From contig NZ_CZQA01000001.1 of the NCBI RefSeq assembly GCF_001458735.1, positions 186,001 through 250,000 of the forward strand: a DNA stretch of 64,000 bases. The letters run 5' to 3'. Under the pieces are notes generated by a model. The model was not told the DNA's origin. It saw nothing but the letters and a program-made list of their open reading frames with translations, and did not search any database. The DNA comes from Candidatus Nitrospira nitrosa. Lineage in GTDB: Bacteria > Nitrospirota > Nitrospiria > Nitrospirales > Nitrospiraceae. The position numbers were made by a program, and so were the translations under genes. Positions 1 through 64,000 of this stretch are shown piece after piece; the stretch's first letter is position 1; each line of letters opens with the position of its first letter.

Positions 1-399
1 GATTCAGGCTCACCACAATATTTTCCCGCACATTTTGTGCGTACACTTTTTAGGTACAAGTGGAAACAAGAGGATATCCATAGGTGTCTACCAATCCGTC
101 TATCCCCCCAGAAAAGGCCATCGAGAACCGCTCATCGAAACCAATCGGCCACAGCGCGGGGTACTTATACTGCCAATTTCCCACTCCAACCAAGATTGGA
201 ATGCACCTATCTGCAGGACCCCTTTTTACTAGTTAATACAGGCACAATACCTATGGCACACAAGTAACTATACTTGCATCGCACCATGTGTCTGTACCTA
301 CAATGCAAAACATCCGAGCAACCTACTGTGTGTTCACATCTATCGTGCAAGGGCCGCTACCAGACAACGAGTGGGCGGGTGGGAGATCAGCACGCGGCA
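1..399. other. Region without a recognisable gene
   Basis: Only short overlapping reading frames with no family resemblance or good ribosome binding site are seen. It may be the decayed upstream part of the OmpA-like pseudogene, but nothing supports that directly. Confidence 0.4.
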
Positions 400-712
400 T
401 GAGGATGCCTCTCGGCGACACCTTGTTACTAGGACAAATCAGCGCCGGCTTGCACGGATCCAGGTACCAAGGGATCGAGGTGGCCGGACATACCGACAAC
501 ACCCGTTCCGGTCCGACCATCGAAAGGGCTTTCGGGACAATCAGGAACTCTCCCGACCCCGTGCGGACTACGTCGTGCAGGTGCTGATCAACGGAGGACT
601 GTAGGGTGACAGAGTCAAAGCCGTGGGCTCTGAGGATAGTAAACCGATCACGATGAACGATACGGACAAGGGGGAGAGCAAGAATCGATGATTGAAAATC
701 GTGATTGCTCAG
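400..712 (+). pseudogene. OmpA-like C-terminal domain pseudogene
   Basis: This is a decayed peptidoglycan-binding OmpA-type domain. One frame gives GIEVAGHTDNTRSG, the core GHTD motif. A shift near 535-545 then continues with LSRPRADYVVQVLINGGL, matching the LS..RA..V...L...G part of the family. After a TAG at 602-604 the same frame still reads RVKAVGSEDSKPI, NDTDKGESKNR, a TGA at 689-691 and LKIVIAQ, which matches the usual C-terminal end (AVGYGE.KPI..N....GR..NRRVEIVI). One frameshift and two stops mean no functional product. The N-terminal barrel or linker region is not recognisable upstream. Confidence 0.75.
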
Positions 713-749
713 CCCCCGGAATCAAGAATCGCCGTTGTAAAGGTGTGCA

Positions 750-813
750 CAGGATGTTCTAAAAGCCCATCCAGCGGGGCAAGAACACCGCTGGTGGGCT
801 TTTTCAACGTCAT
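750..813. repeat. Dispersed CAGG-TGTT inverted repeat, copy A
   Basis: The ends CAGGATGTTCTAAAAGCCC and GGGCTTTTTCAACGTCATG are imperfect inverted copies, with an inner stem CCAGCGG/CCGCTGG. The same family occurs at 8701-8824 and 61974-62038. It sits just past the stop codon of the minus-strand gene at 817-1080 and can fold into a hairpin followed by T residues on either strand, so it may also act as that gene's terminator. Confidence 0.7.
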
Positions 814-816
814 GAA

Positions 817-1080
817 TTAGAGTCGGCTCCGTAGCCGTTCGTACCCGTTCTTCAATTCCTCGATCGCCTGGTTCAGTGCATCGCCGACGGACACCGCCGT
901 TTTCCCCACTTCCTCCCGTGCGGCCTCCAACTTTGGCTTGATCTCGTCCCACTGAGTCTCCAGCCGAGCCCATTCGTCCTTGGCTTCCGCCTTCGCCAAA
1001 TGCAACTGCACTTGAAGTTCATCGCGCTGCTGCTTGAAATGTTCGAGGGCCTTGGTAATCTGCTCAGTAACTTCTGCCAT
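817..1080 (-). CDS. Small coiled-coil protein of unknown function
   Basis: The product is 87 residues, almost entirely helical and highly charged, with heptad-like spacing through residues 5-60 (EQITKALEHFKQQRDELQVQ and following), so a coiled coil is likely. It has no signal peptide or membrane segment. The start is well supported by an AAGGAG box 7-8 bases upstream of the ATG. It resembles small stress or structural helical proteins in general shape only; no named family is recognised. A hairpin repeat follows its stop codon. Confidence 0.7.
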   Translation of the reverse strand: MAEVTEQITKALEHFKQQRDELQVQLHLAKAEAKDEWARLETQWDEIKPKLEAAREEVGKTAVSVGDALNQAIEELKNGYERLRSRL

Positions 1081-1471
1081 GGGATACGCTCCTTTATGAG
1101 AAGGTGGACAGAAACAGCACTAATGTCTGCTTTACGTACACGCGGCTCACCCCAGTCCCAACAACCTGACCCACCAATCAGGATCCTGACAACACAGCGG
1201 GCCTGTTGTTGATGACATCCCCGAAATCTGAGCTCTGAGGGGATCAGCCTGAATGCACCATACAACCGGCAGGCCCAGAGTTCAACCCCACAACCTGCTG
1301 GATTCCAACAATCCTGCACCGGAAATTGCGGTGTGCAGAGGGGCAGAAGGGAACTGCACGATGGCATCCAAGCCCTTGATGATTCGCGCCCTGTTTGAGT
1401 CCAATTCCTGACAGGATTCACCTCATGCCGTACGAGCCGCTCGACGACGCAGCGACACCGCTCAAGCCCGT
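1081..1471. other. Intergenic region, no gene seen
   Basis: It contains the upstream region of the small coiled-coil gene and the downstream end of the first Nudix gene. Short frames here lack ribosome binding sites and family resemblance. Confidence 0.4.
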
Positions 1472-1978
1472 TTACGTTTGTGGTGGACGCCAGGTGGCCG
1501 GCTTGAAATAGGGTTGCAGTGGGCGTCGGCCAACGGCCCGGTGAATCTCAAGAAAATGGGGATAACAAGGAAGATGCTCGATTTCGCCAGGATGAAAGAG
1601 GCCGGCGTCGGAGGTTTCCTCCTGATCGGCTCGCGGCATTCCGCTGATTACCCGCCCCACAAAGACGGTCTCCACCCCTGCCAACTGATCGCCGTTCGGA
1701 TAGACCACGGAAAACCGTTCCCCTGCGAAGACGCCAAGAACCTGTGTAAGTTCGACATACACCGCCGCCTCTTCCCATACTTCCCGCACCGCCGCATCCG
1801 ATGGCAACTCATGAGGGTCGACAATCCCGCTCGGCGCCCCCCACAAGCCTGAAGCCCTATCCTTGACGAGCACCACCCGTCCCTGATCATCATAGGCCAG
1901 GACCGCCACCGTCGGGACGTGCAACAACGCGGTCCCGATTTTTGCGCGAAGAGCTCTGATGAACGCAGGAATCGCCAT
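1472..1978 (-). CDS. Nudix hydrolase family protein (paralogue 1)
   Basis: The 168-residue protein has one Nudix domain. The Nudix box runs from Gly51 with Glu57 and R65-E66-V-W-E69-E70, so the metal-binding REVWEE core is complete. The glycine expected two residues later is Ala72. Nudix enzymes hydrolyse nucleoside diphosphates linked to another group; the substrate cannot be told here. It is a close paralogue of the gene at 3948-4448, sharing the N-terminus (MA.P.FI..LR.KIGT.LL.VPT), the box and the C-terminal YFKPATWRP. The start is chosen by agreement with that paralogue; the ribosome binding site is weak. Confidence 0.85.
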   Translation of the reverse strand: MAIPAFIRALRAKIGTALLHVPTVAVLAYDDQGRVVLVKDRASGLWGAPSGIVDPHELPSDAAVREVWEEAAVYVELTQVLGVFAGERFSVVYPNGDQLAGVETVFVGRVISGMPRADQEETSDAGLFHPGEIEHLPCYPHFLEIHRAVGRRPLQPYFKPATWRPPQT

Positions 1979-2311
1979 GCGCCGGACGTTACGCTATTCT
2001 CAGCGAAGAAGCGAGCAGCAATACGCCGGTGTCCGGCCCGTGACACATAACTGGTATCGCACGCAAGCACGACGACTCACGATGCCTCTCAACCAGCCAG
2101 TTTTGCTGGAACAACCGTTCAGGGCTATGTCCCGACTGACGCCGGCTCATTCCGTGATGACGAGCTCACGCAATCCTCCCCCTCACATTCCACTTCTTTG
2201 ATGTTATCCGTTGCCGCGCACCTATTTGCGTTCCAAAAACCAGAACCGGTAGAGTACGCCCTTGTTTAGGGTGTGCTCCTCCTGACTCGCCCACACCACT
2301 GGAGAACAACT

Positions 2312-2719
2312 ATGCGCGCACATCGTTTTCTACCTATGCTGGCCGTACGGCTGCTGCTTGTCGGAGCTGTCTTGCTCTCAACCTTACTCATGACAGCGCA
2401 TTCAGCCCTGGCCCATGGTGACGGTATATCCGAGATAAGTACCGCACATGCAAGCCAATCGATCTCGCCAAACCCAGCTAGCCCGAAGGCTGCGGGGCTC
2501 CAAGCCGCCTGCTGGGCTCTGAGCATGCCCTATGGCGCCATGAAAGTCGCCTATGCCATCGGCGGAGGTGTTGTGAGTGGCCTCGCGTGGACAGTGACTG
2601 GCGGAAACACGGAGTTGGCCAAGTCCATCTGGATTTCCTCAATGACAGGGGACTACATTGTCCAACCCCAGCATCTCTCAGGAGAAAAGCGCCTCTACTT
2701 TGTGGGACCGCCGGAATAA
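2312..2719 (+). CDS. Small secreted or membrane protein of unknown function
   Basis: The 135-residue protein begins with a clear signal peptide: basic MRAHR, a hydrophobic stretch, and a probable cleavage site after SALA. The mature part has a glycine-rich hydrophobic segment near AYAIGGGVVSGLAW that could span the membrane or pack against it, and ends with GDYIVQPQHL..EKRLYFVG. The ATG at 2312 has GGAG eight bases upstream and is preferred over an upstream ATG that would add a non-signal extension. I do not recognise the family. Confidence 0.75.
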   Translation: MRAHRFLPMLAVRLLLVGAVLLSTLLMTAHSALAHGDGISEISTAHASQSISPNPASPKAAGLQAACWALSMPYGAMKVAYAIGGGVVSGLAWTVTGGNTELAKSIWISSMTGDYIVQPQHLSGEKRLYFVGPPE

Positions 2720-2992
2720 CTTTTGCGCTGACTACGTCTTCAACACTCACATGGCCTACCCTGGTCCTGAACCAGGACGCCACAGACGCAGTACAGATCG
2801 CTAAAGCCAGTCGCACTCATCATCATTCGTTATCGTTGCCGGGAAACCGTCTTTCGGACCACCGCATTGACAGATGCGTTTGCGAAAGTGCACCATATGC
2901 TCCTCGTTGATTTTTTTGACGCTTGCATCAATTAGGGAGAAAAGAATATACAACGCCGGGTTTAATCTTTAGAGCAGAAGGAGACCAGGATC

Positions 2993-3340
2993 ATGGCATT
3001 GCTGATTACCGACGAATGTATCAACTGTGGCGCCTGCCTTCCGGAATGTCCGAACGAGGCGATCTTCGAAACGCGCAGCGGCGCGGAAGAAAAGGGTCTG
3101 CATGTGGGTGACGGTCAAGGCGTGGGCGATAATATTTACGTGATCGCTCATGATCGGTGCACCGAATGTGTCGGCCATTTTGACGAACCCCAGTGTGCCG
3201 CAGTTTGCCCGGTCGATAACTGTTGTATTTCTGATCCGGCTTATCCTGAGGGATCAGATGTCTTGCTTGAAAAGGCCAAGACCCTCAATCCAGACAAGTC
3301 GATCGATCCGGCAAAAGTGTGGAGCGGGGTTCGGAACTGA
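2993..3340 (+). CDS. YfhL-like 2[4Fe-4S] ferredoxin
   Basis: This is a 115-residue soluble dicluster ferredoxin. The first cluster motif is CINCGACLPECP. The second is the expanded C-x2-C-x8-C-x3-C type, CTEC then CAAVCP, typical of the YfhL/FdxN branch. Such ferredoxins carry low-potential electrons. In autotrophs using the reductive TCA cycle they serve pyruvate and 2-oxoglutarate:ferredoxin oxidoreductases, a plausible role here but inferred only. An AGGAG box lies about 10 bases before the ATG and a strong hairpin follows at 3390-3424, so it looks monocistronic. Confidence 0.93.
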   Translation: MALLITDECINCGACLPECPNEAIFETRSGAEEKGLHVGDGQGVGDNIYVIAHDRCTECVGHFDEPQCAAVCPVDNCCISDPAYPEGSDVLLEKAKTLNPDKSIDPAKVWSGVRN

Positions 3341-3389
3341 GCGATTCCGCGTCGGCATTTCGATTGAATTAGGCTGTTAAAAAACTCTT

Positions 3390-3424
3390 CGTGCCCTTGA
3401 TGCGTCTCACGGATCAAGGGCACG
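3390..3424 (+). terminator. Hairpin downstream of the ferredoxin gene
   Basis: The arms CGTGCCCTTGAT (3390-3401) and ATCAAGGGCACG (3413-3424) are perfect inverted repeats of 12 bp with an 11-base loop. No long T run follows on the plus strand, so it may act in transcript protection as well as termination. Confidence 0.65.
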
Positions 3425-3506
3425 GAGTCAGTTAGTATCGCCCGCAGGACGGAGAGACGGCATCGGTCCAGGCTTGTGTGCCCCACCGCAACTGAAGCGA
3501 TGAGTT

Positions 3507-3809
3507 ATGTCTGAAAAGGGTCCCCGATTCCTGACCAATGCGACCGTCATCAAGGTATTAGCTAAAGTCTTTGCCTTCCAAGCCATCGAGATCAACCTTT
3601 TGCGGTCCCAGGCCGGAATCTCCGACACGAACTGGAAAGCCCTAAAGACCGAAGCCTTTAAGAAAACCTACGCCAAGCAACGGGCGTTTTATGAAGATCG
3701 CCTGACTGGTGCGTTTGCGTTGGAGCACATCTCCCAGTCTGAACGCGAGACCAGACTGCTGGAACTCTGGCTCAAACAGAGCGAAGAATCATCAAAAGAC
3801 GAACCATAA
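3507..3809 (+). CDS. Small soluble protein of unknown function
   Basis: The product is 100 residues, charged and mostly helical, with no signal peptide or membrane segment. It has basic patches (KALKTEAFKKTYAKQR) and an acidic C-terminus (EESSKDEP). Codon use is like that of neighbouring genes. No family is recognised, and the ribosome binding site is poor, so the exact start is uncertain. Confidence 0.6.
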   Translation: MSEKGPRFLTNATVIKVLAKVFAFQAIEINLLRSQAGISDTNWKALKTEAFKKTYAKQRAFYEDRLTGAFALEHISQSERETRLLELWLKQSEESSKDEP

Positions 3810-3947
3810 GCCAGACGAAGTCTCTGTCCGCCTCACTCCTGCCGGCTGCTCGCCTTAGCCTTTTCCACCTGAACATGAATGTGCCCCTCCATAAACTCCC
3901 CGTAGGAAGCAGCGACATACTGGATAGAGGGGGCAAACAAGACCCGC

Positions 3948-4448
3948 CTATAGACCGTGCGGACGCCAGGTTGCCGGTTTGAAGTAGGGTTGGGATTGAC
4001 TACTGGCTTGACGGATCGCATGGAAATGGGGATAGCAGGACAGATTCTCTATCTCGCTCGTATAGAAGAACCTCGCGTCGGAAGTTTCCTCATGGTCGGC
4101 TCGTGGCATGCCGCTGATCAGCTTTCCCGCAAAGACCGTGGCCACCACTGATAGCTGATCACCATTCGGGTACACACCTGAGAAATGCATTCCTGCAAAG
4201 ACGCCCAGAATATGCGTGAGTTCGACAAATACTCCCGCTTCCTCCCAGGCTTCTCGTACCGCTGCATCCGACGGCAGCTCGTTGGGATCGACGATGCCGC
4301 TCGGAGGCCCCCACAGCCCCGATGCAATATTCTTGACGAGTAACAGCCGCCCTTGATCGTCATAGGCCAGGACCGTTGCCGTCGGCACTTGCAACAAGTC
4401 CGTTCCGATTTTTTCACGGAGAGACTTGATAAACTCGGGAGTTGCCAT
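3948..4448 (-). CDS. Nudix hydrolase family protein (paralogue 2)
   Basis: This 166-residue Nudix protein has a fully canonical box: G-x5-E-x7-REAWEEAGV. It is a close paralogue of 1472-1978, from MATPEFIKSLREKIGT to the C-terminal KPATWRP. The start at 4448 matches the paralogue; an in-frame ATG at 4478 would add ten residues (MGGMPYSIER) and cannot be excluded. Unlike paralogue 1 it keeps the box glycine. The substrate is unknown. Confidence 0.87.
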   Translation of the reverse strand: MATPEFIKSLREKIGTDLLQVPTATVLAYDDQGRLLLVKNIASGLWGPPSGIVDPNELPSDAAVREAWEEAGVFVELTHILGVFAGMHFSGVYPNGDQLSVVATVFAGKLISGMPRADHEETSDARFFYTSEIENLSCYPHFHAIRQASSQSQPYFKPATWRPHGL

Positions 4449-4540
4449 ACGCTCGATAGAGTACGGCATTCCACCCAAAGAAGCGAGCCGAACTACCAGC
4501 TCGAATCAGCAACGACAAGGTAGTGGTTGCATGGAGAGAT

Positions 4541-4807
4541 TCAACATGACGCCGTAAGCCATCGTTCAAACTGGATGGAATCAGCGAGACTCCCCTGCGC
4601 TATAGCTTCAATGTATACAATGCTCTTCGATTTCATCCGGTTGGACATGGACAGGAGGCCTGGTCCAAAGACTGTTTTTCCGATCAAAATAGAGCCGTCT
4701 TTCTGAAGCTCACCCCTTGACAGAAATGAATCCACACTCCTGCTGCAGAGAACGTCATCCCCAGAAAACTTTACAACCTGTGGATAGCCAGTCAGTAGAT
4801 TGGGCAT
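4541..4807 (-). CDS. Possible small protein of unknown function
   Basis: An open frame of 88 residues. It has no recognisable domain, no signal peptide and no clear ribosome binding site before its ATG. Composition is protein-like (alternating hydrophobic and charged residues in VKFSGDDVLCSRSVDSFLSRGE). It could be a real orphan gene or a chance frame, so confidence is low. Confidence 0.3.
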   Translation of the reverse strand: MPNLLTGYPQVVKFSGDDVLCSRSVDSFLSRGELQKDGSILIGKTVFGPGLLSMSNRMKSKSIVYIEAIAQGSLADSIQFERWLTASC

Positions 4808-5082
4808 AGCATGGGTATCGGTCTGACTGAGTGGATAACCTCAGACGATTTTTCTAGGAATATGCAATAGAATCAGGAACGTCTACTTAGACCACTATTC
4901 CTTGTGGTACAGAGGCTCGAGAGCGGATGCCTATAAAATAGGCACTTTGATAAATTCACGCGCTATTCGTGGCATCTTACCTGGCAACCAGAACTTGCCC
5001 ACATAGATATCCACAGAAGATGGGGAATGAAGATCGTCCGACTAATCATTCGTCTGAAAAGTGACTTCGGCTCTGTCTATTT
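4808..5082. other. Intergenic region, no gene seen
   Basis: It is A+T-richer than its surroundings. A short perfect hairpin (GCCTAT/ATAGGC around 4930-4945) is the only structure noticed. Confidence 0.35.
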
Positions 5083-5568
5083 CTAATTGTGGCGAGCTGG
5101 TATGGGAGGTTTCCACTTCCACGGTGGGATAGGATCGGGTTCAGACCACAGGCCGTGCTTGGAAGCTCTCGCGAGTTCTTCCATATCCTTGAGAGCCGGA
5201 TCGTGGACTTCACCAGGCAGAACCCAGGCAAGTCCCTCTTTGACCAATTCATGGGCGATGTTTCGCCCATCTGTCAGTAAGATATCGGCTGTCATGCGGC
5301 CCCGCTGATCCTTCTTCAGTTCCCTCACTACGACATCGCGATTGGCGAGGTACGCCGCCGCGGCATGTTTCGCTTGCTTCCCATAAGGTTGTTTCAGCTC
5401 GGGGCAATCCACATCGCGAAGAGCCACTATCTGGTTCTTTTCCTGATAGTGAATCGTTACACGGTCGCCTTCATGTACGGTCAGCACCCGTGCGACGAAC
5501 TCCGTCCCAGCTAAGGCCTGGACGGGCATGACCAGCAAGATTCCCACGATGGCGGAAGAGAGTCTCAT
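5083..5568 (-). CDS. Secreted staphylococcal nuclease-like (SNase/TNase fold) protein
   Basis: The 161-residue protein has a signal peptide (residues 1-20, ending in ALA) followed by an SNase domain. Visible family landmarks are VDCPE (Asp54, Glu57), the YGKQA helix start, and DQRGR with Arg91, equivalents of Asp40, Glu43 and Arg87 of thermonuclease. The arginine expected eight residues before the glutamate is Ala49, although an Arg occurs two residues on, so activity is uncertain. The tail DPIPPWKWKPP is typical of bacterial secreted members. It probably acts on nucleic acid in the periplasm if active. Confidence 0.85.
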   Translation of the reverse strand: MRLSSAIVGILLVMPVQALAGTEFVARVLTVHEGDRVTIHYQEKNQIVALRDVDCPELKQPYGKQAKHAAAAYLANRDVVVRELKKDQRGRMTADILLTDGRNIAHELVKEGLAWVLPGEVHDPALKDMEELARASKHGLWSEPDPIPPWKWKPPIPARHN

Positions 5569-5890
5569 GACGCTCTATGCTACCGAGCTCCGCTGATTCA
5601 GCAAACCTTTTCCCAATTTCATGCAGCGACTAAGCGATCCAGTCCATGACGCGCCATGCCCAAGCCTTGACCATGGTGTCGCATCAAGCGTAGATTGCTA
5701 ATGTGATGCCGCCTCAGCAAATAGGAGGTGGTTCTCATGTGTGTCCGGAAAACAGCAGACCAACTTAGCAGATCTTGTCGAGTGTGGTCCTCCTCGTCGT
5801 TCTCTTTTGTCAATCGACTCATTGAATTGTCGACCAGGTCTCACCGTGCTTGTGTGTGCCTGATACAAAACCTTCCACCGTTGTGTCTCT
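5569..5890. other. Intergenic region between divergent genes
   Basis: It separates the minus-strand nuclease-like gene from the plus-strand response regulator and should hold both promoters. No convincing gene or operator was recognised. Confidence 0.35.
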
Positions 5891-6622
5891 GTGGTCCACG
5901 ATGAAGGGAGGGGGAGTTCTACGTCGAACCATCGCGAGAGAGCTGCCCAGGGTCATTCCAAACACGGAGTATCGTCAGGATCCATCCGTGTGCTGCTCAC
6001 CGAAGCACAGCGCCTGTTCAGACAGAGTCTGCACCTTCTGCTGGAGAGGGAACGTGACATTACCGACGTTCTCGAGGCCTCCGATACACAAGAAGTCTGT
6101 CGGCTCGCGATGGCACACAGCCCCGACATCGTGTTACTCGACGTGGACATGCTGCATCTTGACGTGGCATCAATCACACACCTCCTCCACAAGTACCACC
6201 GCAAGACGCGAGTTCTTCTCTTAGCTCGGTACGATGAAGATGCGCGAATCGTGGCAGCAATGAAGGCTGGTGCTGCTGGATACATCCTCAAAGACGCCGA
6301 TTGGACGGAGTTCCTACGCGTCCTCAGATCAACGGCAAACAGCCAACCGATTTTGTCCCCGATCCTGCCGGATCGCTTCGCACACAATGTTCCTGACTCG
6401 TTACGAACCCCCTATGAAGGCAACGCCTTGCGGCTGTCCACTCTGAGCGACCGTGAACGTCAGATACTGGCTTGTGCGGCGGCTGGTCAAAGCAATAAGG
6501 AAATTGCCGATCATTTGTGCGTCTCCGTTGAAACCGTGAAGACACACCTGCATCACATCTACCAGAAGCTATTAGTGGAGGGACGCGTTGAAGCCGTTAT
6601 CGCATTTCTTCGTGCTCAGTAA
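5891..6622 (+). CDS. NarL/LuxR-type response regulator with degenerate acidic pocket
   Basis: It has a receiver domain (about residues 32-150) and a C-terminal LuxR helix-turn-helix (LSDRERQILACAAAGQSNKE..., about 183-240). Phospho-acceptor Asp84 (DIVLLDVDM) and Lys134 (YILKDA) are present. The Asp-Asp acidic pair that binds Mg2+ near strand 1 is replaced by Thr37-Glu38-Ala39, leaving one acidic residue. It may thus respond weakly to phosphorylation or act constitutively. The start is uncertain: the frame opens with GTG at 5891, with about 30 poorly conserved residues before the receiver domain. No kinase gene is adjacent. Confidence 0.88.
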   Translation: MVHDEGRGSSTSNHRERAAQGHSKHGVSSGSIRVLLTEAQRLFRQSLHLLLERERDITDVLEASDTQEVCRLAMAHSPDIVLLDVDMLHLDVASITHLLHKYHRKTRVLLLARYDEDARIVAAMKAGAAGYILKDADWTEFLRVLRSTANSQPILSPILPDRFAHNVPDSLRTPYEGNALRLSTLSDRERQILACAAAGQSNKEIADHLCVSVETVKTHLHHIYQKLLVEGRVEAVIAFLRAQ

Positions 6623-7479
6623 CCTTGCCGTACAGCCGCCCCCTCGTCACCCGATCGACGGAGACAGTAATTCCACCCTCACAGCGATGGAGAAAAGACA
6701 AATCGGTTTTTTTAACATTCAGGCAACCACGGAGGGCGATCCAAACACACACCGAATCATTCTCATGTATCTATCACGCAAGGAAGTCACCTACCATACG
6801 TGAGGCACACATACTCGATGAATTAAGATCGGAGCCAGGGTGGGCATTCCTGTGCGCAGCGTTTTTAATTGGTGTCGACGTCTTTGTGTTGATGAGGGTC
6901 AGCTTTGCGGACTGAGTAGCGCACAAGGTCGAGGACCATGCGGAGGAAAACCCCTCAGTCTTGACCGCCAAGAATTCTGCCGGAGCCATCGCCGGCTGGT
7001 AGTTCTGGCAATCTCTATCTTCCTGCCGTAATCAGCCACCAGGCTTAGCGACTTCCCCCGTTCCGTGAGGATGTCCGTGTACCCTCGTCAGGGACCGCCT
7101 CATCCCACTTCCGCCACAATCCATACCCTGTCCGACGATGGTCTGATTAACGCAAGGTATGATAGTGACAAGATGTCTCCGTTGACTCACCAGGTCCCTG
7201 GTGTGACTGCGCATTCGCAATTATAGCCGTGATATGCTACACTACTGGATACGAATTTTGCTCCTCGCGCCCATCCCTTCCGAACTCTGTGCTTGCGCGA
7301 TCGTCAGCAGTAAATTCCTTGGGCAAGATTTTCCTGTGAGCCATTGCGGGGCGTGTGAGGATGCCACGGCCTGCGCCTGGCAGGATTGTAGTGACAGATA
7401 CAATCCCCAAGAGCACAGTGTTTGATATCAGCCCCACGAGCCGAACCAGGCACCTTAGACTTTCGGAGAGGATCTCTTT
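6623..7479. other. Gene-poor stretch of about 860 bp
   Basis: No supported gene is seen. One frame ending at 6915 gives a hydrophobic stretch (PGWAFLCAAFLIGVDVFVLM) but lacks a start codon near it and a ribosome binding site, so it may be a remnant. The last 20 bases carry the ribosome binding site of the next gene. Confidence 0.4.
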
Positions 7480-7851
7480 ATGACAACAGCGAGCAATACC
7501 CGACCAGCACCCGCAGAGCATTGGGTCCGCATTCCAAACGGCACACGAGTGCGTCATCGATCGGAAGCCTACGAAGGGATTATCGACGGACTTACAGAGA
7601 TCGTGTCCGGGACGGAGCGTAATCCCGACGGAAAAACGCAGTATCGCGTCAAGGTGGAAGGTGGGACGCGATTGCTGGTTTCGGAGCAACATCTGAATGT
7701 TCTGATCGATACCAACCAGTTAGTTCTGGTCGGTCGTGAATCTGAACTGTACCGTCGCTCTCTCACCACCCGACTTCGCGCAGTCCTTCCGGAAGATCGG
7801 TTTGTGGCTGCGACTGACAAGGCGTCGGCGTCCCGTCAAAAGTCTCGGTGA
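7480..7851 (+). CDS. Small protein of unknown function, possible SH3-like fold
   Basis: The 123-residue soluble protein starts at an ATG preceded by GGAGAGG. The central part (residues 14-75) has a pattern of short beta strands with HWVRIPNGTRVRHRSEAYEG and QYRVKVEGGTRLLVSEQHLNVL, like SH3-type barrels or KOW-like modules; this is inference from pattern. The C-terminus is basic. It leads a group of three small basic proteins (7480, 7910, 8221) on the same strand with short gaps. Confidence 0.65.
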   Translation: MTTASNTRPAPAEHWVRIPNGTRVRHRSEAYEGIIDGLTEIVSGTERNPDGKTQYRVKVEGGTRLLVSEQHLNVLIDTNQLVLVGRESELYRRSLTTRLRAVLPEDRFVAATDKASASRQKSR

Positions 7852-7909
7852 TGGTCACGCAGATATCGAACCATCGATTTTGCACCTGAACCTGTCACAT
7901 GGAGCTAGC

Positions 7910-8182
7910 ATGAAGACATCATGGGGAACGAAATCCCCGAATAAGCGGAGGCGAGTCGTACTTCGAACCAAGGTACGGTGGGAAAAGCTTGGGCTCCAAG
8001 ACCCGGCAGGATCGTCATCGGCCACGTCGATTGAAGACCTTCGTCGTCAAATTACATCAGCCGCCAGTCAGGGGTTGAGTCCCGATACCGTATCCCGTTC
8101 CCAACAGCAGGATGGGCGCTCAGGACCAGGCGCGAAGCGGTCGGGGCCTGCCCGCAAACGGAATCCTGCTTCGTCGTCATAA
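7910..8182 (+). CDS. Small basic protein of unknown function
   Basis: The 90-residue product begins MKTSWGTKSPNKRRR and ends in a lysine/arginine/serine-rich tail (AKRSGPARKRNPASSS). The ATG at 7910 has a GGAG five bases upstream. Composition suggests nucleic-acid or ribosome contact, which is inference. The middle segment SIEDLRRQITSAASQGLSPDT may be helical. It follows the 7480 gene by 58 bases. Confidence 0.55.
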   Translation: MKTSWGTKSPNKRRRVVLRTKVRWEKLGLQDPAGSSSATSIEDLRRQITSAASQGLSPDTVSRSQQQDGRSGPGAKRSGPARKRNPASSS

Positions 8183-8220
8183 CCTGAACGTCCGCACATT
8201 GCACCCGAAAGGAGGCTATC

Positions 8221-8406
8221 ATCGGAGGACCAGGAAAAACTACAGCCGCTAAGCGAGACCGAGAAAAATCACGTCAACAGAAGCAGCGCGACAAAGAAGC
8301 GCGCCGTATAGAGCGGAAGGCAAACAAACCGGACCGCCCAGCCCAAGAAGGTGAGGACCCAGATCTGGCTGGTTTACAGTGGGGTCCTCAAGCACCGCTC
8401 TATTGA
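8221..8406 (+). CDS. Small charged protein with an apparent ATC start
   Basis: A 61-residue frame reads GGPGKTTAAKRDREKSRQQK..., a very basic helix, then an acidic/hydrophobic tail GEDPDLAGLQWGPQAPLY ending at TGA 8404-8406. A tail of the GEDPDLAG...GPQ kind on a Lys/Arg-rich helix recurs in small bacterial proteins. AAAGGAGG ends at 8215. In-frame codons back to the TGA at 8185 include no ATG, GTG or TTG. The ATC at 8221, five bases after the GGAGG, is the only well-placed initiator (ATC at 8218 is too close). Either ATC is the start or an original ATG has mutated or been misread. Confidence 0.6.
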   Translation: MGGPGKTTAAKRDREKSRQQKQRDKEARRIERKANKPDRPAQEGEDPDLAGLQWGPQAPLY

Positions 8407-9004
8407 ACGAATCCGCCATCCCTCGTAGTTGCCTATGGTTGATTCCAGCATAGGAAAACCATAGACAGCGCAATACTTTCATATTCATGAGAGTAGCATG
8501 CGGGATTGAGAACGCGATTGTCTCTCTAGCCCCTTCTCCGCAGTAATGGAGTTGACATCGGGCAGCTGCGCTTCACGTACGATCGTCGAGAGAATTCTCC
8601 AGGCAGTTCTCGATGAATAGCCAGCAGTGTGTTGACAAACACTTTCACCAAGCTGAGAACGCACAGCATTCAAAGTCTCCAACGGGAGCAGAGTGGCCCG
8701 CAGGCTGTTCAGAAAGGCTGTCCAGCAAGGCCGCAGCGAATGAAGAGGGGAATCGTACTCTCTGCCGTACGTTGAGCCTCTGAGTGAGGCGAGAACGCCG
8801 CTGGCGGGCTTTGTCAACAGCCTGCTAGAGACGGTATCTGACCCGGTACCCTCTCGTAAGGTTCAGGCTTCTGCGGTCACGACCATATCCTTACGCCTTG
8901 GCTAGTGAGTGAAATCAAGGACTATGGGGCATATGGCTTACCGATCGCGCTTCTCCGCTTAAGCTGGCCCGCGCGCACAATCCCCTGAAACGAAAGGAAT
9001 CGAG
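8407..9004. other. Intergenic region containing repeat copy B
   Basis: No gene is supported. A long minus-strand frame here runs through the repeat at 8701-8824 and has no family resemblance. The ribosome binding site of the next gene (AAAGGAAT) lies at the end. Confidence 0.4.
8701..8824. repeat. Dispersed CAGGCTGTT inverted repeat, copy B
   Basis: The left end CAGGCTGTTCAGAAAGGC and the right end GGGCTTTGTCAACAGCCTG are imperfect inverted repeats. Compared with the 65-bp copy at 61974-62038 this copy has about 55 extra bases between the left end and the shared core GAGGCGAGAACGCCGCTGG. Confidence 0.75.
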
Positions 9005-9301
9005 ATGAGCCGTCTGAATCTAGAACCACTCATGACGTTTTCGGATGGATCCTACCTCGCGATCAGTACGGAATGCTCGAAGGAGGGCGACTTTTCCTGC
9101 TCAGTCTATACGGTCGTCGAAACCGATGATCGCACGGACTTCCGCAATATCGCGAGTCACCTCCTCGCTTCATCTACATGCCTGACTGCCCAAGAACAGG
9201 CATACAGCTATACCCTGCGTCTCTACCCCAACGCGTGTGAGTCGATGAAGAAACCACCCTACCTGATCTGGCATGGGCCACGATCATCGGGCAACCAGTG
9301 A
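9005..9301 (+). CDS. Small protein of unknown function
   Basis: The 98-residue soluble protein starts at an ATG with AAAGGAAT upstream. It has no signal peptide and shows alternating strand-like segments (FSDGSYLAISTECS, DFSCSVYTVVETD), so a small beta-rich fold is likely. Four cysteines are present (residues 24, 32, 59 and 78). It lies just upstream of the IS481 element. I do not recognise the family. Confidence 0.55.
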   Translation: MSRLNLEPLMTFSDGSYLAISTECSKEGDFSCSVYTVVETDDRTDFRNIASHLLASSTCLTAQEQAYSYTLRLYPNACESMKKPPYLIWHGPRSSGNQ

Positions 9302-9344
9302 TTCTTCGATGGGTCACGGAATCCAGGTTGCCTGAGACGCCGGA

Positions 9345-10294
9345 CGCACTATTCTCCGTAAATATCCGACAGTCCGTCAGGTCCTTCACGGCTTGGCGAT
9401 AACGGCGGTCGCATCGGGGTGAATCCAAGATGCGGCCGATGATAGTGATACCGGTCCAGAAATGCACGCACCTCGCCCTGGAGTGTGGGCAGTTCTTCTA
9501 CTCGATAGGAGATCCACCCCAAGCATTCCTTGCGCAGGGTTCGATTGAAGCTCTCAATATACGCCTGCTCGTTCTTCTTATAGGGACGGGCGATGCGATG
9601 TCGTGTACAATACTGGAGCACCTGTTGGGCAAACACGCCTTTGAACTCTGAGCCCCCATCGGTCTGGATGATCTGCACAGGCCCGGTAAAGCGGCGAGTC
9701 ATGGCTGTGCGCAAAAACATGGCCCCATCCTCGCTTGTTAGTCCGGTCCGCAGAACGACATCCGCTTCCTTCGTATAGATGTCCACCCCGGTAAAGGCGA
9801 AGACCTCGCCAAAAACCACGGTATCCATCTGAATGACCGCGCGGGGAGCCGTGGCAATCGGCACAACGCCGCGTGGCTGATTGGTCCGGCCCCGAGGCCG
9901 TAAGACGTATCGTTCAGCCAAGATTTCATAGATCTTGGGAACAGAGAGATGGATATGCTGTTCATGAGCCAGAAAGTACTGAATCTTCTGCCCACAGCAG
10001 TCGTATTCACGGGCGCGAATCGCCCAGACAAGGCGTTTGACCGCTCCCGGGACCTGTCGTGCCGGACGTGGCCCCGTCTTGGCCGCAGCATAGCGATCCA
10101 GAAAGACAGAGAGTCCTTCGATTCGAACCGCCTTCAGCCAGAGTCCTATGGTTTCTCGATGGCGCTCAAGTTGGCCCGCGATCGCGGAAACGGAGAGCCC
10201 TTGAGTCGCCAGTTCCGCTGCAAGAATGATCCGAGTTCTTGTGTCCATGTCCAGAGTCTACTCTGGACTGTCGGATATTTACGGCAACAATGCG
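9345..10294 (-). mobile_element. IS481-family insertion sequence, apparently complete
   Basis: The ends share CCGTAAATATCCGACAGTCC as inverted repeats: left at 9356-9375, right as its complement at 10265-10284, extending imperfectly outwards. With the boundaries chosen here, CCGGA lies directly outside both ends (9340-9344 and 10295-10299), consistent with a 5-bp target duplication. The outer 10 bases align imperfectly, so the exact tips are uncertain by a few bases. It carries one intact transposase gene. Confidence 0.8.
9349..10248 (-). CDS. IS481-family transposase
   Basis: The 299-residue protein has an N-terminal helix-turn-helix (residues 1-60, LSVSAIAGQLERHRETIGLWL) and an integrase-type DDE core. 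The first Asp lies in VIQMDTVVFG, the second in IIQTDGGSEF, and the Glu in KKNEQAYIESFNRTLRKE. Its stop codon lies within the left terminal inverted repeat. The reading frame is undamaged, so the element may still be mobile. Confidence 0.92.
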   Translation of the reverse strand: MDTRTRIILAAELATQGLSVSAIAGQLERHRETIGLWLKAVRIEGLSVFLDRYAAAKTGPRPARQVPGAVKRLVWAIRAREYDCCGQKIQYFLAHEQHIHLSVPKIYEILAERYVLRPRGRTNQPRGVVPIATAPRAVIQMDTVVFGEVFAFTGVDIYTKEADVVLRTGLTSEDGAMFLRTAMTRRFTGPVQIIQTDGGSEFKGVFAQQVLQYCTRHRIARPYKKNEQAYIESFNRTLRKECLGWISYRVEELPTLQGEVRAFLDRYHYHRPHLGFTPMRPPLSPSREGPDGLSDIYGE

Positions 10295-10521
10295 CCGGAT
10301 AGCTATTTGCGCCGACACCTGCTAGGATACCTAGACTTCATCGCGCAGGGCCTCGCATGAAACAAGATGACAATGGCCCATCACCGATGTTGTTCCTGCC
10401 GGGAAATCTGATCGGAAGTCTGACCTAAGCCGCCTCTCCGGTCGCGTCTTCGGCCCTCTCCTTCCTCTCACGCACCATTTCTCGAGTCTCGGTCAATATC
10501 ATTTCTGAAGGAGAGATGCTC

Positions 10522-10827
10522 ATGAGTTTAAAGTTATATGTCGGCGGATTGCCGTACGCGGCAACTGAGTCGCAACTGACCACCCTCTTTGCCGAACACG
10601 GGACCGTGGAGTCTGCCCGGATCGTCTCGGACAAGTTTACCGGCCAATCTCGCGGATTCGGCTTTGTCGAAATGTCGACCGCTGAAGAGGGGCAAGCCGC
10701 CATTACAGCCTTGAACGGGTCACAAATGGATGGTCGATCCTTAACCGTCAATGAGGCCAAACCGATGGAACCTCGGTCTGGGGGTGGTGGTCGTTTTAGC
10801 AGTGGTCCGAAGCGTAGCCGCTTCTAA
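10522..10827 (+). CDS. RRM-domain RNA-binding protein
   Basis: The 101-residue protein has one RNA recognition motif (residues 3-80) with RNP2 LYVGGL and RNP1 RGFGFVEM, followed by a Gly/Ser/Arg-rich tail (RSGGGGRFSSGPKRSRF). This is the layout of bacterial cold-inducible RNA-binding proteins, which bind single-stranded RNA. ATG 10522 is chosen because AAGGAG lies eight bases upstream; the ATG at 10516 is only two bases from it. A long perfect palindrome follows the gene. Confidence 0.93.
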   Translation: MSLKLYVGGLPYAATESQLTTLFAEHGTVESARIVSDKFTGQSRGFGFVEMSTAEEGQAAITALNGSQMDGRSLTVNEAKPMEPRSGGGGRFSSGPKRSRF

Positions 10828-10850
10828 CGCCAAGCACGTTGAAGATGACT

Positions 10851-10888
10851 CACCGACGGGGCGCCTCAGCTGAGGCGCCCCGTCGGTG
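10851..10888. terminator. 38-bp perfect palindrome after the RRM gene
   Basis: Each arm is 19 bases and the two meet with no unpaired spacer at the centre (CTCAGCTGAG). It is very G+C-rich and begins 24 bases after the RRM stop codon. No T run follows on the plus strand. In RNA it would form a long hairpin with a minimal loop, suited to transcript end protection or termination. Confidence 0.75.
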
Positions 10889-11441
10889 AGTGTCGAATCG
10901 GCATTAAGACTCAAGATGGCCCTTCACGTTTGACCTCTCATCTCCGGTTACTCTACTCATGCTACCGTTCGCTCATCGGCACAGTATTCTCTGCCCTGGC
11001 TATGAGCCGTCTCATGTCGTTGTGATCTTTTATGAAACTCCCCTCCGCGCAATATCCACCAGCCATTCGCACTGCATTCGCTATCTACAACCCGATGTGG
11101 TAGAGTGAAGTTGTATTGAATCTGCCCCTCGCGCTCTTCCCTCCCCATACTGTTCCTGCGCGATTTCATCGATCAGTCGGCAGTCACGCTTGGCGGTTCA
11201 CGGCTAAGGCTCTCCTAGCAAGCAGCTACGTCCGCTGTGCCCTCGCAATCCGAGGTGAATACTGAGCTGACGACCTATGCGGGCAGTACGCCATCGATCT
11301 GCATGTGAACGGTTGAGGTGGGAAAACCACAAAGACATCAGGTCTCGCAAAGAAACTCTCGAGCCCTCAAGCATCGCTCAATTGATGGAGAGTCATAAAC
11401 CACACAGTGCGTGTTCGTAGCACACAAGATAAGGAGCAACC
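10889..11441. other. Gene-free stretch upstream of a 27-residue protein
   Basis: No gene family was recognised on either strand. The last dozen bases contain AAGGAG, the ribosome binding site for the small protein at 11442. Confidence 0.4.
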
Positions 11442-11525
11442 ATGGACGTCAATACACTTACGTTTGCATTCGTCATCGTGGCACTTGGGATCGGCGGAGT
11501 GATTGTGTATCTGAAGGGCAAGTAG
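11442..11525 (+). CDS. 27-residue single-span membrane protein
   Basis: The peptide begins MDVNTLTF, has a hydrophobic core AFVIVALGIGGVIVYL and ends KGK. The layout (short acidic N-terminus, one span of about 17 residues with small-residue GIGG, basic end) fits an inner membrane microprotein, N-terminus outside by charge rule. AAGGAG lies five bases before the ATG and a strong hairpin begins 22 bases after the stop, so it has the signals of a stand-alone gene. Function is unknown. Confidence 0.65.
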   Translation: MDVNTLTFAFVIVALGIGGVIVYLKGK

Positions 11526-11547
11526 CCGAGTTGTAAGATCCTCATTC

Positions 11548-11590
11548 CTGATGAGCCCTGTCCTCTCAGGCCCAGGACAGGGCTCATCAG
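11548..11590 (+). terminator. Strong hairpin after the 27-residue gene
   Basis: The arms at 11548-11564 and 11574-11590 are 17-base perfect inverted repeats (CTGATGAGCCCTGTCCT and its complement) with a nine-base loop. A weak T stretch follows. Confidence 0.75.
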
Positions 11591-11756
11591 GGCCAGTTTT
11601 GATCCACGCAGGATAACTGGGGTATTTCTACGTGTCGTTCCTAGTCAGAGACGGGAAACGGTATCCAATCCGTTGCCTGTTCACTCGTCCGAATCAATGA
11701 CCCAAACCATCACCCTGCCTGGGTAGAACGACAACAACTCACTGACAATCTGCGGC
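11591..11756. other. Short intergenic stretch before an IS630 remnant
   Basis: It should contain the missing N-terminal helix-turn-helix region of the transposase, but no such sequence was recognised, so the element is probably truncated here. Confidence 0.3.
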
Positions 11757-12434
11757 GTGGCCTACAAGCGATCCGGTCCACGGCGGCCCCACCAGCTGGA
11801 TTGGGGTGCGTTGCGCCGTCATGTAGATGACCACCCTGATCGGATACAAGCAGAACGGGCTCGGCATTTCCAGGTCTCCCGATATTACATCTGGAACGCA
11901 CTGCGAAAACTGGTGGTGCCCCATAAAAAAAGACGGAGGTACCACGGGCGCGGCCCGCTTCAACGAAAGCGGTTCCTCCGTCGCGGCAAACAGCCCGTCT
12001 ACATCAATGAATATGGGTTTCTCTCGTCATCGACGCGGCGCCAGGGGTATGCACCAAAAGACCAGCGTGTAGACGGCTTGGTTTCTGGGTATCGACGGCC
12101 ACGCACCTCGCTGATTGCTGCTCGCATGGACGGGCGACTCGAAGAACCGTACCTATTCGATGGAACCTACGATACAGCGCTCTTCAATGCCTGGCTCAAG
12201 ACGAGGTTGTGCCCACGGCTGAATGCCCACCACCTCGTGATCATGGACAACGCCGTATTTCATACTTCGCCCGAAACAGCGCAGCTCATCGAGACAACTG
12301 GCGCCACGCTGCTGTTCCTGTCGTCGAATTCTCCCGACTTCAACCCGATCAACCACGACTTCGCCGTTCTGAAGAAACGCAGAGAGTATCAGAAAACCGC
12401 GTCCCTTGATGAAATCATCAAAGCCTATCAGTAA
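11757..12434 (+). pseudogene. IS630-family transposase, degenerate
   Basis: A 225-residue open frame matches the C-terminal two-thirds of an IS630/Tc1-mariner type transposase: QGYAPKDQRV, VIMDNAVFHTS and SPDFNPINHDFAVLKKRREYQ. Only Asp163 of the catalytic triad remains: the first Asp (usually YIDE or LDE) is Asn84 in YINEYG, and the Glu of NPIE is Asn198. The usual N-terminal HTH is missing. No flanking inverted repeats were found. It is therefore an inactive remnant although the frame is open. It abuts an IS1595 remnant on the other strand. Confidence 0.8.
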
Positions 12435-12442
12435 CTATGAAC

Positions 12443-12721
12443 TTAGCTATAATACACCCAAAACGGGCACTTTCCCCGTTGCGCACGACCTCGTCGGCCC
12501 TTACGCACCCAGCCCAAATAACGCTCGTCCGCTTCAATCGCACCAGCCAGCAAATAACTCTCTTGCGTGCTGGCGATGAGCTGTCTCACCCGCTGCTAAA
12601 ACAGATTTGCGGTGTTCGCTTGAGCTCCGACGAACAGCGCCGCCGCCCGTGCAGTCGTGCCTGCCACGCAATGCTCCAAGAGCTTCTGCTGGAGCTGGAT
12701 CAACATTCGACTCTTTCGCAG
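12443..12721 (-). pseudogene. IS1595-family transposase fragment with an amber codon
   Basis: One frame of 92 codons reads LRKSRMLIQLQQKLLEHCVA, then GTTARAAALFVG, an in-frame TAG in NLF*QRVRQLIA, and SYLLAGAIEADERYLG followed by KGRRGRAQRGK. This matches IS1595 transposases (LRKSRLS.., NTA..F.HRLR, VEVDESYFGG, RKGKRGRGA.GK). It ends at a TAA at 12443-12445, about where the IS630 remnant ends, so the C-terminal half is missing. The overlapping plus-strand frame at 12437-12835 is an antisense shadow of it. Confidence 0.8.
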
Positions 12722-13055
12722 GTAGATTATTTGCTAATACGTAACGCCGCCAGGGGTCGCGTAGCTACTCCAGCCCCATTTATTATTCAGACGAGCATCC
12801 CCGGTGCGTGGACGGAAACACCGGACCTCTGTTGATTCTGTTTGACCGACGCATCGGCTTCCCCGGTCGCAGACAATTCGTTTCCTCCTTTCGCGCAGGG
12901 AGGTTATGAATGGAGAGCGCAGACTTTCTTTAGTCTAGGGTGCAGCCTACCTGCGCCCTTCCCCCTATGGTTTGCGAAAGAAGGGAAATGTTAGAGTTAC
13001 CTAAAGCTGCACACACCTACGCTGACTACTAACCAGTACGTGCGAGGATATCACC
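12722..13055. other. Upstream region of ftsH
   Basis: No gene is seen. It should hold the ftsH promoter. A near-perfect short inverted repeat AGGGTGCAG/CTGCGCCCT occurs near 12938-12960. A GAGGATATCACC precedes the ftsH ATG and gives a modest ribosome binding site. Confidence 0.35.
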
Positions 13056-15218
13056 ATGAGCAGGACGGAACAGCAGACTGGCCGCAATAGCAGAGATTCC
13101 ACATCCACACCTGCCAGACGCCTCCAACCAGCCGATAGTGGGTCTGGTTCCCGAAAGAATACGGAGCAGGCAAACGTGCCTCCGGGCAAGACATGGCTCT
13201 GGTTCGTATTCATCCTGGTCGCGAACTTCCTGCTTGGAAGGCTTCTGATCCCTACTCCGGAAGCGCCGATCACAGTGCCCTATACCCTCTTCAAGCAGGA
13301 AGTTGGAAAAAGAAACGTCGCGGCGATCTACAGTCAAGGGGACACTATTACGGGCCGATTCACAACTTCAATCGTATATCAGCCGTTGGGAGAAAAGGAC
13401 TCGGGATCCGGCGGCGAGACGAAAACAAAGAATGAAAAGAATTCAATACCCGGCGGTGAGATCAAATCGACGGACGACCGCGGTAGAAGCACCGGTAGCC
13501 TGTCCCAAACAATCAGTGTGTTCATGACGACCTTGCCTGCTTTCGTAGACCCTGGCTTAGAACAATTCTTAATTTCGAACGGGGTCGAGATTAGTGCGAA
13601 ACCTATTCAAGAAGGTGCGAACCCATGGGCAACGATCTTTTTTAGCTTCGGCCCGGGTCTGCTCTTCATCGGCTTTTATATCTGGCTCTTCCGTCGGGCT
13701 GCGCAACAAGGCGGTGGCATGATGGGCGGAGGTCTGATGGGCATGGGCAAGAGCAGAGCCCGCCGCTATGACCAGGAGCAAACGACGAAGGTGACCTTCG
13801 AAGATGTGGCCGGCATCGACGAAGCCGAAAATGAGCTGGTCGAGATCGTGGACTTTCTCAAGGATACCAAGAAATACACCCGCCTAGGAGGGACCGCTCC
13901 GAAAGGGGTGTTGCTGGTGGGCTCGCCGGGAACAGGGAAAACGCTTCTCGCAAAAGCTGTTGCAGGAGAAGCGGGGGTGCCCTTCTTCTCGATGAGCGCC
14001 GCGGAGTTTGTCGAGATGATCGTCGGAGTGGGCGCTGCGAGGGTGCGCGATCTCTTCAAGGAGGCACGTGAGAATGCTCCTGCGATCGTGTTCATCGACG
14101 AACTCGATGCCATCGGGCGCGCACGCGGGCAGATGGCAATCGGCGGATCCAGCGAACAGGAGCAAACGCTGAATCAAATCCTGACCGAGATGGACGGGTT
14201 CTCAAGTCGGCAAGGCATCATCGTCTTGGCGGCTACCAACCAGCCTGACGTATTAGACAAAGCCCTCCTGCGACCAGGACGATTCGACAGGCGGGTCGTG
14301 GTGAATCTCCCGGACAAGACAGGACGAGAGGCGATCCTGAAAGTCCACACCCGCAATGTCCCGCTCGCGCAGGACGCCGTACTGGGAAACCTAGCGGCCC
14401 TGACGCCGGGGCTCTCGGGGGCCGATCTGAAAAATCTCGTCAATGAAGCCGCCTTACTGGGAGCTCGCCGCGAGCAACACGAGGTCCATCACAAAGACTT
14501 TCTCGACGCGCTGGAGAAGATCGTGCTCGGCCCAGAGCGCCCGATTCTCATGAGCCGATCCGACCGGGAACGCATTGCCTATCATGAAGGGGGGCACGCC
14601 ATTCTCGGACTCGTCGTGCCCGGCGCAGATCCAGTGAACCGGGTGACGATCGTGCCCCGCGGGCAGGCTCTTGGTGTCACCTATCAGCGCCCGGACAGTG
14701 ACCGCTATAACTATCCGGAAGCCTATTTGCGCGCAAGGCTCATTGGAATGCTGGGAGGGCGTGCCGCGGAAGAAATTGTCTACGGGACCAAAACCACCGG
14801 GGCCGAAAACGACATCGAGCAAGCCACGGGTCTCGCCCGTCGAATGGTCACACGTTGGGGTATGAGTGAGCGGCTTGGCCTCGTGCAGCTCGCACCAAGG
14901 GAGAACCCTTATCTAACCGGCCTGAACGGTTACGGAGACGCGAAACCGTTCAGCGAAGAGACGGCTAAAGTCATCGACGCTGAGGTGCTCAAGATTATCG
15001 ACGAGAGCTACAGCGCAGCCCGTCGGCTTCTCACCGCGCATCGCAAGCAACTTGATATGCTTGCCGAAGCCTTGCTTGCACGCGAGACACTCAACGAACT
15101 GGAGATTCTCGATGTGACCGGGCTCCCTCATGCTCCGGCCCTAGAGACTGGGAAGCTGCCCGATCCCGATGCCCGCAGCAGGAGCACTGACCCCTCTCCC
15201 GGGCAACCGGTGGCATGA
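13056..15218 (+). CDS. ftsH: ATP-dependent zinc metalloprotease FtsH
   Basis: The 720-residue membrane protease degrades misassembled and short-lived proteins. It has a first membrane span at about 47-64, a second at about 194-214, then a glycine/methionine-rich linker and an AAA+ module with Walker A GSPGTGKT (about 289), Walker [12 protein letters not shown] and second region of homology [20 protein letters not shown]. The M41 protease domain has HEGGH near residue 510 and the third metal ligand in [10 protein letters not shown]. Unusual features are a long polar cytoplasmic N-terminus of about 45 residues before the first span, and a Gly/Ser/Lys-rich insert (about residues 113-150) in the periplasmic domain. 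It is likely a second FtsH in the genome, since such divergent N-termini are seen in paralogues; this is inference. Confidence 0.95.
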
Positions 15219-15229
15219 ATATCATAGAA

Positions 15230-15418
15230 AACCTGACTTAGCCAGCTTAAATCGAGCGAGATCCATTGTACGGGTCGAGCGTAGACGGGAATCTCCCAAA
15301 GGCTTTCATACAGATGCTTCAAGCAGGTATTGGCACAAATGATGGCAATCCCGGCGGCAAGAATCAGCAGAATGCCACCGGCGGACTCGAGTCTGAGAAA
15401 TGTGCAAATACTGCTCAT
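15230..15418 (-). pseudogene. nhaA: N-terminal remnant of an NhaA Na+/H+ antiporter
   Basis: The minus-strand frame starting MSSICTFLRLESAGGILL continues ILAAGIAIICANTCLKHLYESLW and then VQWISLDLSW. This is the N-terminal span and first loop of NhaA (FL.LE.AGGILLL.A...A...AN..L...Y). Similarity stops near 15230, where the sequence runs into the convergent ftsH 3' end. The remaining roughly 330 residues of NhaA are absent. A frame with an ATG at 15457 could extend it by 13 residues. Confidence 0.75.
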
Positions 15419-15578
15419 TATCCCCAAGGCTCGCGGTGTCCAGGATGTTGCAATCATTCAGGGCCTGTTCTTCCGCTGCTCAAGACCATGCCGATTCCTC
15501 TGGTCTGACATTGCGTTAGGCCAAAGACGGTGAGTATGCTGAACATCAGTTCAGTATAGATGCAACAGCTACCACAGA

Positions 15579-15974
15579 ATGGAAGAAGGGAACGAACCAG
15601 TGGATTCGCTTATTACCTGGACAAAGGTCGTATACGCCCTACACGCATTCAGCCTACTGACCGGCATCATCGGTACGGCCACGGTCGTCGGCGCATTCCT
15701 GACCGGCTGGCCTTCGATCATTGCAGTCATTCTCAACTATATGAAGCGGAGCGAAGTGCGGGACACTTGGCTTGAATCCCATTTTCGCTGGCAGATTCGA
15801 ACGTTCTGGTTTGGACTGCTGTGGATGTCCCTTTGCGTAGTTTTCATCATTGCGACCTTTGGGATAGGCCTCCTCTTTATGTGGCTACCCATCACTCTCG
15901 TCGGACTCTGGTTCATCTACCGCATCGTTCGTGGCTGGGTGACTCTGAGCGACGCTCGGCCCATGTACGTATGA
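15579..15974 (+). CDS. DUF4870-like small membrane protein
   Basis: The 131-residue protein has three or four predicted spans (about 17-55, 75-105, 105-120). It shows the conserved features of a widespread bacterial membrane family: SEVRDTWLESHFRWQIRTFW in the loop after the second span and a C-terminal FIYRIVRGW...L.D..PMYV. Function is unknown. The start is uncertain; a GTG 21 bases inside is possible. Confidence 0.8.
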   Translation: MEEGNEPVDSLITWTKVVYALHAFSLLTGIIGTATVVGAFLTGWPSIIAVILNYMKRSEVRDTWLESHFRWQIRTFWFGLLWMSLCVVFIIATFGIGLLFMWLPITLVGLWFIYRIVRGWVTLSDARPMYV

Positions 15975-16321
15975 GCAGGATAGCCGTCACCCTCACACAA
16001 CTGACCCAACCCCATCCGGTCATAGGCTTCATCCATATACCTTTGCAACACCACAAGAGAAAGGAAGGCAGTATCGTTCTCATCTCTCACGGAGCCTACC
16101 TCCGAAGACCTGGCGGAGTCAGAACCGACCAGGGAGCGTGCTGTGATGCCTGTTGAGATACTTCGAGGAACTGCATGACTCTTGAGAGGCCCGTATCGGT
16201 ATCTGCCCCTGTAGCTCTACTTGATCAACTTCCTCCATATTGCGTATAGCTGTACTAAGTAATGTGTGCTATCGTGCGCTCGATCGATGAACCACACTAC
16301 TTTGCTCGGAGGTCCTTGGGT
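15975..16321. other. Intergenic region, no gene seen
   Basis: Nothing beyond the ribosome binding site of the next gene (CGGAGG at 16307-16312) was recognised. Confidence 0.4.
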
Positions 16322-17074
16322 ATGAATCGTTGGGCCCATCTGTTTTATGCCCTTCTCACCCTTGTCGTCTCGGTTGCCAGCATTTCAGAAGTACGCGCGC
16401 AGGTACCATCAGATCATCAGAATGGCTCGACTGAAACTAGTGTTCCCACTGATCATCACGATCACGACAGTGGACGCTGGGAAGGATCACCGGAAGGCAT
16501 TGCCTATTCCGAGTTTAACCATCACTTCGCCGGTGTCAGCGACATGCTATTTGGGTTTGCAGAGTTAGGCCAAGCGCTACAGTATCCCCTGCCCCTATGG
16601 ACCCGCCTTGCACTGCCGGCCATCCTTGGTGTAGTTGGAGTCTATAATATCATCTGGAGTGACCATGATGCCTGGCCCATCGGCTCCCTCAGTTTTGCCG
16701 ACACATTTTTCGGCCAGGATCGGGAAATTATTGAGCACAAGTTCTGTGGAATAATTGCCATAGTCATGGCCGTGTGCGAGGCACTCCGACGAACCGGCCG
16801 CGTGCGACATCCCGCTTGGGTGGCTCCACTGGTATTCTTAACCCTGGCCGGAAGCCTCTTGCTCTTCGTTCATTCCCACGCGAATCATCCCGGCGCGGCT
16901 AGGATCGACCTGCATCATGCAGTGTTGGGAAGCGTGGGTGTCTGTGCGGGCCTGGCGAAAGGCCTCGCATCCTGGCTACCCGGCACCTCGCCTCTCATGA
17001 GGAAACGGTTAGAGGTTACCTGGGGTGGATGCGTGGTGCTCTTTGGTCTGCTGCTGGTCGTCTATTCTGAATAG
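16322..17074 (+). CDS. Multi-span membrane protein with histidine-rich loops
   Basis: The 250-residue protein has a signal peptide (residues 1-27, ending VRA) and a histidine-rich segment (PTDHHDHDSG), followed by EFNHHFAGVSDMLFGFAELG. About six hydrophobic segments carry further histidines at membrane edges (IIEHKFCG, LLLFVHSHANH, IDLHHAVLG). Such paired histidines suggest haem or metal (copper) binding in or near the membrane; this is inference, with no named family. GGAGG lies nine bases before the ATG at 16322, which is preferred over an ATG 60 bases upstream. Confidence 0.8.
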   Translation: MNRWAHLFYALLTLVVSVASISEVRAQVPSDHQNGSTETSVPTDHHDHDSGRWEGSPEGIAYSEFNHHFAGVSDMLFGFAELGQALQYPLPLWTRLALPAILGVVGVYNIIWSDHDAWPIGSLSFADTFFGQDREIIEHKFCGIIAIVMAVCEALRRTGRVRHPAWVAPLVFLTLAGSLLLFVHSHANHPGAARIDLHHAVLGSVGVCAGLAKGLASWLPGTSPLMRKRLEVTWGGCVVLFGLLLVVYSE

Positions 17075-17291
17075 AGCAGATGGGGAGGCTTCTGAGTAAT
17101 TGAAACCTCCTACCCGATGATTACATCCATAATGGTCCGTCACCGAATCTAAAAAACCCCTACAAGGCTCACAAGAGAAAGCCTGAGCCCGCTGCATACG
17201 TGAAGCAGTATGAGGCGGTCCCTGTTCAAAATAGGGATCGTTACGCCTGGAATTCTTACTCCCAATATCGATGAGGTCGTTTTGTCCAATG
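17075..17291. other. Intergenic stretch downstream of tRNA-Thr
   Basis: No gene or clear structure was recognised between the membrane protein gene and the 3' end of the tRNA. Confidence 0.35.
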
Positions 17292-17367
17292 TGGAGCCGG
17301 CGACCCGGATTGAACGGGCGACCTGCGGTTTACGAAACCGCTGCTCTACCAACTGAGCTACGCCGGC
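17292..17367 (-). tRNA. tRNA-Thr (anticodon CGT)
   Basis: The minus strand folds into a 76-base cloverleaf. The acceptor stem GCCGGCG/CGCCGGC is perfect, the D arm is GCTCAGTTGGTAGAGC, the anticodon stem-loop is GCGGTTTCGTAAACCGC with CGT, and the T arm contains GTTCAATCC. The 3' CCA is encoded. It reads ACG codons. Confidence 0.96.
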
Positions 17368-17469
17368 ACCTTGGTAAGACTGGAGGATGGTCTGACAGGA
17401 AAATATTCGGTCATGATAGCGACCACCAGCGTGGCTGTCAATTGCAGTCTGCCGTGCTGGCCCAAGCCA

Positions 17470-19548
17470 TCATGGCCCAACCTGCATGAAGTTGGGACGT
17501 GGTGTTGAGGGATCTGCAGGAGTCTCCGGCGCTTTCTGGATCACCGGAGGTTTGGGATTGTTTCCTCTGGCGATGGGATAGATCCGAGCCATGCCTCCTC
17601 GACCGACTTGCGGCAAGCAGAAAGGCTCCTGCCTGCTTTTCAATTGGTCACGGGTGACCTGAATAACCTGGTTTCTCGCATAGGTGCAGAGTTCCCCTGC
17701 CGTCACAATACTATCCCGATTGAGATCGGCCACCCCTTGTAGTCCCCTCAGGAGATAGTACGTGAACAACCCGTGTTTGCTGTAGTCGTGCGCCTGGGCT
17801 TCCTGCAATTTCAGGTTGCCCACCATCCACATCTCCACATCCTTCCCCGCATCACTACGCCCGGACTCCCAATCCGGTTGGGGGATGGTGGCTAGATCGG
17901 CGCCAGGAGCGGGATCCAACGAAACATCAAAGACGAGCACGGCCCTGCGAATCGGAAGTCGTTGGATCGCCTCCTGCAACTGCCGGAGAGGATAGACTCC
18001 CGTTGGACCAGCCGGCGCCCCATCGTAGGCCATCAACGACACGGCCCCACTGGCGCCATCAACCAGGGCACGACCGGAAAAAAACACATAGAGGTCGGTG
18101 GCTGCATCTGCTTTCTTTCGCAACCACTTTTCAAACGTTTCTTTAAAATCCCCTAGCTGAGCTTGGCGATCGAGCAGCACTCGCATCCGTTCACGGGGCA
18201 CATTCCCGATTGTGTGAAAATATTCTGCCATCACCGCCGCATCGTGGCTGGCATGGTTGACCACCGGCACCTGTTCGTCATGAAAGCGTCCGACACCGAT
18301 TGAGATAATCACGGCCTTCGGCTCCTTAAACGCCGTGAGTGTGCTCGGCAACTGATCGACATCCGGAGCCATCACATTCTCAGGCTGCTTGGGCTTCGCC
18401 CCGAAGACAAAGATCTTGGGCGGCGGCACAAGGCCCAGTGGGCTTGCGGACCGCAAGCTCAGCGAGAGTTCGCCATGGCTGGTTGATTCCGTGGCGGTGA
18501 CATGCTTGGTAAGCGTGGCTCGCTTGACTTCGCCCGGTTGGAGCGTCCCAACCGCCATCTCACCCGGAAATACACCGGCGAGCTTATCCTTTCCTTCCAT
18601 CACAAGGACGACATCCTTGGCGTCCACCGGCCCTTCATTCTTGACCTCGACTTCAATCGTGATGGACTCGTCAGGGTCCAGAAACTGGTCTCGGCTTTCA
18701 TCCCGAATAATCGCCCGAAAATTGACGTGCGCAGGCTGAACCAGTTCGGAAGGAGTCGCCTGGACGGGTTGAGTCAGTTCCGGGGCAGCAGGAGGAGGTA
18801 TCACAGCAGCCCCAGAGATAGGGGCCGTTGGTTTTGGTTCAGGTTTGGATTGCCCGGCAATCGACTTCCATGTGTCTTTCGTCGCAGCATACTCTCGTAT
18901 CTGGGATGAGAGCGCCATCTGCTTGGCCAATCCGTCCGCCACCGAGTCAATGGCTTCCTGCAGAATTCCATCCAACCCTTCAACCACACAAGACCGTTCA
19001 GCGACGGTCACCGTCCCACGCCCAACGCCTTCGAGCTTCTTACTGAAAAGCACCGTCCCATCGCGAGCCAGGAATACCATTTCCATTCCCAAAGCTGCCG
19101 TAGCTGGATAGCTTCCATGGCCTTGAGGTGGAACAGCCAGATTGATTCGTCTGGTGCCAACGCCAACTTCAATTGCCCCATCGGAGGCGAGGGGCTCCTC
19201 GGCTTGATTCTCCGTGGTCACTTGGGTGAACGTGCGGTTCAATTGTTTTGGAACGGACGTGATCAACCGATCAGCAAGAGCCATCGTCCTTTTTTCACCG
19301 CAGGGGGTGTCGTACGCTACTTCAGCGGCAGTGACGCTGGGGGAGAACCAAACGGCGGGTGTGAGAGAAACCGTTTGTGGGCTCACGGTCGGCGGTGTAC
19401 GGGTGAGAACGGAGCACCCGACAACGATCAGGAGAATCCCTGCCAGGCTACCGCAGCTGACTACATCACCTCGCAACGTTGCACGTTGGATGGAAGGAGT
19501 TGTGAGATTCTTCACAGAGTGTTTATACAGAATTCGTTGTGGCGTCAC
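17470..19548 (-). CDS. Lipoprotein with a degenerate caspase-like (C14) domain
   Basis: The 692-residue protein has a lipobox-like VVGCS (Cys45) after a hydrophobic stretch, though preceded by a long N-terminal region, so the start may lie further in (a TTG 23 codons later is possible). A conserved beta-rich region follows, then a Pro-rich linker, a CARDB-like Ig domain (about 280-375, SITIEVEVKNEGPVDAKDV) and a caspase-fold domain (about 410-620, KAVIISIGVGRFHDE..., DLYVFFSG). In active members FSGHG supplies the His and DACFSG the Cys; here they are SGR (Arg493) and DVS (Ser543). The fold is kept but the protease dyad is gone. It lies divergent from ubiA. Confidence 0.85.
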   Translation of the reverse strand: MTPQRILYKHSVKNLTTPSIQRATLRGDVVSCGSLAGILLIVVGCSVLTRTPPTVSPQTVSLTPAVWFSPSVTAAEVAYDTPCGEKRTMALADRLITSVPKQLNRTFTQVTTENQAEEPLASDGAIEVGVGTRRINLAVPPQGHGSYPATAALGMEMVFLARDGTVLFSKKLEGVGRGTVTVAERSCVVEGLDGILQEAIDSVADGLAKQMALSSQIREYAATKDTWKSIAGQSKPEPKPTAPISGAAVIPPPAAPELTQPVQATPSELVQPAHVNFRAIIRDESRDQFLDPDESITIEVEVKNEGPVDAKDVVLVMEGKDKLAGVFPGEMAVGTLQPGEVKRATLTKHVTATESTSHGELSLSLRSASPLGLVPPPKIFVFGAKPKQPENVMAPDVDQLPSTLTAFKEPKAVIISIGVGRFHDEQVPVVNHASHDAAVMAEYFHTIGNVPRERMRVLLDRQAQLGDFKETFEKWLRKKADAATDLYVFFSGRALVDGASGAVSLMAYDGAPAGPTGVYPLRQLQEAIQRLPIRRAVLVFDVSLDPAPGADLATIPQPDWESGRSDAGKDVEMWMVGNLKLQEAQAHDYSKHGLFTYYLLRGLQGVADLNRDSIVTAGELCTYARNQVIQVTRDQLKSRQEPFCLPQVGRGGMARIYPIARGNNPKPPVIQKAPETPADPSTPRPNFMQVGP

Positions 19549-19599
19549 AACCGGTCAAGGCCCGTTGACAGCCAATTTCCGCTGGGCTAAGGTCGCATC

Positions 19600-20493
19600 A
19601 TGTCCGCCCCCGTCACTTCCTCATCAGCGGTTTCGTCTGTCACTCCTTGGTCTGCTCTGGCCAGATTGATCCGCCTGCCGAACCAAACCGGCACGTATTT
19701 GTTACTCTTGCCCACCTTGTGGGCGTTGGTCCTCGCAGCCCGAGGAATCCCACCCTTGAAGCTACTCGTGGTGTTTATGGGAGGCGCATTCATCATGCGA
19801 AGCGCCGGTGTCATTATGAACGATTTAGCCGATCAGGCCTTCGATCGACAGGTGACCCGCACCAAGACTCGCCCACTGGCCTCCGGAGAGTTGTCTCGCC
19901 TGCAAGCTTATACGCTGCTGGGCCTGTTGTTACTAGTTGCGGCGGGCCTGCTGCTCCTACTTCCCCCATTTGTTGCCTGGCTTTCCCCCGTTGCCGTGGG
20001 TTTAGCAGCCTTGTATCCCTTCACGAAACGATGGATCCATATCCCTCAGGCCATGCTAGGGATTGCATTCGGCTGGGGCGTTATCATGGCCTGGGCTGCA
20101 GTCCGAGAGCAAATCGAACTCTCTGCTTGGCTTCTCTTTGGTGCCACCACCGTGTGGGCCATAGCCTACGACACGATCTACGCCGTACAAGACCTAGAAG
20201 ATGACCGGCAAGTGGGAGTCAAGTCAGCGGCACTCTACCTTGGCGCATCGCTCCATCACGGAGTGGGCCTTGCGTTCGCAACCATGCTGGCCCTTTTCAC
20301 CATCACCGGTTGGCTCAACCAGCTGCAATGGCCTTTTTATTGTACACTGGCGGGTGTGGGGCTATTTTTCATGAACCAGGTGAGACGCCTTCAACAACCA
20401 GTCTCTCCGGCCGACGCGTTCGCCATGTTCCGCAGTCATATTTGGGCAGGCCTTGCGCTCCTGCTTGGACTGCTTTCAGGTTTATTAGCCTAG
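19600..20493 (+). CDS. ubiA: 4-hydroxybenzoate polyprenyltransferase (UbiA family)
   Basis: The 297-residue membrane prenyltransferase has about eight spans and both Asp-rich motifs: NDLADQAFD (residues 74-82) and YDTIYAVQDLEDD starting at about 190. RTKTRPLASGELS after the first motif is typical of enzymes that prenylate 4-hydroxybenzoate. The product feeds quinone synthesis. If the organism makes menaquinone through futalosine, this could be the related MqnP-type enzyme instead. It is divergent from the caspase-like lipoprotein gene, with 51 bases between starts. Confidence 0.9.
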   Translation: MSAPVTSSSAVSSVTPWSALARLIRLPNQTGTYLLLLPTLWALVLAARGIPPLKLLVVFMGGAFIMRSAGVIMNDLADQAFDRQVTRTKTRPLASGELSRLQAYTLLGLLLLVAAGLLLLLPPFVAWLSPVAVGLAALYPFTKRWIHIPQAMLGIAFGWGVIMAWAAVREQIELSAWLLFGATTVWAIAYDTIYAVQDLEDDRQVGVKSAALYLGASLHHGVGLAFATMLALFTITGWLNQLQWPFYCTLAGVGLFFMNQVRRLQQPVSPADAFAMFRSHIWAGLALLLGLLSGLLA

Positions 20494-20603
20494 CAGAATA
20501 ACAGCCTTTGGATCCTGCGTAGGAGAAGCGTGCCATTCGACGCTGTTCTTCATAGGATGATCCTATAACCTAAAGCTGACGGCTAAGCTGAGTGCACAAC
20601 CTG

Positions 20604-21629
20604 TTAGGGCTTCTCAACCGGCTTCACAACAGCCGGTTCCTCCTTAGGGGCTCTAAGCGTCGACACATAAAGAGTGACCGCTTTCGCATCCGCATCATTG
20701 AGGCCCAAGGCCGGCATACGAGTATGTGTATCCATCGCCTGCGGATTTTTCAGCCAGCGGTAGATCCATGTGGCATTCAGCCGAAACCCAGCGCGATCAA
20801 GCGCGGGACCAATCTTTCCACCTTCGCCTGCAAGATTATGACAACCGTTACACCCGTACTTGTTTTCGTAGAGTTGTTTCCCACGATCGACCAATTTTGC
20901 CGTCTCGGCTGGTTTGACCGCCAGGTCAGGCCGGGGAACACTCACCCCTTTGCCAGGTCTGGTCGAGAAATTATTCAGTGCGATCTGTGCGACATCCATT
21001 TCTTTCTTAGCCTGCACCATTGCGGCTTGTTCAGCCGCGTAGGCAGACTCATCGACATCCACATCTTTCTTCAGTTGCTCACTCTTTCGCTCGGCTTCGT
21101 CACTGGCTTTCTTTTCCGCGGCCTCATAGGCCTGCTTCGCTTGCTCGAACTTGGTCTGTGAGACCTTCAGTCCTTCTTCCAGCGAGGTCTTGCGTGCAGC
21201 GACATTAAACTCCATCTTCATGCCATGTAACGTGCGGACATGCCCGACGATCGCCCACACCTCATCCTCCGATAGCGTATACTTGAACGTTGGCATGGTC
21301 GGCACCGCAAAATCATCATCTCCAATCGGATCACCGCCTTCTTCAGTGGTGTCCAACATGTCGCGTGAGATCGTCGCGAAGAGCTCCTCATCTTTGAACG
21401 TACCCATCTCAGATTTATTCGACAGATCCTTTGGTTTTGGATCCGGCATCGATGACCAATTGAAGCCTTCGTTCTGCTTACCGCTTTCCCCGTGACAATC
21501 ACTGCAGTAGTGGGTATAGAGTTCATGACCTCGCTTCTCTTGCTCGTTGGCGCACCCGCCAGTGAGCACAGCCAAGCCGCCGATCATCCCCACCGCTAAT
21601 CCAATGACACCCAGCCGTGCCGCCTTCAT
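20604..21629 (-). CDS. Dihaem cytochrome c lipoprotein with coiled coil
   Basis: The 341-residue protein has a lipoprotein signal (GGC, Cys26), a first haem site CSDCH (42-46) with methionine-rich partner segment (VPTMPTFKYTLSEDE), a charged coiled coil (about 140-215), and a second haem site CNGCH near 270 followed by WLKNPQAMDTHTRMPALGL. Two cytochrome c domains joined by a helical spacer suggest electron relay at the outer face of the membrane. Its ATG overlaps the stop of the upstream NxrC-like gene (ATGA), which fixes the start at 21629. It is the last gene of the respiratory run and ends with KP-rich sequence. Confidence 0.93.
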   Translation of the reverse strand: MKAARLGVIGLAVGMIGGLAVLTGGCANEQEKRGHELYTHYCSDCHGESGKQNEGFNWSSMPDPKPKDLSNKSEMGTFKDEELFATISRDMLDTTEEGGDPIGDDDFAVPTMPTFKYTLSEDEVWAIVGHVRTLHGMKMEFNVAARKTSLEEGLKVSQTKFEQAKQAYEAAEKKASDEAERKSEQLKKDVDVDESAYAAEQAAMVQAKKEMDVAQIALNNFSTRPGKGVSVPRPDLAVKPAETAKLVDRGKQLYENKYGCNGCHNLAGEGGKIGPALDRAGFRLNATWIYRWLKNPQAMDTHTRMPALGLNDADAKAVTLYVSTLRAPKEEPAVVKPVEKP

Positions 21630-22459
21630 GCTGACTGCCCTTTCTTGAGTTTTCGGATCAGGACAAACTGGAACCCCAAGGCCAATGCAGCCGCAATCGC
21701 TGCGTACATATAACCGGAATAGTCCGGCGGGGCATCGGCTCTGAAATACCACCAGGACGAAACGGCCTTTTGCGACCCCTTCTCGACCAGATCTCCAGCG
21801 CCATCTTTCCGACCATCCCAGACCGCAAAAGCAATACTGATGAATTGACCCGGGGAAATTTGTACATCCTCTTCGGCATGCCCAGTGGCCAAGTCTCGAG
21901 AAAACACCACCTTCCACGTCCCGTTCGAATAGACACCTTTTGCCTTCACATCCTGATGCTCTTGCGCCTTCAAGGTGCCGAAACCTTTCGCATTCATATC
22001 AACGGCTTTACCCGCCTTGTTCTTCCAGAACCAGATATTGACCGGTCCACCTTCAACCTGCAGCATTGGCTGGCCATGCGCAAAGTGCGCTTTCTTATCA
22101 CCCACCATGAACTCAAGCGCAGCTGCATCGTCCGGATCCTGGGTAGGATCGGTATATTCAACAAGCACAGCCACTTGTTTCCCATCATGAAGGGCACGCA
22201 CAATCACATCCTTGACCGTCACTTCCTGGATCCGATTCTGCCAATGTACCTGTGGGGACATTGGGAACGTGGCAGCCGGTGCCGTACTCCAGGCTGCCGC
22301 ACTCGGATCGTCCACGGGGACTCCCCCTGTCATCAGCGTAGCCCGCACCGAAACACTCTCCTGAGCAAAGCCAATCGTTGCCGCCCCAACCATGATCGCC
22401 GTAAGTACACCGATCCCACCACGCAGAACATGCCGTATAATCTGATTCGCCGGTTTCAT
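21626..22459 (-). CDS. NxrC-like haem-binding protein with C-terminal membrane anchor
   Basis: The 277-residue protein has a signal peptide (to about residue 33, FAQ) and then an ethylbenzene-dehydrogenase/DMSO-reductase gamma-type beta sandwich that binds haem b in related proteins: AAWSTAPAATFPM, HDGKQVAVLVEYTDPT and FISIAFAVWDG are family landmarks. A C-terminal span (about 252-270, YMYAAIAAALALGFQFVL) anchors it. Related domains act as the membrane-near electron acceptor (NxrC, NarI-like role). The ATG at 22459 is chosen as it starts the signal peptide; an in-frame start at 22483 adds eight residues. Confidence 0.85.
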   Translation of the reverse strand: MKPANQIIRHVLRGGIGVLTAIMVGAATIGFAQESVSVRATLMTGGVPVDDPSAAAWSTAPAATFPMSPQVHWQNRIQEVTVKDVIVRALHDGKQVAVLVEYTDPTQDPDDAAALEFMVGDKKAHFAHGQPMLQVEGGPVNIWFWKNKAGKAVDMNAKGFGTLKAQEHQDVKAKGVYSNGTWKVVFSRDLATGHAEEDVQISPGQFISIAFAVWDGRKDGAGDLVEKGSQKAVSSWWYFRADAPPDYSGYMYAAIAAALALGFQFVLIRKLKKGQSA

Positions 22460-22511
22460 GCTGCCCTCATTCTCCCTACACACCTATGTCCATCCACACT
22501 CTGCGGCTCCC

Positions 22512-23228
22512 CTACTCCCAGGTTCGTGGTGACTGGTGGGCTCCGTCGTACTCTCCCATGATAATCTTCCAAATCCATTCGTCAGGTAACTCAACTTCCC
22601 AGCGAGGCATTGCAGATTTCCACGGTGCCCCTTCGATTGGAAGGCCAATCCCACCTTTCTTAATTCGCCAAAACAGATAACTCTCTTGCAACATGGCGAT
22701 CGTCGTGGGATCAGCGAAATTGGCCGGTGCTGGAATATACCCACGAGCAGCCGGTCCCTTCCCATCAAAGTTTCCCCCATGGCAGGGTGAGCAGTAGGCT
22801 GCATAAAACCCTTTGCCCTGCATAATATTTTCTGGGGTCTTAGGAACAGGGTTTGAGAGACCGGTGTATTCCCCAGGCGGTGCGGGATGAATCGTCCGGC
22901 TTTCCGTCGGCGGAAGGTCACTCACCGCGGTACTCCCATACGTTTGCCATCCGACCAGTAAAGGAAAGAGGATGAAGACCCCGTAACGAAGTGCTTGGAG
23001 ACCGCCGATGTTCTCACCCGTGAGAAACCGTTGGATGGGTCCCCAGAAAGCATCCTTCGACTCTCCGCTCAGTGTCTCAAAGATGACGATCCCAGACGCC
23101 GTCAGGAGCAGATAGAGAAAAATCAAGCTGGATGGCAATGGGGCTGAGCCCGGTATATTTGGCAATACAAATTTCAGAAACGCATACATGCCCACCATGA
23201 GAATGATCGGCTTCCCTAACGCCCCCAT
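22512..23228 (-). CDS. Membrane-anchored monohaem cytochrome c
   Basis: The 238-residue protein has three hydrophobic N-terminal segments (about 8-25, 35-50, 82-95) then a periplasmic cytochrome c domain with CSPCH (146-150) and a distal methionine in SAMPRWEVEL. It follows the 207-residue cytochrome gene by nine bases. The IPAPANF and WRIKKGG...GAPWKSAMP pattern is that of cytochromes found next to bc-type complexes. Confidence 0.92.
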   Translation of the reverse strand: MGALGKPIILMVGMYAFLKFVLPNIPGSAPLPSSLIFLYLLLTASGIVIFETLSGESKDAFWGPIQRFLTGENIGGLQALRYGVFILFPLLVGWQTYGSTAVSDLPPTESRTIHPAPPGEYTGLSNPVPKTPENIMQGKGFYAAYCSPCHGGNFDGKGPAARGYIPAPANFADPTTIAMLQESYLFWRIKKGGIGLPIEGAPWKSAMPRWEVELPDEWIWKIIMGEYDGAHQSPRTWE

Positions 23229-23237
23229 ACATGCCTC

Positions 23238-23861
23238 CTAATTCGTGTGTGCGTCCGCCACAAGTGCCGCTTCCGCTGATTTCACGGGAGCAGCCGGCGT
23301 TTTACCTGGAATTTCAAGCTCTGAGACGTTGACGGAGATCGGCTCGCCGCTCATTTGCTGGAGAAATGCGATAATCGCCAAAATCTCATTCTTCGACAAC
23401 CCGATGGGATCCTTATTGATAGCGGGCATCGTCGCTGGATACTCCTTAGGCACACCACCATGCCGGTAGTCCTGGTACACGAATGCCTGTGGATCTGTCA
23501 GGCTTTCATAGAGAAAATCCTTGCTTAATTTAGCGCCAATGCCCTTCAAATCCGGGCATCGTGCGGACTCGCTGGGTCCGATTGAATGGCACAGAGCACA
23601 TTGCCCTTTACTGAAAAATACCGTTTGCCCGATTGCGGCAATATCGGTTGGGGTTTTGATACTGCTGATATCGATTTTCTCTTCAGCCGGAGGCAGGGAG
23701 GCCAGCTGAGGCACAGCTAGGGACATCAGTGAAAACAGCCCCAGGACGATAAAGACAAATCCTGTGACCCGAACAAAGACGGCCTTAATGAAGAGGAGGA
23801 TGAGAATCCCGACCCCGACAATCGACAATGCGATCAGCTGTAATTGCGCTACTTCACTCAT
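23238..23861 (-). CDS. Membrane-anchored monohaem cytochrome c
   Basis: The 207-residue protein has two N-terminal spans (about 8-26 and 30-52), then a cytochrome c domain with CALCH (88-92) and the likely axial methionine in YPATMPAINKDPIGLS. The tail is Ala/Pro-rich. It sits between the second CydA-like gene (92-base gap) and another membrane cytochrome, all co-directional. Confidence 0.92.
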   Translation of the reverse strand: MSEVAQLQLIALSIVGVGILILLFIKAVFVRVTGFVFIVLGLFSLMSLAVPQLASLPPAEEKIDISSIKTPTDIAAIGQTVFFSKGQCALCHSIGPSESARCPDLKGIGAKLSKDFLYESLTDPQAFVYQDYRHGGVPKEYPATMPAINKDPIGLSKNEILAIIAFLQQMSGEPISVNVSELEIPGKTPAAPVKSAEAALVADAHTN

Positions 23862-23953
23862 ATGCCCTCTAATTTATAGTACTGAGTGGCCACGGTTGAG
23901 GTCAGAGTACAGAACTCAATCGTGACAATCTTGAACCCCAAATCACCTTGACT

Positions 23954-25813
23954 CTATCCTTGTTGCCGCTCCTCCGGTGCACCGCCGGCCAGGGCAGGAA
24001 TGCCATGCGGCAGCTCCCCTTTTCCAGTTCCGGCTGTCGCTTTGTATTTATCACCCATGGTCGCGACCCAGAAGATAAACGCCACGAGGATGCAGAAGAA
24101 AAACGTACAGAACGCCATAATCAACGAAGCGCTGCCGAGTGCCGGCGAATAGGCATAGGGCGATGTATCACGAAGAACTCCATACACATGCCAATGAACC
24201 CGGGAGGAAGACCTTGCATAACCCATCAACGTCATCAGCAAAATCACCATGACTGCATTGAGCACCAGCGCATAGCCAGCCCGAGGGGGCATGCTGCCCC
24301 AGACCATCTCCGTCGTCGTCTTGGCACTCTTGAGCAATAGGGCCGTCAACGGCGTGATCGTCAGAATAACAAAACCCACGATCGCCACCTGGGACGTTGA
24401 AAAGTAGTTGATACGGACGATCGCCGGCACAAAATAGCCCCATATGCCAAGAACGATGACAGCAAGGCTGGCGACCACGAGGACGGCACCCATGACTGCC
24501 TTTCCCAGCTTCGCCCATCCTGCCGTATCTTGTTTTCCTGCCCGCCAATACATAACAAAACTCATGAACGTAATGAGAATCATGAGGTTGGAGACCGTCA
24601 TTTTGGCCGACATAACCCCCAGTACGCCGAGCAGAGGATGGTGCGCACCACCCATCTTTTGAGCTTCCTCAATGCTGGCGACGAGTGAGTGCGGCGTCAT
24701 CCAGACCGCAAGACAGAGCAGCAAGCTGACGAGCATCATCAACATCGCTCGTCGATACTTCGCCTCCGATCCTGGAATCCGGTAGGTAATTCCCAGCCAG
24801 AAATAATAGTTTGAGCCAAGAAACAGCACACCGATCAGCATGGCCTGGATGATAAACAGCCAGGAGAGGAAACCTCCCATCAGGGTGATGCCCATCTGTT
24901 GGTTATACTGGTAAATTTCGCGCATAAGCCAATAGCCCGCGAACGGCAAGGCAAGCAGACCGAATACCCCGATAAAGTTACCGACGTACCCCATCCAATC
25001 GTAATGTTCCCGATCTTCTGGGCTCTTCACCGAAAGATACCGGACGCCCGCATACGCTCCGCAGATGTATCCGCCTAGCACGACGTTGGCGATTAACCGA
25101 TGGATATTGATCGGCCACCAAGTCGGATTCCACGTCGCGGCCCAGGCACGCTCGAACGCCGTCCCGTCAGCGATCACGACCGGGCTTGATTGGAATGTCG
25201 CCCACGCATTTGGCACGATCATGATGAATAAGGCGAAGAAATTAAGCAGGAAACCGAGAAACACGTGCAGGGTCTTCTTCTTGCCGTCCTGCATCGCATC
25301 CCACCCGTACCAATACAGGTACAGTGTCGCCGTTTCGAGCAAGAACAGGAGACAGTAGACCAAAAAGGACGGGAAGAACACATCCGTCAAATAGTTCATG
25401 AGCTTGGGATAAAAAGCCACCAAGAGAAACAACAGAATGCCGCCGAACAACGCCGTGGTGGCATAGGCTGAAGTCAGAAGCTTGGTAAACTCCTTCGCAA
25501 GCTTATCGTAACGCTTTTCTCCGCCTCTCCATGCAATGACTTCGCATAGCCAGGCAAAGATCGGTACACCCAGAACGAAACCAGCCAGCAAGAGGTGGAG
25601 CTGGGCTACGATCCACACCAGGTTCCGGCTACCGATGTAGGGAATGTCCCGATACTCGGTCGGTCCGGCAGTGGTTCCCTCAGCCGCTAGACCCATTGAA
25701 GGGAGAAGGAGGAACCAACCAACCGTCAACAAGAGACCGACAAGCCATCTCTCTTGACCACGCATGGCCCGGAGAGCCCGTTGAATTGTTTCGACCTCCT
25801 GTATGGCACTCAC
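23954..25813 (-). CDS. CydA-like membrane protein (cytochrome bd subunit I family), copy 2
   Basis: The 619-residue protein has a signal-like N-terminus, then around 14 spans. Two family histidines are seen: IVAQLHLLLAGFVLG (b595-type position) and INIHRLIANVVLGG (b558-type). No typical Q-loop is visible, and no CydB gene is nearby, so it is probably not a stand-alone oxidase. The start is inferred as GTG at 25813, with GAGGTGAT just upstream of the tandem GTG codons; ATG 25765 (MRGQERW) is the other choice. It follows the 331-residue gene by 16 bases. Confidence 0.88.
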   Translation of the reverse strand: MSAIQEVETIQRALRAMRGQERWLVGLLLTVGWFLLLPSMGLAAEGTTAGPTEYRDIPYIGSRNLVWIVAQLHLLLAGFVLGVPIFAWLCEVIAWRGGEKRYDKLAKEFTKLLTSAYATTALFGGILLFLLVAFYPKLMNYLTDVFFPSFLVYCLLFLLETATLYLYWYGWDAMQDGKKKTLHVFLGFLLNFFALFIMIVPNAWATFQSSPVVIADGTAFERAWAATWNPTWWPINIHRLIANVVLGGYICGAYAGVRYLSVKSPEDREHYDWMGYVGNFIGVFGLLALPFAGYWLMREIYQYNQQMGITLMGGFLSWLFIIQAMLIGVLFLGSNYYFWLGITYRIPGSEAKYRRAMLMMLVSLLLCLAVWMTPHSLVASIEEAQKMGGAHHPLLGVLGVMSAKMTVSNLMILITFMSFVMYWRAGKQDTAGWAKLGKAVMGAVLVVASLAVIVLGIWGYFVPAIVRINYFSTSQVAIVGFVILTITPLTALLLKSAKTTTEMVWGSMPPRAGYALVLNAVMVILLMTLMGYARSSSRVHWHVYGVLRDTSPYAYSPALGSASLIMAFCTFFFCILVAFIFWVATMGDKYKATAGTGKGELPHGIPALAGGAPEERQQG

Positions 25814-25829
25814 CACATCACCTCGCAAG

Positions 25830-26825
25830 TTACGGTTTCGAATTGTCAGATGGGGCCGCCCCTGCCGGCTTCCCCTTGCCCTTCTCTTTTTGCCCTTTGG
25901 TTTCAGATTTCTGCTTCTCCATCGCCTCAACTTGTGCAGCCACCGCAGCAAGCCGTTGGGTGTTCTTATTCAAGGCATCGACAGGCTTATAAACCGGCTC
26001 TGCTTGAATCTCCGGTTTCGCACAACACTCATGGGGATGAGGGGTTGTCACAGGAAGAATGGTCCAGAACACAAGTGAGAAAACCACCCCGGCTCCGGCC
26101 AGCGAGGCCAACAGCAACCCTTGGTCGTTCGGCACTCGCATCAGATCCCACCGTGTCACAAGTCCCTGATAGTTTTCCGGAGCCGAACGGCAATCCTCCG
26201 CAAGACGCCGAATGGCTTGCCCAAGAACTGATACGCCGATCGCTGCCAGTATGAAGAGCGCCGCCGAGGAAATCGAACCCCACACTGTCAGCTCCAGACC
26301 GATGCGTTCCGCAACCGGCAACCCCGTGTCATAGATGTGTCGTAAGGCTTCCGTGTCCGCGAGTGTGTGCGAGGCACTGATGGCCGTCTCCGTCACTCGA
26401 CTGACGACCCCCCACAAAATCGGCATGATCACTGTGCCGATCAAAGCGGTTCTCCACCAAATGGCAAAACCGAGCCCGTCGTGAGGTGGCTCCTTCTTAA
26501 GGCGTTCCAGAAAGAAGGTTCGACCGACGAGACCGAGCGCCCAGATATCAATAGGGATTGAGGCGCCGAAGATGAGTGGAAGACCAATCCCCTCACCGAA
26601 ATGAGTGTCATAGATTGCCATGATCGCCGGAGCCGCGAAAACAGTCACAGGACTGGCGAGCAACATGAGAAAGGCAAGCCCAAATCTGCCCTCAAAATGG
26701 ACGAGCCCCATGGTCATGGCCATCACGGCAAACACTGCTTTGATCGGGATACCGGTCCAGCAGGCCGACCAGAGGATGCCAAATCCGATCTTCGTGGGGG
26801 ACATTGATTCGCGTTCTTCAGCCAT
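25830..26825 (-). CDS. Membrane protein of unknown function in the respiratory block
   Basis: The 331-residue protein has about six spans in the first 270 residues and a charged Lys/Gln/Glu-rich C-terminal tail (about 275-331) with a Pro-His-Glu-Cys-Cys sequence (PHPHECC) before it. No cofactor motif is clear. It lies between cytochrome b and the second CydA-like gene, with 24 and 16 bases of spacing, so it is probably a structural subunit of the same assembly. I do not recognise a family. Confidence 0.85.
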   Translation of the reverse strand: MAEERESMSPTKIGFGILWSACWTGIPIKAVFAVMAMTMGLVHFEGRFGLAFLMLLASPVTVFAAPAIMAIYDTHFGEGIGLPLIFGASIPIDIWALGLVGRTFFLERLKKEPPHDGLGFAIWWRTALIGTVIMPILWGVVSRVTETAISASHTLADTEALRHIYDTGLPVAERIGLELTVWGSISSAALFILAAIGVSVLGQAIRRLAEDCRSAPENYQGLVTRWDLMRVPNDQGLLLASLAGAGVVFSLVFWTILPVTTPHPHECCAKPEIQAEPVYKPVDALNKNTQRLAAVAAQVEAMEKQKSETKGQKEKGKGKPAGAAPSDNSKP

Positions 26826-26849
26826 ATGCTCAGTTCGTACGAAATGTCG

Positions 26850-27977
26850 TTAGTCTAGGAACTCTCGATTGATAACGGCCGCCACTGTAAAGAGTGCGAT
26901 CACGACCATAATCGCGATCCAGATAATCAGCGCAATCGGTCGCTTAAAAATATTCCGTTCAGGATCCTTATCGAAAAATGGAAGCGCGACCATCAGCCCC
27001 ATAAATAGGACCGGCAGTGCAACCGCTCCCATAAACTGGCCGAACTGCCCAGCGAACAGCTTCAGTCGCAGCAGCTGGAAGTAGAATAAAAAGTACCATT
27101 CCGGCTCTGGATGGTACTCCCCAGGATCAGGAGTCGCCTTGTCAAGCAGCACAACAGGTTCCCAAAGAGCCAAGGCACAAAGGCCGACAAAGACGAAAGC
27201 CATCCCAACGATGTCTTTCCAAATTTGACGGGGAAAGAAATAGTCGGTTTTGGCTTGGATTTCTTCCTTTGTCCCTTTAAAGGGACCAGCTGGGGCCGCC
27301 ACACGAAACAAGAAGATGTGTAGCCCTGCCAAAGCCATCAACGCCGCAGGGAGAATCATGACGTGGAGAACAAAAAAGCGGCTCAACGTCATCTGCCCTG
27401 GACTCGCACCGCCCTTTAAAAACCTTGCGATAAAATCGCCGACGATCGGTGTTTTATCCAGAATCTCAACACCCACAAGTGTCGCCCAGAATGCCCGTTG
27501 ATCCCAGGGCAAGAGATACCCGGTAAAACCAAATGTAATCACGATTCCAAAGAGAGCGATCCCAACCAGCCAGAGAAGCTCTCGAGGTTTTTTATACGCC
27601 CCCCAGAGGAAGACCTGGGACATATGTGCAAACACACAGACAACCATCGCGCTGGATCCCCAGAAATGGTAGCTGAGCAAGAACCAGCCGTAATCGACAT
27701 CGTGGATAATATACTGCGTGCTATCGTATGCGTGGTCCGCGGTCGGCACATAGTAAAACATGAGCATGGTACCAGTGACCGCTTGCATGGCGAAGATAAA
27801 CAATAAGATCGAACCAAACACGTAGGCCCAACGCGAGCCTCCCGGAATTGGCTCATTAAGCATCTTTGCCTGCATTTCCTTGAGTCCAAGCCGCTCATCA
27901 AGAAAGGCAAGAACCTTTTCACTGGTGCTGGGCTGATGGTCTGGGATCACAGCAGGCGATGAGTGTTTCATATCCAT
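26850..27977 (-). CDS. Cytochrome b of a bc-type complex
   Basis: The 375-residue protein joins the b6 part and part of the subunit IV region in one chain. The four haem-ligand histidines are His104/His118 and His205/His220, spaced 13 and 14 residues apart; the 14 spacing in the second pair is the cytochrome b6 type. The quinol-site motif PEWYF is present (PEPEWYFLFYF). The motif around the first ligand, SYHFWGSS, differs from the common HR.GA. It receives electrons from quinol and passes them to the Rieske protein encoded just upstream (12-base gap). Confidence 0.95.
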   Translation of the reverse strand: MDMKHSSPAVIPDHQPSTSEKVLAFLDERLGLKEMQAKMLNEPIPGGSRWAYVFGSILLFIFAMQAVTGTMLMFYYVPTADHAYDSTQYIIHDVDYGWFLLSYHFWGSSAMVVCVFAHMSQVFLWGAYKKPRELLWLVGIALFGIVITFGFTGYLLPWDQRAFWATLVGVEILDKTPIVGDFIARFLKGGASPGQMTLSRFFVLHVMILPAALMALAGLHIFLFRVAAPAGPFKGTKEEIQAKTDYFFPRQIWKDIVGMAFVFVGLCALALWEPVVLLDKATPDPGEYHPEPEWYFLFYFQLLRLKLFAGQFGQFMGAVALPVLFMGLMVALPFFDKDPERNIFKRPIALIIWIAIMVVIALFTVAAVINREFLD

Positions 27978-27989
27978 GATGCTACGCGC

Positions 27990-28925
27990 TCACACAATCC
28001 GAATTTGTGACTTCGTGCCGGCCTTAAATTCCATATCGATGACCTCAACCTCGCCGGAAGGGGAAACCTTCACCGGCAGTGCATCCAAGCCACGGGGAGC
28101 CGGCCCATCAAGAACTTTCCCGCCCGCATCGTAGATACTCAAATGGCAGGGACAGAGAAATACCTGGCCCAGGGTCTTGTGTTGGCGCCACTTGAAGCCA
28201 CACCCAAGATGGGGGCACTTACCGGAAAATGCGATATAGGGAATATCTTTTTTATTCGTCCAGATTACCTTCCCCTTGGCGTCATGAAAGTCGACATCTT
28301 TACCCTGATATACCTTCTCCAGTAAGTCGGGAGTCGCCCGGAGTACCCAGACATTCTTCTCAACTTCGTATTCAGGCATGTACACTTCTTTGACCTGTTT
28401 CTTGTATTTAAATTGAGTTCCGACATCCTCTTGCTTGATCTTGCTCACATTCCCGACCTTAAGCCAGGCGTTGTCAAAATCAGCATACATCGGCTTCATC
28501 AGGAACCGGAGGATGGGATACGCGAGAGGCAGTCCGATCAAAAACCCAATGACATGGGTAAAGTTCATGAAAAATGTTCGACGCTTGACGCTCTTCTCTA
28601 GATCGGGAAGAGGGACCAACACCTCGCCAGGCGTGACATGGATATTATCTTCAAGATGCGAGATCTCTACCTCGTGCGTCGTGACATAGTCTTCTCGCTT
28701 GAAGGGAGGCAACGCCAAGATATCCGCAGAAGGAGCCCGGAGCTGAACCGCCTCTTCCGTGACATCCTGCACCTGGGCCATCAAGACCTGTCGCTCCCCA
28801 CTGCCGTTCATGGAGACGACGATATGACTGATTTCATGGGAAAGGGGATCAAGGACTACCCGGCTAACTTCCCCGATCTCGTGATCCGTACACCGGACCT
28901 TAGATTTCAATTTTGGTTGCAGCAT
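27990..28925 (-). CDS. PRC-barrel/Rieske iron-sulphur fusion protein
   Basis: The 311-residue protein begins with a PRC-barrel-like domain (residues 1-80: KLKSKVRCTDHEIGEVSRVVLD, HIVVSMNG), followed by a linker with one membrane span (about 118-140) and the Rieske domain. The [2Fe-2S] ligands are Cys237/His239 (CPHLGC) and Cys258/His261 (CPCHLS), with Cys242 and Cys260 for the disulphide. ATG 28925 overlaps the previous stop (TAATG), fixing the start. PRC barrels are usually found in photosynthetic H subunits and RimM, so the fusion is unusual. Confidence 0.94.
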   Translation of the reverse strand: MLQPKLKSKVRCTDHEIGEVSRVVLDPLSHEISHIVVSMNGSGERQVLMAQVQDVTEEAVQLRAPSADILALPPFKREDYVTTHEVEISHLEDNIHVTPGEVLVPLPDLEKSVKRRTFFMNFTHVIGFLIGLPLAYPILRFLMKPMYADFDNAWLKVGNVSKIKQEDVGTQFKYKKQVKEVYMPEYEVEKNVWVLRATPDLLEKVYQGKDVDFHDAKGKVIWTNKKDIPYIAFSGKCPHLGCGFKWRQHKTLGQVFLCPCHLSIYDAGGKVLDGPAPRGLDALPVKVSPSGEVEVIDMEFKAGTKSQIRIV

Positions 28926-29737
28926 TACTTTTTCTTGATTGGCTTGGGAGTATTGATTGCGGTGTTTTTGAAGGAACCTAGCCATGTGGCAAGCGCCAAC
29001 ATTTCTTTAGGATCCATGAGATCCTTAAACTTGTCGGGCATAATGCCTTTTTGCCATTCCTTGTCATACCCCTCGGCCATAAAGCTCTTGGGGTCAGCTA
29101 TTTTTTGCTGAATCTCCTCGACAGTCAACAGAGTGCCGATGTTATCCAACTCCGGACCACGCTTCTTACCGCCCTCTCCCCTCAGCTTGTGGCAGTTGTA
29201 GCATTCCTGCAATTGCCACTGCTCTTCACCAATTTTCATGATGTCGCCGGAGGCTGCGCCACCACCTGCAGCAGCGGCCTTTTCTCCAGCAGGAGGAGTT
29301 TGTGGTGCGGCTACCGCCTGCCCTCCACCTACCCCCTTGAGGCGATCCTCAAGCGCTTTCACTTGTTGATCGAGAGCCTTAGCGCGAGCAATCAGCTCTT
29401 CCGTCTTCCCTTGGGCGGACTGTTTTCGCTCTTTATCCAGGAGCTTTCCGATCTTAGCCTTTTCATCCTCAGGATCGAATTGTGGCAAGAATGACGCACC
29501 CGCGACACACACCGAGATCAGAAAGACCCAGAACGCGGTCACGGTGAGGAAAGACATCCCTCCGCTCATCACGTCCATGGTCTTTGCGTCAAGAAGCGCA
29601 AAGATCCCTGCGCCAATCACCGAGATGGCAAAGAATAAGAGCTGGAAGCTAACAGGCACTTCTTGCGAATTCGCAATGGCGACCAGCCCGCCACCGACAA
29701 TTAATCCAACCGCTAACTTTTTAAATAAGTTCCACAT
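28925..29737 (-). CDS. Membrane cytochrome c with coiled-coil linker
   Basis: The 270-residue protein has three N-terminal spans (about 8-25, 30-52, 65-85), a charged coiled coil (about 95-135, ending KALEDRLKG), an Ala/Pro/Gly linker and a C-terminal cytochrome c domain with CYNCH (179-183) and candidate ligand methionines in GIMPDKFKDLMDP. It is translationally coupled to the Rieske gene. The start chosen is ATG 29737; a GTG at 29764 is an alternative. Confidence 0.92.
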   Translation of the reverse strand: MWNLFKKLAVGLIVGGGLVAIANSQEVPVSFQLLFFAISVIGAGIFALLDAKTMDVMSGGMSFLTVTAFWVFLISVCVAGASFLPQFDPEDEKAKIGKLLDKERKQSAQGKTEELIARAKALDQQVKALEDRLKGVGGGQAVAAPQTPPAGEKAAAAGGGAASGDIMKIGEEQWQLQECYNCHKLRGEGGKKRGPELDNIGTLLTVEEIQQKIADPKSFMAEGYDKEWQKGIMPDKFKDLMDPKEMLALATWLGSFKNTAINTPKPIKKK

Positions 29738-29776
29738 GTGATTTCTCGCTGCCTCGGTAGACACTCCACAAAGTGA

Positions 29777-31489
29777 TTACTTGACCGGAACAGGAACAGG
29801 ACTCGCCTCAGGCTCTTTGGCCGGCGCCACAGACGGCCGAATGGCAATCAGAGCTGCAACTGTCACAACAGCGATAAAAAATACCGTGATCGCAGTAATC
29901 CATCCAGCAGAATATGAAAGCGTTGGAGTAAACGACTCCGCACTAAGATCCGATACCAGGCTGTAGGTATGAAAATACTTCTTCAAGAGCGAGCGTACCG
30001 CTCCCATTAATCCCATAATCCAGGTGGATGTGAACGCCAGGAAGATCAAGACGAATTGAGCTGCGAAATCAATCTTCCCCCATATAATGGTGCCCTGCTT
30101 GATCGCACGGTTGTACAAGACGAAATTGACGATGGTCACAAACACTAATGTCAAAATGGCGGACAGCTTAGCCGGCATAGACGATAAATAGTCCCAGCCT
30201 TCCGGCAATTTCATCTCATCTGGCATGTCGGTCCCTGTAGCCACAAAACCAGCAGGAGTGAGCCAGACCGCGTCACTGATGAGCATGACGATAAACCCAA
30301 TCTTGATGACCGTCCGTGCAGAAACCGTCATTGGCACAAAGCGGCCAAGGAGGAACGGCGACAGCGTTAGAGGCAGGAGGAAGGCCAGCGACATGGGGTC
30401 CGGAATCCACCAACTGTTCATGACCCACATGGTGACCGGGAGCAGGACAATTAACACAATGGGGGCCAGGATGCTTATCCGAACATTGTCAGCCCCTTCA
30501 ATACGCTTGACACTCAACCAACTGTAATAGTTGATCCCCAGAAACAAGAGCCCGATCATGATCCCCTGCATCTCAAAAAACATCGAGAGCTGATCGGCCA
30601 TCATGTAGGGGCAAAAAGAGAAGTCGTAGTCGCACATCTCGTAGGCCAACAACAGTCCAGTAAAGGGCTGTAACAACGATCCCCCGACCGCAATCCAAAT
30701 CGCGACGAACCCCATCCAATCGTAATAGGCCCGTTCTTCCTTTGTTTTGGCCGCCATGTACATATAGGCAGCAATCAGCCCGGCGATGAAACCACCAAAT
30801 GCGACGTTCCCGTCGATTCGATGCAAGCTGAGCGGAAACCAACTTTGGTTCGCAATTTTATCCCACAAGGTCGCCGCAGCAAGAAAGTCCTGCGGTGAAA
30901 CACCCTCGGCCTTCGGTGGGGTATTCATGAACGATGTGGGACCGTTGATCACAAACAGGATGAGCAGGCATACCAGGTTCAGCAGCACACCTAATGCAAT
31001 ATGACGCCCCTTCTTCTCACCCTTCCAAATATCCCAGGTATAAAGATAGGCATACATGAGAATGGTCTCGGCGATAAATAAGGCTGGATAGAGAATCGCA
31101 AAGACAACATAGAATTGATTGATAAAAGACGTGGTGAACTGGGGGTAGGCGGCAAGAAGAACAAAGATGAACAACCCGCCGGTCACTGCCGTCATACTGA
31201 AAAGAATCACCGTCACCTTGGTCACTTCTTTAGCAAGACGATCGTATCGTGCATCTTGCTTCCGATAGCCCAACCATTCGGAAATCACGACGAAGATTGG
31301 AGCTCCAAGAATAAAGGCTGCAAACAAGATATGTAGCTGCGCGACGATCCATACCGCCGTTCGATTTCCGGTGTACGGGAAGTCTACGGGAGAAATCCCA
31401 GCTTCCTGGGCAAATACGTCTGAAATACCCAAACCGCACAGCAACGCCAGAAGAGCGAGAGCCAGGAGACTGCTCGAATGTGTTTTCAC
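29777..31489 (-). CDS. CydA-like membrane protein (cytochrome bd subunit I family), copy 1
   Basis: The 570-residue protein has a signal-like N-terminus (to about residue 27) and about 14 spans. The family histidines are in IVAQLHILFAAFILG and LSLHRIDGNVAFGG. As in copy 2, the quinol Q-loop of true CydA is not evident, and an acidic and cysteine-containing loop (YEMCDYDFSFCPYM) is present. It leads the tight part of the gene run. Nitrospira genomes are known to carry several CydA-like proteins without CydB; a role inside the bc-type complex is inference. Confidence 0.9.
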   Translation of the reverse strand: MKTHSSSLLALALLALLCGLGISDVFAQEAGISPVDFPYTGNRTAVWIVAQLHILFAAFILGAPIFVVISEWLGYRKQDARYDRLAKEVTKVTVILFSMTAVTGGLFIFVLLAAYPQFTTSFINQFYVVFAILYPALFIAETILMYAYLYTWDIWKGEKKGRHIALGVLLNLVCLLILFVINGPTSFMNTPPKAEGVSPQDFLAAATLWDKIANQSWFPLSLHRIDGNVAFGGFIAGLIAAYMYMAAKTKEERAYYDWMGFVAIWIAVGGSLLQPFTGLLLAYEMCDYDFSFCPYMMADQLSMFFEMQGIMIGLLFLGINYYSWLSVKRIEGADNVRISILAPIVLIVLLPVTMWVMNSWWIPDPMSLAFLLPLTLSPFLLGRFVPMTVSARTVIKIGFIVMLISDAVWLTPAGFVATGTDMPDEMKLPEGWDYLSSMPAKLSAILTLVFVTIVNFVLYNRAIKQGTIIWGKIDFAAQFVLIFLAFTSTWIMGLMGAVRSLLKKYFHTYSLVSDLSAESFTPTLSYSAGWITAITVFFIAVVTVAALIAIRPSVAPAKEPEASPVPVPVK

Positions 31490-31870
31490 GGTGCCTCGTT
31501 GCCCCCTATCCTTTGTATACAGAAGAATCTAACGCTGAGGAGCCTATGACTCACAACTACCTCTACCATTTGCAAGCATCCACATACGTACAACGTCAGA
31601 GAACCACCAGACCAGCACTTACATCTTGACGAACTAGCCTACCTAGAACCCATGAGAACTGAGTCCCACAGCCTCCCCAAAATTGTCAAAAACCCGGCGG
31701 GAGTATCTCAGATCCGCAGTCAATGAACGAGTAAGTGAATCCCTGAGTACCTCCCGAAAAACCCCTGAGACTTCTCAGCTCTCCCATACCTCAGCGAGAA
31801 GACCACCACCAGCATGACATCGCGACCCAGTGAATTGCTTGATATGCTGACATCTCATATCGGTCGAACA
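31490..31870. other. Probable promoter region of the respiratory run
   Basis: No gene is seen in these 380 bases. A short hairpin CTGAGACTTCTCAG and a nearby CTGAGTACCTC lie around 31735-31780. It separates the cytochrome c lipoprotein gene from the long downstream run and probably holds the main promoter. Confidence 0.4.
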
Positions 31871-32353
31871 TCACTTACCGCCCACATCAACCCACTGAGA
31901 TTTTTCCACACTCCAAAACTTGCCAGGCAGACCAAAATTTCGCTCATATAACACAAGCTTCCACCGGTCATCATCCGAGAGCTTACTTTTCCACCCCTTC
32001 ATCTTCGTATTCGGCACACCCTCGGAAATCCGCCAATACCATACCGCATCAGAATAGAGCTTCATCCGTTCAGGGTTTCGAAAATCGGTAGCCCCTGCCT
32101 TGACCGGCTTCCCATCTTTTCCATGGCAGCTGGCACAATTGACATCTGGATTCGCTTCGCCCGCGAAAAGCTTGCGTCCCTCTTCCAGCTTCTGTGCATC
32201 CTCCCACCAATTCGCCGGCATGTGTTTATCCGCATACTCAGCGGGAGCCGGGGGTGGAGGCACTATCGGCCCCTCACTCTCCTGACCACCACTACAGGCG
32301 ACTAGTAATCCCAGACTCAGAGCGACCGGGACATGAGGAAATCGAAATTTCAT
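31871..32353 (-). CDS. Monohaem cytochrome c lipoprotein
   Basis: The 160-residue protein has a lipoprotein signal ending LLVACS (Cys20), a Pro-rich linker (VPPPPAPAEY) and one cytochrome c domain with CASCH. A likely axial methionine is in NTKMKGWKSKLSDD. It should be tethered in the periplasm and may accept electrons from the complex encoded downstream. Confidence 0.93.
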   Translation of the reverse strand: MKFRFPHVPVALSLGLLVACSGGQESEGPIVPPPPAPAEYADKHMPANWWEDAQKLEEGRKLFAGEANPDVNCASCHGKDGKPVKAGATDFRNPERMKLYSDAVWYWRISEGVPNTKMKGWKSKLSDDDRWKLVLYERNFGLPGKFWSVEKSQWVDVGGK

Positions 32354-32414
32354 AAACTTAGAACCACGACTTTACAGGAACAAAACGGGTACGGTGGCAG
32401 ACCAACAGCAACGA

Positions 32415-32948
32415 CTACGCCTTTTTCTTACCCTGCGACCTCCCCTTACCCCTCACCTTATCACCAGGAGAACTGAGGAGCCGAGCGCCAATTGCCCCGC
32501 CAGCCACCAGGACAGCTGCACCACTTCCCCACCAAATCCAAGACGGTGGGTTCCCTGCACTACATTCTACTCCAAAATCAACCCGGATCTTCCGATCACT
32601 TTCGAGATCTTTAACGTCGAATTCAACTTTCAAATTCTTCTGCTCTCCACGCGCTTCAATCAGCAACGGATCACCAAGATTGTCGTTATGGAGATGAAAC
32701 ATGGCTTTATAGTACCCATCCCCATTAGTTTTTACGACCTGACCATACGAAATCCTCGTGTCCTTCACGAGCACATCGGTATTCGAGACACCAACCCCGC
32801 CCTCCCCACAGACATAGCCTTCAACCATGAAGCGGTGATCGGCTTCGTGCGTCGCCGAAGTTATGGAAGGAAAACCGGCATTCAGAACGATATAACCTAC
32901 AACTACGAGTAGCCGTCCTGACGCTCTCTTACCAAACCTCACGCTCAA
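32415..32948 (-). CDS. Exported Ig-like protein with C-terminal membrane anchor
   Basis: The 177-residue protein has a signal peptide (to about residue 33), a single beta-sandwich of carboxypeptidase-regulatory type (GYVCGEGGVGVSNTDVLVKDTRISYGQ, VKTNGDGYYKAMFHLH), and a C-terminal hydrophobic span (WIWWGSGAAVLVAGGAIGARLL) with a very basic tail. This may be a surface or periplasmic accessory protein for the cytochrome complex. The basic tail could act as a sorting signal. Confidence 0.8.
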   Translation of the reverse strand: MSVRFGKRASGRLLVVVGYIVLNAGFPSITSATHEADHRFMVEGYVCGEGGVGVSNTDVLVKDTRISYGQVVKTNGDGYYKAMFHLHNDNLGDPLLIEARGEQKNLKVEFDVKDLESDRKIRVDFGVECSAGNPPSWIWWGSGAAVLVAGGAIGARLLSSPGDKVRGKGRSQGKKKA

Positions 32949-33405
32949 TTGCTTACTCGTCGCTCCTCAAAAAATGCACACCGCCGGAGCCCGAGCGCGC
33001 CGCATCGGGGCACGGGTTTCTAGCACAGCAACTGGTCTTTGTCAATGAACAGACAGGCCTTCCGAGAGGGACATGGATGCCAAGGGCATCGTTTGTTAGG
33101 ATCTAGAATACATGTATAGATGATGACGTGAGCGAGGATATGAAAACCGATCGGTCTTGTTCGCCTCTCCGTCGACACCCAACGGGTGAGGCTTCGACCC
33201 TTCGCGGGTGAAAAGAACGATCCCTGGCTGCCCTGCCATCCCCCTCGACTCAGGTAGGTTCTACTTTACTCAGTGCACCCCACGGACAGGGATGGTGCAA
33301 AGAAAATGCGATGACGAAATCTATTTCGTCCGGATAACCAGGAAAGCTGAGCCGCATCGATGAGGGGTTCGGTCGGTCACGCGCGGCTTCGCTTTTCACG
33401 GTTCG
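32949..33405. other. Intergenic region, no gene seen
   Basis: No gene, RNA or clear terminator was recognised in these 457 bases. Confidence 0.4.
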
Positions 33406-33798
33406 CTAGAGGTAGCCCCGTGTGCGTGCATCCTCTTCGACGCGAGCCGCTTCTGCGCAGCGCTCGGATTCTTTTTTCGATGCCCAGGCCTCCCACGACT
33501 TGCCGTTTGCCGTATCTTCGCCGGTAAAGGCGATCGAGATGATCGATGCGTAGGAGATAGTGCGAGGGGAGGGATTGTCCTCAGGAAAAAAATCGATTGA
33601 GGGATGCTCTCCGCTGGCGTGGCGGTTAAAGAGAAACCCGACGATGTGCTCACCCGATGCCAGCCCAAGTGTTACATCGCCACGGTAATCGAAGGCCATC
33701 TCAATGGCCTCCGCCTTTTCTTGTTCCGTGGCCGGCGTAACCATACGGCCTTCCAGGGAACCGGATGGACTGGATGAATGGCTTTTGGTATCAGTCAT
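33406..33798 (-). CDS. Small protein of unknown function near hpnH
   Basis: The 130-residue soluble protein has a core (residues 30-95) with strand-like DYRGDVTLGLASGEHIVGFLFNRH and ISYASIISIAFTGEDTA, then WEAWASKKESERCAEAARVEEDARTRGYL, a helical C-terminal segment. It looks like a small Sm-like or PilZ-like barrel plus helix, by inference. Similar small proteins occur beside hopanoid genes. It lies 65 bases downstream of hpnH on the same strand. Confidence 0.75.
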   Translation of the reverse strand: MTDTKSHSSSPSGSLEGRMVTPATEQEKAEAIEMAFDYRGDVTLGLASGEHIVGFLFNRHASGEHPSIDFFPEDNPSPRTISYASIISIAFTGEDTANGKSWEAWASKKESERCAEAARVEEDARTRGYL

Positions 33799-33863
33799 GA
33801 CAAGGCCCCGTCAAGCGTACCTAAAGACTCGTGCCATGGTTCGACGAATGACATGTGACGCAA

Positions 33864-34880
33864 TTATCGCGAGGTCGGCATTAAGGTCAACTTCGCCGTG
33901 CGCGCAAAGCCTGACACGGTGCCGAAGGTATCACTTACCGCCGAAGCCTCATATCCACAATGGACCATGCATTCGGCGCATTTCTCGTTGGCGCTTGTGC
34001 CGTAGTCCTGCCAGGCCGTGGTCTCCATTAACTCGCGGAAGCTCTTCGTATACCCTTCCTGCAAGAGGTAACAGGGCTTCTGCCAGCCGAACACATTGTA
34101 TGTGGGATTCCCCCAGGGCGTGCACTGATACTCTTTCTTCCCCATCAGAAAATCCAGGAAGAGCGGGGACTGATTGAACTTCCACGACCCCTTCGGCTGA
34201 CCGAGAATCTTCGAGAACAGCTCCTTTGTCTTGGCCTTCTTCAGGAAATGTTGTTGATCCGGCGCTTTGTGATAGCTATAGCCCGGCGAAATCATCATGC
34301 CTTCCACGCCGAGCGACATCATCTCATCAAAGAACTGGCGCACCCGGTCCGGGTTGGCATCGTCGAACAGCGTGGTGTTCGTCGTCACGCGATGGCCCAG
34401 CTTCAGCGCTTCCTTGATCGCCTTGACCGCCACGTCGTAGACCCCATCTCGGCAGACTGCGAGATCGTGCTCCTTCTTCAATCCATCCATATGTACACTG
34501 AACGTCAGATACTTCGACGGTGCGAACTCTTTGAGTTTGCGTTCCATCAAGATCGCATTCGTGCAGACATAGAGATAGCGCTTCTGCGCCACCAAGCCCT
34601 CGACGATCCGTCCGATTTCGGGATGGATCATCGGCTCCCCTCCTGGGATAGCGACGATCGGCGCACCACATTCCTCAGCCGCGGCCCAGCACTGCTCCGG
34701 GGTCAATCGTTTATCGAGCACATGGTCGGGATATTGGATTTTCCCGCAGCCAGCACAAGCCAGGTTGCAGCGAAACAGCGGTTCCAACATCAACACCAAG
34801 GGATATCGCTTGATCCCCTTCAGCTTATTCGAAAGGACGTAACTTGCCACGGTATACATCTGGGAAATCGGAACAGCCAT
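33864..34880 (-). CDS. hpnH: Adenosyl-hopene transferase HpnH (radical SAM)
   Basis: The 338-residue radical SAM enzyme attaches an adenosyl group to hopene, the first step of extended hopanoid side chains. The cluster motif is Cys38-x3-Cys42-x2-Cys45 (CNLACAGC). GGEP (IPGGEPMIHPE) and the C-terminal CAECMVHCGYEASAV segment are typical of HpnH. ATG 34880 has AGGAG seven bases upstream; an upstream in-frame ATG at 34895 overlaps the binding site. Its partner hpnG lies about 10 kb away in the shc operon. Confidence 0.95.
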   Translation of the reverse strand: MAVPISQMYTVASYVLSNKLKGIKRYPLVLMLEPLFRCNLACAGCGKIQYPDHVLDKRLTPEQCWAAAEECGAPIVAIPGGEPMIHPEIGRIVEGLVAQKRYLYVCTNAILMERKLKEFAPSKYLTFSVHMDGLKKEHDLAVCRDGVYDVAVKAIKEALKLGHRVTTNTTLFDDANPDRVRQFFDEMMSLGVEGMMISPGYSYHKAPDQQHFLKKAKTKELFSKILGQPKGSWKFNQSPLFLDFLMGKKEYQCTPWGNPTYNVFGWQKPCYLLQEGYTKSFRELMETTAWQDYGTSANEKCAECMVHCGYEASAVSDTFGTVSGFARTAKLTLMPTSR

Positions 34881-35478
34881 TCCGCTCTCCTTCACCTAAC
34901 TGATTGTACTTTTAAGAGCCCTGTCTATATCTGAACAGCTACATCAGTATAGCTGTACTTGGAGGCACAAGAATGTTCGGGATTGTAACATCTCGCCTAT
35001 AAGTCGTCAATTTCCTTATCGATCAGACCGAGAAGAGCCGCAACGAAGAATTGCCCACGGCCATCTCGACAAGCATGGGATCAACACCTATGTGACTGAC
35101 ATGATCTTTTTTTAGTAGTTTTCTGACCCGCGACAAAGATACTTCCCGCTCAGGCGAATACACGGACAGGCACAAGTCTCGTCCGTACCTTATGCAACCA
35201 TGCCTTAGAGAAGAGAATACATATTGGAAGGGCTCATCCCATCGACACAAAGTCTCCCTGTCTCAATGTCGAAAGAGAAAATCTGACGAATTATTGTTCG
35301 TCTGCGACCGAGCAGAAAGCGGTTGCTAAAGGATAAGCCACTCCACACAAAATTTACGAGGACATGGCTCAGACGTCAAGCAAAGTCAATTCCAGTACTG
35401 ACGCCGATGTCTATCCAGCCAGCTGTCGTGAAGAGCTGATTCTATCTTTAGTGGGTTACCGATGCGGGCAGCAACGTA
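34881..35478. other. Intergenic region between hpnH and tRNA-Cys
   Basis: No gene was supported in about 600 bases. It should contain the hpnH promoter. Short frames here have no family resemblance. Confidence 0.4.
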
Positions 35479-35553
35479 TGGAGGCGCCGAGCGGGTTCGA
35501 ACCGCTGCATCGCAGTTTTGCAGACTGCTCCCTTACCACTTGGGTACGGCGCC
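35479..35553 (-). tRNA. tRNA-Cys (anticodon GCA)
   Basis: The minus strand forms a 75-base cloverleaf with acceptor stem GGCGCCG/CGGCGCC, anticodon loop CTGCAAA (GCA), and T loop GGTTCGAACC, with encoded CCA. It sits 62 bases downstream of the end of the GT87-like gene. Confidence 0.96.
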
Positions 35554-35615
35554 CCGGGATCGGCATTATAATCGCTTCGTTTTCCAGAACTCAAGACAAG
35601 AACGACGCCAGCATA

Positions 35616-36962
35616 TTAGATCTCACTTGCAATTCGAGGAGAGGAAGGAAGTATAGGTTCTGACCGAAGCTTAGAGGAAATCCCTCGATTCTTAGTACTG
35701 AGAAGCAAACCATACAAAATGAGCATGGCAAAACCGAGGTGATGATAACTTTTTAAGGCTTCCCATCTGACTCTCCCCACCACTTCATAATTCAGTACCA
35801 TCGTCAGGACCACATACACCGCCAGCATCGTGTATCCTGTTCGGCTCAACGCTCCGCTCATCTTTGTTGCTGCAGCTACGACGATACAGGCCGCCGGTAT
35901 CATCCAGACGAGATGCTGGTCCCACGTGATGGGCGAAAGAAACAGTGCCAAGAGAAGGACTCCCGCACACTCTCGCCCCCATTCCGAATCTCCAGGCCCT
36001 TGAAATGTTCGCCGACTAGACCAGGCGAATAATCCGACGATACTGATGACAGCCACCCCAACAATGGCGTTCGCCAGCGGTCCAGGAAAATCCAACACCG
36101 GCTTGTAACTCTCATCTACCAGCCGCAATCGATGAGTTGGGGGATAGGTCACAAGATACCGCAGCATGGTATGGCGGAGCGAAAGGTTGGCCTTCTGCAG
36201 CTCATTTTCCTGCCGCCCCTCCACCTGTCGATCAAGTACCGATAACACAGCATTCCTCGTCCATTCCATGTGATGGTCCCACCAACTCGTCGGCCCCATA
36301 TAAAGAATGGGCAGCAGAATCCAAAGAACGGTCGCGAGGACCGTGTATGAGGCAAGCCGCCACTGCCGCTTCCAGAGAAACAGCAGCACGAAGAGCGCAG
36401 GCGTAATCTTCAGAACGATGCTGAAGCCCATCAAGGCAGCGCCCAGCCATTCCCTCCCGACCCATATCGCATAGATTGCCCCAGCAATAATCCCTAACAG
36501 CATGAGATGTGGACCGCCGTCATCAAGATCGTTCAAGATGAACTGGAGTGTTAATGCACCTGCGCCGACTCCTATCAGCAATCGACTCCACGGTGGCGTG
36601 ACGGATGATCCACACACCATCCGGTGAAAGAATATCACCGTCATGACTAAACATCCGATAGCCACGGCATACCGCAGGGCCAGACTTGGATTTCTTTCCA
36701 GCATGAGCAGTGGAGCAAAATAAATCCCGGTGGTTGGCAAATACATGTAGCAGTAGTCATTGGCGTAGAGATATTCGCCGGTGAGAAAGCGCCGTCCGAT
36801 CTCGCGATGGATATCGATGTCACGGAAGTGATACGACCGCCCGAAGGAAATAATGTAGCCGTGTATGACTGCGGCAATGGTAAGGCCGAGTCTTGCTAGT
36901 CGGACAAAGAACGGAGTTTTGGCGAGATCACAAATCCAATGGATGATCGATTGCAATTGCAT
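35616..36962 (-). CDS. GT87 (DUF2029) family membrane glycosyltransferase-like protein
   Basis: The 448-residue protein has about ten spans. After the first span lies the conserved DIDIHREIGRRFLTGEYLYAND...YMYLPTTGIYFAPLLML, matching the D.Y.Y...PP..A....P pattern of polyprenol-phosphate-sugar-dependent GT87 enzymes (alpha-mannosyltransferase type). The acidic DIDIH is the likely catalytic or metal site. Its sugar target is unknown; lipid or cell-envelope glycan decoration is probable. Start ATG 36962 is preferred over a GTG 12 bases upstream. It follows ispG by 110 bases. Confidence 0.83.
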   Translation of the reverse strand: MQLQSIIHWICDLAKTPFFVRLARLGLTIAAVIHGYIISFGRSYHFRDIDIHREIGRRFLTGEYLYANDYCYMYLPTTGIYFAPLLMLERNPSLALRYAVAIGCLVMTVIFFHRMVCGSSVTPPWSRLLIGVGAGALTLQFILNDLDDGGPHLMLLGIIAGAIYAIWVGREWLGAALMGFSIVLKITPALFVLLFLWKRQWRLASYTVLATVLWILLPILYMGPTSWWDHHMEWTRNAVLSVLDRQVEGRQENELQKANLSLRHTMLRYLVTYPPTHRLRLVDESYKPVLDFPGPLANAIVGVAVISIVGLFAWSSRRTFQGPGDSEWGRECAGVLLLALFLSPITWDQHLVWMIPAACIVVAAATKMSGALSRTGYTMLAVYVVLTMVLNYEVVGRVRWEALKSYHHLGFAMLILYGLLLSTKNRGISSKLRSEPILPSSPRIASEI

Positions 36963-37072
36963 GCTGCCACGCACAGTGACATGCGCCAGAACGACACGTC
37001 AATTGTTTCTTTGATGAGCCATGTCCAGAGGGAAACTGAATAGGTGCGAAATGCCGTAGTGCGAGAACTGAA

Positions 37073-38257
37073 CTATCTGTGAGGCAGGACTGGAATTTCT
37101 TTGCCGAGCGTTGAGGGCTGATCGCCCTGAGGAATAAGAGGTTCCCATCCGTTAGCAGCAATGGAAGCAGCGGGCTCACTACTGCCTTCCGCTTCTTTCT
37201 CCTTCGCGAGCTGCTCCACTTCCACAATCAGCGTGTCCATCAGTTCTTCTATCGGGACCTTTCGGACAAGCTTGCCTTTCTTGAACAAAATACCTTTCCC
37301 CTCGCCGCCGGCAATCCCGATATCGGCTTCTTTTCCTTCTCCGATCCCATTCACCACACAGCCGAGCACGGATACGTTCAACGGTGTCTTGATATGGCCG
37401 AGTTTTTTCTCCAATTCATTCGCCATTCTGACAACATCGATCTCGACCCGTCCACACGTCGGACAGGCGATGACGTTGATTCCGCGGTGGCGGAGTTCGA
37501 GCGACTTTAGAATCTCATAGCCGACCTTCACTTCTTCTACCGGATCAGCAGCAAGCGACACCCGCAACGTATCCCCGATTCCCTGAGAAAGAAGATATCC
37601 GAGGCCCATGGCCGACTTCACAGCGCCGGTCATCGCCGTACCGGCTTCGGTGATGCCGATGTGCAAGGGATAGTTCGACTGCATCGCAAAGAGGTAGTAG
37701 GCATCAATCGCATGGTGTACATCAGAAGCCTTGAGTGACACCTTCATATTGGTGAAGCCGACATCCTCAAGTGAACGAACCGCGTTCAACGCTGACTCGG
37801 CTAAGGCTTCAGGAGAAGGCCACCCGTACTTTTCCAGCAGAGGTCGTTCAAGCGACCCCCCGTTTACTCCGACGCGAAGTGGAATGCCTCGGTCATTCAC
37901 AGCCTTAATAACTTCTTCGACTTTCCACCAGGCACCGATGTTTCCAGGGTTGATCCGGACACAATCGACGATTTTCGCTGCTTTCAAGGCAAGACGATGA
38001 TCAAAATGGATATCAGCGATCAACGGCACCGTCATTGCCGCCTTGATCTTCGGAAGAGCGGCCGCCGCTTCTTCGTCCGGCACGGCAACACGGATGAGTT
38101 CGCAGCCGACTTCTTCGAGTCGGCGAATCTCTTCGATCGTCGCGTTGGCATCGCGCGTATCGGTCGAGCACATCGATTGCACGGACACCGGGGCATCGCC
38201 ACCGATCTTTACTGAACCAACCTGAATCTGTCGAGTTTTTCGCCTTGAAATATGCAT
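37073..38257 (-). CDS. ispG: 4-hydroxy-3-methylbut-2-enyl diphosphate synthase (IspG/GcpE)
   Basis: The 394-residue enzyme makes HMBPP from MEcPP in the non-mevalonate isoprenoid pathway. The iron-sulphur cysteines are in ACPTCGR and VLGCVVNGIGE. The N-terminus ISRRKTRQIQVGSVKIGGDAPVSVQSM is typical of the family TIM barrel. A C-terminal tail of about 35 residues (EGSSEPAASIAAN...) is unique. It is 45 bases downstream of dxs, so the two are probably co-transcribed. Confidence 0.96.
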   Translation of the reverse strand: MHISRRKTRQIQVGSVKIGGDAPVSVQSMCSTDTRDANATIEEIRRLEEVGCELIRVAVPDEEAAAALPKIKAAMTVPLIADIHFDHRLALKAAKIVDCVRINPGNIGAWWKVEEVIKAVNDRGIPLRVGVNGGSLERPLLEKYGWPSPEALAESALNAVRSLEDVGFTNMKVSLKASDVHHAIDAYYLFAMQSNYPLHIGITEAGTAMTGAVKSAMGLGYLLSQGIGDTLRVSLAADPVEEVKVGYEILKSLELRHRGINVIACPTCGRVEIDVVRMANELEKKLGHIKTPLNVSVLGCVVNGIGEGKEADIGIAGGEGKGILFKKGKLVRKVPIEELMDTLIVEVEQLAKEKEAEGSSEPAASIAANGWEPLIPQGDQPSTLGKEIPVLPHR

Positions 38258-38302
38258 CCAGCTACTCGCCTTACCCCGTATCCTTCACTCCTTACGTAAC
38301 TC

Positions 38303-40249
38303 TTAACTGCCCTGCTCGTCTCCATGTGGAAGATGACCAGCATGTGCTGTCCCGACAAATTGTGTTTTTTCTGCCGGCGCCTTGCCGATCAGCTCCTTGA
38401 CACTTTGATAAATTCCTTCCGCCGTCAACCCATATCGTTCCCGCAGCAAATCTTGCGGCCCCTGCTCGATGTACCAATCAGGCAAACCAAGCACCTTGGT
38501 CCTCACGCCGGAGACGCCCGCCTCGGCCAGTGTCTCAAGCACTGCGGAGCCAAACCCACCCATCTTGCAGCCTTCTTCAACCGTCACGACATACCGAACC
38601 CGCTTCGCGACATCCACGACCAGTTCCTGATCGATAGGTTTCACAAACCGCCCATTGACGACCGCCGTGGAGACGCCTTCTTCGCTGAGGCGCTTCGCGG
38701 CTTCCATCGCTTGCCACACGGATACGCCAATCGCCATGATCGCCACATCTGTCCCATCCTTCAGCAACTCACCTTTCCCGATGGGAAGCGCCTGCGGAGT
38801 CGCGTCCATTTTCACGCCCAGGCTCACTCCGCGCGGATAGCGCACCGAAATCGGACCATTATGTTCCAAGGATGTCTTCATCATATGCTGAAGCTCATTC
38901 TCATCTTTTGGCGCCATCACAACCATGTTGGGAACATGGCGCAAGAAGGCGTAGTCGAAGGCACCGTGATGAGTGGTTCCATCCTCAGCCACGAGGCCGC
39001 CACGATCGATACAGAATGCCACGGGAAGATTCTGCGTCGCCACGTCGTGCACGACTTGATCATACGCTCGCTGGAGAAACGTCGCATACATCGCCACGAC
39101 CGGCTTCAGCCCTTGGGCTGCAAGCCCTGCCGCAAATGTCACGGCATGCTGTTCGGCAATACCGACATCGTAGAGACGATCGGGGAATTCTTTTTCGAAC
39201 GCCGTCAGACCTGTGCCTTCGCACATGGCTGCCGTGATGGCAACAATGCGTTTATCCTCACGGGCCAATTTGACCAGCGTCTCCATGGCGAGCGCCGTAT
39301 AGGATGGCCGCGCGGCTTTTTTCGCGGGGGCACCCGTTTCGCGAACGAACGGTGGGCAGGCATGGAACCACACGGGATTCTTCATCGCCGGCTCATACCC
39401 GAGCCCTTTCTTCGTAATGATATGGAGAAGGACCGGTCCCCTCATTTTCAGCACATTCTCAAGCGTTGGAAGAAGATGCTCGAAGTTGTGTCCATCGATA
39501 GGACCACTGTACTGAAACCCAAGCTCCTCGAACAGCAATCCAGGAAGAATCACGCCTTTTGCTAGCTCTTCAGCACGACGGGCGAGCTTTTGCATATCAC
39601 TACCAATATGAGGAATCTTACCCAGCAGCTGCCCCGTTTCTTCACGCATCTTCCCGTAAAACTCGCCTGTAATCGTTCGGCTCAAGTACGCGGAGATCGC
39701 CCCGACATTTTTTGAGATCGACATCTGATTGTCGTTGAGGATCACGAGGAAATCTTTTCCGAGCCCTCCGGCATGGTGCAGACCCTCGAGCGTCATACCG
39801 GCCGTCATCGCCCCGTCACCGACGACACACACGACTTTATGCTTTTGCTTCAACTGTTCACGGGCTTCCACCATACCGAAGGCAGCCGACACCCCAGTCC
39901 CGGCATGTCCGGCATTGAATGTGTCGTATTCACTTTCCTCCCGTTTACAGAACCCGCTCAGTCCTCCATATTGGCGAAGCGTATGGAACTGTTCTCGGCG
40001 ACCGGTCAGTAGTTTATGTGTATAAGACTGGTTACTCGTGTCCCACACAATCTTGTCGGTCGGCGTATCGAGGAGATACTGCAGCGCGACTGTGAGCTCA
40101 ACGACTCCCAAATTTGAAGCCAGGTGTCCACCGACACTGGAGACCGCGCCGATAATCTGTTCACGAATCTCTTGGCACAACGCTGGGAAGCGGTCGGGAG
40201 ATAGTCGTTTCAGATCAGCCGGACTATGGATCTTCTTCAAGATGGACAT
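38303..40249 (-). CDS. dxs: 1-deoxy-D-xylulose-5-phosphate synthase
   Basis: The 648-residue thiamine-diphosphate enzyme makes DXP from pyruvate and glyceraldehyde 3-phosphate, the first step of the MEP pathway. Visible motifs are HLASNLGVVELTVAL, the TPP motif GDGAMTAGM...NDNQMSIS, and the transketolase region CIDRGGLVAEDGTTHHG. ATG 40249 has AAGGAG seven bases upstream; the longer reading frame lacks such a signal. It leads the dxs-ispG pair that feeds hopanoids and quinones. Confidence 0.97.
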   Translation of the reverse strand: MSILKKIHSPADLKRLSPDRFPALCQEIREQIIGAVSSVGGHLASNLGVVELTVALQYLLDTPTDKIVWDTSNQSYTHKLLTGRREQFHTLRQYGGLSGFCKREESEYDTFNAGHAGTGVSAAFGMVEAREQLKQKHKVVCVVGDGAMTAGMTLEGLHHAGGLGKDFLVILNDNQMSISKNVGAISAYLSRTITGEFYGKMREETGQLLGKIPHIGSDMQKLARRAEELAKGVILPGLLFEELGFQYSGPIDGHNFEHLLPTLENVLKMRGPVLLHIITKKGLGYEPAMKNPVWFHACPPFVRETGAPAKKAARPSYTALAMETLVKLAREDKRIVAITAAMCEGTGLTAFEKEFPDRLYDVGIAEQHAVTFAAGLAAQGLKPVVAMYATFLQRAYDQVVHDVATQNLPVAFCIDRGGLVAEDGTTHHGAFDYAFLRHVPNMVVMAPKDENELQHMMKTSLEHNGPISVRYPRGVSLGVKMDATPQALPIGKGELLKDGTDVAIMAIGVSVWQAMEAAKRLSEEGVSTAVVNGRFVKPIDQELVVDVAKRVRYVVTVEEGCKMGGFGSAVLETLAEAGVSGVRTKVLGLPDWYIEQGPQDLLRERYGLTAEGIYQSVKELIGKAPAEKTQFVGTAHAGHLPHGDEQGS

Positions 40250-40668
40250 GGATACTCTCCTTCGTTTGTCTACCATTGACGCTGACCGCCTTTGGCAGGA
40301 ATACGCTCTCCCTGGCATGATCCAGGAGCGATTTTGGGTGAAGTTTCACACAGAAACTACATGAAGTCAAGTACTTACGAAAGGTACACGGAGATCAGAA
40401 ATCACTCACGGCGCCAGTGGCACGAACCCTGATTGAGTCGTCGATCTCTCCCAGCTCATAGCGGACCGGGTGCCCAAAAATCCTCGAACTTCGTGCTCCC
40501 ACCGTTCAGGAGAGGCTTCACGCACAATACAGTCGTGGCACTACATCTCAACCGGCAGGAACCTTGCCAGATGCCATGTTGAGCCTCCCTCAGACTATTC
40601 AGATTCGATCACATGCACACTGTGCTCGCCCTATGTATGGGAGCGAGAAGAGTTTTGCCCCAGGCTTG
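40250..40668. other. Intergenic region upstream of dxs
   Basis: It contains the dxs promoter region and the 3' flank of the outer membrane protein gene. No gene or strong hairpin was recognised in 419 bases. Confidence 0.4.
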
Positions 40669-41877
40669 TTAATATGGGAAATCGAGTCCAGCAAAAATGG
40701 CTCCCCCTTCCTTGCTAAAGCCATAGTCGATTCGTCCCACGACATTCGGACGAATAATTCCCCGAAACCCAATGCCCGGTGTAATGCGATAGTCTTTGAA
40801 GCTGACGTTCTTGAACGAGTTGAACACCTGCCCCGTATCGATAAACGGGGCAATCTCAAAATCGGCCATAACCCCGGCAAGACGCGCTCGCAGGATATGA
40901 ATTCGCTCTTCGACACTGAACGCGATCATCTGCTTGTCGATGTATCGATCCACGCCAAAACCACGCAACGAATTCTGTCCACCGAGCGAGCTTTGCTCGA
41001 AAAATGGCACATCCGTCCCGATCGTCGCTTGTAGTTCCCCGTGAATGACCAAAATGGCCCGTTTGGATTCACTGGCAAACATTTTCTTCACATCAAGCCC
41101 ATACCGCGAATAGAGCGGATGCTCGCCGTTTTTGAAGTTATAATTCAGCTCGGCATAAGCCGTCACCGCCATCCCATCGGTCGGTGTCACGAGATTGTTC
41201 CGAGTATCGTAATGGAAGCTGATCCGTTGACCAAGGACGGTTGCGCCATCGACACCCGGAGCGTTTGGGAAATTTGAGCCTGAAAAAGGAAGATCCGTCG
41301 CCCCTTCCTGGATCGATTGCATATGGCGAAGTCGTTGGCTCACGGCGACCTGTGTCACTTCGTTGGCATAGACACCAAATTTCCAGTTCAATCTTGTTTC
41401 GGATGCCGTATAATTCGTCTCGTCATTTTGCCGCGTTGTCGGCCCGACCCCAAAAAAGCGCACCGTGGCGTTTTTGAAATGCGTCGCACTGAAGCCAATA
41501 CTATATCGGCCGTCACTAAAACCTGGATCGACATAGCTTAACAAAAACTTCCTCTCGATCCGCTCAGTCCACGAAGCGATTCCCCGCAGCTCCTTTCCTC
41601 CCGGCTCATAGCGAAACAAATTGACGGTGCCGCGCGTCCCAACGATCGAGTTGTAGACCACCATCGGGGCAACAAGATACTTCAAATCCCCATCCGGCCC
41701 GGTAAAGAGAGCCGGCACGATCATCCCGATATCGTTGCCGTCGTTTTTGCTGCTGCTGACGGCAGGGATCGGGAAGAGCTTGACTTCGGCCTGAAGCTCG
41801 CCGGGAGCCGCAAGGCACAGGGCTACGAACAAGATAAGAGCAAGGCCGACCGCAAGGCTACGCATACACGTCGTCAT
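40669..41877 (-). CDS. Omp85/surface-antigen (BamA-TamA type) outer membrane barrel
   Basis: The 402-residue protein has a signal peptide (to about residue 30) and a C-terminal Omp85-type barrel without recognisable POTRA domains. The hallmark loop motif LRGFG (SSLGGQNSLRGFGVDRY) is present, and the last residues FAGLDFPY end in an aromatic residue as barrel proteins do. It is the last gene of the shc-hpnG-mla operon, 18 bases after mlaC, so it may be the outer-membrane partner of lipid transport. The start could be ATG 41865. Confidence 0.88.
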   Translation of the reverse strand: MTTCMRSLAVGLALILFVALCLAAPGELQAEVKLFPIPAVSSSKNDGNDIGMIVPALFTGPDGDLKYLVAPMVVYNSIVGTRGTVNLFRYEPGGKELRGIASWTERIERKFLLSYVDPGFSDGRYSIGFSATHFKNATVRFFGVGPTTRQNDETNYTASETRLNWKFGVYANEVTQVAVSQRLRHMQSIQEGATDLPFSGSNFPNAPGVDGATVLGQRISFHYDTRNNLVTPTDGMAVTAYAELNYNFKNGEHPLYSRYGLDVKKMFASESKRAILVIHGELQATIGTDVPFFEQSSLGGQNSLRGFGVDRYIDKQMIAFSVEERIHILRARLAGVMADFEIAPFIDTGQVFNSFKNVSFKDYRITPGIGFRGIIRPNVVGRIDYGFSKEGGAIFAGLDFPY

Positions 41878-41895
41878 CACGTCAGAACCGGGGTG

Positions 41896-42537
41896 CTATG
41901 GTGCCTTGAGCTTGTCTGATTTCTTGCGAAGCTGTTCGACGAGATCCGTGTAGGAAGCGGCACGAAGAATTTTCGTAAACTGCCCACGGTAGTTATTCAC
42001 CAGGCTGACGTTGTCTACGACGACATCGTACACCCGCCACTCGTCAGCCTTATTGACGAGTCGATAATCCAAAGGAATTTCGGTTTTCCCCGATAGCACC
42101 TTTGTCCGGACTTCGGCGTACTCTTTCTCCGTACGCTCATGGAGATACTCCACGCCCTCGCCGGAATAGGTCTCGATCTTATCCGCATACGAATTCGTCA
42201 ACAACGTTCGAAATAGATCGACGAACTCCTGCTTCTGTTGGTCTGTCAGTTGATTCCAGGGAGCCCCTAGTGCCCGCCGAGACATTTCAGCATAATCAAA
42301 TCGTGCCGCCACCACGGTTTCGAGCATGTGTCGACGCGCGTCGACCTTCCCCGGCTGTTTGAGCTCTTTATCCCGTACGATCCGGAGCACTTCATCAATA
42401 GTTGCCTTCATCGCGACCGTGGGATCCCCCGCAATACTTTGGGTAGGTACTGCCACAATCACCGCCGCCATGAGCAAGAATCCCACGGCTGACCGACGAA
42501 ACACGCCTCCACTGTTCCAACACTTCCCCATCACCAT
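41896..42537 (-). CDS. mlaC: MlaC/Ttg2D-family periplasmic lipid-binding protein
   Basis: The 213-residue protein has a signal peptide (to about residue 36, IAG) and a full MlaC domain: ARFDYAEMSRRALGAPWNQLTDQQKQEFVDLFRTLL and YDVVVDNVSLVNNYRGQFTKIL are strongly conserved. MlaC ferries phospholipid, or related lipid, between membranes. It follows mlaD by 62 bases. In many bacteria a homologue (HpnM) is tied to hopanoids. Confidence 0.93.
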   Translation of the reverse strand: MVMGKCWNSGGVFRRSAVGFLLMAAVIVAVPTQSIAGDPTVAMKATIDEVLRIVRDKELKQPGKVDARRHMLETVVAARFDYAEMSRRALGAPWNQLTDQQKQEFVDLFRTLLTNSYADKIETYSGEGVEYLHERTEKEYAEVRTKVLSGKTEIPLDYRLVNKADEWRVYDVVVDNVSLVNNYRGQFTKILRAASYTDLVEQLRKKSDKLKAP

Positions 42538-42599
42538 ACCCCACCTACTCCCTTTGACTCGATGGCTTCTTCCGCAGTGCGCAAATACGTGAACTCGAA

Positions 42600-43046
42600 C
42601 TAATTGACTTTCCCATGCACGTATTGGCTCACCAATTCCTCCAAGTCGAGGCCGGACTCCGTATCTCGGATGGTCTCGCCCGGCTTCAACGGATCGCCTC
42701 CTCCACCCGGCGACAGGGACAGGTATTTTTCTCCGATGATCCCTCGCGTCTTGATCGAGGCTATGGTATCGGAATACAGCTTCGTCCCATTGTGCACCCC
42801 CAATCGCACGAGTGCCCGATCCTCCTTGAGGCTGATCGCCTTGACCCGCCCGACTTCAACGCCCGCGATTTCCACAGCCGCTCCGGATTTCAGTCCTGTC
42901 GCGGAATTGAATAGCGCATCAACCTCATAGAGATCTCCCCCTATCAGTTCCAATTTCCCCAGCTTGACGGAGAGATACCCCAACGAGATGATCCCTATCA
43001 ATACGAATATGCCGACAACCATCTCCAGCTTGGCCTTCTCCATCAT
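42600..43046 (-). CDS. mlaD: MlaD, MCE-domain substrate-binding subunit
   Basis: The 148-residue protein has a single N-terminal span (about 7-25) and one MCE domain (about 35-115, with DALFNSATGLKSGAAVEIAGVEVGRVKAISL). It ends DLEELVSQYVHGKVN, near the family's usual length. MlaD hexamers sit on the MlaFE transporter in the periplasm. Its start overlaps the mlaF stop (ATGA). Confidence 0.95.
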   Translation of the reverse strand: MMEKAKLEMVVGIFVLIGIISLGYLSVKLGKLELIGGDLYEVDALFNSATGLKSGAAVEIAGVEVGRVKAISLKEDRALVRLGVHNGTKLYSDTIASIKTRGIIGEKYLSLSPGGGGDPLKPGETIRDTESGLDLEELVSQYVHGKVN

Positions 43047-43813
43047 GATACTCCTTTAGCCTCTGAAGCCTGCGCGTGCATCAGCACCGTCCCTCCCACC
43101 GAAATAAATTCCTTGATTTCCGGGTCAGTGGTTCGTTGGAACTCAGAGGGCTCGGCCATCGCCGCGATCTTCCCCTGTTTCAAGATCGCCACGTAATCAG
43201 AGATCCCAAAGATTTCTGGAATTTCATGGCTCACCATCACAGCGGTAAACCGAAACTTTCGCTGCATGCTCGTAATCAAGTCATGAATCGACTTGGCCAT
43301 GAGCGGATCAAGCCCCGTTGTCGGCTCATCGAACAGCATGATCTCGGGCTGCATGACCAACGCCCGTGCCAACCCTGCGCGCTTACGCATGCCTCCGCTC
43401 AATTCTGCCGGAAATTTATGTCCCATCCCGGTCAAGCCGACTTGATCGAGTTTTTCCTCAACCCGGTTGGTCACCTCAGGCCCTTTCAATCGGAGCTTTT
43501 CCCGGAGAGGGAAGGCGACATTTTCGAAGACCGTCAGTGAGTCGAACAACGCCGCGCCCTGGAACAACATTGCAAATCGCTTGCGCACCTCATTCAGCGC
43601 ATGCCCGCGAAGCCGGGAAATTTCGACGTCATCGACCCACACCTCGCCGGAATCAGGCTGGAGCAAACCGATCATGTGTTTCAGCAGCACACTCTTGCCC
43701 TCTCCACTGCGCCCGATGATCGTCGTGAGTTTTCCTTCCGGCACGGCAAGATCGACGCCCCTCAATACCTGCTGCCCACCTAGTGTCTTCGTCACCCCGA
43801 CAAGCTTCAACAT
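43043..43813 (-). CDS. mlaF: MlaF, ABC transporter ATPase
   Basis: The 256-residue ATPase has Walker A GRSGEGKS, signature LSGGMRKRAGLARAL and Walker B IMLFDEPTTGLDP, with an H-loop VSHEIPE. The LSGGM...RAGLARAL form is characteristic of lipid-transport MlaF. It is 2 bases downstream of mlaE. Confidence 0.96.
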   Translation of the reverse strand: MLKLVGVTKTLGGQQVLRGVDLAVPEGKLTTIIGRSGEGKSVLLKHMIGLLQPDSGEVWVDDVEISRLRGHALNEVRKRFAMLFQGAALFDSLTVFENVAFPLREKLRLKGPEVTNRVEEKLDQVGLTGMGHKFPAELSGGMRKRAGLARALVMQPEIMLFDEPTTGLDPLMAKSIHDLITSMQRKFRFTAVMVSHEIPEIFGISDYVAILKQGKIAAMAEPSEFQRTTDPEIKEFISVGGTVLMHAQASEAKGVS

Positions 43814-43815
43814 GA

Positions 43816-44589
43816 TTACAGATTAAAGAGGAGGGCGGTCAAAAAATAGTCCCACACGAGAATCAGGACCGACGAGAGTACGACCGCTTCAGTCGTAGCG
43901 TTCCCCAGGCCCTCTGCACTCATTTTGGTAAAGAACCCCTTATAACAACAAACCCAGCTGATAATCAGCCCAAAACTGATGGATTTCAGGATGCCCCCAT
44001 AGACATCTTTCCACTCAACCGCAGACTCTATGGAATTCCAATAGGTCCCGGCATTCACGCCAAGCAGCTCCACTCCCACGACATGGCCACCGTAAATTCC
44101 CACGACATCAAAAATAGCGACCAGGAGCGGCACGCCGATCAACCCTGCAACCAATTTTGGCGCAATCAAGTATTGAAGCGGATTGACCGCCATGGTATCG
44201 AGCGCATCGATCTGTTCCGTGATCCGCATGATTCCGATCTCCGCCGTCATGGCTGACCCGGCTCTCGCCGTCACCATCAACGCTGCCAACACCGGCCCCA
44301 GCTCACGAATCATGCTGACCGCCACAGCTGCTCCAAGCAACCCCTCCGATCCGAACTTCCGCAACGTATGATACCCCTGCAGCGCCAGCACCATACCCGT
44401 GAAGGTTGCCGTCAACACAACGACGAATGTCGATTTATAGCCGATGAAATGGAGTTGTTTAACGGTTTGAATGGCTCGAAACGGGGGACGTGCCAACCAG
44501 CCGAAGGCCGACAGCACGAAGATCAGCATCCGACCCATTTCAGCCACAGATGTGAGAGCCCAGCGGCCCAGTGCTTCAAGAAATTTCAT
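43816..44589 (-). CDS. mlaE: MlaE, ABC transporter permease
   Basis: The 257-residue permease has the family's five to six spans and conserved RELGPVLAALMVTARAGSAMTAEIGIMRITEQIDAL region. ATG 44589 is chosen; a GTG two codons upstream is in frame. The start codon lies two bases after the stop of a degenerate second copy of the hpnG 3' end, because the junction has been duplicated. It forms the transport channel with MlaF and MlaD. Confidence 0.95.
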   Translation of the reverse strand: MKFLEALGRWALTSVAEMGRMLIFVLSAFGWLARPPFRAIQTVKQLHFIGYKSTFVVVLTATFTGMVLALQGYHTLRKFGSEGLLGAAVAVSMIRELGPVLAALMVTARAGSAMTAEIGIMRITEQIDALDTMAVNPLQYLIAPKLVAGLIGVPLLVAIFDVVGIYGGHVVGVELLGVNAGTYWNSIESAVEWKDVYGGILKSISFGLIISWVCCYKGFFTKMSAEGLGNATTEAVVLSSVLILVWDYFLTALLFNL

Positions 44590-44722
44590 GGTCACATCGG
44601 GGTCGACGCGCGTCCTCGTCCTTGATGAGCCCTCGTTGTCGCATACTGCCTAAAAAAACCGGCCAACACTTCCACCGTGATGATACTCTGCCGACGAAAC
44701 CGACTTAGCCTTAAGAAGCGCA
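44587..44722 (-). pseudogene. Degenerate second copy of the hpnG 3' end
   Basis: The minus-strand frame reads SRFRRQSIITVEVLAGFF then RQYATTRAHQGRGRASTPM and stop, against GRLRRQSITAAEALTDFF and RQYATTRAHQGRERASTPM at the real hpnG end. The bases around the stop (CATGGTCACATCGGGGTCGA) are identical in both copies, 203 bases apart. It has no start and no function as a gene, but it forms the immediate upstream sequence of mlaE. Confidence 0.85.
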
Positions 44723-44925
44723 ACGAAGCAGCCGACCTGCTCTAATTCACGTACATGAGAGCTCATTGAGCTCGTACTCCAAGGACTTTCATGGTCACAT
44801 CGGGGTCGACGCGCGTTCTCGTCCTTGATGAGCCCTCGTCGTCGCATATTGCCTAAAAAAATCGGTCAAGGCTTCCGCTGCGGTGATGCTCTGCCGACGA
44901 AGCCGACCAAGCCCCAAGAGACAGG
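44587..44925. repeat. Diverged tandem duplication across the hpnG/mlaE junction
   Basis: The unit is about 203 bp. One copy (about 44720-44925) has the functional hpnG end followed by a degenerate mlaE start (MKVLGVRAQ*). The other (about 44500-44722) has the degenerate hpnG end followed by the functional mlaE start (MKFLEALG). Identity is high near the hpnG stop and falls off outwards. Confidence 0.8.
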
Positions 44926-45622
44926 ACGGAGCGGCTAGAACAGTCCCAATCCCTTTGAGCCACCCAGTGGGCCTGAGAAAGAGATTGAAGTCAAGCGGAA
45001 GATCTTCATCGAGAAGATCCGACACCGTTCGAATAATGATAAATGGCGTACGAACTCGATTTGCTTCGACCGCCAACGCTGCGCTCTCCATATCAAGGCC
45101 GATCGCCTGCGTCTTGTCTGCAAACGCTCGTTTTTCCCGAGCAGTCCCGATCACCTGATCAGTTGAGATAAACCGCCCCATGCGCACCGCAGGTATTATG
45201 GCCTGAGTGTATCTAACCATACGATCCCGTTCTTCCCCAGGCACACTGATAGGGAGTACGGACTCCGTACCTTCCTCACCACTGTGCACCACCTCATGAC
45301 CGACTAAGAGCGCACCAATACCTACTGCGATCAGTGCGCAGGCAAATCCCGTGGAGATTATGAGAGAGAAGGACTGGTTATCAAGCAACCGGGCAGCACA
45401 TTGCCGTGCCTTTTCCGGACCGACACCGGTTTGAACCAGACAATACTCTTGCTCCTCAGCCGCATGCACAAGCGTCTGAATTCCACCGACAGTTCGTTTG
45501 ACCAGAGGATGGAACGCTGAACGTATGGCTCTCATTTCCCATGGTGTCGCCGCAAAAATAGCGACGCGTGTGCCCGGCTGCCCAATCAAAGACAATGGAG
45601 GGAAAAGACCAGCGGGGGTCAA
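44795..45622 (-). CDS. hpnG: Hopanoid-associated phosphorylase HpnG
   Basis: The 275-residue protein belongs to the purine nucleoside phosphorylase superfamily. HpnG removes adenine from adenosylhopane to give ribosylhopane. Family landmarks are VQTGVGPEKA, STGFACAL and GLDMESAALAVEA, with IIRTVSDLLDEDLPLDFN. Its ATG overlaps the stop of shc (ATGA), showing tight coupling. The C-terminal 38 codons are present again as a decayed copy 203 bases downstream. Confidence 0.93.
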   Translation of the reverse strand: MTPAGLFPPLSLIGQPGTRVAIFAATPWEMRAIRSAFHPLVKRTVGGIQTLVHAAEEQEYCLVQTGVGPEKARQCAARLLDNQSFSLIISTGFACALIAVGIGALLVGHEVVHSGEEGTESVLPISVPGEERDRMVRYTQAIIPAVRMGRFISTDQVIGTAREKRAFADKTQAIGLDMESAALAVEANRVRTPFIIIRTVSDLLDEDLPLDFNLFLRPTGWLKGIGTVLAAPSCLLGLGRLRRQSITAAEALTDFFRQYATTRAHQGRERASTPM

Positions 45623-47802
45623 TGCTCGGCCCGAGGGAGGTCAGCTCCTTTGAGATGATGGCGCAGTTCATCAGCCCGTGTTTTCCCACGAGAACGCACG
45701 TTACGATACATGGCCAACGCCCACAAGGGGAAGTACTGGCAATACCAATGGTACCGAAGGTAAAAGACGCGAGGAAATCCCGTACCGGTATGGGCAATCT
45801 CCTGCCATGATCCATCCTTCGTTTGCTGCCGAAGCAGAAACTGTACACCACGCGCCACACTGAAGGAATCAACCGCTCCGGCCGACATCAGGCCCATCAG
45901 TGCCCATGCGGTTTGGGATGGCGTACTCTCTCCTTTTCCATGATCATCACCATCGTCTCGATATGAGAGACAGGATTCACCCCACCCGCCGTCAGAATTT
46001 TGTTTTGATTCAAGCCACGACACGGCACGGCGAATATAGGGAGCCGAAAGATCCTCACCAATGGCACGCAGACCGGCTAATACGGACCATGTCCCATAGA
46101 TGTAATTGACACCCCACCGCCCATACCAACTTCCGTCCTTCTCCTGCTCCTTCTTCAGAAAGGCCAGCGCCGGTCCAGCTGATGGGTGGGTCTGGTCATA
46201 CCCTAGGGCACCGAGCATTTCCAAACACCGTCCAGCAAGATCAGCCGTGCTGGGATCCAACAGCGCCTTGTGGTCGGCAAACGGAATATAGTTGAAGACC
46301 ACTCGGTTATTGTCTTTGTCATAGGCTCCCCAACCGCCGTCAGAGCCCTGCATAGCCAGGACCCATTGCATGCCACGCCGCATGGATTCGTCCAGCTCAC
46401 CTTCTTGTTCGGGGATCTTCAATTTTGAGAGCGCCATGATGACAACAGCGGAATCGTCGACATCCGGATAGAGTTCATTCTCAAACTGAAAATACCACCC
46501 ACCCGGTTCTGCACTCGGTGAGGAGATGATCCAATCCCCTACCGTCTTGGCTTGGCGGGACATCAGGTAGCGGCCTGCCTTTTGGAGCGATGGATGATCC
46601 TGCGACACACCAGCCTCGATCAACGCATTGGTCAACAACGCCGTATCCCAAATAGGTGAAAAACACGGCTGCAAATGCACGGTGGAGACGCGCTCACCAT
46701 CCATCATCGCCGAATCATAGACTTCCAGCTCCTCAATTTCACGCAGGGCTTTGACGACGAGCGGATCATCAGCCTTGTAACCCAAACATTCGAGCGCCAT
46801 GATGGAGTTCGCCATCGCCGGATAGATCGCGCCGAGCCCCCCAGATCCTTTGATGTGATCCACCATCCAGGCCGCGGCCTTGTGCAATGCCTTTTCCCGT
46901 AACGCGCGCATCGGCATACGGTCATACAACTTCAACATCGCGTCCAAAGCGACAAAAAAGTTGTGCGGGGTAAACCAGGCCTGATCCTTATTGAACGGAG
47001 GATACTTCCAATATCGCACTTCTTCGCGCGGGACGGAATACAACTCGTCGATCCCCTGATCCCGTGGAATCCGACAGACCGGCCGGTGAGCGAAGACAAT
47101 CAGTAACGGGATCAAGACCGCCCGTGACCAGTAGGAGATCGCATAGATACTGAAATAGAATTTCTTGGGAAGCAGCATGATCTCCACAGGCATGTGGGGG
47201 ACCCCTTCCCAATCATACTGCTCGAACAATGCCAGCGTGATTTTCGTAAACACGTTGGCCTGGAGGACTCCGCCCATGGCCAAGATACCTTCCTTGGCCC
47301 GAATCATGAACGGTTCATCTGCCGAGACACCGCTCAGCTTCAACGCAAAATAGGCCTTTACCGAAGCGCTGATCTCTGATGGTCCTCCATAATAAATGGG
47401 CCATCCTCCATCAGGAAGCTGCATCGACTTGAGATATTGAACCGCCATCTCTTCCCGTTTTGGATCCACCCGATCAAGAAAGCGGCGAAGCATCAGATAT
47501 TCTGATGTGAGAGTGGTATCGGCTTCCAATTCCGCAACCCAGTAGCCCTCAGCATGTTGGCGGGCAAAGAACCATGATTGGCTCCGCTTGATTGCCTCAT
47601 CAACCGAATCAGGCTGTCCCACAGCATGACCAATTGGCCGACGACCTGCGGCCGTATCTAAGGCGGGAAGTACGACCGGCTTCTCCGACACCAACCGAAG
47701 CGGTGCCACGGGGTTGAACTCCGTTGCGTGATCCAGCCTCCCCGGCGTCCCAGAGAGCAAGCTGTCAGAGAGGCGATTGAAAAGCGCCTTAATGAGGTTC
47801 AT
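45619..47802 (-). CDS. shc: Squalene-hopene cyclase
   Basis: The 727-residue terpene cyclase turns squalene into hopene or hopanol. The acid-catalysis motif DVDD lies near residue 445 (YPDVDDSAVV). Several QW repeats (QDGSWQE, QNSDGGWGE, QGSDGGWGAY, PDGGWPIYYGG) are seen, and the C-terminal FPRVFYLRYHWYCQYFPLWAL is typical. The first 60 residues are variable, with ATG 47802 (MNLIKALF) as start. It is the first gene of the operon shc-hpnG-mlaEFDC. Confidence 0.96.
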   Translation of the reverse strand: MNLIKALFNRLSDSLLSGTPGRLDHATEFNPVAPLRLVSEKPVVLPALDTAAGRRPIGHAVGQPDSVDEAIKRSQSWFFARQHAEGYWVAELEADTTLTSEYLMLRRFLDRVDPKREEMAVQYLKSMQLPDGGWPIYYGGPSEISASVKAYFALKLSGVSADEPFMIRAKEGILAMGGVLQANVFTKITLALFEQYDWEGVPHMPVEIMLLPKKFYFSIYAISYWSRAVLIPLLIVFAHRPVCRIPRDQGIDELYSVPREEVRYWKYPPFNKDQAWFTPHNFFVALDAMLKLYDRMPMRALREKALHKAAAWMVDHIKGSGGLGAIYPAMANSIMALECLGYKADDPLVVKALREIEELEVYDSAMMDGERVSTVHLQPCFSPIWDTALLTNALIEAGVSQDHPSLQKAGRYLMSRQAKTVGDWIISSPSAEPGGWYFQFENELYPDVDDSAVVIMALSKLKIPEQEGELDESMRRGMQWVLAMQGSDGGWGAYDKDNNRVVFNYIPFADHKALLDPSTADLAGRCLEMLGALGYDQTHPSAGPALAFLKKEQEKDGSWYGRWGVNYIYGTWSVLAGLRAIGEDLSAPYIRRAVSWLESKQNSDGGWGESCLSYRDDGDDHGKGESTPSQTAWALMGLMSAGAVDSFSVARGVQFLLRQQTKDGSWQEIAHTGTGFPRVFYLRYHWYCQYFPLWALAMYRNVRSRGKTRADELRHHLKGADLPRAEH

Positions 47803-48244
47803 GAATGGTTAGGACTCAAAACAATAACAATCGGCAGGCAAGAAACCGTCATCTACAACAGGTCTCCTTGTGTGTGTTTGAAAAAACCTACACAAGCACT
47901 GCTGCGTTATAACAGACACCTAAAATCGAGTCAAGCGCGAGAGACACAGAAGCGCCCGATGTACCTGCCGGATTCGAATCCTGTAGGTGATTGAGAACAG
48001 TATGGTGGCTAGGGTGATGACGAACAGCCTGTTGGAAAGCTATGTTGAGGCACGACGTGGGACCATCCTAGATATTAGAGAGGAACTCACGCGAGTCTGA
48101 CTGCGGGCTATTTGATATTTTGGAGGGAATCGGCCAGTACAGCCACCGCTCTATATGGATATAATTCTATTAGGACAAGACAATGAGCCTAAATAAGGAA
48201 CTCTTTTGAAAAACGTGACGTCAAACCGCTGCGGGAGAAACGGA
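47803..48244. other. Upstream region of the shc operon
   Basis: It holds the shc promoter. An A+T-rich stretch with GTAGGTTTTTTCAAACAC near 47875-47900 can form a small hairpin. No gene is seen. Confidence 0.4.
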
Positions 48245-48502
48245 TCACCAGATCAAGACGACAGCCAGGAAGATAACGCCCCATAGGACAGCCGATAACT
48301 TCAGCCCATTGATCACTCCCATGGCAGGCGCCAAGGGGTGATCATCAAACGCCTCCAGCCTCTCCACATCTTCTCGGCGAACCAGCGTTCCGTCTCTCCT
48401 CCCATGTGAAGTACAGAGTGCTTCCAAGATCACCTGAGCACGAACGAAATCGTCGACTGATTGCGGATACGGGAGCCTGACTGGTCCTTGGACAGGTGTC
48501 AT
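48245..48502 (-). CDS. Small membrane protein of unknown function
   Basis: The 85-residue protein has a charged N-terminal two-thirds and one C-terminal span (LSAVLWGVIFLAVVLIW). AGGAGG lies five bases before the ATG, giving a strong ribosome binding site. No family is recognised; tail-anchored topology is likely. Confidence 0.7.
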   Translation of the reverse strand: MTPVQGPVRLPYPQSVDDFVRAQVILEALCTSHGRRDGTLVRREDVERLEAFDDHPLAPAMGVINGLKLSAVLWGVIFLAVVLIW

Positions 48503-48799
48503 GATTACCTCCTCGATAGCGGTAACATCTCCCTGTTGCTACACGTACAGAATACCCGAGCCTATCCTCCGCCCATACGAAAACCTTCTTTCTTTCCGGC
48601 TGAGGCTGAACGGATATCACCTCTTTTGCGTACAGTAGCAATCGCCCACGCCCAGCCTGCGCTGCACGATCCAAACACACTCCTGCTTGTACCCAACGAT
48701 GCGTTACGGATGGGAGTCTGCCTTGCCATACACAACTACGCCATCTGTATGGATATCGAGGGATCTCCTCTGTGCCGCTAACGGATTCTTTATGAGCAT

Positions 48800-49186
48800 A
48801 TGCGGATGAACCGAGTCACGTTCCCATTATGGCTCCTAAGCATCTTCATCATAACACTCACCTCCTGCTCTGTACTCAAGGCAACCGTCTCAACGATCAA
48901 AACGTGCTATCGAGTCACTAAGCGCACCGTCAAAGGAACCGTGTGGATCGTACGCGAAACATCTCAATTCACGAAAGAGGCGACCAACCTTGTCTACCAC
49001 ATCGGGAAATTCACCTTTGAAGTTGTACGGGCTCCATTGGACGTTTGCTTGGTCAGGGATGAGCTCCAGACCATTGATGGCCTCCCTGTCACAGAGGCGA
49101 TTCGGCTCGGACGTGTGAAAACCGCTCCCTATACCGTCAACGGCTCCCGCTATATCCCGATGACGGTGACCAGCGCACAGACCTAG
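48800..49186 (+). CDS. RlpA N-terminal lipoprotein half, ending at an in-frame amber codon
   Basis: The 128-residue frame has a lipoprotein signal with LTSC (Cys23), a helical basic region, and ends in PYTVNGSRYIPMTVTSAQT before TAG at 49184-49186. That end matches the segment that precedes ASWYG in full-length RlpA (pYtv.GkrY.P...a). The next codons continue in the same frame as EETGLASWYG. So this is the first half of a single rlpA interrupted by a stop, unless the two halves are made separately. Start could be ATG 48800 or 48806. Confidence 0.8.
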   Translation: MRMNRVTFPLWLLSIFIITLTSCSVLKATVSTIKTCYRVTKRTVKGTVWIVRETSQFTKEATNLVYHIGKFTFEVVRAPLDVCLVRDELQTIDGLPVTEAIRLGRVKTAPYTVNGSRYIPMTVTSAQT

Positions 49187-49198
49187 GAGGAAACTGGC

Positions 49199-49519
49199 TT
49201 GGCCTCGTGGTATGGAGAAGAAACCAGACGGTTGCCAGGCGGCTCCATGACGGCCAACGGCGAACTGTTCACTCCCGACGGATTGACGGCAGCCCATAAG
49301 TATTTGCCACTCCCGACTCACGCACAAGTGACGAACCTCGAAAACGGACGGTCACTCATGGTGAGAGTCAATGACCGTGGCCCCTTTCCCAGTCGGCATA
49401 AGCCTGTCTCCGGGAAGAGAATCATTGATGTAAGCCGAGGGGCAGCCGAACAACTCGGGTTCGTCGAACAAGGTACCGCCCGAGTCCACCTCGAGACGAT
49501 TCAGCTGCAAGAAGGATAA
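49199..49519 (+). CDS. rlpA: RlpA double-psi beta-barrel half
   Basis: The 106-residue part has the RlpA-like domain: ASWYGEETRRLPGG, TANGE, TAAHKYLPLPTHAQVTNLENGRSLMVRVNDRGPF and RIIDVSRGAAEQLG, with the catalytic-site Asp in VNDRGP. RlpA cleaves naked glycan strands in the septum. It lacks its own signal. TTG 49199 could be a start: AGGAGG at 49185-49190 overlaps the amber codon. It is in frame with the lipoprotein half upstream. Confidence 0.85.
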   Translation: MASWYGEETRRLPGGSMTANGELFTPDGLTAAHKYLPLPTHAQVTNLENGRSLMVRVNDRGPFPSRHKPVSGKRIIDVSRGAAEQLGFVEQGTARVHLETIQLQEG

Positions 49520-49627
49520 GCCGTGGCCAGATAACCGTTCATTCAGCAGCTGGCCCAATAGGCCGCCGCTTCAATCATTCACGAAAGAGAGTAAAGAGTA
49601 CTGCGCCTCTGTTACGACGCCTACCGT

Positions 49628-52600
49628 TTAAGCCGGCTGGAGATCGCCGAGCCTGACGGATACAAGCTTCGACACACCCGGTTCTTCCATCGTCACGCCA
49701 AAAAGCGAATCAGCGATGCTCATCGTGCGTTTATTGTGCGTAATGACGAGAAATTGAGCATTCTGTGCCAGGTCTTTCAAGACCGCCGTAAAACGGCCGA
49801 TGTTTTCCTCGTCCAGCGGCGCATCGATTTCATCCAACAGGCAGAACGGGGTCGGCCTGATGAGAAAACTCGCAAACAAGAGCGCCATCGCCGTCAACGT
49901 TTTTTCTCCACCCGACAGCATGGTAATGCTCTTCAGCCGTTTGCCGGGAGGTTGAGCCACAATCTCGATGCCAGGCTCTTGATTACCGGATGGCTCACCG
50001 TTCTCCAAAGGCAGTTCCTCGACCAACTGGAGCTCGGCCCGTCCCCCGGGGAAAAATTGCCCAAACACCTCGGTGAACTTCTGCTGCAATTCGTCGTAGG
50101 TGGCGGCAAACATCTCCTTCGTCGTCCGGTTAATACGCTGGATGATCTCCTTCAGCGAGGCAATCGAATTCGAAAGGTCTTGCTCTTGCGCCGACAAAAA
50201 GTTGTGCCTCTCCTCCAATTCCTGGTGCTCGCTGATCGCAGCCAGATTGATGGGCCCCATGCGATCCAGGCGATCACGGAGTTTCTGCAACTGCTCTTTC
50301 AGCTCCGCATCTGAACGCTCGTCCGTCTCTTGCGGCACGGCAACCTCCGCCTCGCCCGCCGACTCAACTGATTGCGGCGGAGCATCGACCAGGGTCAGTG
50401 GATCAAGTTGATAGGTGCCGGTCAGCGTACCCTCCACCGTCCCTAAGTGCAGACGCACCTCGGCGCGACGAACCTCCACGGTCATTCGAGCCTCTCGAAC
50501 GACCGACATCCCTCGCCGCACCTCCTCTAAACCGGCTTCAAGTGTTTGACTCGCTGTCATGTGCTGCGCCTGTCGCTCCTGAGCCGCAATCAATTCACCC
50601 TTGATCCGCCCGGCGTTCTGACCGAGATCTTGGCACAGCGTCTCTTGCCGGACCTGTTCCTCCCGACTCTGCTCGATCAAACCCTTCAAGCTGTTGAGGT
50701 GTTCACCCAAGGTTCGCCGCCGCTCTTCAGCCTCCTGTATCTGCTGCGTGACACGAACCCGGTTCAGCTGTTCATGTTCTCGTTTGCCACGCAACCCCTC
50801 TACCGTCAGCTTAGCCTGAGTCACATGCTCCTGATGCTGGTTCATCGTCTGGTCAAGCAACCCCAAGCGCTCTCGTACTCGCGCCACCAAGGCATCCTGC
50901 CCGTTTTTCTCCGCAATCCATTGTCCCAATTGAGCCTGCACGGACTGTGATTCTTCCTCAACTCGACCTCGCTCAGTGAGGCCCTCCTGAATCTCCGCGT
51001 CCACAGCTTGCAAGCGATGGTCCAGATCCGTCAGCTTGTGTTGGAGCTGTTCTTCATCTTTGCGCAACGACAGATTCTGCATTTCCGCTTCGCGCAGGGC
51101 ATCGCCGAGCTGGCGATCACGCTGGGTGAGCATCTGAATCTGTGCAACGACCATATCCCGCTGTTGCTTACTCTGATCAAGCTCAGTCACAAACGACTCT
51201 CGTTTGGCCTCAAGATCGATGACCTCTCGACGCCGTTCCAGCAGACCGGGCGTGCTTTGTACCTGGCCACCTGTCACGATACCCGAGGCATCCACCACTT
51301 CCCCATCCAACGTGACGAGAATCGGTCCGTGAGGAGCGCCCCATTCGGATCGCTCCCATAGCTGCAACGCCTGATCCAAGGACCGAATGATCACCACGCG
51401 ATCGAACAAGACGTCACGAGCCGCCGTTTGCGCGGCATCCGTTTGGACCAGATCGACCGCTCGCCCCACCACGCCGGGTTCCGCAGCAATCGTCGCCCAC
51501 CACGAGGGAGTCGAGGCCCCGTCCCATCGAGGACGCTGTGGGATAAAGCTGCCTCGTCCGAGCGTCTCTTGCTGGAGAAATCGAATCAGCCGTTTGCCGA
51601 CCGACGGCTCATCTACAAACCATCCGCGCACACGCTCCCCCAGTACCGCCTCGACCGCACGCTCCATCCCCGACGGAACGACCAGCCACTCGGCGACCGC
51701 GTCCCGCACGCCCTCGCAAGACTTCAGAGCAGGACCTTGTTGGGTACCTTGCCGGCCATAGCCCATTTCTTCACGCACCACGCTTTGGAGCGCCTCAAGA
51801 CGTGAATCGACTCCTGCCAATTCCTCCGAACGGCGCAGAATCACCTGATCCAAGGATTGCAGGCTCCCCGCAGCTTGAGCGGCCTCTTCCTGCACCGCGC
51901 GCAGCTCCGCACGCAGTTCGGACACCCGCCGATCGGCCTCTCCATACTCGTTCCGCAACGACTCATGCCGTTCGATCGCCGTAGCACGCTGGCCGCCGAG
52001 CTCCTCTCGCTCTCCCGTCAACCGTGCCCCGCGCCCTATGAGATCTTCCATCTTTCTCGCCAGTTGTGAGATGGCCTGTTCGGTATTCGCCACAAGCACG
52101 GCCAGCTGGAGCACATCCTTGCGGCCTCGCTCCTCCTCCGCGACGGCTGCTGCCCGCTGACCGACCAATCGCATCAGCTCCTGATCTAATTCCTCGAGCG
52201 CCTGAACCCGAAGCGTCATCTCCTCGTCCACCGACCGTAAGGACGTCTCGATCAGCTGCAACGTCTCAGCCACCTGGCCCTGCGCACGACCTAGCTCCTC
52301 GAGCTCAGCCGACTCCTGCACCTGTTGTTGTCCAAACAACTGCCCTCGACTCCGTTCGACTTCCGCCGCAGTCAACGCCTGGGCCTGTTGCTGCTCAACA
52401 CCTGCCAATTCTTCACGAATCTTGGCGATAGTGTCGGACATGGTAATCGCATCGAGGCGGGCTTGTTCTAGATCGGTCGTGAGCCGAGCCTGCTCAGCCG
52501 CCTTCTCCGATTCTTGCTGGTCGAGATTCAGCACATCACTCTCGACCTCCTGTAACGCCTGCCGCAAGGTCCGGAACTCCTTGGTCAGCAGCGTCACTTC

Positions 52601-53308
52601 GATCTCACGCACCTCTCCTTGCAAGACCTGATAAGTTCGGGCTTGGCGCGCTTGACGCTCGAGGGAGTTCAACTGCTTTTTGACCTCAGCGACAATGTCT
52701 CGGACACGGAGGAGATTCTGTTGAGTCGATTCCAACTTACGCAGCGCTTCGGCCTTTTGCTTTTTATAGCGAATGATCCCGGCCGTCTCCTCGATCAATT
52801 CACGGCGATCCTGGGGGGACGCGTTCAAAATCTGGTCGATCTGCCCCTGGGCGATCACCGTATGCCCTTTGCTTCCCGCACGCGTGTCGAGCAGCAAACT
52901 GCGAATATCCTTGAGCCGGCAGTGGACCTTGTTGAGGAGATACTCGCTTTCGCCGTTACGATACAATCGGCGAGTAATCATCATCTCTTGCATTTCGGTC
53001 AATTCGTTGGGAAGGCTCGAGCTCCCATCGAGCTTCATCATCGTGGGGTCAAGCCCACCAATGACCAGAGAGACTTCGGCCATGCCCAGGGGCTTTCGGA
53101 GTTCGGTCCCATTAAATATGACATCTTCCATCTTTTCACTTCTGAGTGTCTTTGTGCTCTGCTCACCCAACACCCAGAGGATTGAGTCCACGACGTTGCT
53201 TTTCCCGCTTCCATTCGGACCGACGATCGCCGTCACACCCTCGGGAAATTCGATCTTCGCCTCGGCAAACGACTTGAAGCCCGTCATGCTCATAGTCTTT
53301 AAATGCAT
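49628..53308 (-). CDS. smc: Chromosome partition protein SMC
   Basis: The 1226-residue SMC ATPase has Walker A GPNGSGKSN (residues 30-38), long coiled coils, a hinge domain at about 520-660 (LKSCEGVRDAVAEWL, RGWFVDEPSVGKRLIRF), the signature motif LSGGEKTLTAMALLFA and Walker B FCLLDEIDAPLDEENI. It organises the chromosome with ScpA and ScpB. ATG 53308 (MHLKTMSMTGFKSF) fits the family N-terminus. It is 217 bases downstream of ispH and convergent with rlpA. Confidence 0.97.
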   Translation of the reverse strand: MHLKTMSMTGFKSFAEAKIEFPEGVTAIVGPNGSGKSNVVDSILWVLGEQSTKTLRSEKMEDVIFNGTELRKPLGMAEVSLVIGGLDPTMMKLDGSSSLPNELTEMQEMMITRRLYRNGESEYLLNKVHCRLKDIRSLLLDTRAGSKGHTVIAQGQIDQILNASPQDRRELIEETAGIIRYKKQKAEALRKLESTQQNLLRVRDIVAEVKKQLNSLERQARQARTYQVLQGEVREIEVTLLTKEFRTLRQALQEVESDVLNLDQQESEKAAEQARLTTDLEQARLDAITMSDTIAKIREELAGVEQQQAQALTAAEVERSRGQLFGQQQVQESAELEELGRAQGQVAETLQLIETSLRSVDEEMTLRVQALEELDQELMRLVGQRAAAVAEEERGRKDVLQLAVLVANTEQAISQLARKMEDLIGRGARLTGEREELGGQRATAIERHESLRNEYGEADRRVSELRAELRAVQEEAAQAAGSLQSLDQVILRRSEELAGVDSRLEALQSVVREEMGYGRQGTQQGPALKSCEGVRDAVAEWLVVPSGMERAVEAVLGERVRGWFVDEPSVGKRLIRFLQQETLGRGSFIPQRPRWDGASTPSWWATIAAEPGVVGRAVDLVQTDAAQTAARDVLFDRVVIIRSLDQALQLWERSEWGAPHGPILVTLDGEVVDASGIVTGGQVQSTPGLLERRREVIDLEAKRESFVTELDQSKQQRDMVVAQIQMLTQRDRQLGDALREAEMQNLSLRKDEEQLQHKLTDLDHRLQAVDAEIQEGLTERGRVEEESQSVQAQLGQWIAEKNGQDALVARVRERLGLLDQTMNQHQEHVTQAKLTVEGLRGKREHEQLNRVRVTQQIQEAEERRRTLGEHLNSLKGLIEQSREEQVRQETLCQDLGQNAGRIKGELIAAQERQAQHMTASQTLEAGLEEVRRGMSVVREARMTVEVRRAEVRLHLGTVEGTLTGTYQLDPLTLVDAPPQSVESAGEAEVAVPQETDERSDAELKEQLQKLRDRLDRMGPINLAAISEHQELEERHNFLSAQEQDLSNSIASLKEIIQRINRTTKEMFAATYDELQQKFTEVFGQFFPGGRAELQLVEELPLENGEPSGNQEPGIEIVAQPPGKRLKSITMLSGGEKTLTAMALLFASFLIRPTPFCLLDEIDAPLDEENIGRFTAVLKDLAQNAQFLVITHNKRTMSIADSLFGVTMEEPGVSKLVSVRLGDLQPA

Positions 53309-53423
53309 CAGCCCCCCTTCATCGTGACGTAAGACGCACACTCCACGGACACACCCCTAGGAACGGAAAACTCCGCGACCTTGTACCATAGCAATCTGAG
53401 GAAATCAAAATCAAAACACAGTA

Positions 53424-53452
53424 TGTAGGGGGATCCAAGCGCTCCCCCTACA
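53424..53452 (-). terminator. Terminator after ispH
   Basis: TGTAGGGGGA (53424-53433) and TCCCCCTACA (53443-53452) form a 10-bp perfect stem with a nine-base loop. On the minus strand it is followed by a T-rich run (TACTGTGTTTTGATTTTG), so it resembles an intrinsic terminator for ispH. Confidence 0.8.
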
Positions 53453-53525
53453 ATTCATGGATTTAGATAGGATTAGGAACTAAATGGCAGTAGTCAGCCA
53501 TCGCATTCTCACATTCCACACTATA

Positions 53526-54488
53526 CTATCGTGGAACGCCGGCCATCGGCTTCTTCGAAGACTCGATTTGAACTAGTTCCTTCGGCAACAGGAACTCAAC
53601 ATCTTCCTCAATGACGGTTAACTCTTCGACTTCGAACGGCTCCGACGCTCTCAAGAACGCGACCACTTCCGTGACGAGAATTTCCGGTGCTGACGCACCA
53701 GCGGCAATGCCAACGGCTTTCGCCCCTTCGAGCCAGACAGGATCGATATCGGCAGCCGAGTCGATGAGGTAGGAGGGGATGCCACACTGCTCTCCCAATT
53801 CCCGCAACCGGTTCGAATTGGAACTGTTCGGAGACCCGATGACCAGAATGACATCCACGAGACGCGACAACTCTTTGACGGCATTCTGCCGGTTCTGCGT
53901 GGCGTAACAGATATCCTCTTGATGGGGCCCTTTGATGTTGGGAAACCGCTGATGCAACGCCCCCACAATGTCCCGACATTCATCGACACTCAACGTGGTT
54001 TGCGTGACATATGAGAGGTTGACCGTATTGTCCACCTTCAGTTTTTCCACGTCTTCGACCGACGACACGAGATGAAACTTGTCGGGAACCTGCCCCAACG
54101 TTCCGATCACTTCGGGGTGGCCGGCATGACCGATGAGGATCAGTTCATAACCTTGGGTATAGTCGCGGTTCACCTCATTATGAACCTTGATCACAAGTGG
54201 GCAGGTCGCATCAATGACATGCAGACGCCGCTGATTCGCTTCTTCCCATACCGACTTCGCGACACCATGCGCGCTGAAAATCACTACCGACCCTTCAGGG
54301 ACTTCGTTCAGCTCTTCCACGAAGACGGCGCCCTTCCGGCGAAGGGTATTCACGACATGTCGGCTATGGACGATCTCATGCCGAACATAAATCGGCGCGC
54401 CGTATTTCTTGAGCGACAGATCCACGATATCGATCGCCCGATCGACACCGGCGCAAAACCCACGGGGATTGGCGAGATATATCTTCAT
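53526..54488 (-). CDS. ispH: 4-hydroxy-3-methylbut-2-enyl diphosphate reductase (IspH/LytB)
   Basis: The 320-residue enzyme makes IPP and DMAPP from HMBPP, the last MEP step. The iron-sulphur cysteines are in [17 protein letters not shown] and [10 protein letters not shown], and the substrate-site [10 protein letters not shown] and Glu-bearing motif are present. The C-terminus has about 35 extra residues ([20 protein letters not shown]...). It completes, with dxs and ispG, the pathway genes in this window. Confidence 0.97.
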
Positions 54489-54898
54489 GGTCGTCGTAGC
54501 TCCTTCGTTCAGGCTCTACAAGACAGCCTATTTTCTCTGACAGTATTAATCGCTCACGATACGTCAGATCCATAGGGTCCGTCAACCGAATTACTGTCAC
54601 CCCATCCACGCCGCTTTGTCCATAGACTTGGAATCATGGTGTAAGCCAAACGAGTATTCCCGTATTTACGCTCTTGTCGATAGTCAGCGCATCAAATTTT
54701 CCGGTCATTATCCAGATATGGCAGGCATTCCCCTATCCAAAGCATACCGCACATACCCACTCGTTCGCTTCATACGATCGAGCCATTCAGACTCTCCTAC
54801 GTGGATATGCATTTCGTTTTTCTTAATTAATGAACGATGAGATAGTGATACCCATCCTATCTGTTAGTCGACCAATTCAGGAAAGGGAGGGACGTTGT
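54489..54898. other. Intergenic region between divergent genes
   Basis: It separates minus-strand ispH from the plus-strand cassette and must hold both promoters. No gene was recognised in 410 bases. Confidence 0.4.
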
Positions 54899-55894
54899 AT
54901 GGGACACTTTACGACGAAGGGAAAACTATTTCCCGAAGCGACCGATCTCAGTTCGTTCGGGTCACTGGATGTCACAGTCACTGCTGCCGGCACCACGGTT
55001 GAACAAACTGCGCCCCCCTCCTTGCCGGATGCCGATGGGGTCTCCCGGTCATTCCTTTACTGGGATACCGGCCGTCGTATTACTGGCAAACGCAAAGTCC
55101 GCTGGACCTTTAATCATCCTACCAACTGGTCCGAGTGGCCTGCCGCTGCCTATTACGGCACTCCTACGGATGGCCCTCCAGGAACACCTCATGTAACAAC
55201 AGCTACCCATTGGGTCGGGACCGGACCGATTAATCCGACTCCGATCGATGGACCAGGCAGCACATTTGTCAATGCACCAGGCGGCACGCCGGTCGCATGG
55301 CCAGGCGGCGGCAATGACCATGTTGTCCTCACGCAGTGGGGAGCGGCAACGATCCATGCCAAAGACCATGTCCAGCGTAATCTCGGTGATCCACTGTTAA
55401 ACTTTTCCTCATGGCAGCAACTCATCTATGGCGGAGATGGCAGCGGCTATTTTGAAGAAAACGACGATGACATCACCTCAGGCAGCGGAGTGACAGGTAT
55501 CGCAAATTCGACATCGCCGTTTTTCACGGTCCCCCAGAACAACAGCAGTTTTCTTATGGCAGGCTATGTGCTGCCGACAAAACCTGACATCGACATTTTC
55601 AAGAAACTGATCGAGCTCATCCGGGCTTTCGATCCCGGCAAATTCATTGATAAAGGCGATCCGTCCCCTGAAGACATCATCCGTTTAAAACTGATCAGTG
55701 AATCGCTTGACGTCGTGCGAGGGGGAACCGTCACGAATTACGACGCGTTTGAAAGTCTGCTTGGTGCGGCCAAGAAGATGAAACCTGCCGACCTCAAGCG
55801 CACGATTGCGGGAACGAAGGCAACCTTGCTCAGAGGCCAAGCGGCGCTGCGAACGTTGGAATCCATGATGAAGAATTCGAAGCCCAGAAAATGA
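54899..55894 (+). CDS. Trp/Pro/Gly-rich protein of unknown family, coupled to a radical SAM enzyme
   Basis: The 331-residue protein has no signal peptide, no membrane span and no cysteine. The first 230 residues are rich in Gly, Pro, Thr and Trp, with a loosely repeated GTP/PGGTP stretch (about 90-155); the last 110 are charged and helical (PSPEDIIRLKLISESLDVVRG, ADLKRTIAGTKATLLRGQ). AGGGAGG eight bases before ATG 54899 supports the start. Its last four bases (ATGA) overlap the radical SAM gene, so the two are made together. It could be a substrate or partner of that enzyme. I do not recognise a family. Confidence 0.75.
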   Translation: MGHFTTKGKLFPEATDLSSFGSLDVTVTAAGTTVEQTAPPSLPDADGVSRSFLYWDTGRRITGKRKVRWTFNHPTNWSEWPAAAYYGTPTDGPPGTPHVTTATHWVGTGPINPTPIDGPGSTFVNAPGGTPVAWPGGGNDHVVLTQWGAATIHAKDHVQRNLGDPLLNFSSWQQLIYGGDGSGYFEENDDDITSGSGVTGIANSTSPFFTVPQNNSSFLMAGYVLPTKPDIDIFKKLIELIRAFDPGKFIDKGDPSPEDIIRLKLISESLDVVRGGTVTNYDAFESLLGAAKKMKPADLKRTIAGTKATLLRGQAALRTLESMMKNSKPRK

Positions 55895-57465
55895 ACGTGC
55901 GGAGTCGACGCGTTCTCCTGGTTGGATACGAGGACCAGGACAATCTTGGGATTCGGTATCTCTCCAGTCGGTTGCTGCAACAGGGGCACCATACCCGGAT
56001 CGTTGCCTTCGGCGACGATCCGGGGCCTTTGCTGCAACTCATTCAAACTGAGCACCCCGATGTCATAGGGTTTTCGCTGATCTTCCAATACATGGTCCCC
56101 CAATTTGCACGGATGATCCGTGCGCTACGGGACGCAGGCGTGCATGCGCACTTCACCATCGGCGGACATTATGCCTCCTTCGAGCCGGAGGAATTGCTCC
56201 GACACATCCCCGAACTCGACTCCGTCGTTCGCTTCGAGGGCGAAGATACCTTGATTGAGATTGTTGAAAATCTCGATCACCCGTCACTCTGGAAGCAGGT
56301 TCCCGGCATTGCCTGGCTGGATCAGGGCAAGACGGTGCTCAATCCACCTCGCCAAGGTCGTACCCACATCGATGATTTCCCCGAGCCCGATCGCCGTGAC
56401 ATCGACTATCGACGGCAAGACTTGCCCACGGCATCGGTGCTTGCATCACGCGGCTGCCCATGGAAATGTTCGTTTTGCTCGATCATTACCTTCTATGAGG
56501 CGAACGGAACGACCGGTCGTCGTCGCCGCAATCCGATCAACGTTGTGGATGAAGTAGAATACTTAGTGCGAGAACGTGGCGTGAAGCTGATTCTCTTCCA
56601 GGACGATGATTTTCTTGCAGGTGGAACAGAGGCCAAAGCATGGGCTAAAGCGGTGGCCGGCGAAATCGTTCATCGTAAGCTAGAAGAAGAAATGCGCTGG
56701 AAAATCGCCTGTCGATCAGACGAAATCCGCGCCGATCTGCTGGCTCCCCTCGTCGCTGCAGGATTATGCCATGTCTACATGGGTGTGGAAGGAGGCGACG
56801 ACGCAAGTCTTGCCGCTCTTAACAAACATTTGAAACCGGCCGTCCATCTTCATGCAGGAAAGATTCTGCGCGAGCTGAATGTGAGTTTCGATTTTGGATT
56901 CATGTTACTGGAACCCTGGTCCACCCTACAGACCGCGCGCAACAACATGGAATTCCTCCGCCTCTTTACCGAAGACGGTTGGGCAGTGGCAGGATTTTGC
57001 CGAACCTTGCCATATGTGGGAACCCCGATCGAGCGACGGCTGCGCAAAGAAGGACGTCTCAACGGATCATCACTCGAGGCTGAGTATCGCTTCCTGGATA
57101 CGCGTGTCGACTTGCTGTGGGACTTCTGTTTAATGGCCTTCGAAGGACGGAATTTCGGCACACATGCGACATGGAACGTACTGAGAGGGCTATTGTTCGA
57201 TACCCACCTCGATATGCCCGGTCGACGCCGAGACCCAGACCGCGATGCAGCCGCACGCGCATTGGTCCAGGCTTCTAACGGAGTCATGCTGGATGCATTA
57301 GAAAATGCGATCGAGCTGATCGAATCAGGAGAAGCTCAGACGCTGGAGCACCACGAACTCGTCAATTTAGCACGATTTGCCAGGACAGAGGATCAGAGCA
57401 TTCGGCGGCAACTCATGGCCATGGAGCGTACCGGCGAATCTGCATACGAGTTATTGTTCCGCTAG
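55891..57465 (+). CDS. B12-binding domain radical SAM enzyme of unknown specificity
   Basis: The 524-residue protein has an N-terminal cobalamin-binding Rossmann domain (about 8-140: VLLVGYEDQDNLGIRYLSSRL, GFSLIFQYMVPQ, IGGHYASFEPEELL) and a radical SAM core with CPWKCSFC (Cys-x3-Cys-x2-Cys near residue 190). The C-terminal region (about 390-524) is unassigned. Enzymes of this class methylate unactivated carbons or remodel peptides and lipids. It is coupled to the upstream gene by ATGA overlap. An IS5 element lies immediately after its TAG stop without altering it. Confidence 0.9.
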   Translation: MNVRSRRVLLVGYEDQDNLGIRYLSSRLLQQGHHTRIVAFGDDPGPLLQLIQTEHPDVIGFSLIFQYMVPQFARMIRALRDAGVHAHFTIGGHYASFEPEELLRHIPELDSVVRFEGEDTLIEIVENLDHPSLWKQVPGIAWLDQGKTVLNPPRQGRTHIDDFPEPDRRDIDYRRQDLPTASVLASRGCPWKCSFCSIITFYEANGTTGRRRRNPINVVDEVEYLVRERGVKLILFQDDDFLAGGTEAKAWAKAVAGEIVHRKLEEEMRWKIACRSDEIRADLLAPLVAAGLCHVYMGVEGGDDASLAALNKHLKPAVHLHAGKILRELNVSFDFGFMLLEPWSTLQTARNNMEFLRLFTEDGWAVAGFCRTLPYVGTPIERRLRKEGRLNGSSLEAEYRFLDTRVDLLWDFCLMAFEGRNFGTHATWNVLRGLLFDTHLDMPGRRRDPDRDAAARALVQASNGVMLDALENAIELIESGEAQTLEHHELVNLARFARTEDQSIRRQLMAMERTGESAYELLFR

Positions 57466-58276
57466 GGCCCGTTAACACGACTGCCTCTGTTTCTGCGATA
57501 CTGCGTCCATGGAACTCACCGAGGCTCAGGCTCGTCACATCGGGCGCTGCTTGCCGACCCAACGCGGCAATGTCACGCTCGACAATCTGCAGATCCTCAA
57601 CGCGATCTTGTCTGTCGCTGAGCAGGGGTGCAACTGGCGCGGGCTGCCCAGGCAGTTCGGGAACTGGCACACGATCGATCCGCGCAGGAACCGGTGGGCG
57701 AAGAGTGGGGTGCGCGACCGCGTCTTGACCCAGTTGCAACAGGTGCAGATCCTCCGCCTCACGATCGAAGCCGTCGCGGTGGACAGTACGATCATCAAGG
57801 TCCATCCGGATGGGACGGGAGCGTTAAACAAATAGCCCGCAAGCCCTTGGCCGCTCCCGCAGCGGGTGGACCACCACGATTCATCTGGTTGCCGCGGATG
57901 CTCGAACGGCCTTGACGTTTGCCCTGTCCCGAGCCAGGCCCACGATGCCCCTGAGGGACGCAAGCGGCTGCACCGCTTCGGAAAAAGGCCGTGCCCGATC
58001 CCCTTGTTGATGGATCGGGCCTATGAAGGCGATGAGACGCGACCCCTGGCCGTGGAGCTCGGGGATGTGCCGGTGGTGCCGCCCAAGCAGAATCGCCGCA
58101 CGCCCTGGGACTACGATCACGCTCGGTATACGCGACGGAATGCGATCGAACGGCTGTTCCGCCGGCTCAAAGGATTTCGGCGCCTCTTCTCGCGGTTGGA
58201 CACGCTCGATGTCATGTTTGTCGTGGTCATCAATTTTGCGTTGATCGTGGATGGCTTACGATAGCGTGAACAGGCC
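57466..58276 (+). mobile_element. IS5-family element (IS427 type), flanked by CTAG
   Basis: The termini GGCCCGTTAACAC (57466) and, complemented, GGCCTGTTCACGC (ending 58276) are imperfect inverted repeats. CTAG flanks both ends (57462-57465 and 58277-58280), consistent with a 4-bp target duplication at a CTAG site. The left CTAG includes the stop codon of the radical SAM gene. Confidence 0.8.
57509..58264 (+). pseudogene. IS5-family transposase with frame disruptions
   Basis: The N-terminal part (57509-57835) reads MELTEAQARHIGRCLP, QGCNWRGLPRQFGNW and AVDSTIIKVHPDG, giving the first catalytic Asp. A shift near 57835 then moves to another frame (WTTTIHLVAADARTALTFAL, about 57861-57930), and a second shift returns to the first frame: GQAHDAPEGR, LLMDRAYEGD (second Asp) and RNAIERLFRRLKGFRRL (Glu). 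IS427-type elements can use one programmed frameshift, but two compensating changes suggest decay. Confidence 0.8.
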
Positions 58277-58404
58277 CTAGTATCGACCAATCGAAAGAGG
58301 ATAACTACGAGACCAGCACGGCCTTCGTTGCAGAGTCAGGGAGATAGACAGGAATTGGTAGTCGTGGAATGGCGGCTAGTTGGGGGAGGGTGAAAGCACC
58401 TCAA

Positions 58405-59076
58405 TTATCGTTTTGATTGTGATTCGTCGATGGCAGTTCGTTCGCGCAATTTGTTAACCAGCGCTTCATACGAGCTTTCGCGAATGATCTTCTGAAACTG
58501 GCTCCGATAGTTACTGACCAAACTTATGCCGTCGATGATGATATCGTAGGCGGACCAACGACCATCCTTTAAAGAAAGGCGGTAATCCATCGGGATCGTT
58601 GTTTTTTCCGACCGGAACTCCGTCCTCACCTCCGCATACGGGCCTTCAATCCGTTCCGTCAGATACCCCACTTCCTGTCTTCGGCCGGTGTAGTCTTCGA
58701 TTCGTCCGGCATACTTGTCCGAAAGAAAGCTCCGGTACAGCTCGACAAATTCTTTCCGCTGAGCCTCCGTCAACGGCTTCCAATAACTGCCCAGCACGCG
58801 TTTCGCCATCTCCGCATAGTCAAATCTGTCGGCGGCAATGTCTTCCAACTGGTGACGACGCTGCTCCTGCTTGCTCGGGTCTTTCAGCTTAGGATCGTCC
58901 AGGACGCGGAGCACCTGGGTGACGGTCTCGCGCACCGCTTGCATCGGGATCTCTGTGCCTTGCGAAGAGGCAGACACAGAAAAAGGTGCGGCAAGCACAA
59001 CGATAAGCCCAACCGTCAGCAAACGCCATGCGCCACCTCCTGTCTTACCCAGACTCAATACATGTAAGTCGTTCAT
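58405..59076 (-). CDS. MlaC/HpnM-like periplasmic protein, second copy
   Basis: The 223-residue protein has a signal peptide (to about residue 38) and an MlaC domain with DRFDYAEMAKRVLGSYWKPLTEAQRKEFVELYRSFL and AYDIIIDGISLVSNYRSQFQKII. It parallels the operon mlaC but has a longer tail (TAIDESQSKR). The toluene-tolerance family includes HpnM of hopanoid clusters, so this could serve hopanoid or phospholipid movement. ATG 59076 is preferred over a TTG 27 bases upstream. No mlaE or mlaF lies beside it. Confidence 0.9.
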   Translation of the reverse strand: MNDLHVLSLGKTGGGAWRLLTVGLIVVLAAPFSVSASSQGTEIPMQAVRETVTQVLRVLDDPKLKDPSKQEQRRHQLEDIAADRFDYAEMAKRVLGSYWKPLTEAQRKEFVELYRSFLSDKYAGRIEDYTGRRQEVGYLTERIEGPYAEVRTEFRSEKTTIPMDYRLSLKDGRWSAYDIIIDGISLVSNYRSQFQKIIRESSYEALVNKLRERTAIDESQSKR

Positions 59077-59713
59077 CTTCTGTAGGTCGTCAATCCAAGG
59101 CAAACGCTGCTTTTAAGTCTACACGAGACAACGCCACTTTCCCATTCTCGGCCGTAACATGTTGCTCCTTCACCCAAACTGACCTGATAGCGTGGACCCT
59201 GCTTGGATACCTTGGCAAGTCGGTACTGATCTCAATGAGCTTGGCAACTGATATTATCCCATTCCTCTCAAGCCAGACAATTCTACGCACGGAAAGCCTC
59301 CTGATCCCCTGCTCGACATGACGTGATCGCCCACCTATGCATGTATCCAGCAAAGCCGCCGTCAAAACAAATCCGACCTCCACCTACGTGCTCCCGTGAG
59401 ATCGCCAAGGGTCAGCAACGGGACAGAACAGGAATCTCACCGAAATTGAGGGAACAATGCCACGGGGTAGCGGCGCAGTCCGCAGCAAAAGAACCAATGG
59501 ATACATAAACAAACCGGCTGCTGACGAATCTGAGTTATGAATCCTTTTTTGCTGGTCGGTCTCACAAGGGTAGCGAATGAGTCGGAGACTTCACGGAAAT
59601 GGACCGAGGCTTCCTTGGGACACCGGATTGAACTGTTGGGACATGGTCAGCCGACCGACATGGTTGCAGTCAGATACCCACGATTCCATTCGCCATCGAG
59701 AAAGGGAGTGATT
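59077..59713. other. Gene-free region between divergent genes
   Basis: Over 600 bases with no supported gene. Short frames have no family resemblance. It should hold promoters for the MlaC-like gene and the tetrahaem cytochrome gene. Confidence 0.4.
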
Positions 59714-61120
59714 ATGCATGTGCAGAAGAGAGTAGTTGTCGGAGCCATGGTCCTCACACTGGGTATGGTGATGTTCTCACCCCCTCTTCTCTTTGCGAGC
59801 GATCTCTCTCGCGCAAAGGAGCTCATCCAGGGGACCTGTGCCCATTGTCACCGATTCGAGGGTGTTGCGGAATCACGGTTCAAACTTCACGCTCCTGACT
59901 TGATCTGGGCAGGCAGCAAATATCAACGATCCTGGCTCATTCGTTGGCTGACCGGGAAAGAGGCTCCGCTCTACGCGAAGGGGTATCTGTGGGATCTCAC
60001 GAACGTTCCGACCAAACACCTGATCGTCACGGAGCCGGAGGCGAATGCCCTTGCCGACTATTTTGCCGAACACCACAAAGATCCGCGTGTGACCGTTGGG
60101 GCATTTGATGTAGCGAAGGTCACGAAGTTCGATGTCAAACTTGGCGCAGCCGCATTTAAAGCGCATGCGTGCTTGGGCTGCCATACGATCGAAGAACACG
60201 GCAAATTGATCGGAGGACCGCAGAGCGCGGCGCTGCAACATGCCGGCCGGCGGTATAACGCAGACTGGCTGTATCGTTTCGGCCTGAATCCGCAAGACTT
60301 CACCACCCATAACGGGGAATTTCTCGCTGATGCGACCGACGCGCAATTGCGGGCGGTGATCGGCTACCTTGCCGTACAAGGGCTTGAGGACTTCAAGTAC
60401 TATGAGCCCTGGACCAGTCCAGAGTTCACCAATGCGAGCGTGGATCGAGGCAAAACGCTCTACAAGGAATATTGTGCGCAGTGCCATGGATTTACAGGCA
60501 AGGGTGACGGTCCCGCCGCATCCGGAATTGAGCCGAAACCGGCCGTGCATGCCAACATCCCCTTCGACAAACTGCCGATGGACTATCTCTACAACGTGAT
60601 CAACCATGGCGGCCCCGCCATCGGCAAGTCGCCGAACATGCCGTACTGGGGATTGACCATCGGGCAGCAGGGCGTAGCCGACGTGATCGCGTACCTGAAA
60701 GTGACCTTCAAGGGCGTGCCTGAGATGGCTACGTCCCCGAGCGGAGGTCAAGGCAGTGCCTGTATGCAGCCGCGCAAGACGGCCAAAGCGCCGAGTGAGT
60801 TCCTCACCAAGACAAATGCACTGCCGTCATCTTCCACTGCCGTTCAGGCGGGGAAGGAACTGTTTCTCAGGACAGCCCAGCCTGTTGCCTGCGTCATGTG
60901 CCATGGCGAACAGGGGGACGGCAAAGGCGTGATGGGAGCTGCGTTCGTGCCACCGCCACGAAACTTTACCTGTGGAGCGATGATGCGCGAGATCCCGGAC
61001 GGCCAACTATTCTGGATCATCAAAAACGGCTCGCCGGGAACCGGGATGATGTCATTCGCGTCATTACCGGACGAACAGGTCTGGCAGCTGATTCACTATA
61101 TTCGAAGTCTTGCAAAGTGA
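59714..61120 (+). CDS. Periplasmic tetrahaem cytochrome c
   Basis: The 468-residue protein has a signal peptide (to about residue 29, FAS) and four haem sites: CAHCH (42-46), CLGCH, CAQCH and CVMCH. The domains resemble class I cytochromes c; sites 1, 2 and 4 are followed by candidate axial Met or His. WLTGKEAPLYAKGYLWDL and PWTSPEFTNASVDRGK look lineage-type. GGGAG lies five bases before ATG 59714, preferred over an upstream ATG at 59537. Two cupredoxin-like genes follow on the same strand, so it is probably part of an electron-transfer or copper-related group. Confidence 0.93.
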   Translation: MHVQKRVVVGAMVLTLGMVMFSPPLLFASDLSRAKELIQGTCAHCHRFEGVAESRFKLHAPDLIWAGSKYQRSWLIRWLTGKEAPLYAKGYLWDLTNVPTKHLIVTEPEANALADYFAEHHKDPRVTVGAFDVAKVTKFDVKLGAAAFKAHACLGCHTIEEHGKLIGGPQSAALQHAGRRYNADWLYRFGLNPQDFTTHNGEFLADATDAQLRAVIGYLAVQGLEDFKYYEPWTSPEFTNASVDRGKTLYKEYCAQCHGFTGKGDGPAASGIEPKPAVHANIPFDKLPMDYLYNVINHGGPAIGKSPNMPYWGLTIGQQGVADVIAYLKVTFKGVPEMATSPSGGQGSACMQPRKTAKAPSEFLTKTNALPSSSTAVQAGKELFLRTAQPVACVMCHGEQGDGKGVMGAAFVPPPRNFTCGAMMREIPDGQLFWIIKNGSPGTGMMSFASLPDEQVWQLIHYIRSLAK

Positions 61121-61296
61121 TTGCGCCCATGCAGTGCGTGCGAGTTCGATGAATGGGCAGAGCGGCACGCCGCTTCAGTTGGGAAGATCTTCTGGAAGGG
61201 GGTGGTTGGGCGAGTACAGACGTGTGGGGTCTGAAGACAGTAATAAGAAATGATACGGGGTGAACAGTGCTCTATCATCATACAAAGGAGGCAGAA

Positions 61297-61791
61297 ATGG
61301 GTGTCCGAAGAAAGGGGCCGGCTTTGTTGGTCGTTCCGCTGGCGGCTGCAGTATTGACGGCCTGGAGTGGTGGGTCCAGCATGGTATTCGCACAGGCCAA
61401 GGGGATGGAGGCCCCACCCTCAAAACTGGAGATCACCATCAAGGACCGGCAGCACGGCTATGAGACGGCAGGGTTCACGATGCCTTCGCAGGAGACGATC
61501 GTCGTCGTCCGAAACCAGGATTCCGTGACCCACGGCTTAGCGTCCACGTTGTTCAAAAACCTGGCGGTGAAGGTGGAGGGAGGGACAGAGGTCCGAGGCA
61601 AACAATTCAAATCGTTTCATGTCGACGCAGGAAAGACCATGACGCTCCGCTTCTCCACAGCGCCCTCAAATTTTGACCCGCAAACCGGTGGAGCTGAAAG
61701 TATTCGGCACGCACTGTGGTGTGACATTCATCCTGACGTCAAAGGTGAATTGTTCGTGATCGAAACACGAGGCGACATCGGAGGGGGCTGA
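61297..61791 (+). CDS. Cupredoxin-like exported protein lacking the axial methionine
   Basis: The 164-residue protein has a signal peptide (to about residue 33) and one cupredoxin fold. The copper ligands seen are His79 (SVTHG) and Cys142/His145 (WCDIHPDVKG); the position usually held by Met is Val148, which would tune or weaken the copper site. AAGGAGG lies before ATG 61297. It follows the tetrahaem cytochrome gene. Confidence 0.88.
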   Translation: MGVRRKGPALLVVPLAAAVLTAWSGGSSMVFAQAKGMEAPPSKLEITIKDRQHGYETAGFTMPSQETIVVVRNQDSVTHGLASTLFKNLAVKVEGGTEVRGKQFKSFHVDAGKTMTLRFSTAPSNFDPQTGGAESIRHALWCDIHPDVKGELFVIETRGDIGGG

Positions 61792-62146
61792 GCCGGAACT
61801 ACGTTCCGGTCCGACACCTACTCCTCCTACCGAGTAGAATCAGGGAGCCTCCCTCTAGAGGGGGAAGGACAATGAGGATTCCAGTCCTGGCCGGCAAGCG
61901 ATCGCGTGAAACTGAGCCAGGACTGGCGATCCTGTTCTTGGATGCGTGATGGGATGTGCCGATGAGCGGCTAGCAGGCTGTTGACAAAGTCCACCAGCGG
62001 CGTTCTCGCCTCGCTGGATGGCCTTTCTGAACAGCCTGGGCGGTATTCTCCAGACGTTCGTGACCTCAGGCAGAGCTCCATTTCCGAGCTCGTTCTTGGG
62101 TTTGCCACCACACTGCGAGCCAGTCGATGCGTAAAGGGGACAACGG
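61792..62146. other. Intergenic region containing repeat copy C
   Basis: It holds the dispersed repeat at 61974-62038 and no supported gene. A short GGGAGCCTCCC palindrome lies near 61844-61855. Confidence 0.4.
61974..62038. repeat. Dispersed CAGGCTGTT inverted repeat, copy C
   Basis: The 65-bp unit has ends CAGGCTGTTGACAAAGTCC and GGCCTTTCTGAACAGCCTG. It is the reverse complement of the core of copy B and also matches copy A at 750-813. Confidence 0.75.
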
Positions 62147-62611
62147 ATGAAGGAACGGGAGAGGCTCTACACTCGAGCCGTGGGTGCATGGCTTGGATGT
62201 GTGATCGCCGCTGGAGCGATGATCTGGCCATCGACCGGATCGGCGAAGGAGATTCTGTTCGTGGCTCGTGATCTCGACGATCAGCAGGCGGTGTGGCTTC
62301 CCAGAGACATTATCCTCCAACCAAGTACAGATTTCACAGAGCCGTTGATCTTTCGGTTTGACAATCCAACGGCAAGGACTCACGTATTCGAAGCACCGGG
62401 GTTATTGGAGTCCGTAGAGGAGGGCGGCCTTCGGATCAGCAGACCCATTCGGATTACCATTGCGCCAGACGAGACCGAACAGATCGTCGTAGATAGGAGT
62501 CGCATCACGAGGGATGCGCTTACTGAGGGGAAGCCGGTCACCTATCGCTTCTACTGTCCTCTTCATCGGGCCGATGACGACATGGGAGGAAGCATCACCG
62601 TAATGAAGTAG
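62147..62611 (+). CDS. Cupredoxin-like exported protein with full copper ligand set
   Basis: The 154-residue protein has a signal peptide (to about residue 33, GSA) and a cupredoxin fold with His79 (ARTHVFEA), Cys137/His140 (FYCPLH) and Met146, the four ligands of a type 1 copper site, although the Cys-to-Met spacing is unusual. It is the second cupredoxin in 1 kb, with the repeat element between. Confidence 0.87.
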   Translation: MKERERLYTRAVGAWLGCVIAAGAMIWPSTGSAKEILFVARDLDDQQAVWLPRDIILQPSTDFTEPLIFRFDNPTARTHVFEAPGLLESVEEGGLRISRPIRITIAPDETEQIVVDRSRITRDALTEGKPVTYRFYCPLHRADDDMGGSITVMK

Positions 62612-62629
62612 TTAGGGACAGAGAGCGGC

Positions 62630-62944
62630 CATAGGTTCGACATGCAATGCAACGCACACGGGATCGAGCACCGCCTCACCAAGATCAAGCCTCCCTGGAC
62701 GAATGGCCAGGTGGAACGCATGAACCGAACGATCAAGGATGCCACCCTCAAACGCGATCATGACGACAACCATCGTCAGCTTGAAGCCCACCTGCACGAC
62801 TTTATCAACGCCTATAACTATGGGCGGCGGCTCAAAACCCTCAAAGGCCTCACGCCCTTCGAATACATCGGTAACATCTGGACACAAGAACCAGAACGTT
62901 TCACCGCTAACCCACCCCATCAAATGCTGGGACTAAACACCTAG
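62630..62944 (+). pseudogene. IS481-family transposase C-terminal stump
   Basis: It reads RFDMQCNAHGIEHRLTKIK, then PPWTNGQVERMNRTIKD (with the catalytic Glu), LEAHLHDFINAYNYGRRLKTL and TPFEYIGNIW...ERF. This is the last third of an IS481-type transposase. The upstream two-thirds, including both Asp residues, are missing. It is unrelated in sequence detail to the intact element at 9345-10294. Confidence 0.85.
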
Positions 62945-63121
62945 CCCTATTCCTACGCACAGACAATGAAGCCGTGTTTGTCTTCTACTGGTTTCGACTC
63001 GGCCTCTCACTGTTGGGGATCCACTGCTAACGAAACGCGCCCACAGGAGAAGCCTTCCACCCCCATGGTCAAGCCTCCTCACTTGACAGTCTCTCCCCTC
63101 CCCCGTACGCTGAACAACATC

Positions 63122-63823
63122 ATGGAAGCGACTGCGGGTAAGAAAATCCTGGTCGTTGAAGACGAGCAGGATATTGCACAACTCGTCCAGCACTACTTAC
63201 AGAAAGACGGCTTTCGATCGGTCACGGCCATAAACGGGGTCGAGGCCTTGAAGAAGGTCAAGGCAGAGCAGCCGGACCTCATCGTCCTGGATCTGATGCT
63301 GCCTGAGATGGATGGACTCGAAGTCTGCAAGCGCGTGCGTTCCGCGCCGGAGACTGCGATGCTTCCCATCATTATGCTGACGGCCAAAGCTGAAGAGTCC
63401 GACACGATCGTCGGTTTGGAATTGGGGGCCGATGACTACGTCACCAAACCCTTCAGCCCCAAAGCACTGGTTGCCCGCGTGAAAGCGCTCCTGCGTCGGA
63501 TTGATCGTACCCCGTCAACCGGAGCGGAGCACTACCGGTATGGTGCGTTGACGATGAATTCGACTCGGCATGAGGTCAGCCTCAATCAGGAGGAGGTACC
63601 TTTGACGGCCAAGGAATTCGGCCTCCTCGAGCACCTCCTTCGTCATCGTGGTCGTGTACTCACACGGGAGGTGCTGCTCAATGCCGTCTGGGGATATGAC
63701 TACTATGGCACAACCCGAACAGTGGACGTGCATATCCGCCGGCTGAAGCAGAAGCTGCCACCCCTGGAAGATGCCATCGTGTCCGTGAAGTCCCTCGGGT
63801 ATAAACTGAAAGACTCAGATTGA
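63122..63823 (+). CDS. PhoB/OmpR-type response regulator
   Basis: The 233-residue regulator has a receiver domain with acidic residues Glu13-Asp14, Asp57 (LIVLDLMLPEMDG) and Lys109 (YVTKPF), and a winged-helix DNA-binding domain (LTAKEFGLLEHLLRHRGRVLTREVLLNAVWG, RTVDVHIRRLKQKL). The family member is closest in pattern to PhoB, the phosphate-starvation regulator, but the signal cannot be told from sequence. ATG 63122 is chosen; no strong ribosome binding site is seen. It is followed by a kinase gene five bases on. Confidence 0.93.
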   Translation: MEATAGKKILVVEDEQDIAQLVQHYLQKDGFRSVTAINGVEALKKVKAEQPDLIVLDLMLPEMDGLEVCKRVRSAPETAMLPIIMLTAKAEESDTIVGLELGADDYVTKPFSPKALVARVKALLRRIDRTPSTGAEHYRYGALTMNSTRHEVSLNQEEVPLTAKEFGLLEHLLRHRGRVLTREVLLNAVWGYDYYGTTRTVDVHIRRLKQKLPPLEDAIVSVKSLGYKLKDSD

Positions 63824-63828
63824 TCGCC

Positions 63829-64000
63829 ATGTCGTGGTCGATTCGATGGAAGATCGCGGTAGGCACACTCGTGGCGGTAGCCTGCGGTCTGCTGATCGCC
63901 GGCTGGATGATGATCCAAGCCCTTGAACAGCGCTATCTCACGCAATTCGGCGAGACCTTGGAGGCAAAGGCAAAACTCGTCGACTACGGATTTCTGGCGC
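63829..64000 (+). CDS. Sensor histidine kinase, N-terminal part (cut by window end)
   Basis: The 57 codons seen begin MSWSIRWKIAVGT and contain one span (LVAVACGLLIAGWMMI) followed by a periplasmic stretch, consistent with the first part of a membrane sensor kinase. Its position five bases after the response regulator supports this. The catalytic domains lie beyond the window. Confidence 0.75.
   Translation, partial: MSWSIRWKIAVGTLVAVACGLLIAGWMMIQALEQRYLTQFGETLEAKAKLVDYGFLA

Follow-up and report, generated by a model that had tools for sequence, protein, structure and literature searches.

A two-gene cassette of Nitrospira encoding a cysteine-free orphan protein and a B12-binding radical SAM enzyme, a candidate substrate-enzyme pair

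For most families of B12 radical SAM enzymes the substrate is, to our knowledge, not known. Among those with a described reaction, ApyD makes beta-methyltyrosine in the ApyA precursor, which is the methylation of an sp3 carbon in a ribosomal peptide (PMC10635010), PoyB and PoyC methylate residues of polytheonamide (PMC11285071), Mmp10 C-methylates methyl-coenzyme M reductase (PMC8828468), and other B12 radical SAM enzymes contract or form rings, ring contraction being the reaction of OxsB, or make thioethers (PMC13331322). Here we describe a cassette in which the gene of such an enzyme is preceded by that of an orphan protein, named P1 (Table 1). It is located in a 64,000-nucleotide stretch of a Nitrospira genome that is referred to as the window (G000 contig C1:186001-250000; genomes, contigs and loci are given by our own G, C and L numbers). 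No literature on Nitrospira or Nitrospirae combined with RiPP and radical SAM was found among open-licence publications, and nothing on the cassette was evident from the titles and abstract openings of wider literature listings.

Table 1. Features of the cassette, in positions of the window
Feature	Coordinates	Strand	Basis
GGGAGGGA, stretch resembling a ribosome-binding site 5' of the conserved P1 start	54885..54892	+	sequence reading
P1 ORF, 331 aa, without cysteine; candidate substrate of the enzyme encoded 3' of it	54899..55894	+	conserved start, composition, dN/dS
P1 residues 225-331, the C-terminal part, which includes GDPSP (253-257); proposed enzyme-binding region	55571..55891	+	conservation; low-pLDDT helices
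ATGA overlap of the P1 and enzyme genes	55891..55894	+	sequence
B12-binding radical SAM enzyme, 524 aa, CxxxCxxC; discrete family found in Nitrospirota	55891..57465	+	Pfam, profiles, tree

The ATGA overlap of the two ORFs, which a first-pass annotation of this DNA had pointed out, was found as claimed. It is also present in G037, and the two genes are separated by a 5-nt gap in the remaining five genomes that have P1. The same annotation proposed a common promoter region, which could not be substantiated: a consensus scan found no sigma-70-like site on the + strand between nucleotides 54480 and 57700, and as a consequence co-transcription is suggested by the overlap alone. No Rfam match was obtained in the region 50000-60000, so no cobalamin riboswitch was detected there. 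The neighbors of the cassette in the window are LytB/IspH on the 5' side and an IS4/5-type transposase in two pieces and MlaC on the 3' side; no protease or exporter gene is found among the immediate neighbors. The transposase (57509-58264) lies directly 3' of the enzyme gene, and a similar piece is also located 3' of the P1 cassette of G012.

The P1 ORF as called mechanically begins at nucleotide 54830, at an in-frame ATG 5' of the start listed in Table 1. This latter start is kept in all seven orthologs, as ATG in six and GTG in one, with GGAGG 5' of each. P1 had been described as a protein of no known family, devoid of cysteine and composed of two unlike halves, and all three statements were confirmed. 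No matches to Pfam, NCBIfam, PHROGs or PADLOC were found at E values up to 1, or to PDB sequences at E values up to 10, and cysteine is absent from all seven orthologs. Residues 1-225 include 3.6% tryptophan, 8.9% proline and 12.9% glycine, whereas residues 226-331 have no tryptophan, 13.2% lysine and 11.3% leucine. Helices are predicted in residues 225-331 with a pLDDT below 50 nearly throughout, and the model of the protein, generated from five close sequences, was of low confidence (pLDDT 29.5) and was not used. Among the seven orthologs 250 of the 331 positions are invariant, including all eight tryptophans, 30 of 36 glycines and 18 of 27 prolines, the prolines being, if anything, less conserved than average. 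Conservation is even from end to end, and no hypervariable core is found. The median dN/dS over the 21 pairs of these orthologs was 0.055 for P1 and 0.072 for the enzyme, ratios that are rough since, in distant pairs, dS approaches or exceeds saturation. These values indicate that the cassette is beyond chance; both genes are real and evolve under strong purifying selection.

The enzyme includes the Pfam domains B12-binding (PF02310, 66 bits, cut-off 32.1) and Radical_SAM (PF04055, 56.2 bits, cut-off 29.5) and a CxxxCxxC motif (C189/C193/C196) that is invariant in the alignment, while no Pfam match was found past residue 341, in agreement with the cobalamin domain, core motif and unmatched C-terminal part recorded initially. 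The domain pair and the motif place it, as far as sequence can tell, among the cobalamin-dependent (class B type) radical SAM enzymes. A profile match to a known lipid or cofactor enzyme, which according to the first-pass annotation would speak against its proposal, was not obtained: none of 25 of the 26 NCBIfam models matched, HpnP not being among those 25, reached its cut-off. The assignments considered and rejected were HpnR hopanoid C-3 methylase (TIGR04367, 110.7 bits, cut-off 650), BchE cyclase (TIGR02026, 109.8 bits, cut-off 481.35), rSAM_ocin_1 RiPP C-methyltransferase (TIGR03975, 63.1 bits, cut-off 281.85) and ApyD (NF050148, 82 bits, cut-off 750), as well as a weak PADLOC match to PDC-M51A (23.3 bits) that looks like common radical SAM sequence. 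The window enzyme is not the hopanoid methylase, as the HpnR of this genome is a separate gene at another place (C1:1150450, 909.9 bits). The profile relatives below the cut-offs include the peptide-modifying B12 radical SAM enzymes ApyD and rSAM_ocin_1, and the solved chains that match by profile are OxsB, 9ccb, apramycin oxidoreductase 4, CysS, RimO and TokK. A structure model of the enzyme from five close sequences (pLDDT 46.5) was of low confidence and was left unused.

Using the window enzyme as query, matches with E values of 1e-60 or better were found in 12 of 395 genomes of the phylum, and a survey of 98 relatives added G045, G031 and a fragment, also in G031. In the Nitrospirota genomes searched, the family thus comprises 15 full-length copies in 14 genomes (two in G012). 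A profile built on nine family proteins detected 13 copies in 12 of the 395 genomes at 809-889 bits, eight of these copies being rows of the model and five not, and the next match scored 208 bits; at an E value of 1e-48 there were matches in 164 genomes, 152 of which had the lower tier only. The enzyme therefore belongs to a sharply bounded, discrete family within the phylum. The fragment, located in contig C117 of G031 (L031 3479-4411), is a truncated enzyme covering residues 217-524 with 84% identity and has no P1 beside it. P1 is missing from the whole G031 genome, and the fragment is likely the remnant of a lost cassette, apparently a case of joint decay. Some of the genomes compared are incomplete.

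P1 was found in seven of the 98 relatives and in seven of 79 genomes of the genus, always adjoining the enzyme. A P1 profile run over the 395 genomes gave six strong matches; five others with E values of 0.03-0.045 were regarded as noise, and a weak match in G045 contig C362 (E 0.007), which sits among transporter-like ORFs, was dropped. Four loci, all in Nitrospira MAGs, were identified by pattern in 84,980 species genomes, a type of scan that detects only close relatives, in a collection that may lack the window's own record. The enzyme had no matches in phages at an E value of 1e-15 and none that was confirmed among 91 pattern stretches of viral contigs. Plasmids had no match to P1; the enzyme and two of its relatives matched the same three plasmid records with about 27-33% identity, and no DPxP partner like that of the family was seen in the upstream ORFs read there. 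On the Burkholderia stagnalis plasmid NZ_CP156687.1 (L050 606-8451) three radical SAM genes lie next to AzlC/AzlD genes, a 55-aa ORF and the gene of an insulinase-family protease, possibly an unstudied cluster for peptide modification.

All 15 full-length copies of the enzyme gene are preceded on the same strand by the gene of a cysteine-free partner, which is P1 in seven cases and a short protein in the other eight. The co-occurrence across genomes that the first-pass annotation had proposed as a check is thus observed, no full-length family copy without a partner being found within the phylum. As a control, 18 second-tier B12 radical SAM genes were inspected for an upstream ORF with DPxP, a criterion derived from the family itself: such an ORF ended within 250 nt 5' of one of the 18, compared to 15 of 15 in the family, three of the control genes having no upstream ORF found, one of these with just 52 nt of sequence. 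The proposal of a dedicated partner or substrate is supported by this pairing; P1 itself is confined to seven of the 79 genus genomes, and in this enzyme family a short DPxP partner is commoner.

The short partners are proline-rich proteins of 68-171 residues, counted from start codons that were our choice, and end within about 125 nt of the enzyme ORF. They include 4 to 24 prolines and 1 to 7 tryptophans; that of G347 has 77 residues and that of G194 has 111. The DPxP motif is found once in six of them, twice in that of G194 and five times in that of G012b, the second copy of G012, and a charged segment that reads like a helix follows it and closes each protein. Four residues, which in the G347 partner are D25, P26, P28 and E51, are the same in all eight, five of which are near-identical in sequence. 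A profile of the short partners matched seven of the 395 genomes, and every match was a row of the model beside the enzyme. As to a RiPP cassette, in which a short precursor gene would lie beside the modifying enzyme, eight of the 15 copies have a partner of 68-171 aa, and the partner in the window has 331 aa. P1 includes the sequence GDPSP, which may be a chance occurrence, as a DPxP would not be unusual given the size and composition of P1; for P1 the stronger fact is therefore its adjacency to the enzyme in seven of seven cases.

Homology of P1 to the short partners was considered and found unsupported by hhalign, HMM and local alignment. P1 was not recovered at an E value of 0.01 with the short-partner profile A1, hhalign gave a probability of 0.4%, and against an HMM of all eight rows P1 ranked among its own shuffles. 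The local alignment of P1 with the best of the eight was equalled by 28 of 300 shuffles, and that with the whole G012b partner was equalled or beaten by 35 of 500. In a tree of 27 rows, in which the outgroup rows are long and of unsure order, the 15 family copies form a clade (100/99). Within it, where the first fork is weakly placed, the P1 group (100/100) has G012b as its sister (100/99), and the remaining short-partner copies fall outside that pair. Since the P1 clade nests within the short-partner lineage, the simplest history would be that the short partners are older and that P1 replaced one of them or grew from one.

Comparison of the flanks of the seven P1 cassettes indicates that the two genes are kept together in three or more different settings. 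G000 and G037 have the upstream side in common; G016, G024 and G045 are alike on both sides and G013 resembles them on the downstream side only; and G012a, the P1 copy of G012, has in common with this group only a few hundred bases immediately upstream. A divergent gene encoding a type I secretion ABC transporter of the HlyB family is found beside the cassettes of G016, G024 and G045 (1028 bits in G024 and 922 in G016, cut-off 726). It is followed by HlyD and a TolC-like gene, the latter below its cut-off, in G024 and G045 and not in G016. The three genomes form one clade (98/94), so the adjacency is possibly one event only, and HlyB of this type is present in 11 of 14 genomes checked, in eight of them away from the cassette; for these reasons the adjacency weighs little as evidence. 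At L033 2939-8026 HlyB has a C39-like domain and lies alongside HlyD and the TolC-like gene.

The region 3' of the G012b enzyme gene includes rSAM_ocin_1 (715 bits, cut-off 282) and PatA/PatG (724 bits, cut-off 421) genes followed by short ORFs, and judging by these genes this copy sits in a RiPP cluster. Three short ORFs in L029 (G012:C13:5000-22000; 8746-14814) start with MRLPMQSA or MKLPNQSA, apparently a common leader. PatA/PatG exceeded the cut-off in two of 14 genomes checked and had no match at all in the genome of the window. The initial statement that no protease or transporter gene lies beside the cassette is thus correct for the window and does not extend to the three P1 cassettes beside HlyB or to the sister copy G012b. 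LGFP-repeat proteins are encoded near the cassette in G347, G183 and G204 (L044 9740-10753, L047 5068-6417 and L043 1-465), and that of G347 matches matrixin marginally (23.4 bits, cut-off 24). Near the cassette of G031 there are a clear matrixin with a peptidoglycan-binding domain (L030 5795-7090) and, by Pfam, a DUF2278 and lamin-tail protein, a homolog of which is found near that of G328 (L030 4069-5091, L046 11472-12494).

We consider the cassette to be a dedicated enzyme-substrate pair in which the enzyme would modify the product of the gene immediately 5' of its own, carbon methylation being the most likely reaction, and assign to this reading a probability of about 0.52. The enzyme, with cobalamin and the radical SAM [4Fe-4S] cluster, would hold P1 through its charged C-terminal part and, most likely, methylate unactivated carbons in the tryptophan-, proline- and glycine-rich N-terminal part. 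On this view a short precursor-like peptide would have been replaced by P1, a partner of protein size, for which type I secretion may be an export route in some strains. We infer that the partner is substrate and not helper from its position and exclusivity, from the motif repeats that two of the partners have and from the RiPP cluster around one copy. C-methylation is probably the likeliest step because known B12 radical SAM enzymes, including those acting on peptides, methylate unactivated carbons; which part of P1 binds and which is modified are likewise assigned by inference. A more specific version, in which a family with an ancestral short DPxP peptide as substrate was recruited in one Nitrospira lineage for a newly arisen 331-residue orphan protein, is put forward tentatively; the Trp/Gly/Pro-rich half of this protein, with its eight invariant tryptophans, would have to be carbon-methylated or crosslinked by radical chemistry for the protein to function. 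That P1 and the enzyme are functionally unrelated neighbors is very improbable: P1 has no relatives that hint at a function, but all seven of its genes lie next to that of the enzyme, in three or more different settings, and a partner is present in each of the 15 family copies.

In the main rival reading, both P1 and the short peptides would be accessory subunits, serving in recognition, cobalamin loading or stabilisation, of an enzyme that acts on a lipid, a tetrapyrrole or another small molecule. The two best profile scores are with HpnR and BchE (110.7 and 109.8 bits), both of which act on small molecules, but they are far under the cut-offs of 650 and 481, and the genome has a separate HpnR. 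The partners vary in size and sequence while the enzyme stays conserved, and the window has no protease or exporter; on the other hand, the DPxP repeats, five in G012b and two in G194, look more like substrate units than a folded helper, though in two partners only, and the G012b copy lies within a RiPP cluster. The even conservation of P1, far larger than a typical precursor, would also fit a structural subunit. Taken together, an accessory role appears unlikely. The same size and conservation throughout, with no variable core, speak against a strict RiPP precursor, in which P1 or the short proteins would be cleaved to give a modified peptide that leaves the cell to act as an antibiotic or a signal. 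Such a scheme could draw on the setting of G012b, on the eight of 15 partners that are short, two of them with repeats, and on the HlyB-type gene adjoining three of seven P1 cassettes. However, among the neighbors annotated a maturation protease was identified beside G012b only, matrixin-type proteins being near some short-partner copies, and PatA/PatG is without a match in the window's genome, which makes this scheme quite improbable. In this cassette the genome itself points to the likely substrate, two adjacent genes being kept together in at least three surroundings. In addition, the short partner versions of 68-111 aa are suited to co-expression and mass spectrometry, and since peptides and a protein occur as partners within a single enzyme clade, the recognition of the two kinds of substrate can be compared.

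Among the known systems, HpnR (TIGR04367) is the best curated profile match and is like the enzyme in its B12-binding plus radical SAM architecture; the HpnR of the genome falls outside the family clade in the tree, on a long branch. BchE, the anaerobic Mg-protoporphyrin cyclase, is also related by profile, and the window enzyme differs from it in having an upstream protein partner. The rSAM_ocin_1 proteins, named for action on ribosomal peptides, are like the enzyme in being of the B12 type, and one lies beside the sister copy G012b, although in the tree they stand apart from the window enzyme on a long branch. The closest solved structure by profile is that of OxsB (PDB 5ul2, E 6.3e-25), the substrate of which is a nucleotide and not a protein. 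The substrate of Mmp10 is a catabolic enzyme and not a dedicated orphan protein. ApyD differs from the window enzyme in that its precursor belongs to a multi-enzyme cluster (PMC10635010), and Mmp10 provides a precedent for a B12 radical SAM enzyme that acts on a full-size protein (PMC8828468).
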